NCBI RefSeq assembly: GCF_023015985.1
Contig: NZ_JALKAO010000003.1
Coordinates: 124,001-188,000, forward strand
DNA length: 64,000 nt
Direction of reading: 5' to 3'
Source of the DNA: Marivita sp. S6314
GTDB taxonomy: Bacteria; Pseudomonadota; Alphaproteobacteria; Rhodobacterales; Rhodobacteraceae
The position numbers and the translations under genes are program-made. Position 1 is the first letter of the stretch, and each line of letters opens with the position of its first letter. This document shows, piece after piece, positions 1-64,000 of this stretch. The notes under the pieces were generated by a model. The model made no database searches. It had not been told where the DNA came from and was given only the letters and a program-made list of their open reading frames with translations.

Positions 1-39
1 GGCATACCGAATTTTCAGGAATTCTGGGTACCAGCGACG

Positions 40-70
40 CTTGCAGGCGTCATGTCGCCTCCTTATATAC
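40..70 (+). promoter_or_regulatory. dnaK promoter, heat-shock (RpoH) type overlapping a sigma-70-like match
   Basis: CTTG at 40-43 is followed after 18 bases by CTTATAT at 62-68. This matches the alphaproteobacterial RpoH consensus as I recall it (CTTG, 17-18 bases, CYTATNT). The same DNA also reads as a sigma-70-like site: TTGCAG at 41-46, a 17-base spacer and TATATA at 64-69. Transcription would start near 76 and give a leader of about 105 bases before the dnaK ATG at 181. Bases 1-39 show no gene or other signal. Which sigma factor uses the site is inference. Confidence 0.6.
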
Positions 71-180
71 CCACCGGACCTGCTGAACACGAAACTGTCA
101 GCGGAACGTAATGCGGGGCGGGATGCCGAAATGGGTCTTCGTCTCGTGACATCGCCTTAAAATACGAAGGGATCGAAAAC

Positions 181-2097
181 ATGGCCAAAGTAATTGGTAT
201 TGACCTCGGAACAACAAACAGCTGCGTCGCTATCATGGACGGCTCGCAGCCTCGCGTGATCGAAAACGCCGAAGGCGCGCGCACAACCCCATCCATTGTC
301 GCGTTCACAGATGATGAACGCCTTGTTGGCCAGCCAGCCAAGCGTCAGGCGGTCACCAACCCGGAAAACACCGTCTTTGGTGTGAAGCGCCTGATCGGCC
401 GTCGCAACGATGACCCGGCACTTGCCAAAGACCGCAAGAACATGCCGTTCAACGTCATCGACGGTGGCAATGGCGACGCGTGGGTGGAAGCCAAGGGTGA
501 GAAATACTCCCCAAGCCAACTCTCTGCGTTCATCCTGCAAAAGATGAAAGAGACCGCCGAATCCTATCTCGGCGAAGACGTCACGCAAGCGGTCATCACC
601 GTGCCGGCGTATTTCAACGACGCCCAGCGTCAGGCGACCAAAGACGCCGGCAAGATTGCCGGTCTCGAAGTCCTGCGTATCATCAACGAACCGACAGCCG
701 CCGCGTTGGCTTACGGTCTCGACAAGAAAGAATCCCGCACCATCGCGGTCTATGACCTTGGCGGCGGTACGTTTGACGTGACCATCCTCGAAATCGACGA
801 TGGTCTGTTCGAAGTCAAATCCACCAACGGTGACACGTTCCTGGGTGGTGAAGACTTTGACATGCGCATCGTCAACTACCTGGCCGACGAATTCAAAAAA
901 GAGAACGGCGTCGACCTGACCAAGGACAAGATGGCGCTGCAGCGTCTCAAGGAAGCGGCGGAGAAAGCAAAGATCGAGCTGTCCTCCTCCAGCCAGACAG
1001 AGATCAACCAGCCGTTCATCTCCATGGACGGAAAAACCGGCCAGCCGCTGCACCTCGTGCTCAAGCTGACCCGTGCCAAGCTCGAAAGCCTTGTCGGTGA
1101 CCTGATCAAGGCGTCGCTCAAGCCGTGCCAGGCCGCGTTGAAAGACGCCGGTCTCAGCACCTCTGACATTGATGAGGTTGTCCTTGTCGGTGGTATGACC
1201 CGCATGCCGAAAGTCACAGAAGAAGTGACCAAGTTCTTCGGCAAAGAGCCGCACAAAGGTGTAAACCCGGACGAAGTGGTTGCCATGGGTGCCGCCATTC
1301 AGGCGGGTGTTCTGCAGGGTGACGTGAAAGACGTTGTTCTTCTGGACGTGACACCGCTGTCCTTGGGGATCGAAACCCTTGGTGGTGTCTTCACACGCCT
1401 GATCGACCGCAACACCACGATCCCGACGAAGAAAAGCCAGATCTTCTCGACAGCCGAAGACAACCAGAACGCCGTGACGATCCGCGTGTTCCAGGGTGAA
1501 CGCGAGATGGCGGCCGACAACAAGATGCTTGGTCAGTTCAACCTCGAAGACATCCCGCCAGCACCGCGCGGCATGCCACAGATCGAAGTGACGTTCGACA
1601 TCGACGCCAACGGCATCGTGTCCGTGTCCGCCAAGGACAAAGGCACCGGCAAAGAGCAGAACATCACGATCCAGGCCTCTGGGGGTCTGTCGGATGAGGA
1701 CATCGAGAAGATGGTCCAGGATGCCGAGGCCAACGCCGAGTCCGATAAGGAACGCCGCGAAATGGTCGAAGCGCGCAACCAGGCGGAAAGCCTGATCCAT
1801 TCGACAGAAAAGTCGGTGGAAGAGCATTCGGACAAGGTCGATCCGACCACCGTGGAAGCCATCGAATTGGCCATTGCAGCACTCAAGGACGATCTGGAAG
1901 ACGAAAAGTCGACCGCCGACAAGATCAAGTCGGGCATCCAGAACGTGACCGAAGCCGCAATGAAGCTGGGTGAGGCGATCTACAAGGCCCAGGCCGAAGA
2001 GGGCGAAGAAGCCCCGGCAGCCGCCGATGAACCCAGCGACGACGACACCATCGTCGACGCCGACTTCGAAGATCTCGACGACAACAAGCGCGCCTAA
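181..2097 (+). CDS. dnaK: Molecular chaperone DnaK (Hsp70)
   Basis: DnaK is the cytoplasmic Hsp70 chaperone; it binds unfolded client segments in an ATP cycle driven by DnaJ and GrpE. The 638 residues are full length for the family. The nucleotide-binding domain opens with [13 protein letters not shown] and carries the phosphate-binding motif [14 protein letters not shown] near residue 195. The substrate-binding domain follows from about residue 385, then a helical lid and the usual acidic tail ending in [13 protein letters not shown]. The ATG at 181 gives the canonical [10 protein letters not shown] start. dnaJ follows 77 bases downstream with a strong hairpin between them. A heat-shock-type promoter lies upstream. 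Identity is certain. Confidence 0.99.
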
Positions 2098-2119
2098 GCT
2101 TGCTCAGGCGGAACCAATA

Positions 2120-2150
2120 AGAGGCCGGTCCGGACACCGGGCCGGCCTCT
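2120..2150 (+). other. dnaK-dnaJ intercistronic hairpin
   Basis: A 14-bp stem with a 3-base loop (arms 2120-2133 and 2137-2150, one G-U type pair) sits 22 bases after the dnaK stop and 24 bases before dnaJ. It is followed by GACGTTCCGT, not a T-run, so it does not look like a full intrinsic terminator. It could protect the 3' end of dnaK mRNA or cause partial termination, so that DnaK is made in excess over DnaJ. That role is inference. Confidence 0.6.
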
Positions 2151-2174
2151 GACGTTCCGTAAAAGGAGGGCATA

Positions 2175-3317
2175 ATGTCCAAACGTGACTACTATGATGT
2201 GCTCGGCCTGAAGAAAGGCGCGTCTCCGGACGAGATCAAGAAAGCCTATCGCAGCAAAGCCAAAGAGCTTCACCCCGATCGCAATGCCGACAATCCCAAC
2301 GCCGAAGAACAGTTCAAGGAAGCCAACGAGGCTTACGAGGTTCTCAAGGATGCTGAGAAGAAAGCGGCGTATGACCGGTTTGGTCACGCAGCGTTCGAAG
2401 GCGGCATGGGCAACGGAGGCCGTCCGGGTGCTGGCGGGCAAGGCGATTTTGCAAGCGCTTTCTCGGACGTGTTCGACGATCTCTTCGGCGATTTCATGGG
2501 CGGGCAGCGTGGCGGTGGACGGCAGCGCGCATCGCGCGGTGCGGATCTGCGCTACAACCTGCGCGTGACGCTCGAAGACGCCTATGCGGGCATGCAGAAA
2601 ACCATTGAAGTGCCGACATCGGTGCAATGTGGCGAATGCAGCGGCTCGGGTGCCGAAGGCGGGGCAGAACCCACAACTTGCCCGACCTGTTCGGGCATGG
2701 GCAAGGTCCGCGCGACCCAGGGCTTCTTTACCGTGGAACGTACCTGCCCGACCTGTTCGGGTCTTGGTCAGACGATCAAGAACCCCTGCAAAGGTTGCGG
2801 TGGCGCAGGCCGGGTCCAGAAAGATCGGGCGCTGTCGGTGAACATCCCCAAAGGTGTGGAAACCGGCACCCGCATTCGGCTGGCAGGCGAAGGCGAAGCC
2901 GGTCTGCGTGGCGGGCCTCCGGGCGATCTCTACATCTTTATCGATGTGGCACAGCACGATCTGTTCGAACGCGATGGCCCACATCTGCATTGCCGTGTGC
3001 CTGTCTCGATGACGGTTGCGGCCTTGGGCGGCAATATCGAAGTGCCCACGATTGATGGTGGGCGCAGCCGCGTGTCGATCCCGCAAGGAAGCCAATCGGG
3101 CCGCCAGATGCGCCTGCGTGGCAAAGGCATGCCCACACTGCGCGGGAACGGGCAGGGCGACATGTTCATCGAACTGGCCGTGGAAACACCGGTGAACCTG
3201 ACATCGCGCCAGAAGGAACTCCTGCGGGAGTTCGAGGACCTGAGCGAAGACAACAACCCGGAATCCAAAAGCTTTTTCAAATCGGTAAAAGGCTTCTGGG
3301 ATTCCATGAAGGGCTGA
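2175..3317 (+). CDS. dnaJ: Co-chaperone DnaJ (Hsp40, type I)
   Basis: DnaJ stimulates the DnaK ATPase and delivers unfolded clients. The 380-residue protein has all type I parts. The J domain has HPD at residues 33-35, and a G/F-rich linker spans about 75-115. Four CxxCxGxG zinc motifs lie at 153-160, 170-177, 192-199 and 206-213, followed by the C-terminal substrate-binding domains. A strong ribosome-binding site, AAAGGAGGG, precedes the ATG. The gene follows dnaK in the same orientation and is probably co-transcribed with it. A terminator hairpin lies just after the stop codon. Confidence 0.98.
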
Positions 3318-3322
3318 CGCCG

Positions 3323-3356
3323 ACGGCCCCCATAGTGGGGCCGTTAGCATTTTCTT
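3323..3356 (+). terminator. Intrinsic terminator after dnaJ
   Basis: An 8-bp GC-rich stem (3323-3330 with 3337-3344, loop CATAGT) is followed by TAGCATTTTCTT. It starts 6 bases after the dnaJ stop, which fits the end of the dnaK-dnaJ transcript. The T-tract is imperfect. Confidence 0.7.
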
Positions 3357-3382
3357 AAGCGTGGCTGGGCAATTCTGTGCCC

Positions 3383-4171
3383 ATGTCTCGCGCACGTCCC
3401 GCACAGCTATCATTGTTCGAAGCGGCCGCACCTCCGCCGCGCAAGACCGGTGCAACTGGTGGCGCGGCCCCGGCTGACACCCCCAAACGCAAACGGGTGC
3501 CGTCTTATCTCAAGGATCACCGCAAGCGCCTGCGCAATCGGTTTCTTGTGGGCGGCGCGGACCCGATGCCGGATTATGAACTCCTGGAATTGCTGCTGTT
3601 CCGATCGCTGAGAAACGGCGACGTCAAACCCACCGCGCGTCTGCTGATCGACACCTTCGGGGATTTCAACGCGGTGCTGGCGGCCCCCATCGACCGCTTG
3701 CAAGGGGTTGCGGGAATTGGCCCGGAAACCGCGTTTGACCTCAAACTGATCGAGGCTTCTGCCCACCGGATGACCCAGACAAAGCTGCTGCAACGCGATG
3801 TGATCTCAAGCTGGTCGGCGTTGCTCAACTACTGCCGTGCCAGCATGGCGCACCGCGATACCGAACATTTCCGCATCTTCTTTCTTGATCGCAAGAACGT
3901 CCTGATTGCCGATGAAATGCAGGCCAAAGGCACCGTCGATCACGTCCCCGTCTACCCCCGCGAAATCATCAAACGTGCGCTTGATCTCAATGCGTCTGCG
4001 CTGATTCTTGTCCACAACCATCCATCCGGCGACCCAACCCCGTCACAGGCCGACATCACGATGACCCATGACATTGTCACCGCCTGCGATGCCGTCGGCA
4101 TCACCGTACATGATCACCTGATCATCGGAAAATCGCGCGAAACCAGCCTGAAATCCGAAGGGTACCTGTAG
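3383..4171 (+). CDS. radC: RadC family (JAB/MPN-type) DNA repair-like protein
   Basis: This is a RadC/UPF0758 protein of about 262 residues. The N-terminal half has a helix-hairpin-helix segment (GVAGIGPETAFDLKL). The C-terminal half is a JAB1/MPN-like metalloprotease fold with the metal-binding signature HNHPSGDPTPSQAD, which supplies two His and an Asp. RadC was once linked to recombinational repair, but its biochemical role is unsettled. A GTG two codons upstream (3377) is an alternative start; neither start has a clear ribosome-binding site. It lies after the dnaJ terminator and converges on the next gene. The 70 bases between the two stops show no clear terminator. Confidence 0.93.
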   Translation: MSRARPAQLSLFEAAAPPPRKTGATGGAAPADTPKRKRVPSYLKDHRKRLRNRFLVGGADPMPDYELLELLLFRSLRNGDVKPTARLLIDTFGDFNAVLAAPIDRLQGVAGIGPETAFDLKLIEASAHRMTQTKLLQRDVISSWSALLNYCRASMAHRDTEHFRIFFLDRKNVLIADEMQAKGTVDHVPVYPREIIKRALDLNASALILVHNHPSGDPTPSQADITMTHDIVTACDAVGITVHDHLIIGKSRETSLKSEGYL

Positions 4172-4241
4172 GCCGGGCATATGCACGGCACTCTGCCAAA
4201 TCGAAATGCGCAGACCCTGCAACACCGAACCTCTGTCTACT

Positions 4242-5801
4242 TTAGCGCACCCACACCTCGACCCTCCGGTTGACCTGCCGCCCCCAACTCGTGTCGTCGC
4301 AGGCCATGGGCATCGCCTCTCCGAATGCGTCCGTGGACAACACCACTTGCGACAGGTTCGACGCTTCAAGCGCACCTTCAATCGCCTGTTTCACGGCTTT
4401 CGCGCGGTCCTGCGCAATCTGAAGGTTGCCGCCCGCCGGTCCGACCCCATCAGAAAACCCTACAAAAATCAGGTGCCTGCCGTCATAGACACCGGCCTCC
4501 ACCGCCCGTGCCAATTGCTGCACATTCGACCGCGATTGTGCGTCCAGACGTGCCTGGCCGGGCTCAAACCGAAACGAGGTCGACAACCGGCGCAGTGGCG
4601 ACAACGTGTCCACCAGACGCTTCAAGTCATTGAGCCCGACATCCCCCTCTGCCACGGAAACCGCATTTGCCAACCGGTCGCCTTGTGCGTTGAGCGTGAT
4701 CTCTTCCGGGGCCTGATCCACGAATCCTGCCCGCCGCGTGATGATCTGTGCCGGTCCCGTTCGGGTGTAGGTCAGAAACTCGCGGGCAAGTTTCGGCAAC
4801 CGCCGTGCAGGCACGTACAAGAACATCGGCGCGGTCAGCGGGTAATCCTCTGTCTTGATTGTCAGCCGATTGGCCCGCAGCGAAAATCCGCATGTGCCAG
4901 TCAGCGCCAACGCCTTGCTGTTTCCGATCTCGGAAAAGCTCGCCACTCCCAACCCCAGTTGATCCCGCGTCACCGCATTGGCCAGCGCGGTATTCGTCGG
5001 GTGACGCACCACAGTTTCAATCAGGTCAACATTGCCCCGCCGCAACACGCGGTCTTCCACTGCCTGCGCAATCCCGGATTGGGCATCCCGCATGTGCACC
5101 GAAATCGGCGCGTCCGGGCCGCCCAATGTCCGCCAATTGTCGATATCACCGGACAGAATGCGCGCCAGATCCGAGACCGAGATCGCCGACACCGGGTTCG
5201 TCGGTGACACGATCACTGTCATCGCGTCCAGCGCAAGAACCCGGCTGCGGTTCACATCGTCCAGCTTGCCCAGCCCGGCCTCTTCTGCCAGCGCAAGCTC
5301 TCCGGACCGGATCTCGCGCAACGCCATGACCAGATCGGCCTCATCCGCCAGCAGGTCGGCGAACCCTTCATCGGTGCTTGAGACCCGAAACCCAAACCGC
5401 GCAACCACTTTTCCTGTGTCCACCGAGGTCAGTTCATAGCTGAAATGGGTGTCGTCCTGCGTGATGCGGCGCGCGGATAACCCGTTTTGGAGCGCAAACC
5501 CTTCCACAAGCGCGGGCATGAGCACGTCGCCGATGGTGGAGGATCCCGAGATTGAAATATCGGCAACGTAATCGATCAGGGACGGGCATCCCGGCCCCTC
5601 GCACAGCACACCAGACCCATCGACGGTCAGTTCCCCGTATTGCGTGTCAACGCGGTAGAACTGGCCGTCAAAGCCCAGCAATGTCCCGGACACTTCAATG
5701 GCCCCGTCACGCGACCGCAGGGTCACGTCCTCGGCGACCGACGCAACCGGCATCAGGAAAAGGAAAAGTGCGGCCCAGAGTGCCGCACAAACATGTTTCA
5801 T
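4242..5801 (-). CDS. PstS-like substrate-binding domain fused to an OmpA domain, periplasmic
   Basis: The 519-residue protein begins with a signal peptide (cleavage near ASVAED). A periplasmic phosphate-binding-like domain follows, with ISGSSTIGDVLMPALVEGF near residue 82. The last 120 residues or so form an OmpA-like peptidoglycan-binding domain (FVGFSDGVGPAGGNLQIAQ, ending NRRVEVWVR). A PstS-like receptor tethered to the cell wall would not need an ABC permease, and none is nearby. It follows the upstream unknown gene by 24 bases, so the two are probably one operon. The ligand is unknown. The domain reading is reasonably sure; any role in phosphate sensing is inference. Confidence 0.82.
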   Translation of the reverse strand: MKHVCAALWAALFLFLMPVASVAEDVTLRSRDGAIEVSGTLLGFDGQFYRVDTQYGELTVDGSGVLCEGPGCPSLIDYVADISISGSSTIGDVLMPALVEGFALQNGLSARRITQDDTHFSYELTSVDTGKVVARFGFRVSSTDEGFADLLADEADLVMALREIRSGELALAEEAGLGKLDDVNRSRVLALDAMTVIVSPTNPVSAISVSDLARILSGDIDNWRTLGGPDAPISVHMRDAQSGIAQAVEDRVLRRGNVDLIETVVRHPTNTALANAVTRDQLGLGVASFSEIGNSKALALTGTCGFSLRANRLTIKTEDYPLTAPMFLYVPARRLPKLAREFLTYTRTGPAQIITRRAGFVDQAPEEITLNAQGDRLANAVSVAEGDVGLNDLKRLVDTLSPLRRLSTSFRFEPGQARLDAQSRSNVQQLARAVEAGVYDGRHLIFVGFSDGVGPAGGNLQIAQDRAKAVKQAIEGALEASNLSQVVLSTDAFGEAMPMACDDTSWGRQVNRRVEVWVR

Positions 5802-5825
5802 CGATCGCGCCTTTGAACCGCCCGC

Positions 5826-6794
5826 TTATTTTGCGGCGATTGTCAGGTCTTCAACGATATTTTTCAACATCAAGAAATCGCCCACGGTGTCACAGCCCGG
5901 AACATCAATGGTCAGCTCTTTCGCTGTCAGCTCTTTACCGTCGCGGATTTCCAGCGTTTGTGCCTCCACGCGGGTATCGCAATTGCTGGCCTGGATCTCT
6001 GCCTCAACGGTCAGCGCCACTGTGCCTTCATTCTGAGTCATTCCGCTTGGAAACGTATAGACCTCGGCCAGCAACGCCTCTGGTGCGTCAGAAGACCCAA
6101 GCTTGGTCAGGAAACCACCGTCCCCCGTGGCCGCACGACTTGGGTCCGCCTCGGCTCCATGCCAGATGTGACCTTCTGAAAAATACTGCGCATCGAATTC
6201 GCGCGCATGAAGCTGAAGCCCTGCATCGCCGCGCCACTGTAAAACGACACGGTCGTAAAAGGGGACTGTCGGCACGGTGGCATGCGCGACGGCACCCGAT
6301 CCGTCCAGAAAAGACGCAATGACCAAAGCGTTTTCAACAAGCGCCGGAATCTGGAGCGACAACGTCCCATCCGGTTGCACCAATTCGGTGAACATCAGCC
6401 CATTGTGATGCAGCGTCACGCGTTCGCTGCCATGGCACGGCGCAACAAGTTCTAACGAGATCATCGCCCCGGCGGCTGTCTCTGCCGTAAGATCGACGTC
6501 GCATGTGAACCCGGTGCTTTCGGGCGCTTGCGGGATTGTGACCGGTCCGGCTTCGAACGAGCGGACAGGATTGCTCACAACCGAAGCAGGCAGGGACATG
6601 ATTGGCAGGTCCTGCGGCAGATCGGATTTCGGCGTGGACGACACTTCCTGTACATCCGAAACCATCAGCGGCGTCTGCACGACAGAGGCGTTGGTCGACG
6701 GACCTGAAAACGGCCCGTACTGCATCATCGCGCCGATGCAAAGCGCGGCTCCGACGGTGCCTGCGGCGATAAAAATGGATGTATTGCGTTCCAT
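5826..6794 (-). CDS. Unrecognised single-pass membrane-anchored protein
   Basis: I do not recognise a named family. The 322-residue protein has an uncleaved N-terminal anchor (about residues 6-24, SIFIAAGTVGAALCIGAMM) and a Ser/Pro/Val-rich linker to about residue 85. A presumably periplasmic, beta-rich region with four cysteines (two near 98-118, two near 274-301) follows; these could form disulfides. It is the first gene of a two-gene unit with the PstS-OmpA fusion and lies just downstream of secA on the same strand. I have a vague memory of roseobacter relatives being labelled translocase from this position, but nothing in the sequence supports that function. No strong ribosome-binding site precedes the ATG. 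Confidence 0.75.
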   Translation of the reverse strand: MERNTSIFIAAGTVGAALCIGAMMQYGPFSGPSTNASVVQTPLMVSDVQEVSSTPKSDLPQDLPIMSLPASVVSNPVRSFEAGPVTIPQAPESTGFTCDVDLTAETAAGAMISLELVAPCHGSERVTLHHNGLMFTELVQPDGTLSLQIPALVENALVIASFLDGSGAVAHATVPTVPFYDRVVLQWRGDAGLQLHAREFDAQYFSEGHIWHGAEADPSRAATGDGGFLTKLGSSDAPEALLAEVYTFPSGMTQNEGTVALTVEAEIQASNCDTRVEAQTLEIRDGKELTAKELTIDVPGCDTVGDFLMLKNIVEDLTIAAK

Positions 6795-6901
6795 GGCAGA
6801 AGCCCCAATGCGTGTGCTGCACAGGACGTTCTGCCTTGGAATCTGGGTGTGCCTAGGGCGCGGGTTAGGTTAATTTACGACGGCTTTGTGGCAATAGGTG
6901 C

Positions 6902-9613
6902 TTACGCCAACCGCCCGTGGCAATGCTTGAACTTCTTGCCCGACCCACAAGGGCAGGGGTCGTTGCGCCCCGGATTGCCCCAGGTTGCCGGATCGGTTTC
7001 ATCGAACCCGTCTGCGGCGTTTTCGGGATTGCCCACAGGTGCACTGGCCTGTGCCGCTGCAGCTTCGGCGGCCTGCGCCATCGCGGCTTGCTGTGCCGCC
7101 ATCTGCTCCATCATGGCGCGCTGTTCTTCTTCCGACATCGGACGCACCTGGCCAAGCTGTTTGGACACGTCTTCACGCAGGCTGTCGAGCATGGATTCAA
7201 AAAGCTGGAACGCTTCGGACTTGTATTCGTTCAACGGATCGCGCTGCGCGTAGCCACGAAAGCCCACAACCGACCGAAGATGTTCCAGCGTCAACAGATG
7301 CTCACGCCACTTCGCATCAATGGTCTGGAGCAGCACCTGCTTTTCGATCTGCCGCATTGTGTCCGGTCCAAACGCTTCGGCCTTCTCCGCCATAAACGCA
7401 TCTGACGCGTCTTCCAGCCGTTCACGGATCACTTCGGCATCGACGCCTTCTTCGTCACCCCAGTCAACAACCGGCGCTTCAAGGCCGATCATTTCCTTTA
7501 TCTTTTCCTGAAGACCAGCGGTATCCCACTGATCTGCATAGGATTTCGGCGGAATGTAAGCGTCAACCAGATCGTCGATCACCTGGTGCCGCATGTCTTG
7601 CGTCACTTCTGCAAGATCCTGCGCTTCCATGATTTCGCGGCGCTGGCTAAAGATCACCTTCCGCTGATCATTCATCACGTCGTCAAACTTGAGAAGCTGC
7701 TTCCGGATGTCAAAGTTGCGGCCTTCGACCTTGGCTTGCGCCCGTTCCAGCGACTTGTTCACCCACGGGTGAATGATCGCTTCGCCTTCTTTCATGCCCA
7801 GTGTCGACAGCACTTTCTCAAGCCGCTCTGACCCGAAGATGCGCATCAAATCGTCGTCCAGCGACAGAAAGAACGACGACCGCCCCGGATCCCCCTGACG
7901 GCCCGAACGGCCGCGCAACTGGTTGTCGATCCGGCGGCTTTCGTGGCGTTCGGTGGCCAGAACAAACAACCCGCCCGCATCCTTGACCGCTTGCTCTTCG
8001 GCGTCGTGGGTTGACTCGATCCGCTTGCGGATGTCCTCGGGGTCGGCGTCAGGTTCTGCCGCAATCGCTTCCAGCACCTGAAGCTCAACATTGCCGCCAA
8101 GTTTGATGTCGGTGCCGCGGCCCGCCATGTTGGTCGCAATCGTGATCGCGCCAAGCTTGCCGGCGTCTGCCACAATCTGCGCTTCCTGCTCGTGCTGGCG
8201 CGCGTTCAGAACGTTATGGGGCAGGCCCGCTTTCTCAAGCAACTGGCTCAGCATTTCCGATTTCTCGATAGACGTGGTGCCCACCAGAACCGGTTGCTGC
8301 TTTTCATGCGCCGTCTTGATCTCTGCCACGATGGCGTCGAACTTTTCCTGCGCGGTCCGGTAGACCTTGTCGTCCTCGTCAATCCTCGCGATTTCGCGGT
8401 TGGTCGGCACCTCGACAACGCCGAGCCCGTAAATCTCGGCGAATTCGTCGGCTTCGGTCGCGGCTGTCCCGGTCATCCCGGACAGTTTTTCGTAAAGACG
8501 GAAATAGTTCTGGAAGGTCACACTGGCGAGCGTCACGTTCTCGGGCTGGATATCACAGCCTTCCTTGGCCTCAATCGCCTGGTGCAGGCCTTCGGACAGA
8601 CGACGGCCCGGCATCATCCGGCCGGTGAATTCGTCGATCAGAACAACCTCTCCGTCGCGCACGATGTAATCCTTGTCGCGCTGGAACAGCTTGTGCGCGC
8701 GCAGCCCCTGGTTCACGTGATGAACGATGGTGGTGCTTTCGGGATCGTACAGAGACTGATCTTCCGGCAGGATGCCCTCTTGGTGCAGCGTCTGTTCAAG
8801 AAACTCGTTGCCGTCATCGGTAAAGGTGACGTTCCGGGTTTTCTCATCAATGCTGAAATGCTCGTCCGACAACAGCGGGATCAGCTTGTCGATGGCCACG
8901 TAAAGCTCGCTGCGGTCCTGCGCCGGGCCCGAGATAATCAACGGCGTCCGCGCTTCGTCGATCAGGATCGAATCGACCTCGTCCACAACGGCAAAGAAGT
9001 GATCGCGCTGATACATCTGGTTCAGCTCGGACTTCATGTTGTCGCGCAGGTAGTCGAACCCCAGTTCGTTATTGGTCGCGTAGGTGATGTCGCTCGCGTA
9101 GGCATCGCGCTTTTCGTCGTCCGGCTGGCGGGGATAGACCACACCTGTGGTCAGGCCCAAGGCGCTGTAGACCTTGCTCATCCATTCGCTGTCGCGGCGC
9201 GCCAGGTAATCGTTGACCGTCACGATATGCACACCGCGCCCTGTCAGCGCGTTAAGGTAAGACGGGAAGGTCGCAACAAGCGTTTTGCCTTCGCCCGTTT
9301 TCATCTCTGAAATATTGCCCTGATGCAGGAATATCCCGCCCATCAACTGGACATCAAACGCCCGAAGACCCAAGGCGCGCTTGGCCGCTTCACGGCAATT
9401 GGCAAAGGCTTCCGGCAGCAGGTCATCCAGCGACTCGCCATTGGCGTGCCGGGCTTTGAACTCGGCTGTCTTCTCGATGATCTGGGCATCGCTTAGTTTT
9501 TCAAACTCAGGTTCGAGAGCGTTGATCTTTTGAACCAAAGGGCGGGTCGCCTTGACTTTGCGGTCGTTCGGCGTTCCGAACACCTTGCGCGCGACTTTAC
9601 CTAATCCCAGCAT
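6902..9613 (-). CDS. secA: Preprotein translocase ATPase SecA
   Basis: SecA is the ATP-driven motor that pushes preproteins through SecYEG. The start at 9613 gives the family N-terminus [13 protein letters not shown] and 903 residues; an in-frame extension upstream is not family-like and would overlap the promoter. Visible landmarks are the Walker A segment [13 protein letters not shown], the DEAD-type [17 protein letters not shown], and the [15 protein letters not shown] segment of the second motor domain. The C-terminal zinc tail [20 protein letters not shown] binds Zn and SecB. It is divergent from ppiC, and a good promoter lies about 105-135 bases upstream of the start. Confidence 0.99.
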
Positions 9614-9719
9614 GCACTCTCTTTCAGGTTTGACATCTTCGTGTGCGGCATCTGCTTGCCCGCCTCGCACACAGCCCATATGACACAGGGGAACGACCGG
9701 CCTCGCAGAGCCATAGGGC

Positions 9720-9748
9720 GATGTAAGGTCCGCGAAATACAGTGTCAA
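9720..9748 (-). promoter_or_regulatory. Probable sigma-70 promoter of secA
   Basis: On the minus strand, TTGACA (9743-9748) is followed by a 17-base spacer and TACATC (9720-9725). The -35 is a perfect consensus, spacing is optimal and the -10 is moderate. Transcription would start near 9713, giving a leader of about 100 bases before the secA ATG. The 174-base secA-ppiC gap shows no other clear signal; I could not place a ppiC promoter. Confidence 0.6.
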
Positions 9749-9787
9749 CGCCACCCATCGGCGCGGGCGGCACCATAAGGATAAGAG

Positions 9788-10639
9788 ATGTCAAAACTCA
9801 TCACAAAATTGTCGGCAGGCGCATTTGCCCTGCTGATGGCATTGCCAGTTCACGCTCAGGACACGCTTGATGCTGACTCCGTGGTGGCGACGGTGAATGG
9901 CACCGAGGTCACGCTTGGTCACATGTTGATGGTCCGTGCGTCCCTGCCCGAGCAATATCAGCAATTGCCCGATGACGTTTTGTGGGACGGCATTCTGGAC
10001 CAGATCGTGCAGCAATCGCTGCTGAGCCAGCAAGCCGCAGACGAGGACGATAACCGCATCGTGCTGGCGCTTGAGAACGAACGCCGCGCATTGCGGGCGG
10101 CCCAGGTGATTGAAGGTGTGGTTGATGCAGCGGTCACCGATGAAACCGTGCAGAATTTCTACGATGAAGCCTATCTTCAGGGCGAACCAACCGAAGAGTT
10201 CAACGCCTCTCACATTCTTGTCGCAACCGAGGAAGAAGCGGCGACGATCATCGAGGATCTGAATGGCGGAGCCGATTTCGCGGCGGTCGCTGCCGAAAAA
10301 TCCACCGGTCCCTCCGGTCCCAACGGCGGTTCCCTTGGGTGGTTCGGCCCGGGCATGATGGTTCCCGAATTCCAAACCGCTGTCGAGGAGATGGAGGTCG
10401 GGGCGATTTCGAAGCCGGTGCAAACCCAGTTCGGCTGGCACGTCATCAAACTTAACGAAAAGCGAAATCAGGAAGCCCCGACGCTCGACTCCGTACGCGC
10501 CGAGATCGAAAGCCAGCTCAGCCAGCAAGCCGTGACACGTCACCTTGAAGAACTGACAGACGCCGCTGAGGTCACGCGTACCGCGAAAGAAGAAATCGAC
10601 ACGTCGGTGCTCAGCAATCTCAACCTGCTTGAGGACTAA
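9788..10639 (+). CDS. Periplasmic parvulin-type peptidyl-prolyl isomerase
   Basis: This 283-residue protein has a cleavable signal peptide (residues 1-23, ending LPVHAQ) and a PpiC/parvulin rotamase domain at about 135-235. That domain opens with [12 protein letters not shown] and ends with the family motif FGWHVIKL. SurA/PpiD-like relatives help fold outer-membrane and periplasmic proteins. Only one rotamase domain is present, so it resembles PrsA/PpiC-like single-domain forms more than SurA. The stop is 5 bases before the argJ start, so the two are co-transcribed. Family is sure, specific clients unknown. Confidence 0.93.
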
Positions 10640-10644
10640 ACCCC

Positions 10645-11874
10645 GTGGCAAAAATCACATCCGTCTCACCGCTGGCACCCAAAGCCTTTCCTGACTTACC
10701 CGTGATCAAAGGCGCACGCTTTGCGACCGCCGCCGCGGGGGTCAAATATGCGGGTCGAACGGATGTGATGCTGGCCGTGCTTGACCCCGGAACATGTATC
10801 GCCGGGGCCTTCACGAAATCGGCCACCCGATCCGCCAACGTTCTGGATTGCCAATCGAAAATCCGCCTGTCTGACGACGCTGGTGCGGCGTTCATCGTGA
10901 ATTCCGGCAATTCCAACGCGTTTACCGGGCGGGCCGGGGACGAGTCGGTTCAGGCCATCTGCGCAGAGGTTGCACGCGTCACCGGCTTGCCAGCGACCCG
11001 CGTTTTTACCAGTTCGACCGGGGTAATCGGCGAACGCCTGCCGCATGATCGCATTCAGGCCAAGGTCACAGAGCTGGCCCAATCCTTGGATGAAACCGCG
11101 CTTGGCGATGCCGCCAAGGCCATCATGACAACCGACACCTTTCCAAAAGGCGCGGCTGCCAAGGTGGATTTGCCAGACGGCACCGTGACCATCGCGGGCA
11201 TCGCCAAAGGTTCGGGTATGATTGCGCCCGACATGGCGACCATGCTGGTCTATATCTTCACCGATGCTGCCATCGAGCAGGATGAGCTGCAATCTATCGT
11301 GTCCCGCGTGAACGAAACAACGTTCAACTGCATCACCGTTGACAGCGACACATCCACGTCTGACACGCTGCTGGTTGCCGCCACAGGGGCGTCCGGCGTG
11401 TCGGTGTCTCAAGACACCGCTGCCTTCGAAACTGCGCTGCGGGGGGTGATGCTGGACCTCGCACATCAGGTGGTGCGCGACGGCGAGGGGGCGACGAAAT
11501 TCGTGGCGATCACCGTGACGGGGGCTTTGTCTGACGCAGATGCGAAGATACACGCATTGTCAGTCGCCAATTCCCCCTTGGTTAAAACCGCCATCGCGGG
11601 CGAAGATCCCAACTGGGGCCGCGTTGTGATGGCCATCGGAAAATCCGGCGCACCCGCCGACCGCGACACGCTCAGCATTTCGTTTGGTGATGTTCAGGTC
11701 GCAAAAAACGGCTGGGTCGATCCGACCTACCGCGAAGAAGACGGCGCCCGGATCATGAAGGCCCAAGAGATTGAAATGACCATTGATTTGGGCATCGGCA
11801 CCGGGTCCGCGACTGTCTGGACCTGTGACCTGACCCATGGCTACATCTCGATCAACGCCGACTACAGGTCCTGA
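10645..11874 (+). CDS. argJ: Bifunctional ornithine acetyltransferase / N-acetylglutamate synthase
   Basis: ArgJ transfers the acetyl group from N-acetylornithine to glutamate in the cyclic arginine pathway; bifunctional forms also use acetyl-CoA. The 409-residue protein carries the KGSGMIAPDMATML motif. The Ala-Thr bond in that motif is the autoproteolytic site that makes alpha and beta chains, and the Thr is the nucleophile. SGNSNAFTG and NPNWGR-like (DPNWGRVVMAIG) segments are also family features. The start is GTG at 10645, five bases after ppiC. mutT follows after 3 bases. Mono- versus bifunctional activity cannot be decided from sequence alone. Confidence 0.97.
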   Translation: MAKITSVSPLAPKAFPDLPVIKGARFATAAAGVKYAGRTDVMLAVLDPGTCIAGAFTKSATRSANVLDCQSKIRLSDDAGAAFIVNSGNSNAFTGRAGDESVQAICAEVARVTGLPATRVFTSSTGVIGERLPHDRIQAKVTELAQSLDETALGDAAKAIMTTDTFPKGAAAKVDLPDGTVTIAGIAKGSGMIAPDMATMLVYIFTDAAIEQDELQSIVSRVNETTFNCITVDSDTSTSDTLLVAATGASGVSVSQDTAAFETALRGVMLDLAHQVVRDGEGATKFVAITVTGALSDADAKIHALSVANSPLVKTAIAGEDPNWGRVVMAIGKSGAPADRDTLSISFGDVQVAKNGWVDPTYREEDGARIMKAQEIEMTIDLGIGTGSATVWTCDLTHGYISINADYRS

Positions 11875-11877
11875 TCC

Positions 11878-12276
11878 ATGAAAATCGTACTTGTTTCGGC
11901 TGTGGCCCTTGTGGACGCAGATGGGCGCATCCTGCTGGCCCAACGACCCGAAGGGAAATCTATGGCAGGCCTGTGGGAATTCCCTGGTGGCAAGGTTGAA
12001 GAGGGGGAAACCCCCGAACACGCCCTGATCCGCGAATTGCAGGAAGAACTGGGGATCGACACCTGGGAAAGCTGCCTCGCGCCTCTGACATTCGCATCGC
12101 ACAGCTACGATGATTTTCACCTGATGATGCCGCTCTATGTCTGCCGAAAATGGAAGGGCACGCCCGAATCGAAAGAAGGGCAAACCTTGAAATGGGTGCG
12201 ATCCAATCAGCTTCGGGATTACCCAATGCCGCCTGCGGACATCCCGTTGATCCCGATCCTCCGGGACTGGGTGTAG
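11878..12276 (+). CDS. mutT: Nudix hydrolase, 8-oxo-dGTP diphosphatase type
   Basis: MutT-type enzymes hydrolyse 8-oxo-dGTP so that it is not misincorporated. The 132-residue length is typical. The Nudix box is intact: G, E and the REXXEELG core appear in GKVEEGETPEHALIRELQEE followed by LGI. The preceding LAQRPEGKSMAGLWEFPG segment is typical of MutT. It starts 3 bases after argJ, so it is the third gene of the ppiC-argJ-mutT unit. A weak hairpin with a T6 tract follows. Confidence 0.94.
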   Translation: MKIVLVSAVALVDADGRILLAQRPEGKSMAGLWEFPGGKVEEGETPEHALIRELQEELGIDTWESCLAPLTFASHSYDDFHLMMPLYVCRKWKGTPESKEGQTLKWVRSNQLRDYPMPPADIPLIPILRDWV

Positions 12277-12303
12277 CAAACGGGAACAATCCCCACCAAA
12301 TAA

Positions 12304-12325
12304 GCAACAAAGTTGCGGTTTTTTC
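12304..12325 (+). terminator. Candidate weak terminator after mutT
   Basis: A short stem GCAAC-AAA-GTTGC (12304-12316) is followed by GG and six T. The stem is only 5 bp but the T-run is good. It lies 28 bases after the mutT stop. Confidence 0.45.
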
Positions 12326-12384
12326 TGGCAAAGCGCCGTGTCGCGATCTACTTATAAGGCGTCAAGCCTTGGGGGAGATTTGGC

Positions 12385-12519
12385 ATGTTGAAAACCATCA
12401 TCGTTGGAAGCTGCATGTCAGTGCAGGGCATTCTTGAGAAAACGCTTCCGGACGGACGCGTGTCTGTACGCGTGGGCAACCGCGTGTATACTGGTCTGCC
12501 GGTTATGCGCGCGGCCTGA
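12385..12519 (+). CDS. Conserved-looking 44-residue small protein
   Basis: This ORF encodes 44 residues beginning MLKTIIVGSCMSVQG and ending VYTGLPVMRAA, and is short enough to be missed by many gene finders. A strong ribosome-binding site, GGGGGAG (12371-12377), stands 7 bases from the ATG. A TATAAG hexamer lies at 12353-12358, and a small hairpin AAGGC-GTCAA-GCCTT (12356-12370) abuts the ribosome-binding site. The residue pattern (hydrophobic start, DGRVSVRVGNRVYTG) suggests a small beta-rich fold. I recall similar short proteins in other Rhodobacteraceae but cannot check. Function is unknown. It converges on infB. Confidence 0.68.
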   Translation: MLKTIIVGSCMSVQGILEKTLPDGRVSVRVGNRVYTGLPVMRAA

Positions 12520-12542
12520 CAGCTTAACACACCGCTGAAACG

Positions 12543-12569
12543 AAAAAGGGCAGCCCGGAAGCTGCCCTT
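12543..12569 (-). terminator. Intrinsic terminator of the infB operon
   Basis: On the minus strand a 9-bp stem (12561-12569 with 12546-12554, six-base loop) runs into a T-tract at 12547-12543. It is 22 bases past the infB stop and is a textbook intrinsic terminator for the rimP-nusA-ylxR-infB transcript. Confidence 0.85.
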
Positions 12570-12591
12570 GTCATGTTGTTATGTCGGCTGA

Positions 12592-15075
12592 TCAGTCGAG
12601 ATTACGTTCGACCTCTTCACGGGTGAAGATTTCGATCACGTCACCCTGACGGATATCCTCATAGTTCTCGAACGCCATGCCGCATTCCTGACCGGACTGC
12701 ACTTCAGGCACCTCGTCCTTGAAACGCTTCAGCGTCTTAAGCGTGCCTTCATGGATCACCACGTTGTCACGCAGCAAACGCACACCGGCGCTGCGACGGG
12801 CCACGCCTTCGGTAACCAGACAACCGGCAACCTTGCCCACGTTGGACACCTTGAAGACGTCCTTGATCTCGGCATACCCGATAAAGGTTTCCTTGATCTC
12901 GGCGCTGAGCAGGCCAGAGGCGGCGGCTTTCACGTCGTCCACAAGGTCGTAGATCACGCTGTAATAGCGGATTTCCACACCCTTCTGGTTGGCCGTGTTC
13001 CGCGCCGACGCATTGGCACGCACGTTAAAGCCAATCACCGGACAACCAGACGCTTCGGCAAGGCCAACATCGGTTTCGGTGATCGCACCAACACCCGAAT
13101 GCAGCACGCGGACGCGCACTTCGTCGTTGCCGACCTTCTCAAGCGCCTGGACGATCGCTTCGGCAGAACCCTGCACATCCGCTTTCACCAGCACCGGCAA
13201 TTCGGACACATCTTCGTCCTCTTTCGCCTTCTGCATCAGTTGCTCAAGCGTTGTGGCCGCACCCGCCGCCGCGCGCTTTTCTTTGGCGACGTTTGCACGG
13301 TATTCCGCGATCTCGCGCGCCTGCGCTTCGGTTTCGGTCACGTTCAGCACGTCACCCGCTTCGGGTGTGCCATTCAGACCCAGCACCTCAACCGGCACCG
13401 ACGGACCGGCTTCCTTGACGCGTTCGCCCTTGTCATTGATCAGCGCACGGACCTTACCGTACTGCTCACCCACCACGAAGATATCACCCTGACGCAGCGT
13501 GCCGTTCTGAACCAGAACGGTCGCCACAGGCCCACGGCCCACGTCCAGCTGCGCTTCGATCACGGCACCTTGTGCGGCACGATCCGGGTTGGCTTTCAGT
13601 TCAAGGATTTCGGCCTGCAGCGCAATCGCTTCAAGCAACTCCGGTAGACCCTGACCGCTGATCGCAGACACTTCGACGTCCTGCACGTCACCAGACATTT
13701 CTTCAACAATCACTTCGTGTTGCAGAAGGTCCGTGCGCACCTTGGTCGGGTTCGCCGAAGGCTTGTCGATCTTGTTGATCGCCACGATCATCGGCACCTG
13801 CGCCGCCTTGGCGTGGTTGATCGCTTCGATTGTCTGCGGCATCACCGCGTCATCCGCCGCAACAACAAGCACAACAATATCCGTCACCTGCGCCCCACGA
13901 GAGCGCATGGAGGTGAACGCGGCGTGGCCCGGTGTATCAAGGAAGGACAGGATCGTGCCGTCCTTTGATTTCACCTGGTACGCACCAATATGCTGCGTGA
14001 TCCCGCCCGCTTCGCCGGATGTCACATTCGCGTCGCGGATGGCGTCCAGCAGCGATGTCTTGCCGTGGTCGACGTGGCCCATGATCGTGATGACCGGAGG
14101 CCGTGGCTTGAGATCGGCTTCATCGTCTTCGATCTCTTTGATCACGTCTTCGACATCGGCGTCGGACACACGGGTCACCTTGTGACCGAACTCTTCGATG
14201 ATGAGTTCTGCGGTGTCCTGGTCAATCGTCTGGTTCTGCGTCGCCATGATGCCGTTGTTCATCAGCGCCTTCACGACGTCTGCAACCTTTTCGGTCATCC
14301 GGTTGGCCAGCTCTGCCACGGTAATCGCCTCGGGCAACTGCACGTCACGCACAACCTTTTCACGCGGCTGGCTTCCGCCCATCGCCTTCTGACGCGCGCG
14401 CTCTTGCTTGCGCTTCATGGCAGCCATGGATTTCTGACGTCCCGACTCTCCGCCCAGCGCCTGATTCAGCGTGAGCTTGCCGGACCGGCGTCCGCCATCG
14501 TCCACCTTGCGGCGGCCGCGTTCTTCGCGCTCGTTCTTGCGCGGAGCCGCTTGAGACGGCTTCGGTCCACCCGAAGGTTGGCGTGCAGCAGGTGCGGCAG
14601 AGGGCGATGGCGCAGCGGCCGCAGCCTTTGCGGCTTCTGCCGCTTCGCGTGCCTTGCGTTCCTCGTCTTCGGCCTTTTTGCGTGCGCGCTCTTCCGCCTC
14701 GCGCTGTTCGCGCTCCTTGGCTTCTTTCTCGGCGCGCATCCGCTCGCGTTCTTCCGCGCGGGCTTTTTCAGCCGCCTCGCGGGCTGCCGCTTCTTCGCTC
14801 TCGCGTGCCTTGGCGGCTTGCAACGCCTTCAGGCGACGCTCCATCTCGGCGTCGGAAATCCCAGCGGGCCGTTTGCTGCCAGAGGCTGCAACCGCGGCTT
14901 TTGCGGACCCTTCGGTGCCGCTTTTGACCGCATTGGGTTTCGGCACAACCACGCGCTTGCGCTTCGTCTCCACCACGACGTTTTTCGTCCGCCCATGGCT
15001 GAAACTCTGCTTTACGTTCCCCGACCGGGGACCGCCGCGCAAACCCAATGTCTTTTTGCCGTCGTTATCGCTCAT
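12592..15075 (-). CDS. infB: Translation initiation factor IF-2
   Basis: IF-2 is the GTPase that places initiator tRNA on the 30S subunit and promotes subunit joining. The 827-residue protein has a charged, Ala/Glu/Lys/Arg-rich segment at about 72-150 and the IF2 N domain near 245-300. The GTPase domain has its P-loop GHVDHGKT at 333-340, DTPGHAAF for switch II and NKID for guanine specificity, followed by domains II-IV. Its ATG overlaps the ylxR stop in an ATGA junction, so translation is probably coupled. It is the last gene of the rimP-nusA-ylxR-infB operon, with a terminator downstream. Confidence 0.99.
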
Positions 15076-15719
15076 TTAGCTCTTATTTCCTTCCCGGTAG
15101 CCCCTGCCACCGTCTTTGCGTCAGACGCTCTGACACGAAAGCCCTTCAATCGTTGGGCCTCCTCTACAACACGTTGCGTGAGTCCACCAGCACCAAGCGC
15201 TGCGTGTATCACAGTTTGTCGCCCAAAGGCCATTCCAAGCTCATCTGCCGTAAGCCAGCCAATATAATGACCAAAATGCGGTGTGCTGAGTTTCGATTTA
15301 CCGCGGCTCGACCCGTCTTCGGCCTGCAAAAGCACGTCCGCAGTTTCCTTGGCCAGAACGTCCTTGACCTTCTCGTAGCCCGAAACCGCCAGCCCTGATT
15401 TCCGGCTGAGACTTATCAGATCGGTCACACGGCGCGCAAGTTGCTGCTCGATATCCGTGATCAGCGTATCCGGGACTTTGACGTTCGCCTTGGCTGCGCG
15501 CAAAAAATGGTTCTTCTTGATCGCAGTTTCAAGGGCGTCCGGTGTCGCTGTGACCCAAATGCCCCGACCCGGCAGTTTCCCCGCCAGGTCCGGAACAAGC
15601 GTGTCATCCGGCCCAACCACAAAGCGGATCAACTCGGCCTTCGGGCGCACCTCTCCGGTCGCAATACATTTGCGATCCGGACCGCTTTCCCGATCCTTGT
15701 GTTTTCCGCCACGTGCCAC
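15072..15719 (-). CDS. ylxR: YlxR (DUF448) RNA-binding protein with C-terminal L7Ae-like domain
   Basis: The 215-residue protein begins with the YlxR/DUF448 domain (about residues 15-95; [18 protein letters not shown] and [10 protein letters not shown] are visible). An L7Ae/L30e-like RNA-binding region follows ([19 protein letters not shown] onward). Such fusions are common between nusA and infB in alphaproteobacteria. YlxR proteins bind nucleic acid, and one has been reported to affect transcription and RNase P, so the role here is open. The start is GTG, preceded by AAAGGA. The gene begins 30 bases after nusA and overlaps infB by 4 bases. Confidence 0.92.
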
Positions 15720-15749
15720 GTTGGTACCGTCCTTTCAGGTTCGGTGTGC

Positions 15750-17366
15750 TCAGACCTGCTCGTCTTCGGTTTCGACGGCCTCGTCATCCTCGGCGTCCGC
15801 CTCAAGCTCGGTTGGATCAACCCAGCCCAGAAGAACCCGCGCTGTCATCACCAGATGCTGCGCCTCTTCCAGGGCCATGTCGAACGGCTCAAGCAGACCA
15901 TCGTCCTTGATGCGCTCACCATCGACGGTGGTCCAGCCACCGGCCAGTTCCCAATCCGCGCAGGTTGCAAAATCTTCGAGTGTCTTCACGCCATCCTTGG
16001 CCAGCACTTCGATCATCTGCGGCGTCAGACCTTCAAAGTTGATCAGGCTGTCCTCGGCCCCCAACTCACGCGCATTCTCAAGCGCTTTCTTCGCCTGTGC
16101 CTCAAGATGCTCACGCGCACGGGTCTGCAATTCGGCCGCGGTGTCTTCATCAACACCGTCGATCACCAGCAGTTCGTCCACCTCGACATAGGCCACTTCC
16201 TCCAGATTGGTGAAGCCTTCGGCCACCAGCAACTGGGCAAAGAACTCGTCCAGATCCAGCGTGTCCATGAACAGCTGCGTGCGTTCTTCGAACTCTTTCT
16301 GACGCCGTGCCGATTCCTCTTCCTCGGTCATGATGTCGATGTCGAGGCCCGTCAGTTGCGACGCCAGACGCACGTTCTGACCCCGGCGACCGATTGCCAG
16401 AGACAGCTGCTCGTCCGGCACAACAACCTCGATGCGCTCCGCATCTTCGTCCAGAACAACCTTGCTCACCTCGGCAGGTTGCAACGCGTTCACCAGGAAT
16501 GTCGGGATGTCTTCATTCCACGGAATGATGTCGATCTTCTCGCCCTGAAGCTCGTTCACAACCGCCTGCACACGAGAACCGCGCATACCAACGCAGGCAC
16601 CGACCGGATCAATCGACCCGTCATAGGAAATTACCGCAATTTTCGCGCGGCTTCCCGGATCACGGGCAACGGCCTTGATCTCGATGATGCCGTCGTAAAT
16701 CTCCGGCACTTCCATCTTGAACAGTTCGGCCATGAACTCGGGCGCTGTCCGCGACAGGAAAATCTGCGGCCCGCGTGTCTCGCGGCGCACATCCTTGATG
16801 TAGCAGCGGATCCGGTCGCCATTGCGATAGCTTTCGCGCCCGATCTTCTCATTGCGGCGCAGGATGCCTTCACCCCGGCCCACATCGACGATGACGTTGC
16901 CGTACTCTTCGCGCTTGACCACACCGTTGATGATGGTGCCTGCGCGGTCTTGAAATTCCTCGAACTGACGGTCACGTTCCGCTTCGCGCACCTTCTGCAG
17001 GATCACCTGCTTGGCCGACTGCGCCGCGATCCGGCCCATTTCCACGGGCGGGACTTCTTCGACAAACGTATCCCCAACCTTGGGATCATCCATGTACTGC
17101 TTGGCCTGCTCGACGGTGAATTCGGCTTGATAATTCTCAAGCTCTTCATCCTCGACCACGGTGCGCACACGGGTAAACGTCGCGCGGCCCGTCTTGCGGT
17201 CAATCGACACGCGGATGTCCATCTCGGACCCGTAGCGCGACTTCGCAGCACGGGCGAGGCTTTCTTCCATCGCCTCGACAACCAACCCGGGGTCGATCAT
17301 CTTTTCGCGCGCCACCGCTTCTGCGGTCTGCAACAGTTCCAACTGGTTGGCGGATGTGATTGCCAT
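15750..17366 (-). CDS. nusA: Transcription termination/antitermination factor NusA
   Basis: NusA binds RNA polymerase and nascent RNA to control pausing, termination and antitermination. The 538-residue protein begins MAITSANQLELLQTAEAVA at 17366; an upstream in-frame start would overlap rimP. Visible in order are the NusA N-terminal domain (1-125), an S1 domain (about 130-200, GNVIVDVGRGEGILRR), and two KH domains with GACVGMRGSRVQAVVNEL and LAIGRRGQNVRLASQL. The acidic C-terminal repeats follow. It starts 4 bases after rimP and may feed back on the leader upstream of rimP. Confidence 0.99.
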   Translation of the reverse strand: MAITSANQLELLQTAEAVAREKMIDPGLVVEAMEESLARAAKSRYGSEMDIRVSIDRKTGRATFTRVRTVVEDEELENYQAEFTVEQAKQYMDDPKVGDTFVEEVPPVEMGRIAAQSAKQVILQKVREAERDRQFEEFQDRAGTIINGVVKREEYGNVIVDVGRGEGILRRNEKIGRESYRNGDRIRCYIKDVRRETRGPQIFLSRTAPEFMAELFKMEVPEIYDGIIEIKAVARDPGSRAKIAVISYDGSIDPVGACVGMRGSRVQAVVNELQGEKIDIIPWNEDIPTFLVNALQPAEVSKVVLDEDAERIEVVVPDEQLSLAIGRRGQNVRLASQLTGLDIDIMTEEEESARRQKEFEERTQLFMDTLDLDEFFAQLLVAEGFTNLEEVAYVEVDELLVIDGVDEDTAAELQTRAREHLEAQAKKALENARELGAEDSLINFEGLTPQMIEVLAKDGVKTLEDFATCADWELAGGWTTVDGERIKDDGLLEPFDMALEEAQHLVMTARVLLGWVDPTELEADAEDDEAVETEDEQV

Positions 17367-17370
17367 CGGT

Positions 17371-17940
17371 TTACTCCTCTTCGGGCCCTTCGGCCTCAAC
17401 CACGTCGTCAAATTTGTTTTCGTCAAAGCCCTGCGCCTTGCGGGCTTTCAGCATTTCCTTGATCAGGTCGTCGGTCAGCACCAGCTTGGCATCCGCCAGC
17501 CAGTCGAACTTGAGGCCAACCGTGCCTTCTTCGATGTTCACCAGAACTTCGTCACCTTCGACCCCGGCCAACACGCCTTTAAAGCGCTTGCGTCCGTCGA
17601 TCATCTCGGAGGTCTCGATCTTGACCTCGTACCCTTCAAACGTCTCAAAATCCTTGAGACGGGTCAGGGGCCGGTCGATCCCCGGCGACGACACTTCCAA
17701 AGTGTAGGTATCCAGGATCGGATCCTCGACATCCAAAGTGGCACTGACGGCTGTGCTGATCGCCGCGCATTCATCCACTTCGATCCCGCCTTCGGGACGT
17801 TCGGCCATGATCTGCAACGTGGCTGTCTTGCCGCTCATCAAGCGGATGCGGACCAGTTCGAATCCCATGTCCTCGATGACAGGAGAGACGATCTCAGCCA
17901 AACGTTTGTCCATCGCAGCTTTCGCGATCAGGTCAGACAT
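17371..17940 (-). CDS. rimP: Ribosome maturation factor RimP
   Basis: RimP assists 30S subunit assembly. The start at 17940 gives 189 residues beginning [20 protein letters not shown]. The N-terminal domain contains [10 protein letters not shown], and the [11 protein letters not shown] motif near residue 90 is diagnostic. A C-terminal SH3-like domain and an acidic tail (VEAEGPEEE) follow. It is the first gene of rimP-nusA-ylxR-infB. A promoter lies about 95-125 bases upstream, and a strong terminator-like hairpin ends only 22 bases before the start codon. Confidence 0.97.
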
Positions 17941-17962
17941 TGTCTTGCTTTGCTCCAAACAC

Positions 17963-17986
17963 AAAAAAACGGGCGCGCGGCCCGTT
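17963..17986 (-). terminator. Terminator hairpin in the rimP leader (candidate attenuator)
   Basis: On the minus strand a 7-bp stem AACGGGC/GCCCGTT (17980-17986 with 17968-17974, loop CGCGC) runs into seven T (17969-17963). It ends 22 bases before the rimP ATG and lies downstream of the likely rimP promoter, so rimP transcripts must read through it. It could also end zinc-operon transcripts, since znuB stops about 105 bases upstream. Confidence 0.75.
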
Positions 17987-18035
17987 GAAGATTTCGGTGG
18001 GTGGTGGCCGAGGCCATCACGCCGCTGTTGAGGTG

Positions 18036-18064
18036 CATATACGGAGGGGTGTGTGAGTCTGCAA
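18036..18064 (-). promoter_or_regulatory. Probable sigma-70 promoter of the rimP-nusA-infB operon
   Basis: On the minus strand, TTGCAG (18059-18064), a 17-base spacer and TATATG (18036-18041) form a good sigma-70 match. It lies in the gap between the znuB stop and rimP. The predicted start near 18029 gives a leader of about 90 bases containing one imperfect hairpin (18001-18020) and then the terminator at 17963-17986. Confidence 0.6.
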
Positions 18065-18090
18065 GCCCTGACTTTGATTTCTGTCGCGCA

Positions 18091-18891
18091 TCACGCCCGC
18101 ACCTGCCGCCCCAGCCCAACAATCGTGCTCAACACGAACGCGGCGGCGGCCACCGCCACAATCGTCGGCCCTGTCGGGGTATCGAAATGCCACGACGCCG
18201 CCAATCCACCCAAGGCAGATGCCATGCCAACCCCCCCCGCAAAAACCGCCATCTGCTCTGGCGTCTTGGCAAACACGCGCGCCGCAGCCGGTGGCACGAT
18301 CAACATGGCCCCGATCAGCAAGACACCGACCACCTTGATCGACACTGCCACGACTACCGCCAGCGTCAGTGTCAGGATCAGCTTCTCGCGCACCGGATCA
18401 ATCCCTGACGCGCGCGCCAGGTCTTCGTTCAACGTCGCCGTCAACAGCGCCGACCAGCGCCAGGACAGCAGGCCAACCACGGCCAAGGCCCCGCCCCAGA
18501 TCACCAGCAGATCCATCCGGCTCACCGCAAGAATGTCTCCAAACAGGAACGCCATCAGGTCAATCCGCACGTTGTCCAGAAACGACACCGCGACAATCCC
18601 GATGGCCAACGCGGAATGCGCCAGCACCCCCAAAAGCGTGTCCACCGCCACGTTCCGCCCCGACAGGGAGGACACCAAAGATGCCATCCCCAAGGCAATG
18701 ATCAAGGCTCCCAGGAACACGGGCATGTTGAATGACAAGGCCAGCGCCACGCCCAGAATGGCCGCATGGGCGGTTGCGTCCCCGAAATAGGCCATCCGCC
18801 GCCATACGACGAAGCACCCCAACGGCGCGGCGGCCATCGCGACCCCAACGCCGGCCAGCCCCGCGCGCCACAAAAAACTGTCCAGGATCAT
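18091..18891 (-). CDS. znuB: Zinc ABC transporter permease ZnuB
   Basis: This 266-residue polytopic protein is the membrane subunit of the ZnuABC zinc importer (ABC-3 family). Seven to nine hydrophobic segments are visible, starting with LWRAGLAGVGVAMAAAPLGC. The family motif around AYFGDATAHAAILGVALAL is present near residue 35. It is the last gene of zur-znuC-znuB; its ATG overlaps the znuC stop (ATGA). Metal specificity is inferred from the zur gene, the His-rich ZnuA and the Zur box nearby. Confidence 0.95.
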   Translation of the reverse strand: MILDSFLWRAGLAGVGVAMAAAPLGCFVVWRRMAYFGDATAHAAILGVALALSFNMPVFLGALIIALGMASLVSSLSGRNVAVDTLLGVLAHSALAIGIVAVSFLDNVRIDLMAFLFGDILAVSRMDLLVIWGGALAVVGLLSWRWSALLTATLNEDLARASGIDPVREKLILTLTLAVVVAVSIKVVGVLLIGAMLIVPPAAARVFAKTPEQMAVFAGGVGMASALGGLAASWHFDTPTGPTIVAVAAAAFVLSTIVGLGRQVRA

Positions 18892-19625
18892 TCCGCCGCC
18901 TCGTGTGCATGGTCGTGATCATGCGAATGGTTGTGCTCGTGCCGATAGAGCGCCAGCGCGCCTTGCGTGCCGGTGCCGAACAACGCCCGATACTCCGGCG
19001 CTGTCGCCACATGCTCCGGCGCGCCTTCGCAGCAGACATGCCCGTTAAGGCAAATCACCCGGTCCGACGCGGCCATCACAACATGCAATTCATGGCTGAC
19101 CATCAGAACCCCGCATCCAAGGTCTTCGCGCAGCGTTTCGATCAACCGGTAAAACTCCGCCGATCCCGGCTGGTCCAATCCTTGCGTCGGCTCATCCAGC
19201 ACCAAAACCTGCGGATCATCAATGATCGCCCGCGCCAGCAACACGCGCTGCATCTGCCCGCCGGACAAATCCGCCACCTGCCTGTCTGTAAGGGAGGCAA
19301 CACCTGTCCGCTCCAGCGCGCGCAGGGCCACATCCCGGCTCACCCGCTTGGGCAGGCCCAGAAACCGCAAAACGGGCAGGGGCAGCGTCGGATCGATATG
19401 CAGCGTCTGCGGCACATACCCCACGCGAAGCCCATCCATCCGGGTGACACGCCCCTTCGACGGCACAACCGCCCCCAGAAGTGTCTTCAGCAATGTCGAC
19501 TTGCCCGACCCGTTAGGTCCGACAATCGTCACGATCTCGCGTTCGGACAATGACAAAGACACGTTGGCAAGGATTACCGATCCCCCCAACCGCACCGTCA
19601 CGCCCTTGGCTTCAATCAGGCTCAT
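18888..19625 (-). CDS. znuC: Zinc ABC transporter ATPase ZnuC
   Basis: The 245-residue ATPase powers zinc import. Walker A (GPNGSGKSTLLKTLLGA), the signature LSGGQMQRVLLARA and Walker B (VLVLDEPTQGLDQ) are intact. The C-terminus carries a His-rich tail (HEHNHSHDHDHAHEAAE), a common feature of ZnuC that may bind zinc. The start at 19625 (MSLIEAKGV) overlaps the zur stop as ATGA; a longer in-frame start lies inside zur and is unlikely. It is the middle gene of zur-znuC-znuB. Confidence 0.96.
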   Translation of the reverse strand: MSLIEAKGVTVRLGGSVILANVSLSLSEREIVTIVGPNGSGKSTLLKTLLGAVVPSKGRVTRMDGLRVGYVPQTLHIDPTLPLPVLRFLGLPKRVSRDVALRALERTGVASLTDRQVADLSGGQMQRVLLARAIIDDPQVLVLDEPTQGLDQPGSAEFYRLIETLREDLGCGVLMVSHELHVVMAASDRVICLNGHVCCEGAPEHVATAPEYRALFGTGTQGALALYRHEHNHSHDHDHAHEAAE

Positions 19626-20092
19626 GCCGCGGCCTGACATTTCGGGCACAAACCCTCGCATTCAATCACCATGCTCTCGATCAGAAACCCCGACGCCTTT
19701 GCCGCCTCTCCCAAAGCGACCCGCGCGCCTTGCGCTTCGGCCACGCCATTGCAATCGCGGCAAATCAGAAACGCAGGTGCATGATCCTCGCCCGGATGCG
19801 TGCAGGCCACAAAGGCGTTCAGCTTTTCGATCTTGTGCGCAAACCCATGCTTCACCAGGAAATCCAACGCGCGATAGGCCACGGGTGGCTGCGATCCCAG
19901 CCCTTCGCGGCGCAGCACATCAAGGATCTCGTAAGCCCCAAGCGCCTGATGCTCCTGCAAAAGGATTTCCAGAACACGCCGACGCACCGGCGTGAGCTGC
20001 AACCGCTCGGCCGCGCACTGCGCTTCCACCTCTTCCACGGTCTTGGTGATACAGGCGCTATGATCGTGGTCCGCGAACCCAAAATGTTGCAT
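19622..20092 (-). CDS. zur: Zinc uptake regulator Zur (Fur family)
   Basis: This 156-residue Fur-family repressor has an N-terminal winged helix (LTPVRRRVLEILLQEHQALGAYEILDVLR). The C-terminal dimerisation domain carries metal ligands: His in FVACTHPGEDH, plus the CRDC and CPKC cysteine pairs that form the structural zinc site. GGAG stands 6 bases from the ATG. It is the first gene of zur-znuC-znuB and is divergent from znuA. A Zur-box-like dyad is centred about 30 bases upstream, so the gene probably represses both its own operon and znuA when zinc is plentiful. Confidence 0.95.
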   Translation of the reverse strand: MQHFGFADHDHSACITKTVEEVEAQCAAERLQLTPVRRRVLEILLQEHQALGAYEILDVLRREGLGSQPPVAYRALDFLVKHGFAHKIEKLNAFVACTHPGEDHAPAFLICRDCNGVAEAQGARVALGEAAKASGFLIESMVIECEGLCPKCQAAA

Positions 20093-20114
20093 CGCATTCT
20101 CCGTTTGACGAGAG

Positions 20115-20129
20115 TGTTATGATATTACA
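20115..20129. promoter_or_regulatory. Zur box between zur and znuA
   Basis: The 15-base sequence TGTTATGATATTACA is an imperfect dyad (arms TGTnAT/ATnACA). It differs at two positions from the enterobacterial Zur core TGTTATANTATAACA as I recall it. It lies in the 81-base zur-znuA gap, 22 bases before the zur start and 44 bases before znuA, so one site could control both directions. Confidence 0.75.
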
Positions 20130-20173
20130 TATCGGAACTCAAGTCCCCGCTGATTCTAACAAACAGGTCGCTC

Positions 20174-21199
20174 ATGATCCGTATCACATCTCTCGCTCTT
20201 GTCCTGACGTCCACAGCCACTCTGGCCCATGCCGATATGCCTCGCATCGCGACGGACATCGCCCCGGTACATGGCCTAGTCTCCATGGTGACAGGCGATC
20301 AGGCAACGCCAAGCTTGCTCATTGATCCGTCCGCCAGCCCTCACACCAACGCGATGCGTCCTTCAACAGCTGCCGCTTTGCAAGAGGCCGATGTGGTGTT
20401 CTGGATGGGGGATGCCCTGACACCATGGCTTGAAACCCCGATCGAAACGCTCGCGCCAGACGCCCGGCACAGCGCGCTGCTGTCCGTCGAAGGCGCAACC
20501 CTGCGTTCGTTCCGTGACACCGCTGCGTTTGGCGCAGACGAGGGCCATGATGACCATGACCACGGCGACCACGCGCATGATGAGGAAGAGCACAACCACA
20601 ACGACGACCACGCTCACAGCGACGACCACGCACATGACGACGACCATGCGCACGAAGGCCACGAGCACGAAGGCCACGATCACGATGGCACAGACCCGCA
20701 CGCATGGCTTGATCCGGCCAATGCGCAGGTCTGGCTGACACACATCGCCGCGATCCTGTCCGAAATCGATCCGGACAATGCCGCAACCTACACCGCCAAT
20801 GCATCCGCCGCCAAAGCCACAGTTGCCAAAGAAACCGACGCCGCCCGCGCGCGACTTGCGCCACTTCAGGGCAAACCCTTTGTCGTCTTCCACGACGCGT
20901 ATCACTATTTCGAGGCGCAGTTCGGGCTAAGCGCAACCGGGGCCCTGTCGCTCAGCGACGCCGTTCCGCCCAGCCCGTCTCATGTCGCGGAAATCCAGGC
21001 CAGGATCAGGGATCAAAACGTCGTCTGCGTCTTTTCTGAGCCGCAATACAGCGACCGCCTGGTGCAAACCGTGATCGACCGGACCGATGCGCGCACTGTA
21101 GAGCTTGACCCGCTGGGCGCGCAGATTGACCTTGGCGCGGCTTTCTATCCGGCTTTGCTTCGGGACATGACGACCCGTTTCGCGGAGTGTCTTCAGTAA
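20174..21199 (+). CDS. znuA: Periplasmic zinc-binding protein ZnuA
   Basis: ZnuA captures zinc in the periplasm and delivers it to ZnuB. The 341-residue protein has a signal peptide (1-20, ending LAHA) and the cluster 9 solute-binding fold. Conserved metal ligands include His 57 (SPHTNAMRPS) and the His of DPHAWLD near 176. Between them lies a loop with 17 His and many Asp/Glu at residues 125-170, typical of high-affinity zinc ZnuA and long here. It is alone on the plus strand, divergent from zur across the Zur box. Its stop overlaps the tamB stop by 7 bases, tail to tail. Confidence 0.96.
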   Translation: MIRITSLALVLTSTATLAHADMPRIATDIAPVHGLVSMVTGDQATPSLLIDPSASPHTNAMRPSTAAALQEADVVFWMGDALTPWLETPIETLAPDARHSALLSVEGATLRSFRDTAAFGADEGHDDHDHGDHAHDEEEHNHNDDHAHSDDHAHDDDHAHEGHEHEGHDHDGTDPHAWLDPANAQVWLTHIAAILSEIDPDNAATYTANASAAKATVAKETDAARARLAPLQGKPFVVFHDAYHYFEAQFGLSATGALSLSDAVPPSPSHVAEIQARIRDQNVVCVFSEPQYSDRLVQTVIDRTDARTVELDPLGAQIDLGAAFYPALLRDMTTRFAECLQ

Positions 21200-24100
21200 T
21201 CGCGTTCGAAAAAGATCCCGAGGGAGGAGTTGCCTTCATTGTCAACGCTTCCCCGGGCGGTCAAGCTGCGGGTGATGTCGAGGTTGATGCTCAACTCGGT
21301 CCGCCCGCCGCTCTCGACCACCACATCGGAATAGACGTTTTCCGTGATGTACTTGCCGGCGCGCACGGCCGTTCCGCCATCATCGGTCCGCGCGAGGTCA
21401 AGATCGTCCAACCCGAACCCGTCGCGCAAATCGGTCAGCAACCCGCCAGCGCCGCCACCCGCAAGGGTTGCCACGGCATTGGCCAGTTCCAGCGCCTGCA
21501 AAGGGGACAGATCCGACAGGCTGCGACCGAACAAAAGCTGGGCCAGAACTTCGTCTTCGGGCAGTTCCGGCGAAGATGAAAACGAAATATCCGGCGACGA
21601 CACCGGCCCATCAAGGACAACCTGCACTTCGATGCCATTCGCTTCGGTCGTTGCAACAAACCGCAAGACCGGGTCGAAACTCCCGCTAAGCTGAATGCGC
21701 CCTTCGTTCAGGACGAACCGCTGATTGAGGATGTCCAGCCGACCGCGCACCAGCTCAAACCCCCCTTGCGGAATAATGTTCGAGGTTGTGCCCGTCAGCC
21801 GCAATTGTCCGCCAAGTTCGGCGTCCAGTCCCCGACCGCGCACAAAGATCCGGCTGGGTGCGGACAGGGTCAGGTCCAGCCGCGTTGTCGATTGCCGACC
21901 CACCGCGATCTCCTCTTCGGCGGTGTTGCTTAACCCGGCCCGCTCGATCGTGCGCATCACCGGGCGGGTGGCCCCCAGATGCTTGATATTCGGGATGTCA
22001 TTCAGCGCGGATATGCTCGAGGACGGCACCTGTATTTCCGTCTCACCCAGCCGCAACGTCCCGGCGATCAGCAGGTTGCGCGCAATCTGCCCGGTGACGT
22101 TGACCGTGCCATCCACGCTGGTGTCATAAAGTTCCACGTCGCGCACACCGAACCGGTTAAATGTCGCCGTCAGACTGGTGTCAAACGAACTCAGCCCGAC
22201 CCGTCCGTTCACGTCAATCGACCCACCGTTATTCCCGGCGGCGTCCAGCGCGATTTGAGCAGCCCCGTTTTGCAATGTGATCTGCCCCGTGATCGGCTGC
22301 AGGATGATCCCCAGCGTTGGCGCGCTCAGTTCGGCCTGCGATGGCGTGATGGTGCCGGACAAGCTGCTGACTGCAAGCGGCCCGTTCAACCTCAGATCCA
22401 GCGCCGCCCGCCCATTCAGACGCCGTGGTTCAATAAACGCGTTGGCAAGTCCAAGCGCAGCATTGCCGTTGATCGACAGGTTGGCGCGCGACGCATCGAC
22501 AACCGTTCCATCCACCCGAAGGTCCGCCCCACCGGGTCCGGTCACATCGACATCCACGATATACCCCGACGCCTGTTGTCCAATCGTCCCGTCCACGGTC
22601 AGTGCTCCGGGAAAGTCCGGCGCAATCAACGCCATGTCACGCAAGGTAGCATCAATGTTCAGATCGCTCAGCGGTCCGCTGATCTCTGCGGTGATTTCGG
22701 GGTTTGACAGCGTTGCGCTCAACCGCTCCAGCGCGGTGTCCTGCCCGTTCGCCGCAAACTCGAACCGCGTCACACCCACCAAAAGCCGATCAAGGATGTC
22801 ATTGCCAATGCCCAAGCCGGACCCTTGCCCGCTTGCCGACACCTGAAACGCGTCCGCGCTTTGATAGGTGGCGGTCACGTCCATCTGGGCTTGCCCCCGC
22901 AAGGACTGTCCCGCCAACCCGGACAATGGCGCAAGGCTCTGCGCCACAAGCGACGCGGATCCTTGCACATCTGGCGCAGTTGTCAGCTCGGTTATAAGCG
23001 CCGATCCGGTTACGTCGATCGACCCGGTCTCGACCGAAAGCGCCGTGATCGCCAACCGATCCGCCGCCTGCTGCCAGTCAAAGGACGCAGACACAGTCGG
23101 CGCCCGTCCCAGCGCTTGCGCGATGCCAGGATCAGCGAACCGTATGCCGGACCCGGAGGCCAGCAATTGCCCGTCGGCGGCTGTCACCGCACCGCTTTCG
23201 CTTTGCGACAGGTTCCCTTCTCCGGCCAGATCAAGACCCACCGCCGACAGGATCGACGACTGCACATTCGCCGCCTTGATATCCGACACCCAGGTGCCAT
23301 TCGGTCCCCCCGTGGCCGACACGATGACCGTGCCTTCTTCAAGCTCAAGACCACCGGCCACAGGCAAGCGCACAGTGCCGGAGGCGTTTGATAGCTTGGC
23401 GGTCACTTCCGTGGTCACAAGTCGCGCACCCTCCAGTTCGACTGACCCGTTCAAGACCGCCGTCCCTTCGGCTTCGCCGGGAAACACGCGGTCCAGGTTT
23501 GCAAGACGCCCGTCAAACCGCAGCGCACTGCGCCCGGATGTGAGTTGCCCCGTCGCATTGATCGTCGTTGCAGAGGTGGTGACCCGCAAAGATCTGAGCG
23601 TTGTGCCCGTCTCGTCCCGGCGCGCATCCAACCGCGCGGCCCCAACCCCCGACAGGATGCGATCCGCCACATTCTGCCCAACCGACAGATCCAATGTCGT
23701 TCCATCGACAATAAGGTCGAACGCACCTGAAATCGGCCCAACGGCCCCATCAATGGTGACCTCCACCCGGCCATCCAGATCCCGCCCGGCCAACGTGGAA
23801 AACCGCGTGATATCCTGCGCAATCAGCCTGAGGTCCAACGCCAGCGGTATGGTCTCCTCGGACTGCCAGGTTGCAGTGCCGGTGACACCGTAATCCGCGC
23901 CATTGGCCTCCAGTTCGGTGATCCGCACAGGCGCACCACGCTGGTAATCAATCTGCGCGCCACCGGTCAGGTCGGTGCCAACAGCTTCGGCCAAACCCGG
24001 ATCGGTCAGACGCAGCGCCTCCGCGTTCCAATCCAGATCCAGCGCCAGCTTCCCGGTCTCGGAAAAGCTGTGTTGGTCCAGCGTGCCGCGCCCGGTGAGT

Positions 24101-25269
24101 GTCAGCGCCCCGAGCGTCGCCGCCGGTGTCCGGACATCCTGCACCCGCGCGTCAAACGTGATCTCGTCTGCAAATGCGGCGTCAAACGTGACCGACTGCA
24201 CCTGATTCGCCCCGCCGCCAAACGGCAACACCACCAGATCCCCACTCGGATCAGCAATCTCGCCCTTTGCATCCAGCGATTCCAACCACATGGTATCCGA
24301 AATCGCCGCCGTTCCAGAGACCGACAGCTTCGCCGCATTCAGGTCAAACGTCGGAAGAACAATCCGCCCCGAGGCCTCGCGTTGAATCTCTGCCTGCAAG
24401 CCGACCTGCGCGCCGAAAAACGGCTGTATTTCCTCTGTCAAAAGCGGGGTTGGGTCGCCCGTGATGTCAACCTCGACGTTCCAAGCCTCGCTGTCTTGCG
24501 GCGCAAGGATTTCAACGGTGCCGGTGATCCGTGGCTGACCATCGGTATCCAGCGAAATATTGGCAACAAAATCGTCAACCTGACCGTCCCCTTGCACGGT
24601 CAAGGCCAATGCAGGTTGCCCCGGGATGTTCAGAAGCCGCGCCGCGATCCCGTTGGCCTCTTCCTCGGCCGTCAAATCAACGGTCAAATCGCGCGAGGAC
24701 GGATCAAACCCGGCGGCCAGGCTGATCTGGGCCGCCTCACCGTCAATCCGCTTCAGATCAAACTGAATGTCCGCACCGCCATCGGCCAGCGCCGCCGATC
24801 CTGACACCGTCAGTTCCACGTCTTCGCCCAGCACAGGCGCACCGATAAAGGCCGACGTGACGGCGATCTCGCCAATGTTCACCGACACCGGCAGGTCCGG
24901 AATGGTAAACGGAGTTGCTTCGGCACTGGGCGTTTCCGCTTCCACGTTGGGAGGTCGGGCAAACACCACGCGCTCGGCGCTGAAACGGTCCACTTGCACC
25001 CGTCCGCGCAGCAGTGACAGACGGCTCCAATCCAGCACGATGGTTTCTGCACGAAACCACTCACCATCCTTGTCGGAAATCGTCAGCCGCTCGATGGTCG
25101 CTTCGCTTGACAGCGCCCCGTCAAACCCCACGATCCGTACGTCATGCCCGTCCCCGGACAGCGAGTCCTGCAATAGATTGGCCAGAAAACCGACATCCTC
25201 GTCCTCATCCTGCGCCATCGACGCAACGGGGATCCACATCAGCAGTAAAAGTGAAAGAAATACCCGCAT
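21193..25269 (-). CDS. tamB: Translocation and assembly module subunit TamB
   Basis: TamB is a very long inner-membrane-anchored, periplasm-spanning beta-structure. With TamA it acts in outer-membrane protein insertion and probably phospholipid transport. The 1358-residue protein has an N-terminal hydrophobic signal/anchor (MRVFLSLLLLMWIPVASMA). Repeated beta-strand repeats follow, and the C-terminal TamB/DUF490 domain (about the last 350 residues) ends LGIFFERDY with an aromatic terminus. It starts one base after the tamA stop, so the pair is translationally linked. Size, order and partner make the call firm. Confidence 0.95.
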   Translation of the reverse strand: MRVFLSLLLLMWIPVASMAQDEDEDVGFLANLLQDSLSGDGHDVRIVGFDGALSSEATIERLTISDKDGEWFRAETIVLDWSRLSLLRGRVQVDRFSAERVVFARPPNVEAETPSAEATPFTIPDLPVSVNIGEIAVTSAFIGAPVLGEDVELTVSGSAALADGGADIQFDLKRIDGEAAQISLAAGFDPSSRDLTVDLTAEEEANGIAARLLNIPGQPALALTVQGDGQVDDFVANISLDTDGQPRITGTVEILAPQDSEAWNVEVDITGDPTPLLTEEIQPFFGAQVGLQAEIQREASGRIVLPTFDLNAAKLSVSGTAAISDTMWLESLDAKGEIADPSGDLVVLPFGGGANQVQSVTFDAAFADEITFDARVQDVRTPAATLGALTLTGRGTLDQHSFSETGKLALDLDWNAEALRLTDPGLAEAVGTDLTGGAQIDYQRGAPVRITELEANGADYGVTGTATWQSEETIPLALDLRLIAQDITRFSTLAGRDLDGRVEVTIDGAVGPISGAFDLIVDGTTLDLSVGQNVADRILSGVGAARLDARRDETGTTLRSLRVTTSATTINATGQLTSGRSALRFDGRLANLDRVFPGEAEGTAVLNGSVELEGARLVTTEVTAKLSNASGTVRLPVAGGLELEEGTVIVSATGGPNGTWVSDIKAANVQSSILSAVGLDLAGEGNLSQSESGAVTAADGQLLASGSGIRFADPGIAQALGRAPTVSASFDWQQAADRLAITALSVETGSIDVTGSALITELTTAPDVQGSASLVAQSLAPLSGLAGQSLRGQAQMDVTATYQSADAFQVSASGQGSGLGIGNDILDRLLVGVTRFEFAANGQDTALERLSATLSNPEITAEISGPLSDLNIDATLRDMALIAPDFPGALTVDGTIGQQASGYIVDVDVTGPGGADLRVDGTVVDASRANLSINGNAALGLANAFIEPRRLNGRAALDLRLNGPLAVSSLSGTITPSQAELSAPTLGIILQPITGQITLQNGAAQIALDAAGNNGGSIDVNGRVGLSSFDTSLTATFNRFGVRDVELYDTSVDGTVNVTGQIARNLLIAGTLRLGETEIQVPSSSISALNDIPNIKHLGATRPVMRTIERAGLSNTAEEEIAVGRQSTTRLDLTLSAPSRIFVRGRGLDAELGGQLRLTGTTSNIIPQGGFELVRGRLDILNQRFVLNEGRIQLSGSFDPVLRFVATTEANGIEVQVVLDGPVSSPDISFSSSPELPEDEVLAQLLFGRSLSDLSPLQALELANAVATLAGGGAGGLLTDLRDGFGLDDLDLARTDDGGTAVRAGKYITENVYSDVVVESGGRTELSINLDITRSLTARGSVDNEGNSSLGIFFERDY

Positions 25270-25270
25270 C

Positions 25271-27061
25271 TCAGAAGGCCTGCCCTATGCCGATATAAAT
25301 TTCGAAATTCTGCCCGGCCTCATCCCCCGTGGTTGGGGTTGCCACATCCAGCCGGATCGCACCGATTCCGGTGATGTACCGAAGCCCAACCCCTGCGCCG
25401 CCATGCCAGTCGCTCTCACCGGCAAAGCCGCTTTCATCGGTGATGAACCCGGCATCGTAAAACCCGACAACGCCGATATTGTCCCGCACCATTGCGCGCA
25501 GTTCGGCAGACACGGCGGCAAAGCTCTTGCCGCCGGTGAATTCGCCGTTATCGGCCGTCACACCCAGCGATTGATAGGGTTGCCCGCGCACCGTGCCGCC
25601 CCCGCCCGAGTAAAACAGGTAATCCGGCACCGTTTCCGACAGGCTTGGCCCCCAGACCGATCCGATCTGCGCGCGCCCCGCCAGCACGAAGCGGTCGCCT
25701 TCGCCAAAGCCCACATAGGTGCGCGCATCAGATGTCAGGCGAAACCCGCTTTCGGTGTCATCCAACCCCAGGAACGGCGTACCCTGAGCATCAATGTAAA
25801 ACCCGCTCGTCGGGTTCAACGCGTCATTCCTTGTGTCGTAAACCGCGCCCAGGGTCGCCAGAAGCAGCTCGAACTCCCGCTCGCCAAACGCGTCCTCGGT
25901 ATCCGTGTAGCGATAGCCAAGTTCCAGACTGCCGCTCAGCGTATCGGAAAACCGGTGCAGCAAACCCGTTGCAAGTCCAACCTGTGTGCTCTTGAAGCCG
26001 GGCTCTTCCAGCCGCTCTATACCGGTTTTCAGATAAAATTCGGTATCCCGCGTAAAGGTCGATGGCCGCCCGTAGGTCAGAGACAGCTTGTAATCGACAT
26101 CGTTCTCGTTGGTGCCAATGCCTGCAATTTCGCCATCCACCCGGAGGCGTTCGGCCCCGCCAAAGAAATTCCGGTGCAGCCAGAACGCACTGATCTTGCC
26201 GCCTTCCTGCGTCGACACTTCCGCGCCAAAGCCAAACCGCCGGGGTTTCTGATCCGCCACCTGAATGGCCACGTCCAGCGTGCCATCCGCATTCGGCGTT
26301 TCGGCTTCGGATACCGCCACCGATGTGAACACACCGGTCTGGCGCAATCGACGCTCCGCCCCCGCGATTTCATCGGGGTCAAACACCTCGCCTTGCGGAA
26401 GCCCGGCAATCTCGCGGATCCGGGTGCGCCGCACGCTTTCGCTGCCGGTCACCTCAACATTGCCGAACCGCAATCGCGGACCGGGGTCGAGCCCCAGCGT
26501 CACATCAAGTTCTCGCTTCGGATGATCGGCAAAAATCTGTTGTTCAGACAGGCGCGCCTTGGCATGCCCGTCCTGCCGCCACGCCGCGATACCGGCGCGC
26601 GTCGCGTCCTGAACCGGGCGCGTCCCAGCGCGCGCGCCTTCGCGAAAAGTCTCAGGTACCTCGGTTCCCTCGGCCAGCGGGCCAATCTCGGCGCGTCCAA
26701 AGGTGAATCTCGGTCCCGGATCCACGTCCACGACAATCTGGGCGATAGATCGCGGTGCCTCGAACGGTGAAATATCCGCCGCTTCCCGACCGTCGATGCG
26801 GATCGAGATTGTCGGGCCAAACCGTCCGCCATCATACAGCGCCCCCAGAATTCGCGCATAATCGGCCTGCGCGGCAGCAACCAGTGACTGCGGTGTGGCG
26901 TCGTCCGCGTCTTTCAGGCTCCACATCGACATGGCGGCTTTAAGCTCGCTACGCAGCTCATCACTGCCACCAGAGACATTCAGATCAAGGTCTTGGGAGA
27001 ACCCGAAAGATGGAATCAACGCCACCAACGCGCCCAGGATCGTGCGGTTCAGCCCGGTCAT
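25271..27061 (-). CDS. tamA: Outer-membrane assembly factor TamA (BamA/Omp85 family)
   Basis: This 596-residue Omp85 protein has a signal peptide (ending SFGFSQ) and POTRA domains over about residues 25-275. A 16-strand barrel fills the rest. The RGQPYQSLG motif is the conserved lid-lock loop, and the C-terminus IYIGIGQAF ends in Phe as outer-membrane barrels do. It lies immediately upstream of tamB on the same strand, which separates it from BamA. No clear promoter was found in the 200 bases upstream, which also hold the terminator of the next minus-strand gene. Confidence 0.95.
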   Translation of the reverse strand: MTGLNRTILGALVALIPSFGFSQDLDLNVSGGSDELRSELKAAMSMWSLKDADDATPQSLVAAAQADYARILGALYDGGRFGPTISIRIDGREAADISPFEAPRSIAQIVVDVDPGPRFTFGRAEIGPLAEGTEVPETFREGARAGTRPVQDATRAGIAAWRQDGHAKARLSEQQIFADHPKRELDVTLGLDPGPRLRFGNVEVTGSESVRRTRIREIAGLPQGEVFDPDEIAGAERRLRQTGVFTSVAVSEAETPNADGTLDVAIQVADQKPRRFGFGAEVSTQEGGKISAFWLHRNFFGGAERLRVDGEIAGIGTNENDVDYKLSLTYGRPSTFTRDTEFYLKTGIERLEEPGFKSTQVGLATGLLHRFSDTLSGSLELGYRYTDTEDAFGEREFELLLATLGAVYDTRNDALNPTSGFYIDAQGTPFLGLDDTESGFRLTSDARTYVGFGEGDRFVLAGRAQIGSVWGPSLSETVPDYLFYSGGGGTVRGQPYQSLGVTADNGEFTGGKSFAAVSAELRAMVRDNIGVVGFYDAGFITDESGFAGESDWHGGAGVGLRYITGIGAIRLDVATPTTGDEAGQNFEIYIGIGQAF

Positions 27062-27170
27062 TCGCCCATACCTTTTTTCCTTGCCTCACCACACTCTAAC
27101 AGCCGAACGATTCGCGGCGCAAATGAGTTCCATCGGGCAGGGATCACAAAACTGAAACTGTGACGGCGCA

Positions 27171-27210
27171 AATAGAAAAAGCGCGCATGGCGTGGGGCCA
27201 CCATGCGCGC
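27171..27210 (-). terminator. Strong intrinsic terminator of the 27263-27757 gene
   Basis: On the minus strand a 10-bp perfect stem (27201-27210 with 27181-27190, ten-base interior) is followed by TTTTTCTATTT. It lies 52 bases past the stop of the basic secreted protein gene and insulates tamA from it. Confidence 0.85.
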
Positions 27211-27262
27211 AAGGTGCGGGGCGCGTCAAAGGACCAAAGTCACCCCGTAGGCCCGACCCGGA

Positions 27263-27757
27263 TCAGTTCCGGGCGAGCGTATATCCACGGTGCCGCAAGC
27301 ACGGCAGCGCATAGGCCCGGCGGGTGCCGCGTTGCGTGGCAACCTTCATCCGGCACGCCCGGGGCAGGGCGCGCGCGCTGTTGTAGTTCCGCTCAAGACA
27401 CCGGCCCATGACCACGCGTTTCACATGACCGCCCTCGATCCGGCGGACGCATTTCCGCGGCAGGGCGGTGTACCGGTCAAACTGATGCCTGTGGCGGGGC
27501 ACAACCTTCGGGATAGGCTGGTGGTCAATCACATTGGGGTGGGTGTAGTGCTTTTTCACCGTCTTTTTCTTGTGGGTCTTGTCCTTCCGATCCTTGTCCC
27601 GAGAGTTTTCAATCGCTTTTCCAATGATGAAAATCGTGGCCGCTCCGGCCAGCAGCTTGGCGATATCGTCCTCCGACGCCGCCCGTGCAGGCGCGGCAGA
27701 GAACCCTGCAATGGCGGTTGAAACAGCAAGAACCGCAGCGATGAATTTGCGTGACAT
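27263..27757 (-). CDS. Unrecognised basic secreted or membrane-anchored protein
   Basis: I do not recognise this 164-residue protein. It has a clear signal peptide (MSRKFIAAVLAVSTAIAGFS, cleavage after APARA). A second hydrophobic stretch (about 35-50, LLAGAATIFIIGKAIEN) comes next. A Lys/His/Arg-rich body follows with four cysteines spaced in the last 70 residues, ending CLRHRGYTLARN. Net charge is strongly positive, so it may bind polyanions such as lipopolysaccharide or nucleic acid; that is inference. The start was chosen for the signal peptide and the GGAAA ribosome-binding site; a longer in-frame start is not protein-like. It is monocistronic with a strong terminator. Confidence 0.72.
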   Translation of the reverse strand: MSRKFIAAVLAVSTAIAGFSAAPARAASEDDIAKLLAGAATIFIIGKAIENSRDKDRKDKTHKKKTVKKHYTHPNVIDHQPIPKVVPRHRHQFDRYTALPRKCVRRIEGGHVKRVVMGRCLERNYNSARALPRACRMKVATQRGTRRAYALPCLRHRGYTLARN

Positions 27758-27944
27758 GATCGGTTTCCTTTCCCGGTCTGGTGAAGCCAGTAGCGGCAGC
27801 GATAAGGGGCAAGGACGCAAACGGCCTTTGCCGGTGACGCTCATTGCGGGGCATCCGGGAAAGTCAGGCAATATCGCGGGCTGGTTATCCGATATCATCG
27901 GCCCTGTTATTGAATTTCGCACCTGAACCCCGCACGGTGACGGC

Positions 27945-28229
27945 ATGAAACACGTATTCGCCTTCCTCTTGCTGGCGCTGCTCTGCGTGCCGGCCACCGC
28001 ACAGGCGGCCTGTTATGCCGATTACAAGGCCAAGCAGGACGCCCCCTTGCGGCTGCATTACGGGGTCGCTGAAATCAGCGGCGCCTGCAACGTCAACGCC
28101 GCCGCGCAGCAGCTCGATAGCCGCCTGGCGCGGGCAGGCTGGACGCTGCTCAATGTCGTGTCGGTCTTTGACGAAAACGGACTTGCCGAAAGGAAAGAAA
28201 GTGCCGGACCCCACTTCCTCCGCTACTGA
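27945..28229 (+). CDS. Small secreted protein, function unknown
   Basis: The 94-residue product has a signal peptide (residues 1-21, FAFLLLALLCVPATAQA) and a mature part with two cysteines (CYADYKAKQ... and GACNVNAAA). These may form one disulfide in the periplasm. I do not recognise a family. The last 29 bases overlap the start of the next gene, in another frame, so the two are translationally linked and probably function together. The 187 bases upstream, shared with the divergent basic protein gene, hold no signal I can name. Confidence 0.7.
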   Translation: MKHVFAFLLLALLCVPATAQAACYADYKAKQDAPLRLHYGVAEISGACNVNAAAQQLDSRLARAGWTLLNVVSVFDENGLAERKESAGPHFLRY

Positions 28230-28905
28230 CGCGCGCCGCTCGGGCACTCGGATCGTCGCGATCGGGATCGCGGCGATCGTGGCGCTTCTGGCCGTGGCCG
28301 GGGTGGTGCTTGTCCTGACGCTGCCCGACGCCAACGCCTTTAACGCGCGGGTCGAACAGATCTTTGTCGAAAACGATGATCTCACCTCGCAGGCGGAAAT
28401 CAAACTGCTCGAAATCTTGGCCCAATCCGGCACCGCGTTCTCCGACACGCTGGCCGGATACCGCACGACGATCTTTGTGCTGCTTGTCTTTGCCACCGCG
28501 ATGCTGGTCGCGGCGCTTGTGTTTCTGGTGATGCTCGTCGTCCTGAACCGCCGCATGGCGCAAATCGAACGCTCGGGGATTCAGGTCAGTTCATTGATCG
28601 TGAGCCGCGAGGAAAACACGGTGTATCTCAACACGATGGGGTTCAAACTCACCGACGCGATGATGGAAACGATGTCCATTCTGGCCGAGGCCCGGCTTGA
28701 CGATGACCTGCTCTCCGGGGCCCAGATCGAAGCGATCATCTCGGGCAGGTCCGAAAGCGACTGCGACGAGGCCGCCGGGGCCACCCGCATCAAGCGCCTG
28801 CGCGATGGGTTGGGCAATCAACTGGTCAGTGAATTGCTGATCAAGAACATCGCCCGCCGGGGCTATATGCTGTCCATCGACAAGGACGTGATCGAGGTTC
28901 TTTAA
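28201..28905 (+). CDS. Two-TM membrane protein with C-terminal OmpR-like winged helix
   Basis: A GTG at 28201 with AAAGGAAAG just upstream gives 234 residues. Two hydrophobic segments (about 17-40 and 89-113) flank a periplasmic loop of about 48 residues. The cytoplasmic C-terminus (about 128-230) resembles an OmpR-type winged helix: a strand pair around NTVYLNTMGFKLTDAMMETM, a recognition-helix-like TRIKRLRDGLGN, and a final IARRGYMLSID that mimics the usual GYxL wing. This layout is the reverse of ToxR/CadC, which place the winged helix first. A longer reading from 28015 covers the previous gene and is unlikely. Function is inferred as a membrane-tethered regulator. Its stop overlaps the cysQ-like stop by 4 bases. 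Confidence 0.72.
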   Translation: MPDPTSSATDARRSGTRIVAIGIAAIVALLAVAGVVLVLTLPDANAFNARVEQIFVENDDLTSQAEIKLLEILAQSGTAFSDTLAGYRTTIFVLLVFATAMLVAALVFLVMLVVLNRRMAQIERSGIQVSSLIVSREENTVYLNTMGFKLTDAMMETMSILAEARLDDDLLSGAQIEAIISGRSESDCDEAAGATRIKRLRDGLGNQLVSELLIKNIARRGYMLSIDKDVIEVL

Positions 28906-29684
28906 CCCGGATAGACCAGCGCATCGGCGATCTGCCGATGCAGCCCCGGCGCGGCCCCGATCACACCAGCCGTCTGGGGCAGGGTGTTGTTGAACACCAG
29001 TGGCAGACCATCGCGATCCGTCACCGTCGCCCCCGCTTCGGACAAGATCAGCGCCCCCGCCGCAATGTCCCATTCCCAACTGGGCCGCAGCGTCAGCATC
29101 GCATCGTACCGTCCCTGCGCCACCAGTGCGAGGCGGTAGGCAAGCGATGGGCGATGCGCGCGCTTGAAGCCGGGAACATCCCGGCTCCAGTGCTTGGGGT
29201 CCATATTCGGCTTGGTGGCCAGAATGCTGGCGTCGTTCAGTCCGACATCCGGCGACACTTGCACCGCGACGCCATTGCAGGTCGCCCCGCCGGACGCATC
29301 GGCAGCATACATCAGGTCCATCTCGGGCAGGTACACCACGCCCTGCGTCACGCGCCCATTGCGCACGATGGCCAGCGAATGCGCCCAGGTCGCGTCACCG
29401 TTGATAAAGCTGCGTGTGCCGTCAATCGGATCAACAATGAACAGGGTGTCGCGGGACAGCCGGTCCAGATCGTCCTCGGTCTCTTCGCTCAGCCAGCCAT
29501 ACTCCGGGCGGTCCGCCGTCAGCGTCTCGCGCAAGGCCCGGTCCACCGCGATATCCGCCTGCGTCACCGGCCCGGCACCGCCGGGCTTGTCCTCAACATC
29601 CAGCCCGCGCGCCTTTTCCCGCACCGCGATCTCACCAGCGGCGCGGGCCGCCGCAATCAGCAGACCAAGATCAGTCTCCGGCAA
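28902..29684 (-). CDS. cysQ: Inositol monophosphatase family phosphatase, CysQ-like
   Basis: This 260-residue protein belongs to the Li-sensitive, Mg-dependent phosphatases. Metal motifs are the Glu pair in WLSEETEDD, DPIDGTRSF, and the C-terminal WDIAAGALILSEAGA. Family members hydrolyse inositol phosphates, fructose-1,6-bisphosphate or 3'-phosphoadenosine 5'-phosphate. The short length and WLSEE plus DPIDGT context suit 3'(2'),5'-bisphosphate nucleotidase, which clears PAP during sulfate assimilation. No sulfate genes are adjacent, so the substrate is not settled. It overlaps the end of the upstream pmbA-like gene by 14 bases. Confidence 0.85.
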   Translation of the reverse strand: MPETDLGLLIAAARAAGEIAVREKARGLDVEDKPGGAGPVTQADIAVDRALRETLTADRPEYGWLSEETEDDLDRLSRDTLFIVDPIDGTRSFINGDATWAHSLAIVRNGRVTQGVVYLPEMDLMYAADASGGATCNGVAVQVSPDVGLNDASILATKPNMDPKHWSRDVPGFKRAHRPSLAYRLALVAQGRYDAMLTLRPSWEWDIAAGALILSEAGATVTDRDGLPLVFNNTLPQTAGVIGAAPGLHRQIADALVYPG

Positions 29685-31017
29685 GGGTCAGCCCTTCAAC
29701 CAACAGCGACGGCACCACCCGGCTGAGCCACGGGCGCGCGTCATTGCCCGGCGTCATCCGTTTCAGCATATCGCGCAGGTTCCCGGCGATGGTCACGCCG
29801 CTGACCGGATAAGCCACTTCACCGTTCTCCACCCAGACCCCGGCAGCCCCACGCGAATAGTCGCCCGTGTTCGGGTTGATCGTGGATCCGATCATCGACG
29901 TCACCACCAGTCCCGTGCCCATCTGGGCAATCAGATCCGCGCGCGACAGATCCCCCTGGGTTAGAGCCACGTTCGACACGCTGGGCGACGGACCCCCGGA
30001 CGTGCCCCGCGCCGCACTGGCGGTCGACGCCATCTCAAGTTTGCGCGCCGTCGCCAGATCCAGCGTCCATCCGGTCAGCACACCGTCTTTGACAATCTCG
30101 CGGGTCCGCGTCGCCAGTCCCTCGGCATCAAACGGGCGCGATCCGCCAACGCGCACCCGGTGCGGATCTTCGATCAGCGACAGGGAGGTCGGAAGCACCT
30201 GCTCTCCTAGAAGGTCCAACGCCCAGGACGACCGCCGCGCAATCGCCGCGCCGTTGATCGCGCCCAGAAGATGGCCAATCAAGGTCGACGACACACGTTC
30301 GTCAAACAACACCGGATATGCCCCGGTCTTCGGCTTGCGCGGATTCATCCGCTCCAGCGCCCGGTGGGCTGCGGTTTCACCGATCTCCTGCGCCGATCTC
30401 AGATCGCTTTGAAAAATGCGCTGATCGCCGTCGTAATCCCGCTCCATCCCGGTGCCGCTCCCGGCAATCGCCACACAGGAGGTGTGGCGCGACGTCCGGC
30501 GATACCCGCCGGAAAAGCCATTGCTGGCGGCCAGGTGAATATCCTGCCGTCCATAGCCTGCGGACGCACCGGACACCTGCGTGATCCCGTCAATCGCCAG
30601 GGCCGTGGCTTCCGCCACACCTGCATCTTCTTCCAACGCAGACGGGGCAGGCTCGGCAGAGGGATCATAAAGCTCAAGACCGTCTGCCGTGCGTTCAGCC
30701 GCCAGTTGATCCGCATCCGCCAAACCAACATACGGGTCTTCCGGCGCTTCCTTGGCCATCGCGACCACGCGCTCTGCCATCATGGCAAGGCTTTCGGGCC
30801 GCACATCCGAAGACGACACGTTGGCCACCCGCTGCCCGACAAAGACCCGCAACCCGATATCGGTGGATTCAGACCGTTCCGCCTGTTCCAAGGCGCCGTT
30901 GCGCACATCAATCGAAATCGCGTCACCCCGTACCGCCAAAACATCGGCGGCATCCGCGCCTGCGCGTTTCGCGTGGTGCAATAGGCTTTGTGAAAGCTGT
31001 TCAAGCGTGTCCGTCAT
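29671..31017 (-). CDS. pmbA: TldD/PmbA (TldE) family protein
   Basis: The 448-residue protein matches the PmbA/TldE subunit. In E. coli, PmbA pairs with TldD to degrade unfolded peptides, mature microcin B17 and act on CcdA. TldD carries the HExxxH zinc site; I see none here, as expected for PmbA. The start at 31017 gives MTDTLEQLSQSLLHHAKRAG. C-terminal features such as NPNTGDYSRGAAGVWVENG, and the internal RSSWALDLLG, fit the family. It precedes and overlaps the cysQ-like gene, so they are co-transcribed. Confidence 0.92.
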   Translation of the reverse strand: MTDTLEQLSQSLLHHAKRAGADAADVLAVRGDAISIDVRNGALEQAERSESTDIGLRVFVGQRVANVSSSDVRPESLAMMAERVVAMAKEAPEDPYVGLADADQLAAERTADGLELYDPSAEPAPSALEEDAGVAEATALAIDGITQVSGASAGYGRQDIHLAASNGFSGGYRRTSRHTSCVAIAGSGTGMERDYDGDQRIFQSDLRSAQEIGETAAHRALERMNPRKPKTGAYPVLFDERVSSTLIGHLLGAINGAAIARRSSWALDLLGEQVLPTSLSLIEDPHRVRVGGSRPFDAEGLATRTREIVKDGVLTGWTLDLATARKLEMASTASAARGTSGGPSPSVSNVALTQGDLSRADLIAQMGTGLVVTSMIGSTINPNTGDYSRGAAGVWVENGEVAYPVSGVTIAGNLRDMLKRMTPGNDARPWLSRVVPSLLVEGLTLAGD

Positions 31018-31082
31018 GCGGCCTCCGATCCCGGTATCTGGCTGGTGAGAGGTAGAGCGCAGCGTGCGCCACCGCAACCCCG

Positions 31083-31832
31083 CTACGGGTCCAGCGGTTC
31101 AACCACGCCGACAATCGGCCCCAGCCAGCGTCCGAAATCCGACCGGTTCAGACCCGGCGCATGCAACCGCGACACGCTCCCGTCCAGGAACAACGCCTGC
31201 GGCAGGCCAAGATCATCGCGGAAAATCCGCCCGAATTCGTGAAAGGTCACCGCGTCGTCCGAAATCACAAACGCCACCTGCGATCCATCCGCAGATGTGC
31301 CAACCCCGTTGCGCACATAGCGCGAGGTGCTGTCTTCCAGAAACCGGGGATGCAGCGCGCCATCAATCACCAGCATCGGCCCCGATTGCGTCGCAAAGCG
31401 GCAATCCGGTCTTTGGGCGTCATAGCGCAGCGTCTCGATCACATCGGCCCGGTCATCGCGGATGCAGAACACGCCGTTCGGCAACAGACCGAAATTCCCT
31501 GGCCCGGCGTTCGGCACAACGCGCATCACCTCGGTGCCGTTTTCAATGTAGTGGCCAACCGGCGCGCGATCATCGTGATACATCCCGCCATTCATCGCAA
31601 AGGCCAGCCGCTTGCCATCGGCCTTCAACGCCGCGTCAACGGCCGAAAACTGCCCGAACTTTTCACCGGATGGCCCGTCCAGAAACAACCGGATGTCATC
31701 GGTGCGGGCATCCGCAAAACAGACGGTGTACCGCAACCCGTCAAATTCGCGTTCTTCACAGGGCACCGCCGCCTCTGCAGACAGGCCAAGTCCCAGCGCA
31801 ACCACAAGGCCGGTAAGGCTAGCCCTCAACAT
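31083..31832 (-). CDS. Secreted phosphodiester glycosidase (NAGPA/DUF2233) family protein
   Basis: The 249-residue protein starts at [20 protein letters not shown], a signal peptide. The body matches the NAGPA/DUF2233 family: [20 protein letters not shown] near residue 85, and [16 protein letters not shown] near 160. The eukaryotic founder uncovers mannose-6-phosphate by cleaving a phosphodiester-linked GlcNAc; bacterial substrates are mostly unknown and may be wall or phage glycans. The start overlaps the rbfA stop by 14 bases, so it depends on rbfA transcription. It is separated from pmbA by 65 bases. Confidence 0.85.
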
Positions 31833-32214
31833 CACGCCGCACATCATCCTGCGCGAACATGCGGCGTGTGTCATCCATACGGTCGAACGTGTCATCCAGC
31901 CGGAACCGCAGCTCCGGCGAATACTTCAACGTCAGGTTCTTGGAGACCACGCGCCGCAACTCGTTGCGATTGCGGTTCAGCAACTCCAGGATGTCGTCCT
32001 GCCCCTTGCCGCCAAGCGGCACCACGTAGACCGTGGCGACCTTGAGGTCCGGCGATGTTCTGACCTCGCCCACCGTAATGGAATAGCGATTGAGATCGGG
32101 ATCATGGATATCCCCACGCGCCAGCACTTCCGCAAGCGTACGTCGGATCAGTTCCCCGACGCGAAGCTGTCGTTGGCTCGGGCCACCTGAGTTCTGAAAA
32201 CGGTTTTTTGCCAT
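31819..32214 (-). CDS. rbfA: 30S ribosome-binding factor RbfA
   Basis: RbfA is a cold-shock-related assembly factor that binds the 30S subunit and aids 16S rRNA 5' maturation. The ATG at 32214 gives 131 residues ([19 protein letters not shown]) with the KH-like core: [20 protein letters not shown] and [16 protein letters not shown] are clear. It is divergent from dapB with 86 bases between starts. In many bacteria rbfA follows infB; here it is 17 kb away, and truB, its usual partner, does not follow. Confidence 0.95.
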
Positions 32215-32300
32215 CTTCGCCACATAAGACGTCTGGCGGCCTTTGCCAAGCATCCGGTCACCCGCTATGGAAGCGGAAAAGGCATCGGCGGAGTTTGGCC

Positions 32301-33119
32301 ATGAGCGAAGAAATCGGAGTTGTCGTCACCGGAGTGTCCGGGCGGATGGGGCAAATGCTTGTCGCCGAGATCAACAAGCATCCGAAACTCACGCTGACCG
32401 GGGCCATTGAACGCACCGGTCACGATTGGGTGGGTCAGGATGTCGGCACCGCGATGGGCGGCGCGCCTTTGGGCGTTCTGGTCGAAGACGATCCGCTGGA
32501 AAGCTTTGCCCGCGCGCATGCCGTCATCGACTTTACCGCACCCGCCGCAACCGTGGCCTTTGCCGACCTCGCCGCACAGGCCCGCGTCGTGCATGTGATT
32601 GGCACCACCGGTTTGTCCGACGAAGATCTGGCCAGGATCAAGATCGCGGCACGTCATGCCGTTGTCGTGCGTGCCGGCAACATGAGCCTTGGCGTGAACC
32701 TGCTGACCGTTCTGACCCGCAAGGTCGCGGCCGCGCTCGACACCGATTACGACATCGAAATCATCGAATACCACCACAACAAGAAGGTCGACGCGCCCTC
32801 CGGCACCGCCCTGATGCTGGGCGAAGCCGCTGCCGCAGGTCGCGGTGTGGACCTGAACGATGTGTCCGACCGGGGCCGCGACGGCATCACCGGCGCACGC
32901 AAGTCGGGCGATATCGGCTTCTCGGCCATCCGGGGTGGCGACATTGTGGGCGAACATGATGTGCTCTTTGCCGCCGAAGGCGAACGCATCACACTGCGCC
33001 ATGTCGCAAGCGACCGTGCCCTGTTTGCCCGTGGCGCGTTGAAAGCCGCCCTGTGGGGACAGGACAAGGGCCCGGGCGAATACGATATGCTCGACGTTCT
33101 GGGCCTGTCGGAAGACTAG
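32301..33119 (+). CDS. dapB: 4-hydroxy-tetrahydrodipicolinate reductase DapB
   Basis: DapB reduces the DapA product with NAD(P)H in the lysine and meso-diaminopimelate pathway, supplying cell-wall precursor. The 272-residue protein has the nucleotide-binding [10 protein letters not shown] near residue 10. The catalytic [16 protein letters not shown] contains the His pair and Lys that bind substrate. The chosen ATG at 32301 gives [11 protein letters not shown]; the longer reading would run into the rbfA start region. dapA lies 10 kb away on the other strand. Confidence 0.98.
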
Positions 33120-33206
33120 CCATCACCAGTGGCCGACGGCTGAAAGTGATCCAATCCCATGTGACACGCGTATGCAAAAGCAGCCACGTCACTTAAAGGG
33201 ATCAAA

Positions 33207-33569
33207 ATGTTGAACCGTCTTGCCCTCCTCTTCGCCGCCGCCACACTGGCATTGCTTCCGCAAATCGCCGCTGCGGAGCTCAAGCGGATCGACAGCAAAT
33301 CCGCCTTTGTCGAACTGGTGCAGGGCAAAACCCTGGCGCGCCCGATGGTGCGGTTGCAGGTCCGCCCGGACGGATCGATCACCGGTAGGGGCGTCACATG
33401 GGATGTGACCGGAACGTGGTCCTGGGAAAACGGTTTTTTCTGCCGCGACCTGAATTGGGGCGGTGATGATCTTGGTTACAATTGTCAGGAAGTGCGCGCC
33501 AATGGACGTGACATGCGCTTCACCTCGGATCGCGGCGCGGGCGACTCTGCGGATTTCCGGTTGCGCTAG
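33207..33569 (+). CDS. Small secreted protein, function unknown
   Basis: The 120-residue protein has a signal peptide (MLNRLALLFAAATLALLPQ, cleavage after IAAA). The short mature domain is beta-rich, with DGSITGRGVTWDVTGTWSWE and two cysteines (FFCRDL and YNCQEV) that probably pair. It ends in DFRLR. I do not recognise a named family, though small proteins of this appearance occur in roseobacters. AAAGGGATC precedes the ATG. It follows dapB by 87 bases that show no clear signal, and converges on the DUF1674 gene 3 bases away. Confidence 0.72.
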   Translation: MLNRLALLFAAATLALLPQIAAAELKRIDSKSAFVELVQGKTLARPMVRLQVRPDGSITGRGVTWDVTGTWSWENGFFCRDLNWGGDDLGYNCQEVRANGRDMRFTSDRGAGDSADFRLR

Positions 33570-33572
33570 GCG

Positions 33573-33755
33573 TCAAAAGTCGATCGCAAGACCGCCCTTT
33601 TCCCAATCCCCATAACGCACCGGTTCCGGCCCGTCGCGGCCACCCAATTCCTTGGGCAGGGGAGCGTCGTTCTGTGCCTTCTTCCGGCGCTCTTCGGCTT
33701 CGGCCAAAGCGCGCTGGGCGGCAGGGGGCAGGTCTTTCGCGGTGTCAGAAGGCAT
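33573..33755 (-). CDS. DUF1674 protein (SdhAF4-like)
   Basis: The 60-residue protein ends with the DUF1674 signature: PKELGGRDGPEPVRYGDWEK then GGLAIDF. The family includes the mitochondrial succinate dehydrogenase assembly factor SDHAF4, and alphaproteobacterial members are the probable ancestors. A role in flavinylated SdhA assembly is therefore likely by homology but unproven here; no sdh genes are near. The start at MPSDTAKDL is chosen because the upstream in-frame codons are Arg-rich and not family-like. It is divergent from the rsmB-like gene. Confidence 0.85.
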   Translation of the reverse strand: MPSDTAKDLPPAAQRALAEAEERRKKAQNDAPLPKELGGRDGPEPVRYGDWEKGGLAIDF

Positions 33756-33833
33756 AGCAGTCTTTCCTATCAGCCTCCTTTGATATACGCGCCTTTTCGA
33801 TCGGGACAACCCCGACCCAAGACAGGAACGCCC

Positions 33834-35114
33834 GTGCCCGCACCCATTTCGCCCAGACGCGCCGCCCTCGAAGGCCTCAGCCAGATCATCGGCGAAGGCC
33901 GGATGATGTCAGACGTTGTGTCCGACGATGTCTGGATGGCCCTGTCTCCGCCGGAACGGGCCACGGCTCAGCGCCTGATGACCGAAACCCTGCGCTATCT
34001 GGGGCGCGCCGATCATCTTCTGACCCCGCTCCTGCAACGCCAGCCGCCGCTCAAGGTGATGAACCTGTTGCGCATGGCCACGGTTGAGCTGATGACCGGC
34101 GGGGCTGCGCATGGCGTGGTGAACGAAGCGGTCAAAATGGCCGGCGCGACCAAGAAAACCGCACCGATGAAAGGTCTGGTCAACGCCGTCCTACGCAAGA
34201 TCACCGCAATCGACGCGTCGGACTGGGACGCCGCACCGGACACCCGCCTGCCGAAATGGCTGCGCCCGAGGCTGGCCAAGGCGTGGACCAAATCCGGCGT
34301 CGCCGTGATTGAACGCGCGCATGCCGTGCCACCGCCGGTGGACCTGTCGGTGAAATCCAATCCCGACCACTGGGCCAAGACGCTGGATGGCGCGGTCCTG
34401 CCCACCGGCTCTGTCCGACTGACCGGACGGGGGCAATTGTCCGCCTTGCCGGGGTTCACCGAAGGCGACTGGTGGGTGCAGGACGCCGCCGCCGCCCTGC
34501 CGGTGCACCTTTTGGGGGATGTCACAGGCCTGCGCGCGCTCGACATCTGCGCCGCACCCGGTGGTAAAACAATGCAGCTTGCGGCCAAGGGTGCCGATGT
34601 CACGGCGCTTGATATCTCGGACAAACGAATGGCGCGGCTGAGCGAAAACCTCGACCGCACAAAGCTGACCGCCAAAATCGTCGTCGCCGATGCGCTGACC
34701 TATCAGGACGATCCGTTTGACGCGATCCTGCTGGATGCGCCCTGTTCCGCCACTGGCACCATTCGCCGCCATCCGGACCTGCCATACGTGAAAACGCAAA
34801 CCGGCATTCAGGATCTGGTGACGCTGCAACGCGCCTTGCTAGGCCGTACAGTTCAGACCCTCAAACCGGACGGAACGCTGGTCTATTGCACCTGCAGCCT
34901 GCTGCGCGAGGAAGGTGAGGACCAGATCAAATGGTTCAAATCGCAGTTCCCGGACTTCGAAACGCTGCCCCCCCGTGCCGCGGGTCTCGACCCAGCCTGG
35001 ATCAGCCCCGAAGGCGGCGTCCGGCTGCGGCCCGATTACTGGCCCGATCTTGGCGGGATGGACGGGTTCTACATGGCGGTCCTGCGCCGCAAAGGCGAGA
35101 CATTGCCCGCCTGA
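33834..35114 (+). CDS. rsmB: rRNA cytosine-C5 methyltransferase, RsmB/NOL1/NOP2/Sun family
   Basis: This S-adenosylmethionine-dependent enzyme probably methylates a cytosine of 16S rRNA (C967 in E. coli numbering for RsmB). The N-terminal third is NusB-like, as in RsmB. The methyltransferase part shows ALDICAAPGGKTMQLAA for cofactor binding, DAPCSATG with one active-site Cys and VYCTCSL with the other. A GTG at 33834 with AGGAA upstream gives 426 residues and a family-like start (MPAPISPRRAALEGL); an ATG further up gives an unlikely N-terminal extension. The heparinase-like gene follows after 85 bases. Confidence 0.92.
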   Translation: MPAPISPRRAALEGLSQIIGEGRMMSDVVSDDVWMALSPPERATAQRLMTETLRYLGRADHLLTPLLQRQPPLKVMNLLRMATVELMTGGAAHGVVNEAVKMAGATKKTAPMKGLVNAVLRKITAIDASDWDAAPDTRLPKWLRPRLAKAWTKSGVAVIERAHAVPPPVDLSVKSNPDHWAKTLDGAVLPTGSVRLTGRGQLSALPGFTEGDWWVQDAAAALPVHLLGDVTGLRALDICAAPGGKTMQLAAKGADVTALDISDKRMARLSENLDRTKLTAKIVVADALTYQDDPFDAILLDAPCSATGTIRRHPDLPYVKTQTGIQDLVTLQRALLGRTVQTLKPDGTLVYCTCSLLREEGEDQIKWFKSQFPDFETLPPRAAGLDPAWISPEGGVRLRPDYWPDLGGMDGFYMAVLRRKGETLPA

Positions 35115-35199
35115 AGATTGATCCGTGACTCAGGTCTTCTGGAACGGTATGGTTGCGTCATAAGAACGCTTGCGCAAACGCAGGCCAGAGGCAGAGCTG

Positions 35200-36948
35200 A
35201 TGTTCCGACTGGACGCCATCAAACGGGGGCAGACCCGGTTTTTGAATCGTGTGCATGCACGTCTGTCGGCACGCGCGAAACCCGCCGCCGCCTTTGTTGG
35301 ACAGCCCGAACCAAGGACCGTCGGGTCCTACGCGCGGGGCCGTCAGTTGACCGCGGGCAACCTGCTTTTCGCCGGTCATCTGGTCGAAGCGCCCGGTGCG
35401 ATCCTCTGGGACATCACCCCGCCGGATGAGGCGTTTCTTGAAGAAATCCATGGCTTTCACTGGCTTGATGACATGGCCAGCGTCGGCGATCCCACCACCC
35501 GGCAGATTGCGCAGCAATGGCTATTCGAATGGATTTCCCGCTACGGCAACGGCTCCGGCCCCGGCTGGACGCCCGAACTCGCCGGTCGGCGGGTCATCCG
35601 CTGGCTGCATCACGCGCTGTTCGTGCTTAGCGGCGCGTCCCCCGACCAATCACGCGCGTTCTTTCGGTCAATTGCGCAGCAGACCATCTTCCTCAACCGC
35701 CGCTGGCACAGTTCCACCCCCGGATTGCCCCGGTTCGAGGCGCTGACAGGTCTCATTTCGGCGGGTCTGTCGCTTCAGGGCATGGAGGGACAGGCCGACC
35801 CTGCGATCAAGGCGCTTGGACTGGAATGCGCACGACAGATCAACGATGCGGGTGGCATTCCAACCCGTAATCCCGAAGAACTGATGGAGGTCTGCACCCT
35901 GCTGATCTGGGCGCGGGATGCATTGCAGGATTTTGGCCGCTCGCCGGAATTGGCACATATCGAAGCGATTGCAAAAATTGTCCCAACCCTGCGCGCGCTG
36001 CGTCATGCCGATGGCGGGCTGGCCCGGTTTCACGGCGGCGGTCGCGGAGCAGAGGGGCGGCTCGATACCGCGCTGGCCGCCGCAGGCGTCAAGGCACAGG
36101 CGGCCCAGGATCTGACGATGGGCTACGCCCGTCTGTCCGGCGGACGCACCACGCTGATCATCGACGCCGCGGCTCCCCCGACGGGCCCGGCCAGTTTCAA
36201 TGCACACGCGTCGACACTGGCGTTCGAGCTGACCTCCGGACGGCGGCCCCTGATCGTCAATTGCGGGTCGGGATCGACCTTTGGCGAAGACTGGCGCCGC
36301 GCCGGACGCGCCACACCGTCCCATTCCACGTTGTGTCTGGACGGGTTTTCCAGCTCCCGACTTGGCGAAACCTCCCGGATGGGGCCGATTGAACGCGAAT
36401 TGCTGGATGATGTGCCCAAGGGTGTGCCGGTGGAAATGTCCCGCGCGTCCGATGGCGTGCGCTTTGAAGGCGGGCATGATGGCTATCTCAAGACCCACGG
36501 CCTGACCCATGCGCGCATTCTGGAACTGACCTTCGATGGCCGTGGCATTGTGGGCGAAGACCTTCTGGTCGCGCTCGACACACAGGATCGGGGCACGTTC
36601 AACCAAAAGATGGAAGACACCCGTCTGTCTGGCATCCCGTTTGACATCCGCTTTCATCTGCACCCCGAAGTGGACGCTGCGATTGATATGAACGGCGCTG
36701 CGGTCTCGATGGCCCTGCGCAGCGGCGAGATTTGGGTGTTTCGCTTTGATGCGGCCTGCGATTTGTCGCTCGAACCTTCGGTTTACCTTGAGAAAGGCCG
36801 CCTTCGGCCACGCGCGACGAAACAGATCGTTTTATCTGCCCGCGCGATGGAGTATGCGACGCGCGTTCGCTGGTCTCTGGCGAAGGCTCAGGACACTGCC
36901 GTGGCAGTGCGCGACCTTGTTCAGGACGACGCGACGCTGCTGAACTGA
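35200..36948 (+). CDS. Heparinase II/III family protein
   Basis: The 582-residue protein has an N-terminal alpha-helical (alpha/alpha-barrel-like) half and a C-terminal heparinase II/III beta-sandwich half (about 330-560; [20 protein letters not shown] and [16 protein letters not shown] are visible). No signal peptide is apparent at the ATG at 35200, so export is uncertain. Heparinase-fold lyases cut uronic-acid polysaccharides. The genomic position between rsmB and purH suggests a housekeeping role, perhaps on a surface or wall polymer; that is inference. purH starts 22 bases later, so it is co-transcribed. Confidence 0.83.
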
Positions 36949-36970
36949 ACATCTGGGACCCATCGCTGTC

Positions 36971-38560
36971 ATGACCAATCTTGCCCCCCTCCGCCGTGCG
37001 CTTCTGTCTGTTTCGGACAAAACCGGACTTGTTGACCTGGCCAAAGCGCTTGAAGCGCGCGGGATCGAGTTGCTGTCCACCGGGGGCTCGGCGCAGGCGC
37101 TGCGCGACGCAGGGGTTGCGGTGCATGACGTGGCAGAGGTGACGGGCTTTCCTGAAATGATGGATGGCCGGGTCAAAACCCTGCACCCGATGGTGCATGG
37201 CGGTCTGCTGGCGCTGCGCGACAATGACGATCACGTCGCGGCGATGTTCCAGCATGACATCAAGGCGATCGACCTGCTTGTGGTGAACCTTTACCCGTTC
37301 GAGGAAACCGTTGCCAAGGGCGCGGATTATGACACCTGCATCGAAAACATCGACATCGGCGGCCCGGCGATGATCCGCGCGGCGGCCAAGAACCATGCTT
37401 TTGTCACCACCGTTGTAGATGTCGAGGATTACAGCGCATTGCTGGACGAACTTGACCAGAACGATGGCCAGACCACGCTGGCCTTCCGCAAACGACAGGC
37501 CCAGATCGCCTATGCCCGCACCGGGGCCTATGATGCGGCGGTCAGCACGTGGATGGCGGATGCGATTGGCGAAGCAACGCCGCGTCGCCGGGTGGTCGCC
37601 GGCACACTGGCGCAGTCTTTGCGCTACGGCGAAAACCCGCACCAGAATGCCGCTTTCTACCATGACGGCTCTGCCCGTGCTGGGGTGGCCGTCGCCGAAC
37701 AGATCCAGGGCAAGGACCTGAGCTACAACAACATCAACGACACCGATGCGGCGTTTGAGCTGGTGTCCGAATTTCTGCCCCGCGACGGCTATGCCTGCGC
37801 GATCATCAAACACGCCAATCCGTGCGGCGTTGCCACCGGGGCCACGTTGAAAGAAGCCTATCAGAAGGCGTTCGACTGCGACCGCACATCCGCGTTTGGC
37901 GGGATCGTGGCGCTGAATTCGACGCTGGACGGCGAAACGGCCGAGGCAATTTCCGAGATCTTTACCGAAGTTGTCATCGCCCCCGGCGTGCATCAGGACG
38001 CAAAGGACATCTTTGCGGCTAAGAAAAACCTGCGCCTGTTGCAGACACCGGGTCTGGCCAACACGGCCCAGGCAGGAACGGCATGGAAACAGGTCTCTGG
38101 CGGGCTTTTGATTCAGGACCGCGATAATGGCCGCGTCGATATGGACGACCTCAGGGTGGTCACCAAGATCGCGCCGACCGACGACCAGATGCGCGACCTG
38201 CTGCTGGCGTGGAAAATCGCCAAACATGTGAAATCGAACGCCATCGTCTATGTCAAAGACGGCGCAACCGTGGGTGTTGGTGCGGGCCAGATGAGCCGCG
38301 TGGACAGCGCGCTGATCGCGGCCAAGAAAGCCGAACGTATGGCCGAGACGCTGGGTCTGCCCGAACCGCTGACCAAGGGCAGCGCGGTTGCGTCGGACGC
38401 GTTTTTCCCGTTTGCGGACGGCTTGATGGAAGCGGCTGCGGCCGGGGCCACATCTGTCATTCAACCCGGCGGGTCGATGCGGGATGACGAAGTGATTGCC
38501 GCCGCTGACGAGGCGGGGCTGGCAATGGTGCTGACGGGCATGCGTCATTTCCGGCACTAG
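36971..38560 (+). CDS. purH: Bifunctional AICAR formyltransferase / IMP cyclohydrolase PurH
   Basis: PurH performs the last two steps of IMP synthesis. The 529 residues are full length. The N-terminal cyclohydrolase domain (1-200) includes [15 protein letters not shown] and [16 protein letters not shown]. The C-terminal formyltransferase domain has [24 protein letters not shown] with the catalytic Lys and His, and the final [17 protein letters not shown]. It follows the heparinase-like gene closely and precedes lspA. Confidence 0.99.
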
Positions 38561-38612
38561 GGGTGTGTCGTCCGGCCCGACCAAGCCGAGCGACCGAGGT
38601 AAGGGGTCCAGA

Positions 38613-39083
38613 ATGCGCCTAGTTGCAAGTGTTGCAGCCGTGATCTTTGTGATCGACCAGCTGACCAAATGGTGGGTGGTGCATGTGATGGAGCTGGCCC
38701 GCGTCGGTGCGATTGACGTGTTCCCGCCCTATCTCAACTTCCGGATGGCATGGAACACCGGGATCAATTTCGGCCTGCTGTCGGGCAATGCCGATTGGAC
38801 CCGGTGGATCCTGATCTCGGTGGCGCTTGGGATCGTGCTTTTTGTGCTGGTCTGGATGCGGCGTGACCCGCCGGGGCGGATCGGGCTGGTCTTTGCCGGA
38901 TTGCTGATCGGTGGCGCGCTGGGCAACGTGGTGGACCGCGTGATGTACGGCGCGGTGGCGGACTTTCTCAATATGTCGTGCTGTGGCATCGACAACCCAT
39001 ATGCGTTCAACGTTGCCGATATCTCGGTGTTTATTGGTGCCATTGGACTTGCGCTCTTTTCAGGAAGCAAAAACGCCTCGTGA
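38613..39083 (+). CDS. lspA: Lipoprotein signal peptidase II
   Basis: LspA cleaves signal peptides from diacylglyceryl-modified prolipoproteins. Four hydrophobic segments are present. Family motifs are VIFVIDQLTKWWVV, NTGINFGLLSG, and the catalytic Asp pair in GNVVDRV and FNVADISVFIGAIGL. The ATG at 38613 is preceded by GAGGTAAGGGG and gives 156 residues; a GTG at 38565 would add 16 residues. The next gene encodes a lipoprotein, a likely substrate. Confidence 0.96.
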   Translation: MRLVASVAAVIFVIDQLTKWWVVHVMELARVGAIDVFPPYLNFRMAWNTGINFGLLSGNADWTRWILISVALGIVLFVLVWMRRDPPGRIGLVFAGLLIGGALGNVVDRVMYGAVADFLNMSCCGIDNPYAFNVADISVFIGAIGLALFSGSKNAS

Positions 39084-39141
39084 CGGACGCGGCTGGATGG
39101 GGTAAAGCAGGATTGAGGCGAATACGGAGGCGGGCAGAAAA

Positions 39142-39666
39142 ATGCCGCGCACATTGATTATACTGGCACTTGTGGCGCTGACCGCATGCGGAACACGTCA
39201 AGATACGGCAGACCGTGACACGGGCTTGCGCCAATTGCGCAATCCGTCAGGTGCGCCGGAAGAGTTTTCAATCGTGCCTGCGAAACCGCTTCAGGCCCCG
39301 GACAGCCTGACCGAATTGCCGCAACCGACACCCGGCGGCAGCAACCGGACCGATCAGACGCCGCTGAAAGACGCTGTTGCAGCGTTGGGCGGTTCGCCCA
39401 GCCGGCTTGATCCGCAGCAGGGCATTGGTGCCGGGGATCAGGCGCTTGTGGCCCGCGCGTCGCGCTTTGGCCGTCAGCCGGGCATCCGCGAAGAACTGGC
39501 CGCCGCGGATCAGGCCTTCCGCGAACGCCGGTCGCTGTTCAATTGGCGGCTTGTGCCGACCGATACCTATAACCGGATCTATCGCAGCCAGATCCTTGAT
39601 CCCTATCGCACGCTTGAAGCGGCGCGTCGGGGCGGTGCTTTGACACCTTCCGCACCTCCGCAATAA
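39142..39666 (+). CDS. DUF3035 lipoprotein (possible BamF-type assembly subunit)
   Basis: The 174-residue protein has a lipoprotein signal with lipobox LTAC (Cys 16). The mature part matches DUF3035: RNPSGAPEEFSIVPAKPLQ, then PDSLTELPQPTPGGSNRTD, and RRSLFNWRLVPTDTYNR near the end. This family has been labelled BamF, an alphaproteobacterial accessory of the beta-barrel assembly machine, to my recollection. GGAGG precedes the ATG. It follows lspA by 58 bases and is probably in the same transcript. A palindromic cluster lies just downstream. Confidence 0.85.
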   Translation: MPRTLIILALVALTACGTRQDTADRDTGLRQLRNPSGAPEEFSIVPAKPLQAPDSLTELPQPTPGGSNRTDQTPLKDAVAALGGSPSRLDPQQGIGAGDQALVARASRFGRQPGIREELAAADQAFRERRSLFNWRLVPTDTYNRIYRSQILDPYRTLEAARRGGALTPSAPPQ

Positions 39667-39668
39667 AA

Positions 39669-39726
39669 GGCGGTTACCCACGGGTAACTCTTAACGGAAA
39701 TTAACGGTTACCCATGGGTAACCGCC
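39669..39726. repeat. Paired 16-bp palindromes forming a large inverted repeat
   Basis: GTTACCCACGGGTAAC (39673-39688, one mismatch) and GTTACCCATGGGTAAC (39707-39722, perfect) are two palindromes with centres 34 bases apart. Outer GGCG and CGCC let the whole unit fold as a 20-bp stem (19 matches). The 18-base middle holds two direct TTAACGG repeats (39691 and 39701). No T-run follows, so it is not a normal terminator. It lies 3 bases after the DUF3035 gene and about 75 bases before the M16 pair, as an operator pair would. The regulator is unknown. Confidence 0.75.
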
Positions 39727-39746
39727 TCACGAATGTGTGGGCGCGC

Positions 39747-39774
39747 TTGAAGTCGGCGTGTTGTACCGTACCTT
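39747..39774 (+). promoter_or_regulatory. Tentative promoter of the M16 peptidase pair
   Basis: TTGAAG (39747-39752), a 16-base spacer and TACCTT (39769-39774) make a modest sigma-70 match 27 bases before the M16 start. It lies just downstream of the paired palindromes, which would place them upstream of the -35. Weak evidence. Confidence 0.3.
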
Positions 39775-39800
39775 ATCTCCAAACCAAGGAGACTTTGCCG

Positions 39801-41144
39801 ATGCGTCGACTGATCGCCCTGACAGGGGCATTCCTTCTTGCAGCAGCGCCTTTGCGCGCCCAATCCATTGAAGACCAGGTCTCAACCTTCCAGCTTGAAA
39901 ACGGCATGGATGTCGTGGTGATCGAAGACCACCGCGCCCCGGCGGCGGTTCACATGGTGTGGTACCGGGCGGGATCTGCGGACGAACAACCCGGCGTGTC
40001 CGGGGTCGCGCATTTTCTTGAACACCTGTTGTTCAAGGGTACGGAAAAGCTGGAACCCGGTGAGTTCAGCGAGATTGTCAAAGCCAATGGCGGCACCGAC
40101 AATGCGTTCACCAGCTTTGATTACACCGCCTATTTCCAACGCGTCGCCGCCGACCGGCTTGGCCTGATGATGGAAATGGAGGCCGACCGGATGAAAAACA
40201 TCCAGTTGGACGGCGAGGATATCCTGACAGAGCGGGACGTCATTATCGAAGAGCGCAACCAACGGGTCGAGAACGATCCCGGATCGCTGTTCCGCGAACA
40301 AAGGATGGCCGCGCAATATCTCAACCATGCTTATGGCCGTCCGATCATCGGCTGGCGGCACGAGATGGTGACCCTTGATCTGGACGATGCCTTGGCGTTC
40401 TACAGACAGTTCTATTCGCCCAACAACGCGGTTCTTGTCGTCGCGGGTGATGTCCAGCCGGACGAGGTTCTGGCGCTGGCGCAGGAACATTACGGCCCCA
40501 TTCCCCGCAATGACGATCTGCCCGAACGCGCGCGTCCGTCCGAGCCGCCGCAGATGGGAGAACGCCGGATCACCTTCAGCGATCCGCGTGTGGCGCAACC
40601 TTACGTGATCCGGTCCTACCTTGCCCCCGAGCGTGACCCCGGTGATCAGCGCAAGGCGGCGGCGCTGACCTTGCTGGCCGAGGTTCTGGGGGGATCGCAG
40701 ACATCGGTGATGCCGCAAACGCTTCAGTTCGAAGAACAACGTTCGGTTTACAGCAGTGCGTTTTACAATGGGCTTGCGCTGGATGACACCACCTTTGGCG
40801 TCGTCAACGTGCCCGCCGAAGGGGTCAGTCTGGAAGAGGCCGAGGCCGATATGGACCGCGTTATCGCCGCGTTTATTGAAGACGGCGTTGACGAGGCGCA
40901 GCTGGAGCGGATCAAGTTCCAGATGCGCGCATCCCAGGTCTATGCCTTGGACAGTTCCAATTCGTTGGCCCGTCGCTATGGCGCGGCTTTGACATCGGGT
41001 CTGACGATTGACGACGTGCATGCGTGGCCGGACATCCTGCAATCCATAACGTCTGACGAAATCATCGCCGCAGCCAAAGACGTGTTTGACCGTGACAAAG
41101 CCGTAACCGGGTTCCTGCGCAGCGCCGAGGAGGTGACGCAATGA
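39801..41144 (+). CDS. M16 (pitrilysin-type) zinc peptidase, catalytic subunit
   Basis: The 447-residue protein has a signal peptide (RLIALTGAFLLAAAPLRA), so it acts in the periplasm. The inverted zinc motif HFLEH is at residues 71-75, with the third ligand Glu near 150 in ERDVIIEERN. M16B enzymes work as pairs of an active and an inactive protein enclosing short peptide substrates. The next gene supplies the partner and overlaps by 4 bases (ATGA). AAGGAG is 10 bases before the ATG. Substrate is unknown; relatives degrade signal or transit peptides. Confidence 0.93.
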   Translation: MRRLIALTGAFLLAAAPLRAQSIEDQVSTFQLENGMDVVVIEDHRAPAAVHMVWYRAGSADEQPGVSGVAHFLEHLLFKGTEKLEPGEFSEIVKANGGTDNAFTSFDYTAYFQRVAADRLGLMMEMEADRMKNIQLDGEDILTERDVIIEERNQRVENDPGSLFREQRMAAQYLNHAYGRPIIGWRHEMVTLDLDDALAFYRQFYSPNNAVLVVAGDVQPDEVLALAQEHYGPIPRNDDLPERARPSEPPQMGERRITFSDPRVAQPYVIRSYLAPERDPGDQRKAAALTLLAEVLGGSQTSVMPQTLQFEEQRSVYSSAFYNGLALDDTTFGVVNVPAEGVSLEEAEADMDRVIAAFIEDGVDEAQLERIKFQMRASQVYALDSSNSLARRYGAALTSGLTIDDVHAWPDILQSITSDEIIAAAKDVFDRDKAVTGFLRSAEEVTQ

Positions 41145-42466
41145 CGTTTATGACCAAGCTCTTTGCCCCGATTGCCGCAGCGGTGATGCTGGCAACGCCC
41201 CTGCGCGCCGAGATTGATATCGTCGAGGTGGAAAGCCCCGGTGGTATCAACGCGTGGCTGGTTGAAGAACATTCGATCCCGTTTGTGGCGCTTGAACTGC
41301 GCTTCAAGGGTGGGGCGTCGCTGGACCTGCCGGGCAAGCGCGGGGCGACCAACCTGATGGTGGGTCTGCTTGAAGAAGGGGCGGCCGATATGGATTCGCG
41401 CGCCTTTGCCGAAGCTGCGGAATCGCTTGCCGCCAGTTTCAGTTTCGATGTGGGCGATGACGCGGTGTCGGTGTCGGCCAAGTTTCTGACCGAGAATCAG
41501 GACGAAGCGCTGGCGCTGTTGCGCGATGCGCTGACCCAGCCGCGGTTCGATCAGGACGCGATTGACCGTGTCAGGGCGCAGGTGGTGTCGGGCGTGCGGT
41601 CGGATCAGCAGGATCCGGATTTCCTTGTGGGTCAGGCCTTTGACGCCAAGGTGTTCGGGGATCACCCTTACGGATCGGCTATCGAAGGCACTGAGGACAG
41701 CGTGACAGCGCTGACCCGCGATGATCTGGTGGCGGCTTACAAAGGGGCTCTGGCGCGGGACCGGGTCTATGTCGGTGCGGCGGGCGCGGTGTCGCCCGAA
41801 GACCTTGCCTTGATGCTTGATAAGCTGTTGGGCGATCTTCCGGCGGGAGGGTTGCCGCAAGCGCCGGATGTTGCCGTGGCCACAGAAGCCGGTGTGACGG
41901 TTGTGCCGTTCGACGTGCCGCAATCTGTTGCGATATTTGGGCACGAGGGTCTGGCACGCGACGATCCCGATTTCTTTCCGGCGTTTGTGCTGAACGAAAT
42001 TCTGGGCGGTGGCGGCTTTGAGGCGCGGCTGATGGAAGAGGTGCGAGAGAAGCGGGGCCTGACCTATGGGGTCTACAGCTACCTTGTGCCCAAGGACAAC
42101 GCCGCGCTGTATCTGGGCCGGGTGTCCAGCGCCAATGACCGCATCGCGGACGCCATTGACGTGATCCGCGAGGAATGGCGGAAGATGGCGGAAAACGGGG
42201 TCACTGCGGAAGAGCTGGAAAGCGCCAAAACCTATCTGACCGGAGCGTATCCACTGCGGTTCGACGGCAATGGTCGGATTGCGAATATCCTTGTCGGGAT
42301 GCAGATGGATGACCTGCCGGTCGACTACGTGAACACCCGCAACGACAAGGTGGCCGCGATCACGCTGGATGACATTCAGCGCGTTGCGGCGCGTGTCCTG
42401 AAACCCGATGCGCTGCATTTCGTTGTGGTGGGCCAGCCCGTGGGCTTGGACATGCCCAGCCAGTAA
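41141..42466 (+). CDS. M16 family protein, non-catalytic partner
   Basis: The 441-residue protein has a signal peptide (ending TPLRAE) and the M16 fold, but the HxxEH site is lost: the aligned stretch reads ATNLMVGLLEEG. It keeps the substrate-binding RLMEEVREKRGLTYGVYS motif of the C-terminal half, as inactive partners do. The ATG overlaps the stop of the catalytic gene, giving coupled equal synthesis. A terminator follows. Pairing is known for the family; the substrate is unknown. Confidence 0.92.
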   Translation: MTFMTKLFAPIAAAVMLATPLRAEIDIVEVESPGGINAWLVEEHSIPFVALELRFKGGASLDLPGKRGATNLMVGLLEEGAADMDSRAFAEAAESLAASFSFDVGDDAVSVSAKFLTENQDEALALLRDALTQPRFDQDAIDRVRAQVVSGVRSDQQDPDFLVGQAFDAKVFGDHPYGSAIEGTEDSVTALTRDDLVAAYKGALARDRVYVGAAGAVSPEDLALMLDKLLGDLPAGGLPQAPDVAVATEAGVTVVPFDVPQSVAIFGHEGLARDDPDFFPAFVLNEILGGGGFEARLMEEVREKRGLTYGVYSYLVPKDNAALYLGRVSSANDRIADAIDVIREEWRKMAENGVTAEELESAKTYLTGAYPLRFDGNGRIANILVGMQMDDLPVDYVNTRNDKVAAITLDDIQRVAARVLKPDALHFVVVGQPVGLDMPSQ

Positions 42467-42486
42467 ATCGTTAAGACAAATGAAAT

Positions 42487-42516
42487 AGGCCGCGCCCGAG
42501 GGTGCGGCCTTTGTTG
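42487..42516 (+). terminator. Terminator between the M16 pair and dapA
   Basis: A 10-11-bp GC-rich hairpin (42487-42510) is followed by TTTGTTGT on the plus strand. On the minus strand it is followed by ATTTCATTT. It sits between convergent stops and could serve both. Confidence 0.8.
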
Positions 42517-42544
42517 TGTCAGGGCTGTCCGAAGCGGTGGTGGA

Positions 42545-43420
42545 TCAGTTCAGCAAACCCGCGTGGCGCAGGCCGTGATCAATCGCGTCGCGTGTGGTTT
42601 GTGCCACCGGGAACAGCGGTGGCCGCATGTCCTCTTCGCACAGGCCAAGACGGCTCATGGCGTATTTCGCGCCGCAGACACCCGGCTCTGTGAAGATCCC
42701 CTGATGCAGCGGCATCAGTTTGTCCTGCAGATCGAGCGCTTTGCCAAAGTCACCGGCAAGGGTGGCGTCCTGCATTTGCGCACACAGGGCCGGGGCCACG
42801 TTCGCCGTGACCGATATCATGCCGACGCCGCCTTGCGCGTTGAACCCGTGTGCGGTTGCGTCTTCGCCGGACAGTTGAACAAAGTCCGGGCCACAGGTGA
42901 TCCGCTGCGCGCAGACGCGGGCCAGATCGCCGGTCGCGTCTTTTACCCCGATGATCCGGGGCAGCTTCGCTAATTGACCCATGGTTGCCGGGGTCATGTC
43001 CACTACCGAGCGACCGGGGATGTTGTAGATGATGATCGGTAGGGTGCAGGCATCGTGCAGCATGGTGAAATGCTGGATCAGACCGTTTTGCGTGGGCTTG
43101 TTGTAATACGGCGTGACGACAAGCCCCGCCTGGGCACCGGCCGCTTCGGCGTGTTGCAAAAAGCGGATGGCCTCGACCGTGTTGTTCGATCCGGCCCCGG
43201 CAATGACCGGGATGCGACCGGCAGCGGCGTCGACCACGCAGGTCACGACCTGTTCGTGTTCCTCGTGGCTGAGCGTCGGGCTTTCGCCGGTGGTGCCCAC
43301 GGGCACAAGGCCATGGCTGCCCTGATCCACATGCCATTCCACCAACCGTTTGAGCGCGTCAAAATCCACTGAACCGTTCTTGAACGGTGTGATCAGTGCA
43401 GGCATCGACCCTTTGAACAT
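42545..43420 (-). CDS. dapA: 4-hydroxy-tetrahydrodipicolinate synthase DapA
   Basis: DapA condenses pyruvate with aspartate semialdehyde to begin the lysine/diaminopimelate branch. The 291-residue TIM-barrel has [14 protein letters not shown] near residue 45, the Tyr in [12 protein letters not shown], and the Schiff-base Lys in [10 protein letters not shown]. The ATG at 43420 has AGGAG 7 bases upstream; a GTG two codons earlier is too close to that site. It is monocistronic and convergent with the M16 pair. dapB lies elsewhere in this window. Confidence 0.97.
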
Positions 43421-43543
43421 TGTCACGCTCCTTATTTGACGTTGTGGCGGTTCCGCCGTTGTGCCCGTCCCGCGAATGTGAGTTGAAGGTCGCGGGGGTC
43501 GGGTTATCCTTAGCGTGCCGTCTATCCTGTTTCAGTGGAGAAA

Positions 43544-45508
43544 ATGCAAGTCATGTTTCGGCCCAAAGCGATCCTGACGGTGCTCTTGCTTCTCGTCCCG
43601 TTTCTTGCCAGCGCGCAAAGCAATGACCGCCCGTTGGAGCGGGCGATGGATTTGATGCGCGAGGGCAATTGGGCCGCCGCCCAGATCGAGGCGCGGGGCG
43701 ATGGGCAGGCGGCGCTGGACGTGATCCTGTGGCATTACCTGCGTGCCGGGCAGGGATCGCCGCGCGAGATACAGGATTTCCTGTCGCGCAATCCCGATTG
43801 GCCGGGCCTGCCGTTTCTGAAGGAGAAAAGCGAAGCCGCGATGACCTCGGCCACGGCTGACGCGATCCGCGCGTTCTATGCCGATCACACGCCCGAAACC
43901 GGGGCAGGCGCGTTGTCGCTGGCGCGGGCGCATCTGGTGGCCGATGATCGCGAAACCGCGCAGGCGGTGATCCGGGAGGCCTGGTTGACGCTGAGCCTGA
44001 CCGCAGAAGAACGCGCGGCGTTTCTTGCGTCTTATGACGACGTGCTGGCGCCGCTGCATGCAGAGCGCCTAGACGCGATGCTGTGGCGGGGGTGGTCCAG
44101 CAATGCCCGTGGGATGTTGTCCTTGGTGACGGACGGGCATGCGGCGCTGGCCAATGCGCGCATGGCGCTGCGTGCCGATGCGGCGGGTGTGGATACGCTG
44201 ATCGAGGCGGTGCCCGCGACGCTAAGTGCGGATGCCGGTTTGGCCTATGAGCGGTTTGCCTGGCGCGTCAGGAAGGGCCGGACGGAAGATGCGGTCGAAT
44301 TGCTGAAAGCGCGGTCATCGTCTGCCGAAAGCCTGGGACGTCCGGAGGTCTGGGCAGGCCAACGGCGCAACCTTGTCCGACAGTTGATGCGGGCGGGAGA
44401 GCATGTGTCGGCCTATCAGATCGCCGCCAACCATCATCTGACCAGCGGGTCGCGCTTTGCCGATCTGGAGTGGTTGTCAGGATATCTGTCCTTGCGGTTC
44501 CTGAACGAACCGGCTGCCGCCGTCGGCCATTTCGAGGCGTTTCGCGGGGCAGTTGAAACACCGATTTCGCTGGGCCGCGCCGGGTATTGGCTGGGCCGTG
44601 CGCATGAGGCGCTGGGCGATGACGCAGCGGCGGCGCAGGCCTATGCGTTTGGTGCCGGGTTCCAGACGTCGTTCTACGGATTGCTCGCGGCAGAGCGGGG
44701 CGGGATTGCGCCCGATCCGCTGCTGGACGGATCAGAGATTTTCCCCGACTGGCGCGATGCGGCGTTTACCGAATCGTCGGTGTTTGAGGCCGCCATTCTG
44801 TTGCTGGACGCCGAAGAAAACGTGTTGGGCGAACGGTTTTTGACCCATCTGGCCGAATCTCTGGACCGCAGGCAGATCGGGCAGATGGGCCAGATGCTTG
44901 CGGATCTGGGTCAGGCGCATATCCAGGTCATGCTGGGCAAGCGTGCCGCGCAATACGGGTTCGAGGTGCACGCGCCTTATTACCCGCTGCACCCGATGGC
45001 GCAGGTGGAATACGCGGTGCCCACAGAGCTGGTTCTGGCCATTGCGCGCCGGGAATCCGAATTTGATCCGGGGGTTGTGTCGCCGGTGGGCGCGCGCGGG
45101 TTGATGCAGGTGATGCCCGCCACCGCGCGGGAAGTGGCCGGGTGGCTGGATGTGGAATACTCTGAGGCCAAGCTTTTGAGTGACCCGACCTATAACGCGG
45201 TGCTGGGCAGCACGTATCTTGAACGGCTGGCCGAGCAGTTCAACGGCAACGCGGTGATGATTGCGGCGGCGTATAATGCCGGTCCCAGCCGTCCGGTCCG
45301 ATGGATGGAGGATCGCGGCGATCCGCGGGACGGCGGGATGGAGATCATCGATTGGATCGAACACATCCCCTTCACCGAGACCCGGAATTACGTCATGCGG
45401 GTGACCGAAAGCCTGCCGATTTACCGCGCACGTCTGGGCAAAGACCCGCATCCGGTGCCGTTTTCGCAAGAGCTGACCGGCTCAACCCTTCTGCCGCTGA
45501 CGCCATAG
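43544..45508 (+). CDS. Soluble lytic transglycosylase (SLT domain)
   Basis: The enzyme cleaves peptidoglycan glycan strands, making 1,6-anhydromuropeptides. It is 654 residues long, with a signal peptide (AILTVLLLLVPFLASA). A long superhelical region (about 30-470) resembles the U-domain of Slt70. A C-terminal SLT domain follows, with the catalytic Glu in AIARRESEFDP and later GLMQVMPATA and AAYNAGP. The start at 43544 has GGAG at 43536; GTG 43535 and ATG 43553 are alternatives. It is divergent from dapA and overlaps the EamA-type gene tail to tail by 27 bases. Confidence 0.93.
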   Translation: MQVMFRPKAILTVLLLLVPFLASAQSNDRPLERAMDLMREGNWAAAQIEARGDGQAALDVILWHYLRAGQGSPREIQDFLSRNPDWPGLPFLKEKSEAAMTSATADAIRAFYADHTPETGAGALSLARAHLVADDRETAQAVIREAWLTLSLTAEERAAFLASYDDVLAPLHAERLDAMLWRGWSSNARGMLSLVTDGHAALANARMALRADAAGVDTLIEAVPATLSADAGLAYERFAWRVRKGRTEDAVELLKARSSSAESLGRPEVWAGQRRNLVRQLMRAGEHVSAYQIAANHHLTSGSRFADLEWLSGYLSLRFLNEPAAAVGHFEAFRGAVETPISLGRAGYWLGRAHEALGDDAAAAQAYAFGAGFQTSFYGLLAAERGGIAPDPLLDGSEIFPDWRDAAFTESSVFEAAILLLDAEENVLGERFLTHLAESLDRRQIGQMGQMLADLGQAHIQVMLGKRAAQYGFEVHAPYYPLHPMAQVEYAVPTELVLAIARRESEFDPGVVSPVGARGLMQVMPATAREVAGWLDVEYSEAKLLSDPTYNAVLGSTYLERLAEQFNGNAVMIAAAYNAGPSRPVRWMEDRGDPRDGGMEIIDWIEHIPFTETRNYVMRVTESLPIYRARLGKDPHPVPFSQELTGSTLLPLTP

Positions 45509-46348
45509 GGTGAAGAGCCCGGCGCAGACGATCAGGCTGGCCCCGATGGCCACGTTGGGTTCCATCGTCTCTCTGAATACGAGGATGCCAAGGCTGGCGG
45601 CGAAAGGCAGCTGCAGATAGGCAAACGGCTGCACGGCGCTGGCTTCGGCCACGTCGTAACATTTGATCAGCAGGTAGTGCCCGGTGGCGCCGGTCACGCA
45701 GAGCAGGCTCATCAACGCCCAGTCGGGGCCGGTCATCGGTTCCCAGAACCAGATGCCGATCAGGGTCATGAACACCGCCCCAACCGTGCCGGTCCAGAAA
45801 AAGCTCGTGGCGGCGCTGTCTTTGCGGGCGGCAAAGCGGGTGAGCAGCCCGTAGAGGGCAAACATCAGGGCGGACATGGCCGGGATAATGGCCAGCGGGG
45901 AAAACACGCCGAAGCCGGGGCGCAGGATGATCAGAATACCGATGAACCCGACGCCAATCGCCGTCCAGCGCCGCCAGCCGACCTGTTCGCCCAGGATCGG
46001 GCCCGACAGCGCGGCGATCAAGAGCGGGTAGCAGGCAAAGATCGCGTGGCTTTCGACAAGGCCCAGATAGGTGAAGGCCAGCACCATCACGCAGATCTCG
46101 CTGGCCAGCAGCAACCCCCGGAACCCTTGCAGCCACGGTTGCGTGGTGGCGGCAGCGGCGCGAAGGCCACCGGCGCGGCGACTGGCGACAAACATCACGA
46201 AGGCGGCGAAGAACCAGTAGCGGATCATCACCACCATCAGGACATTGTATTCGCTGGCGAGATGCTGGGACAGCCCGTCCTGCATCGCAAAGACAAAGGT
46301 GGTGGCCACCATCAGCCAGATGCCAAGCTTGTTGTTGGTGTCGGTCAT
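45482..46348 (-). CDS. EamA/DMT superfamily transporter
   Basis: The 288-residue protein has ten hydrophobic segments arranged as two EamA repeats, as in RhaT-like or YdcZ-type exporters of small metabolites or amino acids. The start at 46348 (MTDTNNKLGIWLMVATTFVF) overlaps the upstream MnmD-like stop as ATGA, so the two are co-translated. The earlier in-frame start lies inside that gene. Direction and substrate cannot be told from sequence. Its end overlaps the lytic transglycosylase gene. Confidence 0.88.
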   Translation of the reverse strand: MTDTNNKLGIWLMVATTFVFAMQDGLSQHLASEYNVLMVVMIRYWFFAAFVMFVASRRAGGLRAAAATTQPWLQGFRGLLLASEICVMVLAFTYLGLVESHAIFACYPLLIAALSGPILGEQVGWRRWTAIGVGFIGILIILRPGFGVFSPLAIIPAMSALMFALYGLLTRFAARKDSAATSFFWTGTVGAVFMTLIGIWFWEPMTGPDWALMSLLCVTGATGHYLLIKCYDVAEASAVQPFAYLQLPFAASLGILVFRETMEPNVAIGASLIVCAGLFTLWRQRQKG

Positions 46349-47022
46349 TCCGGGGCTTTCCGGGCAATGGTCATGTGACGTTTCCGCCCGAAACCGGGGA
46401 TGCGTTCGGGTGTCAGCCCGGCTGCCGCAAGCGCGCGGCGCACATGCCCTGCGGCGGTGTAGGTGGCGGCGGTGCCCCCTGAGGCGGTGTGCTGTCCGAC
46501 CTGCGCCAGCAAGTCGGGTTCCCAAAGCTCGGGGTTCTTGGCCGGGGAAAACCCATCAAGGAACCACGCATCCACGTCTTTCGTCAGTGTGGGAACCGTT
46601 TTGCGGGCATCGCCTTCGACAAGCGTGAAGCGCAGATCCGGAAGCGTGATGGTGCGGGCGTTCTTCTGCCAGAACGGACGAAGCTCTTCGGCCAGTGGTG
46701 CAAGATCGACAAATGCCTGCTGCGCGCGGATCATGTCGTCGGGCAACATCGGGAAGGCTTCGAAACTTGTGAAATGCAGCACCCCGGTTTGGCCGGTCTC
46801 GCGCCACAGCTGCAGGCTGGCCAGCAGGTTCAGACCGGTGCCAAACCCCAGTTCCGCGATGTGAAACCCGTCGCGGAAGCGGTCGGGCAGGCCATTGCCT
46901 GTCAGGAACACGTAACGTGTCTCGGCCAGACCATCGTCGAGCGAGAAATAAGGATCATCAAACCGGCGCGACACGGGGACATCCCCGTCGCGCCAGTCGA
47001 GGGGTTCTGGCTGGTGTTCCAT
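46345..47022 (-). CDS. mnmD: tRNA (mnm5s2U34) methyltransferase domain protein, MnmD-type
   Basis: The 225-residue protein corresponds to the N-terminal methyltransferase half of MnmC. That half makes the final methylation of 5-methylaminomethyl-2-thiouridine at the wobble base of certain tRNAs. Seen are RFDDPYFSLDDGLAETRYVF, the SAM-binding IAELGFGTGLNLLAS and DAWFLDGFSPAKNPELW, all diagnostic. The oxidoreductase half is the divergent gene next door, so the E. coli fusion is split here. The gene overlaps the EamA-type gene downstream. Confidence 0.92.
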   Translation of the reverse strand: MEHQPEPLDWRDGDVPVSRRFDDPYFSLDDGLAETRYVFLTGNGLPDRFRDGFHIAELGFGTGLNLLASLQLWRETGQTGVLHFTSFEAFPMLPDDMIRAQQAFVDLAPLAEELRPFWQKNARTITLPDLRFTLVEGDARKTVPTLTKDVDAWFLDGFSPAKNPELWEPDLLAQVGQHTASGGTAATYTAAGHVRRALAAAGLTPERIPGFGRKRHMTIARKAPE

Positions 47023-47069
47023 GGTGACATACCTTAGCGTCAGCGCGACATTGGCGAGGAGGCCGGGAA

Positions 47070-48110
47070 TTGGCAATGCCACAAATCACGGTTCGCGGTG
47101 CCGGAATTTTCGGTCTGAGCATTGCGTGGGTTCTGACGCAGCGCGGCGCGCGGGTGCAGGTGGTCGATCCGTTTGGGGCCGGGTCCGGGTCCAGCGGTGG
47201 GTTGGTCGGCGCTTTGGCCCCGCATGTGCCGGAGAACTGGAACGACAAGAAAGCGTTTCAGTTGGAGAGCCTGTTGATGGCCGAAGCCTTTTGGGCCGAG
47301 GTGCAGGAGGCCGGCGGGCTGGACGCGGGCTATGCGCGGACGGGGCGGTTGCAGCCGATTGCGGATGATCATGGGCTGTCGCTTGCCCGCGCGCGCACCG
47401 AAGGCGCGGAAACGCTCTGGCAGGGGCGCGCGGTGTGGGAGGTGGTTGCGGCGGACAGCATTGGTGGCTTTGCGCCGGACACGCCGTCAGGATTTCTGAT
47501 CCACGACACTTTGACAGCGCGGATGCATCCAAGGCAGGCCTGTGCGGCGCTTGTGGCGGCACTGTCGGCGCGCGGTGTCGAGGTTGTGGCAGAGACACCG
47601 GACGCTGGCGCGGTGATCTGGGCGACCGGATGGCGCGGGTTGTTGGCGTTGTCCGCAGAGGTTGGCAAATCCGTCGGGGCCGGGATCAAAGGCCAGTCAG
47701 CGGCGTTTCGATATGCGGCACCGGACGCGCCGCAAGTGTTTGTGGATGGGTTGCATATCGTGCCGCATGCCAATGGTACCGTGGCAATTGGATCGACCAG
47801 CGAGCGGGAGTTTGACGATCCTGTTGGGCTTGATGCGCAATGCGACGATCTGATCACGCGGGCGATTGCCGCGATGCCGGTTCTTGCGGATGCGCCTGTT
47901 GTGGACCGTTGGGCCGGGGTGCGCCCGCGCGCGCGGTCACGGGCGCCGATGCTGGGGGCGTGGCCGGGGAAACCGGGGCATTTCATCGCCAATGGCGGGT
48001 TCAAGATCGGGTTTGGCATGGCCCCGAAAGTGGCGCATGTGATGGCCGATCTGGTGCTGGACGGCGTTGATACGATCCCCGAAGGGTTCCGGGTCGAGGC
48101 GTCTATGTAA
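47070..48110 (+). CDS. mnmC: FAD-dependent oxidoreductase, MnmC C-terminal half
   Basis: The 346-residue protein is a DAO-type FAD enzyme: TVRGAGIFGLSIAWVLTQRG is the dinucleotide fold, followed by GSGSSGGLVGALAPHVP. In MnmC this half removes the carboxymethyl group from cmnm5U34 so that MnmD can methylate. The divergent MnmD-like gene, 47 bases away, makes this reading likely. AGGAGG (47057-47062) is 7 bases from a TTG at 47070 but 13 from ATG 47076, so the TTG start is plausible. The stop overlaps the MocR gene stop by 8 bases. Confidence 0.88.
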   Translation: MAMPQITVRGAGIFGLSIAWVLTQRGARVQVVDPFGAGSGSSGGLVGALAPHVPENWNDKKAFQLESLLMAEAFWAEVQEAGGLDAGYARTGRLQPIADDHGLSLARARTEGAETLWQGRAVWEVVAADSIGGFAPDTPSGFLIHDTLTARMHPRQACAALVAALSARGVEVVAETPDAGAVIWATGWRGLLALSAEVGKSVGAGIKGQSAAFRYAAPDAPQVFVDGLHIVPHANGTVAIGSTSEREFDDPVGLDAQCDDLITRAIAAMPVLADAPVVDRWAGVRPRARSRAPMLGAWPGKPGHFIANGGFKIGFGMAPKVAHVMADLVLDGVDTIPEGFRVEASM

Positions 48111-49572
48111 CGGGCGTGGCCTGAATAGCCTTGGCGATCTCGGCCACACCCGGATCAATCCGCGCCTGCGCAATCGAGCTATAGGCCAGTCGGTAAAAAT
48201 TGGCTGGCGGATTGCCATCAGCAAAAAACGCGGTGCCGGGTTCGATCAGGACACTGGCGTCCCGTAGCCGCGCGGCAAGGTCCTGGCTGTCGACATGATC
48301 GGGCGCCCGCATCCAGAAAGAAGACCCCCCGTTGGTGCCTTTCCCGGCAATCGTCAGCCCGTGCTTGTTGATGGCGTGCTCCATGATGGCGCGGCGGTCG
48401 GCCAGGGCTTTGCCAGTGCGGCGGATCAGGCTGTCATAATGCCCGAGGCTCAGGAAATAGGCGGTGGTGCGCTGCGCGTGGCCGGGGGGATGGCGCAGCA
48501 TTGAGGCACGCAGGGCGCGGACTTCCCGGATAAAGGGGGCAGAGCCGACCAGATATCCAAGCCGCAACCCGGGAAAGAGCGATTTGGAAAAGCTGCCGAC
48601 ATAGATCACCCGGCCATCGGTATCGAGGCTCTTAAGCGCGGGCATGGGCGTTTTGAGATAGGCCATCTCGAATTCGTAATCGTCTTCGACAATCAGCGCG
48701 TCCAATTCCCTGGCACGGGCCAGCAAGGCCTGCCGCCGTTGCAAGGGCATCGTATAGGACGTGGGGCATTGGTGGCTGGGGGTTGTGAAAATGACGTTGG
48801 TGTCGTCCGGGATCAGGTCCGGAGGAAGGCCATCCTTGTCCACCGGCACCGCGAGCGTTTCGCATTGCGCCCGGCCCAGAATTTCGCGCAAGGCCGGGTA
48901 ACAGGGGTCTTCGATCACCGCGACGCATCCCTTGTTGAGCAGGGTTTGCTTGGTCATCCAAAGCGCGTTTTGCGCCCCAAGCGTGATCAGAACCTCGTCG
49001 GCATTGGCCGAAATGCCCCGGCGGGGCAGGGTGTGGCGCAGGATAAATTCGACCAGTTGCGGATCGTCCTGATCGTAGTAATCCTGTGTCATGGCGGAAA
49101 AATCGCGCGCGCCAAGGGCTTGCAGGGCGCACAGACGCCAGTTCGAATGATCGAACAATTGCGGGTCTGTCTGGCCATACAGAAACGGGTAGCGATAGTT
49201 CTGCCAATCCCGGGGCCGTTCGAGTTTCACACCCCCGGTAAATCGACGTCTGAGTGCGCGGGTCCAGTCCACGGCGTCGCGTTTTTCGGGGGGGCTTTCG
49301 AATACGGGGGGTTCGGGGGCGTCCTCGGATACGAAGTAACCCGAACGCCCTTTCGAGGTCAGGTAATCATTGGCCAGAAGTTCGGTATAGGCCAGCGTAA
49401 CGGTGATCCGGCTGACGCCCAGATGGGCGGCGAGTTTGCGGCTGGAGGGAAGTTTTTCGCCCTGTCGGAACCGGCCCGACAGGATGCCTTCGGCCACCAT
49501 CTGCTGAATCCGGGCCTGAAGGGTGCCCTTGGTGTCGGGTTTAAGGAAAAACGTCTCAACGGGGATGGCCAT
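48103..49572 (-). CDS. MocR-type (GntR winged helix plus aminotransferase) regulator
   Basis: The 489-residue protein has a GntR-type winged helix at about 10-80 (GEKLPSSRKLAAHLGVSRIT). It is joined to a fold-type I aminotransferase domain with the PLP Lys in VGSFSKSLFPGLRLGY. MocR proteins such as PdxR, TauR and GabR use pyridoxal phosphate and sometimes an amine to control transporters or B6 synthesis. No pdx or tau gene is adjacent, so the target is unknown; the solute-binding gene upstream on the same strand is a possible target. AGGATT-like spacing is weak at the start. Confidence 0.9.
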   Translation of the reverse strand: MAIPVETFFLKPDTKGTLQARIQQMVAEGILSGRFRQGEKLPSSRKLAAHLGVSRITVTLAYTELLANDYLTSKGRSGYFVSEDAPEPPVFESPPEKRDAVDWTRALRRRFTGGVKLERPRDWQNYRYPFLYGQTDPQLFDHSNWRLCALQALGARDFSAMTQDYYDQDDPQLVEFILRHTLPRRGISANADEVLITLGAQNALWMTKQTLLNKGCVAVIEDPCYPALREILGRAQCETLAVPVDKDGLPPDLIPDDTNVIFTTPSHQCPTSYTMPLQRRQALLARARELDALIVEDDYEFEMAYLKTPMPALKSLDTDGRVIYVGSFSKSLFPGLRLGYLVGSAPFIREVRALRASMLRHPPGHAQRTTAYFLSLGHYDSLIRRTGKALADRRAIMEHAINKHGLTIAGKGTNGGSSFWMRAPDHVDSQDLAARLRDASVLIEPGTAFFADGNPPANFYRLAYSSIAQARIDPGVAEIAKAIQATPVT

Positions 49573-49630
49573 CCCGGAATCGTATGCTGGACTTAACCGG
49601 TTTGCAATCTGGTCTTACGGGGCGGGCCGG

Positions 49631-49676
49631 GGAAGGGCTTTGCAAAGCCCTTCCTGACGCGGTTTTCAAACCGCGT
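49631..49676. repeat. Twin hairpin after the solute-binding protein gene
   Basis: A perfect 24-bp palindrome (49631-49654, core GGGCTTTGCAAAGCCC) is followed after 2 bases by a 20-base hairpin with a 9-bp stem and 2-base centre (49657-49676, ACGCGGTTT / AAACCGCGT). It lies 8 bases past the stop of the minus-strand solute-binding gene. There is no T-run. The geometry matches the twin hairpins at 52994 and 59560, but the sequence differs. A role in transcript ending is inference. Confidence 0.75.
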
Positions 49677-49683
49677 GTGCCCG

Positions 49684-51159
49684 TTACTCGGTCCAGCTCA
49701 CGCCGGTCAGGTCGGTCGCCTGTGTTGGCGCGTTTTCCCACAGACCGGTAATCCGGGCATCCGCGATGGTCGGAAAGGCCAGTTGGAACAGATAGCCGTT
49801 CACATAGTCATCCGAAATCGTCTTCTGTGCCTGCGCCAGCATTTCGGACCGTGTTTCCGGATCGCTGGTGATCTCCAGTGTCTGGATCAACGCCTGAAAA
49901 TCGGGGTTGTCATACTGGAAATAGTAATCCGGGCGGGCATAGATTCCGATGTCGAAAGGTTCGGTGTGGCTGACGATGGTGAGGCCGAAATCCTTGCCGC
50001 GGAACACCTCTTCCAACCATTGCGCCCATTCAAGATTGGTGATCTCGGTCTGGATTCCCACCTCGCGCAATTGCGCCGCGATAATCTCGCCGCCGCGCCG
50101 GGCATAGGAGGGCGGGGGCAGTTTGAGCGTTGTGGTGAACCCGTCTGCCAGCCCGGCCTCGGCCAGAAGCGCCTTGGCCTTTTCGGGGTCATGGGCGGAT
50201 TTGGCCGTGAGGTCGACATAGTCGGGATTGTGCGGCGCGAAATGGGTGCCGATGGGCGTGCCAAGCCCGAACATTGCGCCGTCGATGATCGCCTGCCGGT
50301 CGATGGCATGGGCAATCGCCTGGCGCACCCGGACGTCATCCAGCGGCGGCAGCTTGTTATTCGTGCTCAGGATGGTTTCGCCTTCGGTTGACCCCACCAG
50401 GACCTGAAAGCGCGGGTCGGCTTCGAATTGCGGGATGTTTTCGGGGGCGGGAAAGCCTGCAAAAGCGTCGATGTCCTGCGCCATCATGGCGGCAAAGGCG
50501 GCTGTCGGGTCAGAAATGAATTTGAACGTCGCCGATTCAAGCGCGGGGGCGTCGCCCCAGTACTCCGCGTTGCGGCTGAGTTCGATGCGGTCGCCTTGCA
50601 CCCATTGGTCAAACTTGAACGCGCCGGTGCCGATGGGCTTTTGCTTGATGTCGTCAATGCTTTCGGGGGCCACGATCACCGCGTCCCCCCAGGCCATGTT
50701 GAACAGGAAGTTGCCGTTGGGGGCAGACAGCGTCACGGCGACGGTTTGCGGATCGATGACCTTTACGTCCTCGATTCCGGCAAACAGCGATTTTTGCGCG
50801 TTGGCGCTGTCTTCGGCGCGCGCCCGGTCAAGCGAGAACTTGACGTCCTGTGCATCCAGCGTCGTGCCATCATGGAAGGTGACGCCGTCGCGCAGGGTGA
50901 AGGTGTAGGTCATGCCGTCGTCGCTGATTTCCCAGCGTTCCGCGAGGCCCGGGACCACCGACCCGTCTGACATGAACCGGGTGAGGCCTTCGAAAACGTT
51001 CGAATAGAGCACGCTGTCGATGGCCCCGGCAGCCGCGCTTGTCGGATCGAGATGGGGTGGTTCAAGCTGAAGCGCGATGGTCAGATCGGTTTGTTGTGCC
51101 AAAGCGGGCGTGCACAGCAATACCGCGCCAGCCACAGAACTGAGAAAACGGGCAGTCAT
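49684..51159 (-). CDS. ABC transporter substrate-binding protein, family 5 (peptide/oligo type)
   Basis: The 491-residue protein has a signal peptide (FLSSVAGAVLLCTPALA) and the SBP_bac_5 fold typical of dipeptide, oligopeptide and nickel receptors. Features are ALQLEPPHLDPTSAAAG at the mature N-terminus and VRQAIAHAIDRQAIIDG. AGGAGG precedes the ATG. No permease or ATPase gene is within the window, so it is an orphan here; its partners must lie elsewhere. It may serve peptides or another oligomer. Twin hairpins follow its stop. The divergent panB lies 153 bases away. Confidence 0.92.
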   Translation of the reverse strand: MTARFLSSVAGAVLLCTPALAQQTDLTIALQLEPPHLDPTSAAAGAIDSVLYSNVFEGLTRFMSDGSVVPGLAERWEISDDGMTYTFTLRDGVTFHDGTTLDAQDVKFSLDRARAEDSANAQKSLFAGIEDVKVIDPQTVAVTLSAPNGNFLFNMAWGDAVIVAPESIDDIKQKPIGTGAFKFDQWVQGDRIELSRNAEYWGDAPALESATFKFISDPTAAFAAMMAQDIDAFAGFPAPENIPQFEADPRFQVLVGSTEGETILSTNNKLPPLDDVRVRQAIAHAIDRQAIIDGAMFGLGTPIGTHFAPHNPDYVDLTAKSAHDPEKAKALLAEAGLADGFTTTLKLPPPSYARRGGEIIAAQLREVGIQTEITNLEWAQWLEEVFRGKDFGLTIVSHTEPFDIGIYARPDYYFQYDNPDFQALIQTLEITSDPETRSEMLAQAQKTISDDYVNGYLFQLAFPTIADARITGLWENAPTQATDLTGVSWTE

Positions 51160-51312
51160 AAGTCCCTCCTGTTGATGGGCTGCGCCCAGGTGTTTTCGAG
51201 AGTGTCACGGCGAATCGGCGTGTAATCAAGCACATGCTGCAATTTGCGCAGTGCGGCAGGGGGTCTGGCCTGTTAAGTCCGCTTTGGATCACGACGAGAC
51301 AGGAGCCGCCCG

Positions 51313-52146
51313 ATGAGCGCCACCGCCCGGAAAACAGCGCCTTTGCCCGATGATATTCGCGCCCAGAAAGGCGGGACGCCGATTGTCAGCCTGACCGCCT
51401 ATACCACGCCGATGGCGGAACTGATGGATGCGCATTGCGACTTTGTGCTGGTGGGGGACAGCGTTGGCATGGTGCTGCATGGCCTGCCATCGACACTGGG
51501 TGTCACGATGGAGATGATGATCCTGCACGGACAGGCGGTGAAGCGCGGGTTGCGACAGGCGATGATGGTGATGGACATGCCGTTCGGGTCCTACGAGGAA
51601 AGCCCCGAGCAGGCGTTCCGCAATGCGGCGCGGCTGATGGCGGAAACCGGCGCGGGGGCGGTCAAGCTTGAAGGTGGCGTGGGCATGGCACAGACCATCG
51701 CGTTTCTGGTTGCGCGGGGCATTCCGGTGATGGCCCATATCGGGCTGACGCCGCAATCCATCAACACGCTGGGGGGCTACAAGGTGCAAGGACGCGGTGC
51801 CGCGCGGGCGCAGCTCTTGGCCGATGCAGAGGCGGTTGCAGAGGCCGGCGCGTTTGCCGTGGTGCTGGAGAAGGTGCCCGAAAGCCTGGCGGACGAGATC
51901 ACCAAGGCCGTTCCAATCCCGACGATTGGCATCGGGGCGTCCGCGGGATGCGATGGGCAGGTTCTGGTGGTCGACGACATGCTGGGCCTGTTTACCAAAT
52001 TCAAACCGAAATTCGTTAAACGGTACGCCAGCCTGGGTGAACAGGCGGAAGCTGCTGTCGCGGCCTATGCGGCCGAGGTCCGATCGCGCGCCTTTCCGGC
52101 ACCCGAACATGTCTTTGCCGATACGGCACCGGAGTCCAAACCATGA
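51313..52146 (+). CDS. panB: 3-methyl-2-oxobutanoate hydroxymethyltransferase PanB
   Basis: PanB makes ketopantoate from alpha-ketoisovalerate and methylenetetrahydrofolate, the first committed step of pantothenate synthesis. The 277-residue protein has the family motifs [33 protein letters not shown], the metal-binding [10 protein letters not shown] and KLEGG. AGGAG stands before the ATG. Its stop overlaps the panC start by 4 bases. The 153 bases upstream, shared with the divergent solute-binding gene, hold no promoter I can place with confidence. Confidence 0.98.
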
Positions 52147-52985
52147 TCGCGCCGATTGTGCGGGACAAGGCGGCGTTGCGCGCGATGGTCACGCCGTGGA
52201 AACGTGCAGGTGAGGTGGTTGGTGTGGTGCCAACCATGGGGGCCTTGCATGACGGCCATCTGAGCCTTGTCGCAGCGGCCAAGGCGGCATGTGACCGGGT
52301 GATTGTCACGATTTTCGTGAACCCGAAACAATTCAACAACCCCGAGGATCTGGCAAATTACCCCCGCACCGAAGAAGACGATGCGCGCAAGCTGGAGCGG
52401 TTCGGGGTGGACGCGATCTGGGTGCCGGATGGCGATCAGATGTATCCGGAGGGCTTTTCTACCAATGTCTCGGTCTCCGGGCTGACCGATTGTCTGTGTG
52501 GTGCAACGCGGCCCGGGCATTTCGATGGTGTCGCCACCGTGGTCAGCAAGTTGTTCTTGCAGACCAGCGCGGATCAGGCGTTTTTCGGCGAAAAGGACTA
52601 TCAGCAGTTGCAGGTGGTCACGCGGTTGGCGGCCGATCTGGACATTCCGGTCACCGTTGTGGGCTGCCCGACCATTCGCGAAGAAGACGGGCTGGCGATG
52701 TCGTCTCGGAACCTGCTTCTGTCGGACCGGGCACGGGTCTATGCGCCGGTGCTGAACGAGGTGATGGAAGAGATGGCAGAGGCTTTGCGCGGCGGGGCGG
52801 AAATTGCGGCGCTGATGCCGAAAGCCCTGAAGCGGTTGGAGGTGGCGGGGTTCACCAGCGTTGATTATCTGGAACTGCGCCGGGCGGATGATCTGCAACT
52901 GCTGGACCGGGCGGACGTACCGGGGCGGTTGTTTGCCGCTGCGTGGCTGGCCGGAGTGCGGTTGATCGACAATATCGCGGTCTGA
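52143..52985 (+). CDS. panC: Pantothenate synthetase PanC
   Basis: PanC joins pantoate and beta-alanine using ATP. The 280-residue protein has [16 protein letters not shown] with the HIGH-type signature, [22 protein letters not shown] and the SSRNLLLS motif (KMSKS-like). The ATG overlaps the panB stop in an ATGA, so both are translated together. A twin hairpin follows the stop codon by 8 bases. Confidence 0.98.
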
Positions 52986-52993
52986 GCCGGGGA

Positions 52994-53036
52994 GATGATG
53001 CGTCGACGCATCATCGTGTTTCCGTTCACGGAAACA
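52994..53036. repeat. Twin-hairpin repeat, copy 1 (panC / M20 gene junction)
   Basis: A perfect 22-bp palindrome (52994-53015, core TGATGCGTCGACGCATCA) is followed after 1 base by a 20-base hairpin, TGTTTCCGT-TC-ACGGAAACA (53017-53036). It fills the gap between the convergent stops of panC (52985) and the M20 gene (53049). An inverted second copy with compensatory changes lies at 59560-59602. Likely a bidirectional transcript end or repeat element. Confidence 0.88.
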
Positions 53037-53048
53037 GATGCGAAAGGG

Positions 53049-54323
53049 TCAGGGCAACAGCAGGGTTTGCAGGCTGCGCGCCATGACTTTCGCGCTGTCG
53101 AGCATGTCGGTGATGCCGACCCATTCATCGGGTTTATGCGCCAGTTCCAGCACACCGGGACCGTAGGCGATGCAGTTCTTCAGCTTGCCGATACGGTCGA
53201 TGTGTTTCTGGTCATAGCTGCCCGGTGAGGCGACATAAGACGGGTCTTTGCCCAGCACGTCCCGGATGGCGTCGTGCACGGTGGTGACCACGGGGGCATC
53301 CTTGTCGGTCATGGAGGGGATCACGCGGTTGAGTTCGCGAATTTCGTAGTCGAAGTTCTCGCGGCGGGATTTGAGATCTTCCAGCAGGTCGATGACCTCG
53401 GTGCGCACCGCCTCGATCGGTTCTTCCATTAAAAAGCGGCGGTCGATCACGATGCGGCAACTATCGGGCACGCAATGGGCGGGCAGGCCGGTGTAGTCGG
53501 CGGCTTGTTCGGGTTGGCCGCCATGGACCGAATTGATGTTCATCGTGGATTGCCGCGCGCCTTCGGGAACCACGGGCATATCGGTGCGGCGGGAGGCCAT
53601 GGCCGGGAACAGCGTTTCCTCGAACGCGTGTAGAACGGCGCCCATATGGCGGACGGCGCAATCACCCAGAAACGGCATGGAGCCATGGGCGATTTCACCC
53701 TTGGTTTCGATCTCGGCCCACCAGCCGCCGCGATGGCCGAGGCAGATGCGGTCTTTGTTCAGCGGTTCGGGGATGATCACGTGCTGCACGCGCGTGGGAT
53801 CAAACCAGCCCTTTTCCGCCAGATAGGCGACGCCGCCATAACCGCCGGACTCTTCATCCGCGGTGCCGCTGATTTCGATTGCGCCGGCATAGTCGGGATG
53901 TTCGGCAATAAAGGCTTCGGCGGCGATGATGGAGGCGGCAAGGCCGCCCTTCATATCGCAGGCCCCGCGGCCATAGATCTTGTCGCCTTCCACCGCGCCA
54001 CCAAAGGGGTCACGGGTCCAGCCGTGTCCAACCTCGACCACATCGGTGTGAGAGTTGAAGTGGACGCAGTCGCCCGACCGTGTGCCCTCGTGTCGGGCGA
54101 TCAGGTTCCAGCGCGGGTATTTTTCGCTATCGCCGGGAGCCCCTTCGGCGCGGACCCAGGTGGTTTCGAATCCTGATCCGCTCAGGCGTGCGGCAAGGGT
54201 GTCGCAGATGGCCTCGTAATGCTGTCCCGGCGGGTTGAGCGTTGGAATCGCGATCAGCCCCTGGGTCAGCGCGATCAGGTCTTCGCGCGCGTCGTCGATG
54301 CGTTGAAAGAGCGTGTCGCCCAT
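53049..54323 (-). CDS. M20 family ArgE/DapE-type deacylase
   Basis: The 424-residue zinc peptidase-family enzyme shows FNSHTDVVEVGHGWTRDPFG with the first metal His and Asp. GRGACDMKGG supplies a bridging Asp, and TADEESGGYGGV the catalytic Glu. Members deacylate acetylornithine (ArgE) or succinyl-diaminopimelate (DapE), among other N-acyl amino acids. The window has argJ, which removes the need for ArgE in the cyclic pathway, so another substrate is quite possible. GAGGTG precedes the ATG. It is co-directional with DUF2125 upstream, 54 bases away. Confidence 0.88.
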   Translation of the reverse strand: MGDTLFQRIDDAREDLIALTQGLIAIPTLNPPGQHYEAICDTLAARLSGSGFETTWVRAEGAPGDSEKYPRWNLIARHEGTRSGDCVHFNSHTDVVEVGHGWTRDPFGGAVEGDKIYGRGACDMKGGLAASIIAAEAFIAEHPDYAGAIEISGTADEESGGYGGVAYLAEKGWFDPTRVQHVIIPEPLNKDRICLGHRGGWWAEIETKGEIAHGSMPFLGDCAVRHMGAVLHAFEETLFPAMASRRTDMPVVPEGARQSTMNINSVHGGQPEQAADYTGLPAHCVPDSCRIVIDRRFLMEEPIEAVRTEVIDLLEDLKSRRENFDYEIRELNRVIPSMTDKDAPVVTTVHDAIRDVLGKDPSYVASPGSYDQKHIDRIGKLKNCIAYGPGVLELAHKPDEWVGITDMLDSAKVMARSLQTLLLP

Positions 54324-54377
54324 GGGTCACCTCGTTGCTGCCCGCACTGTTGCGGGAGGCGTGGCGCTTTGCAAGCG

Positions 54378-55355
54378 TCAGTCGAACTGCAACGGGGGTA
54401 AGGTGCCAATCGGCAAGGGACCAAGAAGCACAGTGCCGTCTTTCAGCCCCAGCGTGATGTCCAGCGCATCTCTGGATCCGCCAAAGGTGGCCAGCATGGA
54501 GAGCAGGTCAATCAAACCGTCGGTCAGCCCCGGTGGCAGATCGCCATTGGCGCGCGCCGCGTTCAGGCTTTCGCGCCAATTGTCCGCTTCGAGAGACACT
54601 TCGCCCGTGGCGCGGCCTTGCGGGTCGAACGCGGCGTCGCCGGTGACGCGGAAGGTCAGCGCACCGTAGGTGATCTCGGACCGGGGGACGGTGATCTGCG
54701 TTGGGCGCGGCGTGTCCGTTGTTCCGCTGTCCAGCGTGATCGGGGCGTTCAGATCCACGGTCATCTCGCTGCGCAGGGAGGCGAGGGAGTCGGGCGCAAG
54801 TGTGCCGGAGATGCGCGGATTGGACACCGCGATCCCGTCCACAAAGAGCGCGATGCGGTAGCTGGCGGGCGCGGGTTCGATCTTTTCCAGAGCGGCGGTC
54901 AGACCCGCGAGCGCGACGGTCTGTTCCGGACCTTCAAGGTTCAGCGTGGTGGCTTCGACATTGGCGCGGATCACGTTGTTTGACGCGTGGATCACGCTGG
55001 CGCGCAGCCCGTCAGAGGAAATGGCCATCGGGCCATCCGGTGTCGTGACGGTTTGCGTATCGGGCCACGCGACAATCACATGGCCCCGTTTATACGTCAG
55101 GCCGAGGATCTGGAAAAACGGTGCGGACCAACCGAACTGTCCGTCGGGAGATGTCAGGCTGGGGTCGGTCAATGTAAGATCCGTGCGGCTGGGAAAGCCC
55201 TGAACGGAAATATCGGCATAGCTGGCCTGCCACCCCGCGTCGCGCTGGTCGGCGAACCATGCCTCAACATCCCGCTGCAGCGCGTTGGCGGCGTAGAACC
55301 ACCAGCCCGCATATCCAAGCGTGGCCACAACAATCACGATGAAAAGTCGTTTCAT
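54378..55355 (-). CDS. DUF2125 protein, membrane-anchored
   Basis: The 325-residue protein has an N-terminal anchor or signal (RLFIVIVVATLGYAGWWFYA). The DUF2125 body is rich in beta strands (QGFPSRTDLTLTDPSLTS and SEITYGALTFRVTGDAAFD are visible). DUF2125 is common in alphaproteobacteria with no known role; the strand pattern recalls the AsmA/TamB-like lipid-transfer folds, but that is inference. The downstream M20 gene is in the same orientation. It is divergent from the gamma-glutamylcyclotransferase with 67 bases between starts. Confidence 0.85.
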   Translation of the reverse strand: MKRLFIVIVVATLGYAGWWFYAANALQRDVEAWFADQRDAGWQASYADISVQGFPSRTDLTLTDPSLTSPDGQFGWSAPFFQILGLTYKRGHVIVAWPDTQTVTTPDGPMAISSDGLRASVIHASNNVIRANVEATTLNLEGPEQTVALAGLTAALEKIEPAPASYRIALFVDGIAVSNPRISGTLAPDSLASLRSEMTVDLNAPITLDSGTTDTPRPTQITVPRSEITYGALTFRVTGDAAFDPQGRATGEVSLEADNWRESLNAARANGDLPPGLTDGLIDLLSMLATFGGSRDALDITLGLKDGTVLLGPLPIGTLPPLQFD

Positions 55356-55422
55356 GCGTGCATCCCCTTTTGTCCGCCGCGCGATTGGTGTTTATCGCGC
55401 ACATGGCAGCAGGACCAGCAAC

Positions 55423-55953
55423 ATGACGCTTTGGGTGTTTGGATACGGATCGCTTTTGTGGAACCCCGGATTTGATCCGGTGGAAACCGCACATGCACGG
55501 CTTGAAAACTATGCGCGCAGCTTTTGCATGCGGTCCATTCATCATCGCGGCACGGATGCGGACCCCGGTCTCGTGCTGGCGCTGGATGAACATCCCGGCA
55601 GTGTGTGCGACGGGTTGGCGATGCAGATGCACGAGGCCGAGTATGATGCAACGATGGCTTATCTGCGCGAACGGGAGCTGGTGTCGTCGGCCTATCTGGA
55701 AAAGACGCTGCCGTTGAAATTCGCCGATGGGCGCGAGGTCACGGCCGTGACCTATGTCATCGATCCCGACCACGTGCAGTATTGCGGATCGCTGGATCTG
55801 GAAGAACAGGCCCAGATTATCGCCAGAGCCGTGGGCGGGCGGGGTCCGAACAGCGAATACCTGTTTAACACCGCATCCCATCTGGCCGAACTGGGGATTC
55901 CGGATGCCGAACTTGAGTGGTTGTGTGACCGCGTCCGCGCCTTGATTGCTTAA
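55423..55953 (+). CDS. Gamma-glutamylcyclotransferase, ChaC-like
   Basis: The 176-residue enzyme has the fold motif VFGYGSLLWNPGF at residue 4 and the catalytic Glu in LRERELVSSAYLEKTL. ChaC-type enzymes degrade glutathione to 5-oxoproline and Cys-Gly. The ATG at 55423 has AGGA upstream; a longer reading from 55321 would overlap the divergent DUF2125 gene. The MotA-like gene follows 74 bases downstream. Glutathione work fits the gloB gene later in the window but the two are not linked. Confidence 0.92.
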   Translation: MTLWVFGYGSLLWNPGFDPVETAHARLENYARSFCMRSIHHRGTDADPGLVLALDEHPGSVCDGLAMQMHEAEYDATMAYLRERELVSSAYLEKTLPLKFADGREVTAVTYVIDPDHVQYCGSLDLEEQAQIIARAVGGRGPNSEYLFNTASHLAELGIPDAELEWLCDRVRALIA

Positions 55954-56027
55954 CGGCTTGGCGATTGGCGGCGAAGCGCCTAGAGTTGCCCGCGAAGAAT
56001 AAGAAAACCGCGTCAGGAACTGTCCGA

Positions 56028-57218
56028 ATGGATCAGCCGGACATCGAGGCCGAGCCACAATTTTCCCAACCTGTCCGTCAGGTTCTGATGATGCTCCTTG
56101 TTTTGGGGCTGACCGGCTTTGGCGGGTTTCTGGCGCTGCCTCGTGTGTTGCCGGTGTTCGAGGCGAACCCCTATCTTAACGGGTTTATCCTGTTTGTGTT
56201 CGGGATCGGCGTGGTCGCCTGTTTCTGGCAGGTCTGGCAGTTGATCCAATCGGTGCGCTGGATCGAAACCTTTGCCCGCGAACGCGAAGCCGGTGTGCAG
56301 ACCAAGGCGCCGCTGTTGCTGGCCCCATTGGCAACGCTGTTGCGGTCGCGGGGCCGGCGGATGCAGATCAATACGGCGTCGACCCGGTCCATTCTGGATT
56401 CCGTGGCCACCCGGATCGACGAGGCGCGTGAAATCACGCGGTACATTGTCAATCTTCTGATCTTTCTGGGCCTGTTGGGAACGTTTTACGGTCTGGCGAC
56501 AACGGTTCCTGCATTGGTGGACACCATTCGCGGCCTTGCGCCCGAAGATGGCGAAAGCGGCGTTGAGGTCTTCGCGCGGCTGATGAACGGGTTGGACAGC
56601 CAGTTGTCCGGTATGGGCGTAGCCTTTGCCTCATCGCTTTTGGGGCTGGCGGGATCGCTGGTTGTGGGGCTGCTCGAACTTTTTGCCGGGCATGGGCAAA
56701 ACCGGTTTTACCGCGAATTGGAAGAGTGGCTGAGTTCGATCACGAAGCTTGGGTTTTCCAGCGGCGAGGGCGACGGCACCGGCGAAATGAGCGCGACCGG
56801 CGCGGTGCTGGACCAGATGATCGAGCAGATGGACACGATGCAGCTTTTGTTTGCGCGATCCGAAGAGGGGCGCAGCGAGGTTGAGAACCGATTGGGCCAA
56901 CTGAGCGATGCCCTGGAGCGGATGACCGAACGAATGGAGGCCTCTGCCCCCACCGCATCGGCTTTTGCGCGGATCGCGGAAGGGCAGGAGCGACTGATCG
57001 AAGTCTTGGACCACAAATCCGAAAACGAAGGTCTGGATGCCGAAAGCCGGATGCGGTTGCGGTCCATTGACGTGCAGATGTTGCGTATCCTTGAAGAGAT
57101 CGCGGCGGGCCGTCAGGAAACGATGGCCGAACTGCGCACCGATCTGTCGACCATTGGTCGCGCGCTGGACCGGTTGGCACGCACCGCCGGACGCCCGACA
57201 GACAAGGGCGAGGGCTAA
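56028..57218 (+). CDS. MotA/TolQ/ExbB-type proton-channel family protein
   Basis: The 396-residue protein has four hydrophobic segments (about 18-38, 50-72, 143-165 and 200-225). The MotA_ExbB signature falls over the last two: NLLIFLGLLGTFYGLATTVP and GMGVAFASSLLGLAGSLVVG. Residues 230-396 are predicted helical and cytoplasmic, with coiled-coil character. The start at 56028 (MDQPDIEAEPQ) is chosen; a longer one at 55965 is possible. The MotB-like partner begins 3 bases after its stop. The pair should form a proton-driven stator, but its target is unknown. No flagellar or tol genes are nearby. Confidence 0.87.
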   Translation: MDQPDIEAEPQFSQPVRQVLMMLLVLGLTGFGGFLALPRVLPVFEANPYLNGFILFVFGIGVVACFWQVWQLIQSVRWIETFAREREAGVQTKAPLLLAPLATLLRSRGRRMQINTASTRSILDSVATRIDEAREITRYIVNLLIFLGLLGTFYGLATTVPALVDTIRGLAPEDGESGVEVFARLMNGLDSQLSGMGVAFASSLLGLAGSLVVGLLELFAGHGQNRFYRELEEWLSSITKLGFSSGEGDGTGEMSATGAVLDQMIEQMDTMQLLFARSEEGRSEVENRLGQLSDALERMTERMEASAPTASAFARIAEGQERLIEVLDHKSENEGLDAESRMRLRSIDVQMLRILEEIAAGRQETMAELRTDLSTIGRALDRLARTAGRPTDKGEG

Positions 57219-57221
57219 GCC

Positions 57222-59546
57222 ATGGCCCTGTCCCGGCGCACGGGAACCCGGTTTCAGGCCTCGATCTGGCCCGGCTTTGTGGATGCGATGACCGGGCTCT
57301 TGCTGGTTCTGATGTTCGTGCTGACCATCTTTATGGTGGTGCAGGCCGTGCTGCGGGACACGATCACCGGACAGGAAAACGAACTTAACACGTTGTCGTC
57401 AGAGATTGCCGAACTGGCGGCCGCGCTGGGGTTGGAGCAGCAGCGCACCACCGCTCTGAACAACGAACTTGGTGCGTTGACCGCGACGATGGATGACACG
57501 CGCACACGGTTGACCGAACAGGAAGCGATTATCGCAAGCCTGTCGGCCACACGAGACCGTCAGGCCGAAGCCCTGACCGCCGCAGATGCGCGGATCGCGT
57601 CCTTTGAAGAGCAGGTCGCCGGGTTGCTGGCTGATCGGGATGCCGCCCGAACACAGATCACCGACCTGACGGCAGAGCGCGCCGCTTTGGCGGCGGCGCA
57701 GGAACAGTTGTTGTCCGAGCAGGAGGCGCTGAACCTTGCGCTGGCAATAGCCCGCAGCGAGATTGACGAACAGACCGAAGCGGCGCGCCTGGCGGCGGCG
57801 CAACGCGAGGCGCTGGATGCCCTGGTCGCCGATTTGCGGGCGCGGAACGCAGAGACGACAGAGCAGATCGGGGTATTGACCGGACAGGTCGCAGAGTTGG
57901 AGCAGGCGCTGAGCGACGAAGAGGTGGCCAAACTGGCCGAGGCCGAAGCGGCGGCGGCGTTGCGGGCGCGATTGGAAAACGCCGATGCGGAATTGACCGC
58001 GATGACACTGGCGCTCGAACAGCAAAGGGCCGAAGCGGAAGAAACGCTCACGCTTTTGGCGGCGGCGCGGGATGCAGAAGATGATCTCAACGCCCGTCTG
58101 GCGGCGGCGTTGCTGGAAGGGCAGGACACCGCGTCCGAGTTGCAATCCCGGCTGGATGCGCAGGCGTCGCAGATCGCTGCGCTGGAAACCGACCTTGAGG
58201 CAGCGGCGGTGGATCAGTCGACGCTGACCTCCCTGCAGTCGCAGCTGTCGCAAGCCCTGATCCGGGTGTCGGAAGCCAATGCGCTGGAGGCCCGTCTGGA
58301 AGAGTTGCGGGCAGAAAACGCCGCGCTGAGTGCCGATTTGACGGCCTCCGAGGACGAAACGGCGCAGACTGCCGCGACGGTGGATGCGCTGCGCCGCGCC
58401 TTGGCCCAAGCGCAGGCCGAGGCAGCAGAGCGTACCGCGCAGGAGCGGACGCTGGAGCAACAACTGGCGGCGGCGCTGGCGCAGCAATCTGTCCTGTCCG
58501 CAACGCTGGCTGCGGCGGAAAACAACCTTGCCTCGACCGGTGCCGAACTGGACGACACGCAATCGCAGCTTGAAGAGACAACATCAGCCCTGACGGAGCT
58601 AAGCAGCCGTGCCGCGACGGCCGAAGCGGCGTTGCAGGATGTGCGCGATCAGCTTGTTGCGGCGTTGGCGGCCAAAGTGGCAGCGGATGCGGCTTTGGAG
58701 ACCCGGCTGAGCGAAAGCGAACAGCGTCAGATCCTGTTGGAACAGGCGCGTGACCGGCTGAATGCGGAAACCGAGCGGGCCACAGAGGCGCAGCGTCAGA
58801 CCGAATTGCTCAACCAGCAGGTGGGCGCGCTGCGCCGTCAATTGTCGACGCTGCAGGGGTTGCTGGACGAGGCCGAAGCCAAGGACATCGAAGCACAGAT
58901 TCAGCTGCAGAGCCTTGGCAGCGAATTGAACACCGCGCTGGCCCGGGTTGCCGCGGAAGAACGCCGTCGGCGTCAGCTTGAGGAAGCCGAACGCATCCGG
59001 TTGGAAGAAGAGCGGGTGCGGCTGGAAGAGGAAAAACGCCGGTTGGCACAGGAAAGCGAACGGCTTGCGGGCGAAAACCAGGATCTTGAGCAATACCGCT
59101 CCGAGTTCTTTGGCCGCTTGCGCGAGGTGCTGGGCAACCGTGAGGGCGTTCGGATCGAAGGCGACCGGTTCGTGTTCTCGTCAGAGGTCCTGTTTGCCCC
59201 CGGTCAGGCCGGATTGTCCGTCGCCGGTCGCGCGCAGATTGCCAATGTGGCAGGGATCCTGCGCGAGGTGGCCGCCGATATCCCGGACGAAATCAACTGG
59301 GTGATCCGGGTGGATGGTCATACCGATAACGTGCCATTGTCGGGGCAGGGTGAGTTCTTTGACAATTGGGAACTGAGCCAGGCGCGTGCGCTGTCTGTTG
59401 TGCGGTATATGATCAATTTTCTGGGCATCCCGCCTGAACGGTTGGCGGCCAACGGGTTTGGTCAATACCAGCCTGTGAACACAGACGACACACCCGAAGC
59501 GCGGGCGCAGAACCGGCGGATCGAGTTGAAACTGACGGAACAGTAA
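57222..59546 (+). CDS. MotB/OmpA-type protein with very long coiled coil
   Basis: The 774-residue protein begins with a MotB-like segment, PGFVDAMTGLLLVLMFVL, whose Asp 21 is placed like the proton-binding Asp of MotB. About 580 residues of Ala/Glu/Gln/Leu-rich heptad-like sequence follow (about 50-627). A C-terminal OmpA-like peptidoglycan-binding domain (628-774) contains RVDGHTDNVPLSG and NRRIELKL. It pairs with the MotA-like gene 3 bases upstream. The coil is far longer than in MotB (normally under 100 residues). Twin hairpins follow. Function is unknown; wall-anchored stator is the best reading. Confidence 0.87.
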   Translation: MALSRRTGTRFQASIWPGFVDAMTGLLLVLMFVLTIFMVVQAVLRDTITGQENELNTLSSEIAELAAALGLEQQRTTALNNELGALTATMDDTRTRLTEQEAIIASLSATRDRQAEALTAADARIASFEEQVAGLLADRDAARTQITDLTAERAALAAAQEQLLSEQEALNLALAIARSEIDEQTEAARLAAAQREALDALVADLRARNAETTEQIGVLTGQVAELEQALSDEEVAKLAEAEAAAALRARLENADAELTAMTLALEQQRAEAEETLTLLAAARDAEDDLNARLAAALLEGQDTASELQSRLDAQASQIAALETDLEAAAVDQSTLTSLQSQLSQALIRVSEANALEARLEELRAENAALSADLTASEDETAQTAATVDALRRALAQAQAEAAERTAQERTLEQQLAAALAQQSVLSATLAAAENNLASTGAELDDTQSQLEETTSALTELSSRAATAEAALQDVRDQLVAALAAKVAADAALETRLSESEQRQILLEQARDRLNAETERATEAQRQTELLNQQVGALRRQLSTLQGLLDEAEAKDIEAQIQLQSLGSELNTALARVAAEERRRRQLEEAERIRLEEERVRLEEEKRRLAQESERLAGENQDLEQYRSEFFGRLREVLGNREGVRIEGDRFVFSSEVLFAPGQAGLSVAGRAQIANVAGILREVAADIPDEINWVIRVDGHTDNVPLSGQGEFFDNWELSQARALSVVRYMINFLGIPPERLAANGFGQYQPVNTDDTPEARAQNRRIELKLTEQ

Positions 59547-59559
59547 AGCGGCGCGGGGG

Positions 59560-59602
59560 CGTTTCGGTGGACCGAAACGTCTTGATGCGTCGACGCATCA
59601 AG
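59560..59602. repeat. Twin-hairpin repeat, copy 2 (MotB-like / M23 junction)
   Basis: A 20-base hairpin, CGTTTCGGT-GG-ACCGAAACG (59560-59579), is followed after 1 base by a perfect 22-bp palindrome (59581-59602, core TGATGCGTCGACGCATCA). It lies between the convergent stops at 59546 and 59622. It is the inverted counterpart of the copy at 52994-53036: same core, same spacing, but changed base pairs at four paired positions. Confidence 0.88.
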
Positions 59603-59621
59603 CGCCCGTGGAGATGACGGT

Positions 59622-60575
59622 TTAGTTGACCGTAACATCCGCGTGTCGCACCGCGAGGATCGTTTCGCCGCGGATCAGGGTGACGGTGCCGCGATATGCG
59701 CCGGTCGGCCAGCCGATGCTTGGTGGACGCCGTCCGAAGGCGCGGAACAACCGGGCCTGGTCTGCATCAAGCCGCGCGGTATGGTCAAAGACCAACCCGT
59801 CGGGGCCGGTCATCTGCAGTTCTATCACGTCGCCTGAATTGCCGTGAAAGGCGTAGCCATAGAGCACCATGGCCTCGTTCGGAGACAGCGTCGCGCGCCG
59901 GGCGACGCCGGATTGTACGTCTTCCAGATCCGGCACGCTGCTCGACACGGCTGCCGTAAACAAGCCGGCATCGGTGTAGGTGGGCGTGTCGCGCCACAGC
60001 GTTTCAAAGGGTTCGCCGCAGGCGTTGTTCTGGTCCGGTGCAAAGGGATCAACCACATCGTTGCCTTGCGTGATCGTCAGATGCAGGTGTGGGTAATTGG
60101 TGCGCCCGCTGAGGCCGACCTCACCCAGAACCTGCCCGGCGAGGACACGCTGTCCCGGCGAGACAAGGACAGATCCCAGTTTCAGATGACAATAGACAGA
60201 TTGGTATCCGTTGCCGTGATCAATGCGCACCGCATTGCCGCAATCCTGCCCCTGCAGATCGGTGCCCGGGATGTAGGGCTGATCCGGGCGCATGTCGCGG
60301 GTGGCCTGAACGCGGCCATCGGCAGCGGCGATGACGCGGACACCCTGGTCCATCTGTTCGAAACTGAGAAGGGCGAAATCCGTCCCGCTGTGCCCGTCGC
60401 GGGATTTGAGGCCGCAGCGATAGTCTGACATGCCGTCGGAGGGATCGGTGTCAGGGTAGTCCTCGATCACGCAGGTTTCGCCAAGCGTACAATCCAGCGG
60501 CATGCCGAGAAACGGCGCGTCCGCCACAATTGGTGTGGCGGACGCGAAGAAGATACATGTCAGTGTCCGGATCAA
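59622..60575 (-). CDS. M23 (LytM-type) peptidase family protein, secreted
   Basis: The 317-residue protein has a signal peptide (RTLTCIFFASATPIVADA) and a LytM domain. Its zinc ligands are visible as the His and Asp in DGHSGTDFALL and the HLHL motif (YPHLHLTI). Catalytically active M23 enzymes cut peptidoglycan cross-bridges. All expected ligands are present, so it may be active. The start is a TTG at 60575 that overlaps the clpA stop by 4 bases, so translation probably depends on clpA. It is convergent with the MotB-like gene. Confidence 0.88.
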   Translation of the reverse strand: MIRTLTCIFFASATPIVADAPFLGMPLDCTLGETCVIEDYPDTDPSDGMSDYRCGLKSRDGHSGTDFALLSFEQMDQGVRVIAAADGRVQATRDMRPDQPYIPGTDLQGQDCGNAVRIDHGNGYQSVYCHLKLGSVLVSPGQRVLAGQVLGEVGLSGRTNYPHLHLTITQGNDVVDPFAPDQNNACGEPFETLWRDTPTYTDAGLFTAAVSSSVPDLEDVQSGVARRATLSPNEAMVLYGYAFHGNSGDVIELQMTGPDGLVFDHTARLDADQARLFRAFGRRPPSIGWPTGAYRGTVTLIRGETILAVRHADVTVN

Positions 60576-62896
60576 TCCGCCGTCAGCAAGGGGGGTTTCT
60601 TGCTGGACAGGCGTGGATTGTCGGGACCTTCGGTGTCAAGCACCAGCTTGCCATCCTTGACCGACACCTTGACCACACCGCCTTTGGCGAGCTTCCCGAA
60701 GAGCAGTTCTTCGGCAAGCGGCTTCTTGATCTCTTCCTGAATGACGCGGCCCAAGGGGCGCGCGCCCATCTTGTCGTCATATCCCTTTTCCGCCAGCCAT
60801 TCGGCGGCGGGTTTGGTCAGTTCGATGGTCACGTTGCGATCCATGAGCTGTGCTTCAAGCTGCAGCACGAACTTTTCGACCACCTGCAGGATGACCGACT
60901 TCGGCAGCGGCGCAAAGGATATGACCGCGTCCAGACGGTTGCGGAATTCCGGCGTGAACGTGCGCTCGATGGCCGCCGTATCCTCGCCTTCGCGACGGTC
61001 GCGTCCGAACCCGATGGCCGCTTTGGCCTGTTCCGCCGCACCCGCGTTTGACGTCATGATCAGGATCACGTTGCGGAAGCTGACGGTGCGCCCGTTGTGA
61101 TCTGTCAAAGAGCCGTGGTCCATCACCTGCAGCAGGATGTTGTAGACATCCGGATGCGCCTTTTCGATTTCGTCCAGCAGCAACACGCAATGCGGATGCT
61201 GGTCGACGCCATCGGTCAGCTGGCCACCCTGGTCAAACCCGACATAGCCGGGAGGCGCGCCGATGAGGCGGCTGACCGCGTGCTTTTCCATATATTCGGA
61301 CATGTCAAAGCGCAGCAGTTCCACACCCAGCGTATCCGCCAGTTGCTTGGCCACTTCGGTTTTGCCGACACCGGTCGGACCTGCGAAGAGGTAGTTGCCA
61401 ATGGGCTTCTCCGGTTCGCGCAGACCTGCACGCGCCAGTTTGATGGCCGAGGACAGCGCGTCGATGGCGTTGTCCTGCCCAAAAACCACCCGCTTGAGCG
61501 ACGCTTCGAGATCCTTGAGAACCTCTGCGTCGTCCTTGCTGACATTCTTTGGCGGGATGCGGGCGATCTTGGCGACAACCGCCTCGATCTCTTTCGCGCC
61601 GAGTGTTTTGCGACGCTTGGATTCCGCTACCAGATGCTGTGCCGCACCCGCCTCGTCGATCACGTCGATGGCTTTGTCGGGCAGCTTGCGGTCATTGATA
61701 TAGCGTGCCGACAGCTCCACCGCTGTTTTGATCGCATCCGTGGTGTATTTGACGCTGTGATGTTCCTCGAAATAGGGCTTGAGGCCTTTGAGGATCTTGA
61801 TCGCGTCATCCACGGTCGGTTCGTTCACGTCAATCTTCTGGAACCGACGGCTGAGCGCGCGGTCCTTTTCGAAATGCTGACGGAATTCCTTGTAGGTGGT
61901 CGATCCCATGGTACGCAGCTTGCCGCCCTGAAGCGCGGGCTTCAGCAGGTTGGATGCGTCCATTGCACCGCCGGATGTGGCACCGGCACCGATGACTGTG
62001 TGAATCTCGTCGATGAACAGAACCGCGTCTTCATGTTCTTCCAGTTCGGTCACAACCGCCTTAAGGCGTTCCTCAAAGTCGCCACGATACCGTGTGCCGG
62101 CAAGCAATGCGCCCATGTCGAGCGAGTAGATCGTGGTATTGGCCAGAACCGCAGGGGTTTCACCGGACACGATCTTGCGCGCAAGACCTTCGGCGATCGC
62201 GGTTTTGCCAACGCCGGGGTCGCCCACCAGAAGCGGGTTGTTCTTGCGGCGGCGGCACAGCACCTGGATGCAGCGTTCGACTTCGGAATCGCGGCCGATG
62301 AGCGGATCAATGTCACCCTCACGCGACTTGGCGTTCAGATCTACACAGTATTTTGCCAGGGCGGATTCTTTCTGTTCGCCCTGCGGTTCCGCGGCCTGCA
62401 CCTCTTCCTCGTTTTCGGTGGCACCCGTGACCGGGCGGCTTTCGCCGTAGGCCGGGTTTTTGGCAACACCATGTGCAATGAAGTTGACCGCGTCGTAGCG
62501 GGTCATGTCCTGATCTTGCAGGAAATAGGCCGCGTTGCTTTCGCGTTCCGCAAAGATCGCAACCAGCACATTGGCCCCGGTTACTTCGGACCGGCCAGAG
62601 CTTTGGACATGGATCGCGGCGCGCTGGATCACGCGCTGGAAGGCGGCGGTTGGCACCGCTTCGGATCCTTCGATGTCTGTCACGAGGTTAGACAGATCGT
62701 CATCGATGTAGTCCACCAATGTTGTGCGAAGCTCTTCCGTATCGACGGAACAGGCCTTCATGACGCGCACCGCATCGGGTTCGTCAATCAGCGCCAGCAA
62801 CAGGTGTTCCAGCGTCGCAAACTCGTGTGATCGGGAGTTGGCCAGCGCCAACGCCGAGTGAATCGCCTGCTCAAGGGTATTCGAAAATGAAGGCAC
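60572..62896 (-). CDS. clpA: ATP-dependent Clp protease ATPase subunit ClpA
   Basis: ClpA unfolds substrates for the ClpP protease. The 774-residue protein starts at a GTG (62896, MPSFSNTLEQAIHSALALA) with AGGAG 9 bases upstream; a longer ATG reading is not family-like. In order: an N domain (1-150), AAA1 with Walker A GDPGVGKTAIAEGLA and Walker B VLFIDEIHTVIGAG, and AAA2 with GPTGVGKTEVAKQLA. It ends near SSKKPPLLTAD. The size and absence of a ClpB-style middle coil separate it from ClpB. The M23 gene is coupled at its end. clpS is not seen in the window. Confidence 0.97.
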   Translation of the reverse strand: MPSFSNTLEQAIHSALALANSRSHEFATLEHLLLALIDEPDAVRVMKACSVDTEELRTTLVDYIDDDLSNLVTDIEGSEAVPTAAFQRVIQRAAIHVQSSGRSEVTGANVLVAIFAERESNAAYFLQDQDMTRYDAVNFIAHGVAKNPAYGESRPVTGATENEEEVQAAEPQGEQKESALAKYCVDLNAKSREGDIDPLIGRDSEVERCIQVLCRRRKNNPLLVGDPGVGKTAIAEGLARKIVSGETPAVLANTTIYSLDMGALLAGTRYRGDFEERLKAVVTELEEHEDAVLFIDEIHTVIGAGATSGGAMDASNLLKPALQGGKLRTMGSTTYKEFRQHFEKDRALSRRFQKIDVNEPTVDDAIKILKGLKPYFEEHHSVKYTTDAIKTAVELSARYINDRKLPDKAIDVIDEAGAAQHLVAESKRRKTLGAKEIEAVVAKIARIPPKNVSKDDAEVLKDLEASLKRVVFGQDNAIDALSSAIKLARAGLREPEKPIGNYLFAGPTGVGKTEVAKQLADTLGVELLRFDMSEYMEKHAVSRLIGAPPGYVGFDQGGQLTDGVDQHPHCVLLLDEIEKAHPDVYNILLQVMDHGSLTDHNGRTVSFRNVILIMTSNAGAAEQAKAAIGFGRDRREGEDTAAIERTFTPEFRNRLDAVISFAPLPKSVILQVVEKFVLQLEAQLMDRNVTIELTKPAAEWLAEKGYDDKMGARPLGRVIQEEIKKPLAEELLFGKLAKGGVVKVSVKDGKLVLDTEGPDNPRLSSKKPPLLTAD

Positions 62897-62951
62897 GAGG
62901 GAGTGCTCCTTCTTTCTGCATTGTTCCGCAGGGTACGAAACAACTGTCATC

Positions 62952-62981
62952 TTATTATTAAAGTGTGGTTGTTACCGGCAA
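62952..62981 (-). promoter_or_regulatory. Tentative clpA promoter with inverted repeat
   Basis: On the minus strand, TTGCCG (62976-62981), an 18-base spacer and TAATAA (62952-62957) make a moderate sigma-70 match; a second TAATAA at 62955-62960 has 15-base spacing. The -35 sits inside an inverted repeat, GGCAAAG (62977-62983) and CTTTGCC (62997-63003). The rest of the clpA-gloB gap is AT-rich with no other call. Confidence 0.4.
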
Positions 62982-63052
62982 AGCTTCAAGTTTTTTCTTT
63001 GCCTTGACAGGTCACAACCGCGGGATTGGTGGCACCAGAGACTCAATTTGGG

Positions 63053-63820
63053 TCAGAAGTGGTCTTTCCGGGTCCGGATTTCAGCAAAAACATCAACCGG
63101 ATCTTCACCGATCATGTCGAGTTGCGCTTGAATTTCAGGGTCAGCGGCGCGCAGGAACGGGTTGGTTGCCAGTTCTTCGGCCAAAGTGCTGGGGACAGTG
63201 GGCTCGTTCCTGTCCCGTGCAGAATTTATGCGCGCGATGCGGTCTTTCAAGTCCGCGTTGTCCGGATCAATGGTGATGGCGAATTTTGCATTTGCCTGCG
63301 TGTACTCGTGTCCGGAGCAAATCACCGTGTCCGGATCGAGGGCTGCAAGCTTTTGCAGACTGTCCCACATTTGCGGCGCGGTGCCTTCAAAAAGCCGTCC
63401 GCATCCCAGCGCCATCAAGCTGTCTGCGGTGAAAGCATAGCCCGATCCGGGCAGCGAAAAGGCAATATGTCCGTTTGTGTGCCCCGAGACGTCCAGAACG
63501 GTCACCTCTTCGCCTCCGAACATAAAGACATCGCCGTCCGCGACCTCGCGGTTCAGTGGCGGCAGGCGATGAATGTCTGCGGTTGCGCCGGTGACCTTGG
63601 CATCATGCGCCGCCAAAAGACCGTCAACGCCGCCGATGTGGTCGTGATGGTGGTGGGTCAGCCAGATCTCGGTCAAAGACCATCCGCGTTTCGACAGTTC
63701 GGCAAGAATGGGGTCTGCCTCGGGCACATCGATGCAGGCAGTTGCGCCGCTTTTGGCGTCGTGCAGAAGATAGGTGTAATTGTCGGAAAGTGCAGGGATC
63801 GTGACAAGTTCGAGAGGCAT
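63053..63820 (-). CDS. gloB: Hydroxyacylglutathione hydrolase (glyoxalase II)
   Basis: Glyoxalase II hydrolyses S-lactoylglutathione to lactate and glutathione, completing methylglyoxal detoxification. The 255-residue metallo-beta-lactamase-fold enzyme shows LTHHHHDHIGG for the binuclear metal site, and CIDVPEADPI and VSGHTNGHIAF supply further ligands. The ATG at 63820 gives MPLELVTIPALSDNYTYLL, the usual start; a longer in-frame reading runs into the divergent gene. It is divergent from the partial methyltransferase. Confidence 0.96.
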   Translation of the reverse strand: MPLELVTIPALSDNYTYLLHDAKSGATACIDVPEADPILAELSKRGWSLTEIWLTHHHHDHIGGVDGLLAAHDAKVTGATADIHRLPPLNREVADGDVFMFGGEEVTVLDVSGHTNGHIAFSLPGSGYAFTADSLMALGCGRLFEGTAPQMWDSLQKLAALDPDTVICSGHEYTQANAKFAITIDPDNADLKDRIARINSARDRNEPTVPSTLAEELATNPFLRAADPEIQAQLDMIGEDPVDVFAEIRTRKDHF

Positions 63821-63896
63821 GGCGTTTTCAACTTTCGCGGTTACAGTTGCGGCGAGCGCGTTTTGCTGACCTTGGCCGAACAGAACGGAGGCCGCA

Positions 63897-64000
63897 ATGC
63901 ACCTTGATGTGCAGACCTTGCACAACTTCTATTACCGAAGCGCCATCGGTCGTGTGGCGCAGCGCGTGGTTCGGGATCAGGTGCAGGCGTTCTGGCCGGA
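63897..64000 (+). CDS. Methyltransferase-type protein, N-terminus only (cut by window end)
   Basis: The first 34 codons read [20 protein letters not shown] and continue [14 protein letters not shown] before the window ends. GGAGG stands 6 bases from the ATG. To my recollection, a SAM-dependent methyltransferase with this N-terminus lies divergent from gloB in many Rhodobacteraceae, and the sequence fits. The catalytic domain is not in the window, so function rests on context. Confidence 0.65.

Follow-up and report, generated by a model that had tools for sequence, protein, structure and literature searches.

A REP-like family of twin palindromes at gene 3' ends in Marivita

INTRODUCTION

The passages of PMC3733652 that deal with them describe the CGTC REPs of alpha-proteobacteria as having stems of 8 to 9 bp and loops of 4 to 5 nt, as forming dimers, and as lying near 3' ends, between convergent and same-direction genes, with no dedicated transposase. 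As defined there, CGTC REPs have a CCA-like tail and, at one end, a CGTC-type tag that does not pair; frequent G-T pairing is cited for them (PMC3733652). According to the same passages, GTAG REPs and REPINs carry an unpaired GTAG at one end and are mobilized by RAYTs, and the REPs of Escherichia coli are gyrase targets (PMC3733652). For terminators, we draw on the portions of three papers that concern hairpins of this kind. V- and X-shaped clusters of hairpins near stop codons were inferred to be terminators without U-tracts (PMC8355165), the hairpins of intrinsic terminators show compensatory pair changes (PMC5381666), and the bidirectional terminators of Zymomonas mobilis, which have U-tracts and A-tracts, are over-represented at convergent sites (PMC7566282).

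The element analyzed here, a twin of two abutting palindromes, P1 and P2, can be compared with each of these systems as those portions present them. Like CGTC REPs, it has two stems of 8 to 9 bp with 4-nt loops and is found at gene 3' ends. In contrast to them, it has neither the tag nor the CCA-like tail and shows no G-U preference, and the distance between its two palindromes, which differ from each other, is fixed. It shares with GTAG REPs and REPINs the character of a dispersed extragenic palindrome in paired units, but it has no GTAG tag, and this genome has no PF01797 match. As in the V- and X-shaped terminators, adjoining hairpins stand just past a stop codon and no U-tract is required; however, those terminators are a structural class, whereas the twins share a specific core and a strict spacing across a genus, and their role in termination is only inferred. 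Compensatory pair changes and an excess at convergent sites recall intrinsic terminators and those of Z. mobilis, although the twins lack the U-tracts and A-tracts of the latter. The core string was not found in the papers searched, and among the papers listed there was no account of such a palindromic repeat in Marivita, Roseobacter, or Rhodobacteraceae.

RESULTS

Two copies between convergent genes

A sequence-only reading of the window (the whole stretch of 64,000 nucleotides analyzed here) had described two copies of a palindrome separated by a 1-base gap from a second hairpin, and we verified both copies, the gap, and the second hairpin (Table 1). The palindrome of copy 1, spelled whole, is GATGATGCGTCGACGCATCATC, followed by 1 base before the second hairpin; copy 2 has the opposite orientation, also with 1 base between its hairpin and its palindrome. 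The four reported differences between the copies are indeed compensated, since both partners have changed in the outer two pairs of the palindrome and, in the second stem, at pair 7 and the outer pair. Each copy does lie between convergent stop codons, with genes ending at 52985 and 53049 around copy 1 and at 59546 and 59622 around copy 2. The second hairpin had been described as a 9-bp stem; the hairpin exists, and as RNA the hairpins fold into stems of 8 to 9 bp with 4-nt loops. The predicted fold of copy 1 has both hairpins on either strand (-23.9 and -23.8 kcal/mol). An 18-mer common to both copies, with up to 3 mismatches, occurs 2 times in the window versus 0.05 expected. Rfam gave 0 matches above the gathering score in the whole window.

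Table 1. Features at the two copies (window coordinates)
Feature	Position	Strand	Description
Gene left of copy 1	52143..52985	+	Pantoate-beta-alanine ligase; Pfam PF02569
G-rich flank 5' of copy 1 P1	52989..52993	+	Weaker family feature
Copy 1, palindrome P1	52994..53015	+	GATGATGCG-TCGA-CGCATCATC; perfect palindrome; match to covariance model R1
Copy 1, palindrome P2	53017..53036	+	TGTTTCCG-TTCA-CGGAAACA, equally TGTTTCCGT-TC-ACGGAAACA
Gene right of copy 1	53049..54323	-	M20 peptidase family; Pfam PF01546
Gene left of copy 2	57222..59546	+	OmpA-domain protein; Pfam PF00691
Intergenic stretch holding copy 2	59547..59621	.	75 bp; orthologous loci compared
Copy 2, palindrome P2	59560..59579	-	CGTTTCGG-TCCA-CCGAAACG; palindrome
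Copy 2, palindrome P1	59581..59602	-	CTTGATGCG-TCGA-CGCATCAAG; perfect palindrome; R1 match
Gene right of copy 2	59622..60575	-	M23 peptidase family; Pfam PF01551

Sequence and geometry of the family

The idea of a family hung on there being further copies in the genome, and at least 28 twins are dispersed through it. The genome contains the exact 16-bp core 9 times (0 for a reversed-pattern control), and of 17 genomes in the genus, whose named relatives are Marivita, 15 have it. For the family as a whole, 188 family-like twins were reduced to 159 with a spacing of 21 to 22 and a score of ≥26, and to 152 once duplicates were removed; the twins left out include some in which P2 is paired with a third, GC-rich hairpin, as well as weak look-alikes.

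The element is 42 bases long and consists of two abutting hairpins whose centers are 21 or 22 bp apart in Marivita, with stem ends approximately 10 to 11 positions from the center. The inner stems are near-fixed (GATGCG-TCGA-CGCATC in P1 and TTTCCG-TNNA-CGGAAA in P2), a conservation that is inflated because the named contig loci were chosen by the exact P1 core plus TTTCCG. That selection left the outer pairs free and allowed start-to-start spacings of 18 to 24. The outer two pairs (pairs 9 and 10) show all four pair types and are still paired in 88 to 98% of cases versus 28 to 48% when shuffled, and there are 110 double-changed cells versus 25.6. The covariation first seen between two copies holds in the family, far above shuffles. 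In the flank 5' of P1, G accounts for 70 and 72% at two positions (152 elements). Decayed copies are present, and two sites show local tandem arrays.

We asked whether tolerance of G-U pairs points to RNA and rejected the idea. A first set had 10 G-U and 5 A-C pairs, but a larger set, in which tandem elements were read on their transcribed strand, had 26 G-U versus 29 A-C imperfect pairs (P = 0.79), which gives no sign of selection on one-strand RNA. The missing preference does not favor one-strand RNA over a two-strand or a DNA-level role. The asymmetry of the P2 loop tracks the element and not the direction of transcription. Kissing of the P1 and P2 loops predicts more TCAA than TTGA where P2 is transcribed first, but TTGA was seen 7 times and TCAA 3 times in the 31 elements concerned, which does not support this candidate; in the remaining 69 tandem elements, the P2 loops are TTGA in 39 and TCAA in 5. 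An outer helix closing the pair, taken from the fold of copy 2, was rejected as well (mean best stem of 3.64 versus 3.74 in shuffled flank pairs).

Position relative to genes

With gene calls from our own codon-usage script, the 152 elements include 44 between convergent genes, 100 between tandem genes, 2 between divergent genes, and 1 inside a called gene. Background gaps of ≥40 bp number 110 convergent, 353 tandem, and 125 divergent (P = 0.003 for convergent and P = 4e-11 for divergent). The element starts no more than 27 nt from the stop codon in 76 of the 100 tandem cases. Placement is thus nonrandom, as the sequence-only reading supposed, and the family is concentrated at gene 3' ends; however, convergent ends, which that reading had expected to predominate, are not the main setting (44/152 versus 100/152 tandem). 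Any orientation bias is weak: P1 comes first in 69/100 tandem elements (P = 0.0002) and, counted by ortholog group, in 23 of 36 groups of one kind (P = 0.13), these groups having been joined on flank similarity and some containing multiple copies from a single local array.

The lack of a T-run holds for the family. No U-tract is found on either side of the elements; over the 30 nt that follow an element, T makes up 3 to 41% per position with no run in both the tandem and the convergent set. A terminator scan of window positions 45000 to 64000 returned 18 sites, which is chance level (19.4 in shuffles), with neither copy among them. There is no evident U-tract terminator at these sites.

Tags, transposases, and persistence

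In the loose sense the twins are REP-like, being short palindromes in many dispersed intergenic copies (at least 28 twins, with 1/152 inside a called gene). A RAYT-type transposase was not found here: a search with PF01797 gave 0 matches in this genome and matches in 3/17 genomes of the genus, compared with 5/14 control genomes. No CGTC, TGTC, or CCTC tag characterizes the flanks, the commonest form being GACG in 11/152 5' flanks, with CGTC in 4/152 and 5/152. Likewise, GTAG occurs in 2/152 5' flanks and 0/152 3' flanks and CTAC in 1 and 1. A RAYT link, for this genome, and both the GTAG and CGTC tags were therefore rejected.

Orthologous loci searched with the R1 covariance model have a recognizable twin at the copy 1 site in 4/10 species and none in 6/10. 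The copy 2 twin is present in 1 of 16 species examined, the window's own, and at this site in the other 15 species of the genus the flanking genes end 0 to 3 nt apart. Copy 2 is one gain, in a single species. Since copy 2 is missing from 15/16 species and copy 1 from 6/10, these two copies are not essential. The best match to the copy 2 insert elsewhere in the loci collected is 90% over 50 of its 75 bases, at locus L137, and shows no source. Four further sites retain the twin in 13/15, 11/16, 15/17, and 14/17 species. Plasmids searched with the copy 1 stretch at E ≤ 1 gave no match, and viral contigs scanned for the twin pattern had none.

A survey of 12 genera by random pieces (20 kb each) and of 160 kb of genome G029 found twins in genus G044 only. 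Its family, separate from that of Marivita but built alike, reads CGGAAACC-ATAT-GGTTTCCG, with a partner at a spacing of exactly 24 bp in 13 of the 15 copies fetched. With a gene caller trained on the window, 14/15 copies are convergent or tandem (8 convergent, 6 tandem, and 1 inside a gene); with a caller trained on G044, the 15 loci are 5 inside, 4 convergent, 4 tandem, and 2 divergent, and in our judgment the window-trained calls are preferable because the other run gave long spurious frames. Hairpin spacing varies by genus (21 to 22, 24, and 23 to 25). The 4-nt centers are TCGA in Marivita P1, G028, and G207, and ATAT or GCGC in G044. A further 32 genera, sampled as 38 pieces of >5 kb (575 kb in total), gave one weak-stemmed twin inside a gene, which is chance level.

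DISCUSSION

The twins are a family with a defined geometry, compensatory change in their stems, placement at gene 3' ends, and persistence at several sites. Our tentative interpretation, to which we give a probability of about 0.45, is that the element is a REP-like pair of hairpins at the 3' ends of transcripts, blind to orientation, that may act as RNA in termination or protection. Two abutting perfect palindromes would give the same stable hairpin pair whichever strand is transcribed, and an element just past stop codons could act on transcripts from either side, where the pair would define or protect the mRNA 3' end. The hairpins might block 3'-to-5' trimming once termination has happened, or they might help RNA polymerase to stop without a U-tract. 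The near-fixed inner 16 bp exceed what a terminator needs, which counts against this interpretation, as do the missing U-tract, the terminator scan that lists neither copy, the lack of G-U preference, the P2 loop asymmetry, and the absence of copies 1 and 2 from most or many species.

That same near-fixed 16-bp dyad core would fit a DNA-level element, in which the palindrome pair is bound by a chromosome-binding protein or topoisomerase that recognizes either a hairpin or cruciform or a pair of phased dyads approximately two helical turns apart, with gene 3' ends being tolerated or supercoil-collecting places. The lack of G-U preference, an asymmetry that tracks the element rather than the transcript, and a spacing of 21 or 22 bp in Marivita and of 24 bp in 13/15 G044 copies are consistent with this. 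However, a protein that binds double strands does not need outer pairs that can be any base so long as they are complementary, and the spacing differs between genera; we consider such an element somewhat doubtful. Ordinary Rho-independent terminators that are alike by chance would explain the position past stop codons and the stems of 8 to 9 bp with 4-nt loops, but the missing U-tract, the absence of both copies from the list of terminator-like sites, and a 16-bp core common to 15/17 genomes of the genus make this explanation very improbable.

Template switching in replication corrects imperfect palindromes. A REP-like repeat that is mostly neutral or selfish could be kept perfect in this way and be found at 3' ends only because it is not tolerated in promoters and genes. 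The gain of copy 2 where 15 other species have 0 to 3 nt, the tandem arrays at two sites, the decayed copies, the genus-specific spelling, and the strand-symmetric mismatches all agree with such a repeat. On the other hand, this genome has no RAYT, and fixed inner pairs with co-changing outer pairs are not expected from correction alone. In addition, 4 of the 6 sites examined retain the twin, each in 11 to 15 species out of 15 to 17. We regard a neutral repeat as unlikely. It is conceivable, if rather speculative, that the twins belong to a wider twin-palindrome class in Rhodobacteraceae with no tag and, in the present genome, no RAYT. Its geometry, two abutting hairpins of 8 to 9 bp with matching 4-nt centers at gene ends, would recur in several genera with its own spelling in each, and it would be read as a hairpin pair in either direction by a co-evolving factor that sets 3' ends.

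A REP-like family that has none of the known tags and, in this genome, no RAYT makes the origin of new copies a testable question. If the twins do act at 3' ends, they would provide dozens of natural replicates; because a site such as that of copy 2 can be filled in one species and empty in its close relatives, the effect of one hairpin pair added after a gene would be directly measurable in a GC-rich alphaproteobacterium.

Twin palindromes in the window and in the genus

The two repeat copies described by the sequence-only reading are present as it described them, and in the same orientation both consist of a palindrome of 22 bp (P1), 1 base, and a second palindrome of 20 bp (P2), each of which is predicted to fold as a hairpin. 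All four stem differences between these twins alter both partners of a pair, and stop codons converge on both copies, as had been noted. Their neighbors are ordinary genes. An 18-base core with up to 3 mismatches occurs at 2 places in the window (0.05 expected in shuffles), and Rfam gave 0 family matches across the whole window.

Positions of twins and adjoining repeats
Feature	Location	Description
Copy 1	window 52994-53036	twin
Copy 2	window 59560-59602	twin, inverted
Second palindrome pair	window 49631-49676	perfect palindromes, sequence unrelated to twins, centers 24 bp apart; directly downstream of minus-strand gene with stop at 49684
Third hairpin	L005 about 1540-1580; L310, L312, L316 and others	examples
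Local twin arrays	L328, L329, L337, L116:4700-4950	period ~67-115 bp including flanks
Palindrome runs in G207	L041:3230-3330, L251:18880-18970	four or five palindromes, 19-26 bp apart; other sequences, TCGA centers in most

The scan of the window's own genome (G000, 3.77 Mb) that the same reading had called for yielded further copies. The 18-base pattern with up to 2 mismatches is found at 10 places, 9 of which carry the exact 16-base core (reversed control, 0 for both), and inspection of the sequence places a second palindrome to one side at all 10. With up to 3 mismatches the 16-base core occurs at 63 places versus 4 in the reversed control, and the P2 consensus with up to 1 mismatch occurs at 23 versus 0. 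A covariance model (R1) built on 70 twins detected at least 24, equal to the number of candidates scored, and the alignment of twins (A2) adds four more (L006, L155, L157, and L163), which brings the minimum for G000 to 28.

The exact core is present in 15 of 17 genus genomes, at 2 to 34 copies per genome. The two that lack it, G003 and G008, still have diverged twins (L325 and L338) at S6, an orthologous site compared across species. At S6, most species (L326, L328, L331, and others) have roughly 450 extra bases between the flanking genes, which, judged by eye, may be a small EF-hand-like gene, and the twin still adjoins the right-hand gene's stop codon. A twin pattern scan of named genomes gave at least 115 stretches; all 80 of the matches listed bear the title of Marivita or of an unclassified Alphaproteobacteria or Rhodobacteraceae bin.

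Structure and covariation

A structure-only scan for palindrome pairs in 978 kb (the window and 115 fetched loci) found 81 pairs with a center spacing of 21 and 58 with a spacing of 22, against 3 at 19, 1 at 20, and none at 23; larger spacings up to 59 have no more than 4 each. Counted from each center, positions 3 to 10 are 88 to 100% paired across 152 elements. All four pair types occur at outer pairs 9 and 10, which are paired in 98% and 90% of P1 and 98% and 88% of P2 (shuffled, 28 to 48%); from pair 12 outward, pairing equals background. In A2, 99.0% of 1,050 cells are paired and 110 are double changed, versus 25.6 when shuffled and 2 to 33 with partners slid. The inner pairs and the P1 center are nearly fixed, partly because of the way the loci were fetched. 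The unpaired flank 5' of P1 is G-rich.

History at orthologous sites

Flank similarity sorts the 152 elements into 67 groups, 27 of them with at least 2 members. Thirty ortholog groups (142 elements, some decayed) contain 64 double-changed states alongside mismatches of the G-T (26), A-C (19), and other (29) kinds. With R1 (E ≤ 0.01), four further sites of G000 have a twin in 13 of 15 species (one further species has no left flank), 11 of 16, 15 of 17, and 14 of 17, and two of these sites hold tandem arrays in some species. Local arrays occur at two orthologous sites and elsewhere. The copy 1 site has an R1 match in 4 of 10 species having the flanking gene and, judged by eye, apparent remnants in two more; its P1 stem varies (e.g., GATCCTGCG in locus L209 versus GATGATGCG in the window). 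At the copy 2 site, with G010 left out for its only distantly matching flanking protein, 1 of 16 species has a match; in the other 15, as read from their sequences, the gene ends lie 0 to 3 nt apart, versus 75 bp in the window. Taken together, the sites show that copies can be retained or decay and that new ones occasionally appear.

Twins in other genera and known relatives

When one genome per genus was searched across the family with R1 (E ≤ 0.001), 7 of 247 other genomes had matches, 1 to 5 each, several of them weak or one place counted on both strands. Loci brought in by these matches from G028, G207, and G249 share the plan with different stems. In another genome, G044, one random 20-kb piece has two twins, and CGGAAACC-ATAT-GGTTTCCG with up to 3 mismatches occurs at 33 places (control, 0). 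Of 15 such places fetched, 13 have a partner palindrome exactly 24 bp away, and all but one are convergent or tandem, a split that differs under another gene-caller training set. In two G044 twins GCGC replaces ATAT in both centers. Random pieces (12 genera besides G029; 32 genera, pieces over 5 kb) gave clear twins in G044 only, a sampling with little power at the density of G000, ~1 twin per 100 to 150 kb.

Among repeats already described, the CGTC-tagged REP superfamily (PMC3733652) comes closest; it resembles the twins in stem size, dimers, 3'-end placement, and lack of a dedicated transposase, but is defined by an unpaired tag that the twins lack. GTAG REPs differ in their tag, missing from the twins, and their transposase, missing from G000; the RAYT-type transposase that the sequence-only reading suggested looking for is absent there. 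Searches of open-licence papers showed no account of these elements, in one case among the 12 matches listed of 64.

Placement and function

The concentration suggested for convergent 3' ends is seen at gene 3' ends in general, with convergent sites in the minority: 44 of the 152 elements are convergent, 100 tandem, and 2 divergent, and of the other six, 1 lies within a called gene and 5 at the edges of loci, whereas gaps of at least 40 bp in the same loci are convergent in 110 cases, tandem in 353, and divergent in 125. Among tandem elements, 76 start within 27 nt of the stop codon, and P1 precedes P2 in 69, a bias that is not significant when counted by ortholog group. After many twins comes a third hairpin, which is GC-rich (GGGGGCnnnnGCCCCC type), and after that a motif resembling CCGAGGTATTT; scanning for the motif located it no more than 150 nt from 13 of the 100 tandem elements and 12 of the 44 convergent ones. 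It appears to be a type of repeat or terminator in its own right.

We favor, at a probability of roughly 45%, the reading that the element acts on the 3' ends of transcripts, which fits the stem length, the four-base loops, the position after the stop codon, and the near absence from divergent gaps. Neutral dispersal of the twins is unlikely. The elements have no U-tract, and that they are ordinary terminators is very improbable; clusters of hairpins free of U-tracts have been inferred to be terminators (PMC8355165).

Imperfect pairs on the transcribed strand comprise 26 G-U, 29 A-C, and 39 others in 2,080 cells of 130 tandem elements, and 16, 11, and 14 in 1,040 cells of 65 convergent elements, with no G-U preference in these sets, and the asymmetry of the P2 loop tracks the orientation of the element rather than that of the transcript. 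Both observations disfavor a role of RNA from one strand alone and are accounted for by a two-strand or DNA-level role; a DNA-level role is a less likely alternative to the 3'-end reading. If the twin does act on transcript 3' ends, its hairpins alone could terminate transcription without a U-tract or, alternatively, the twin could protect 3' ends made by Rho.
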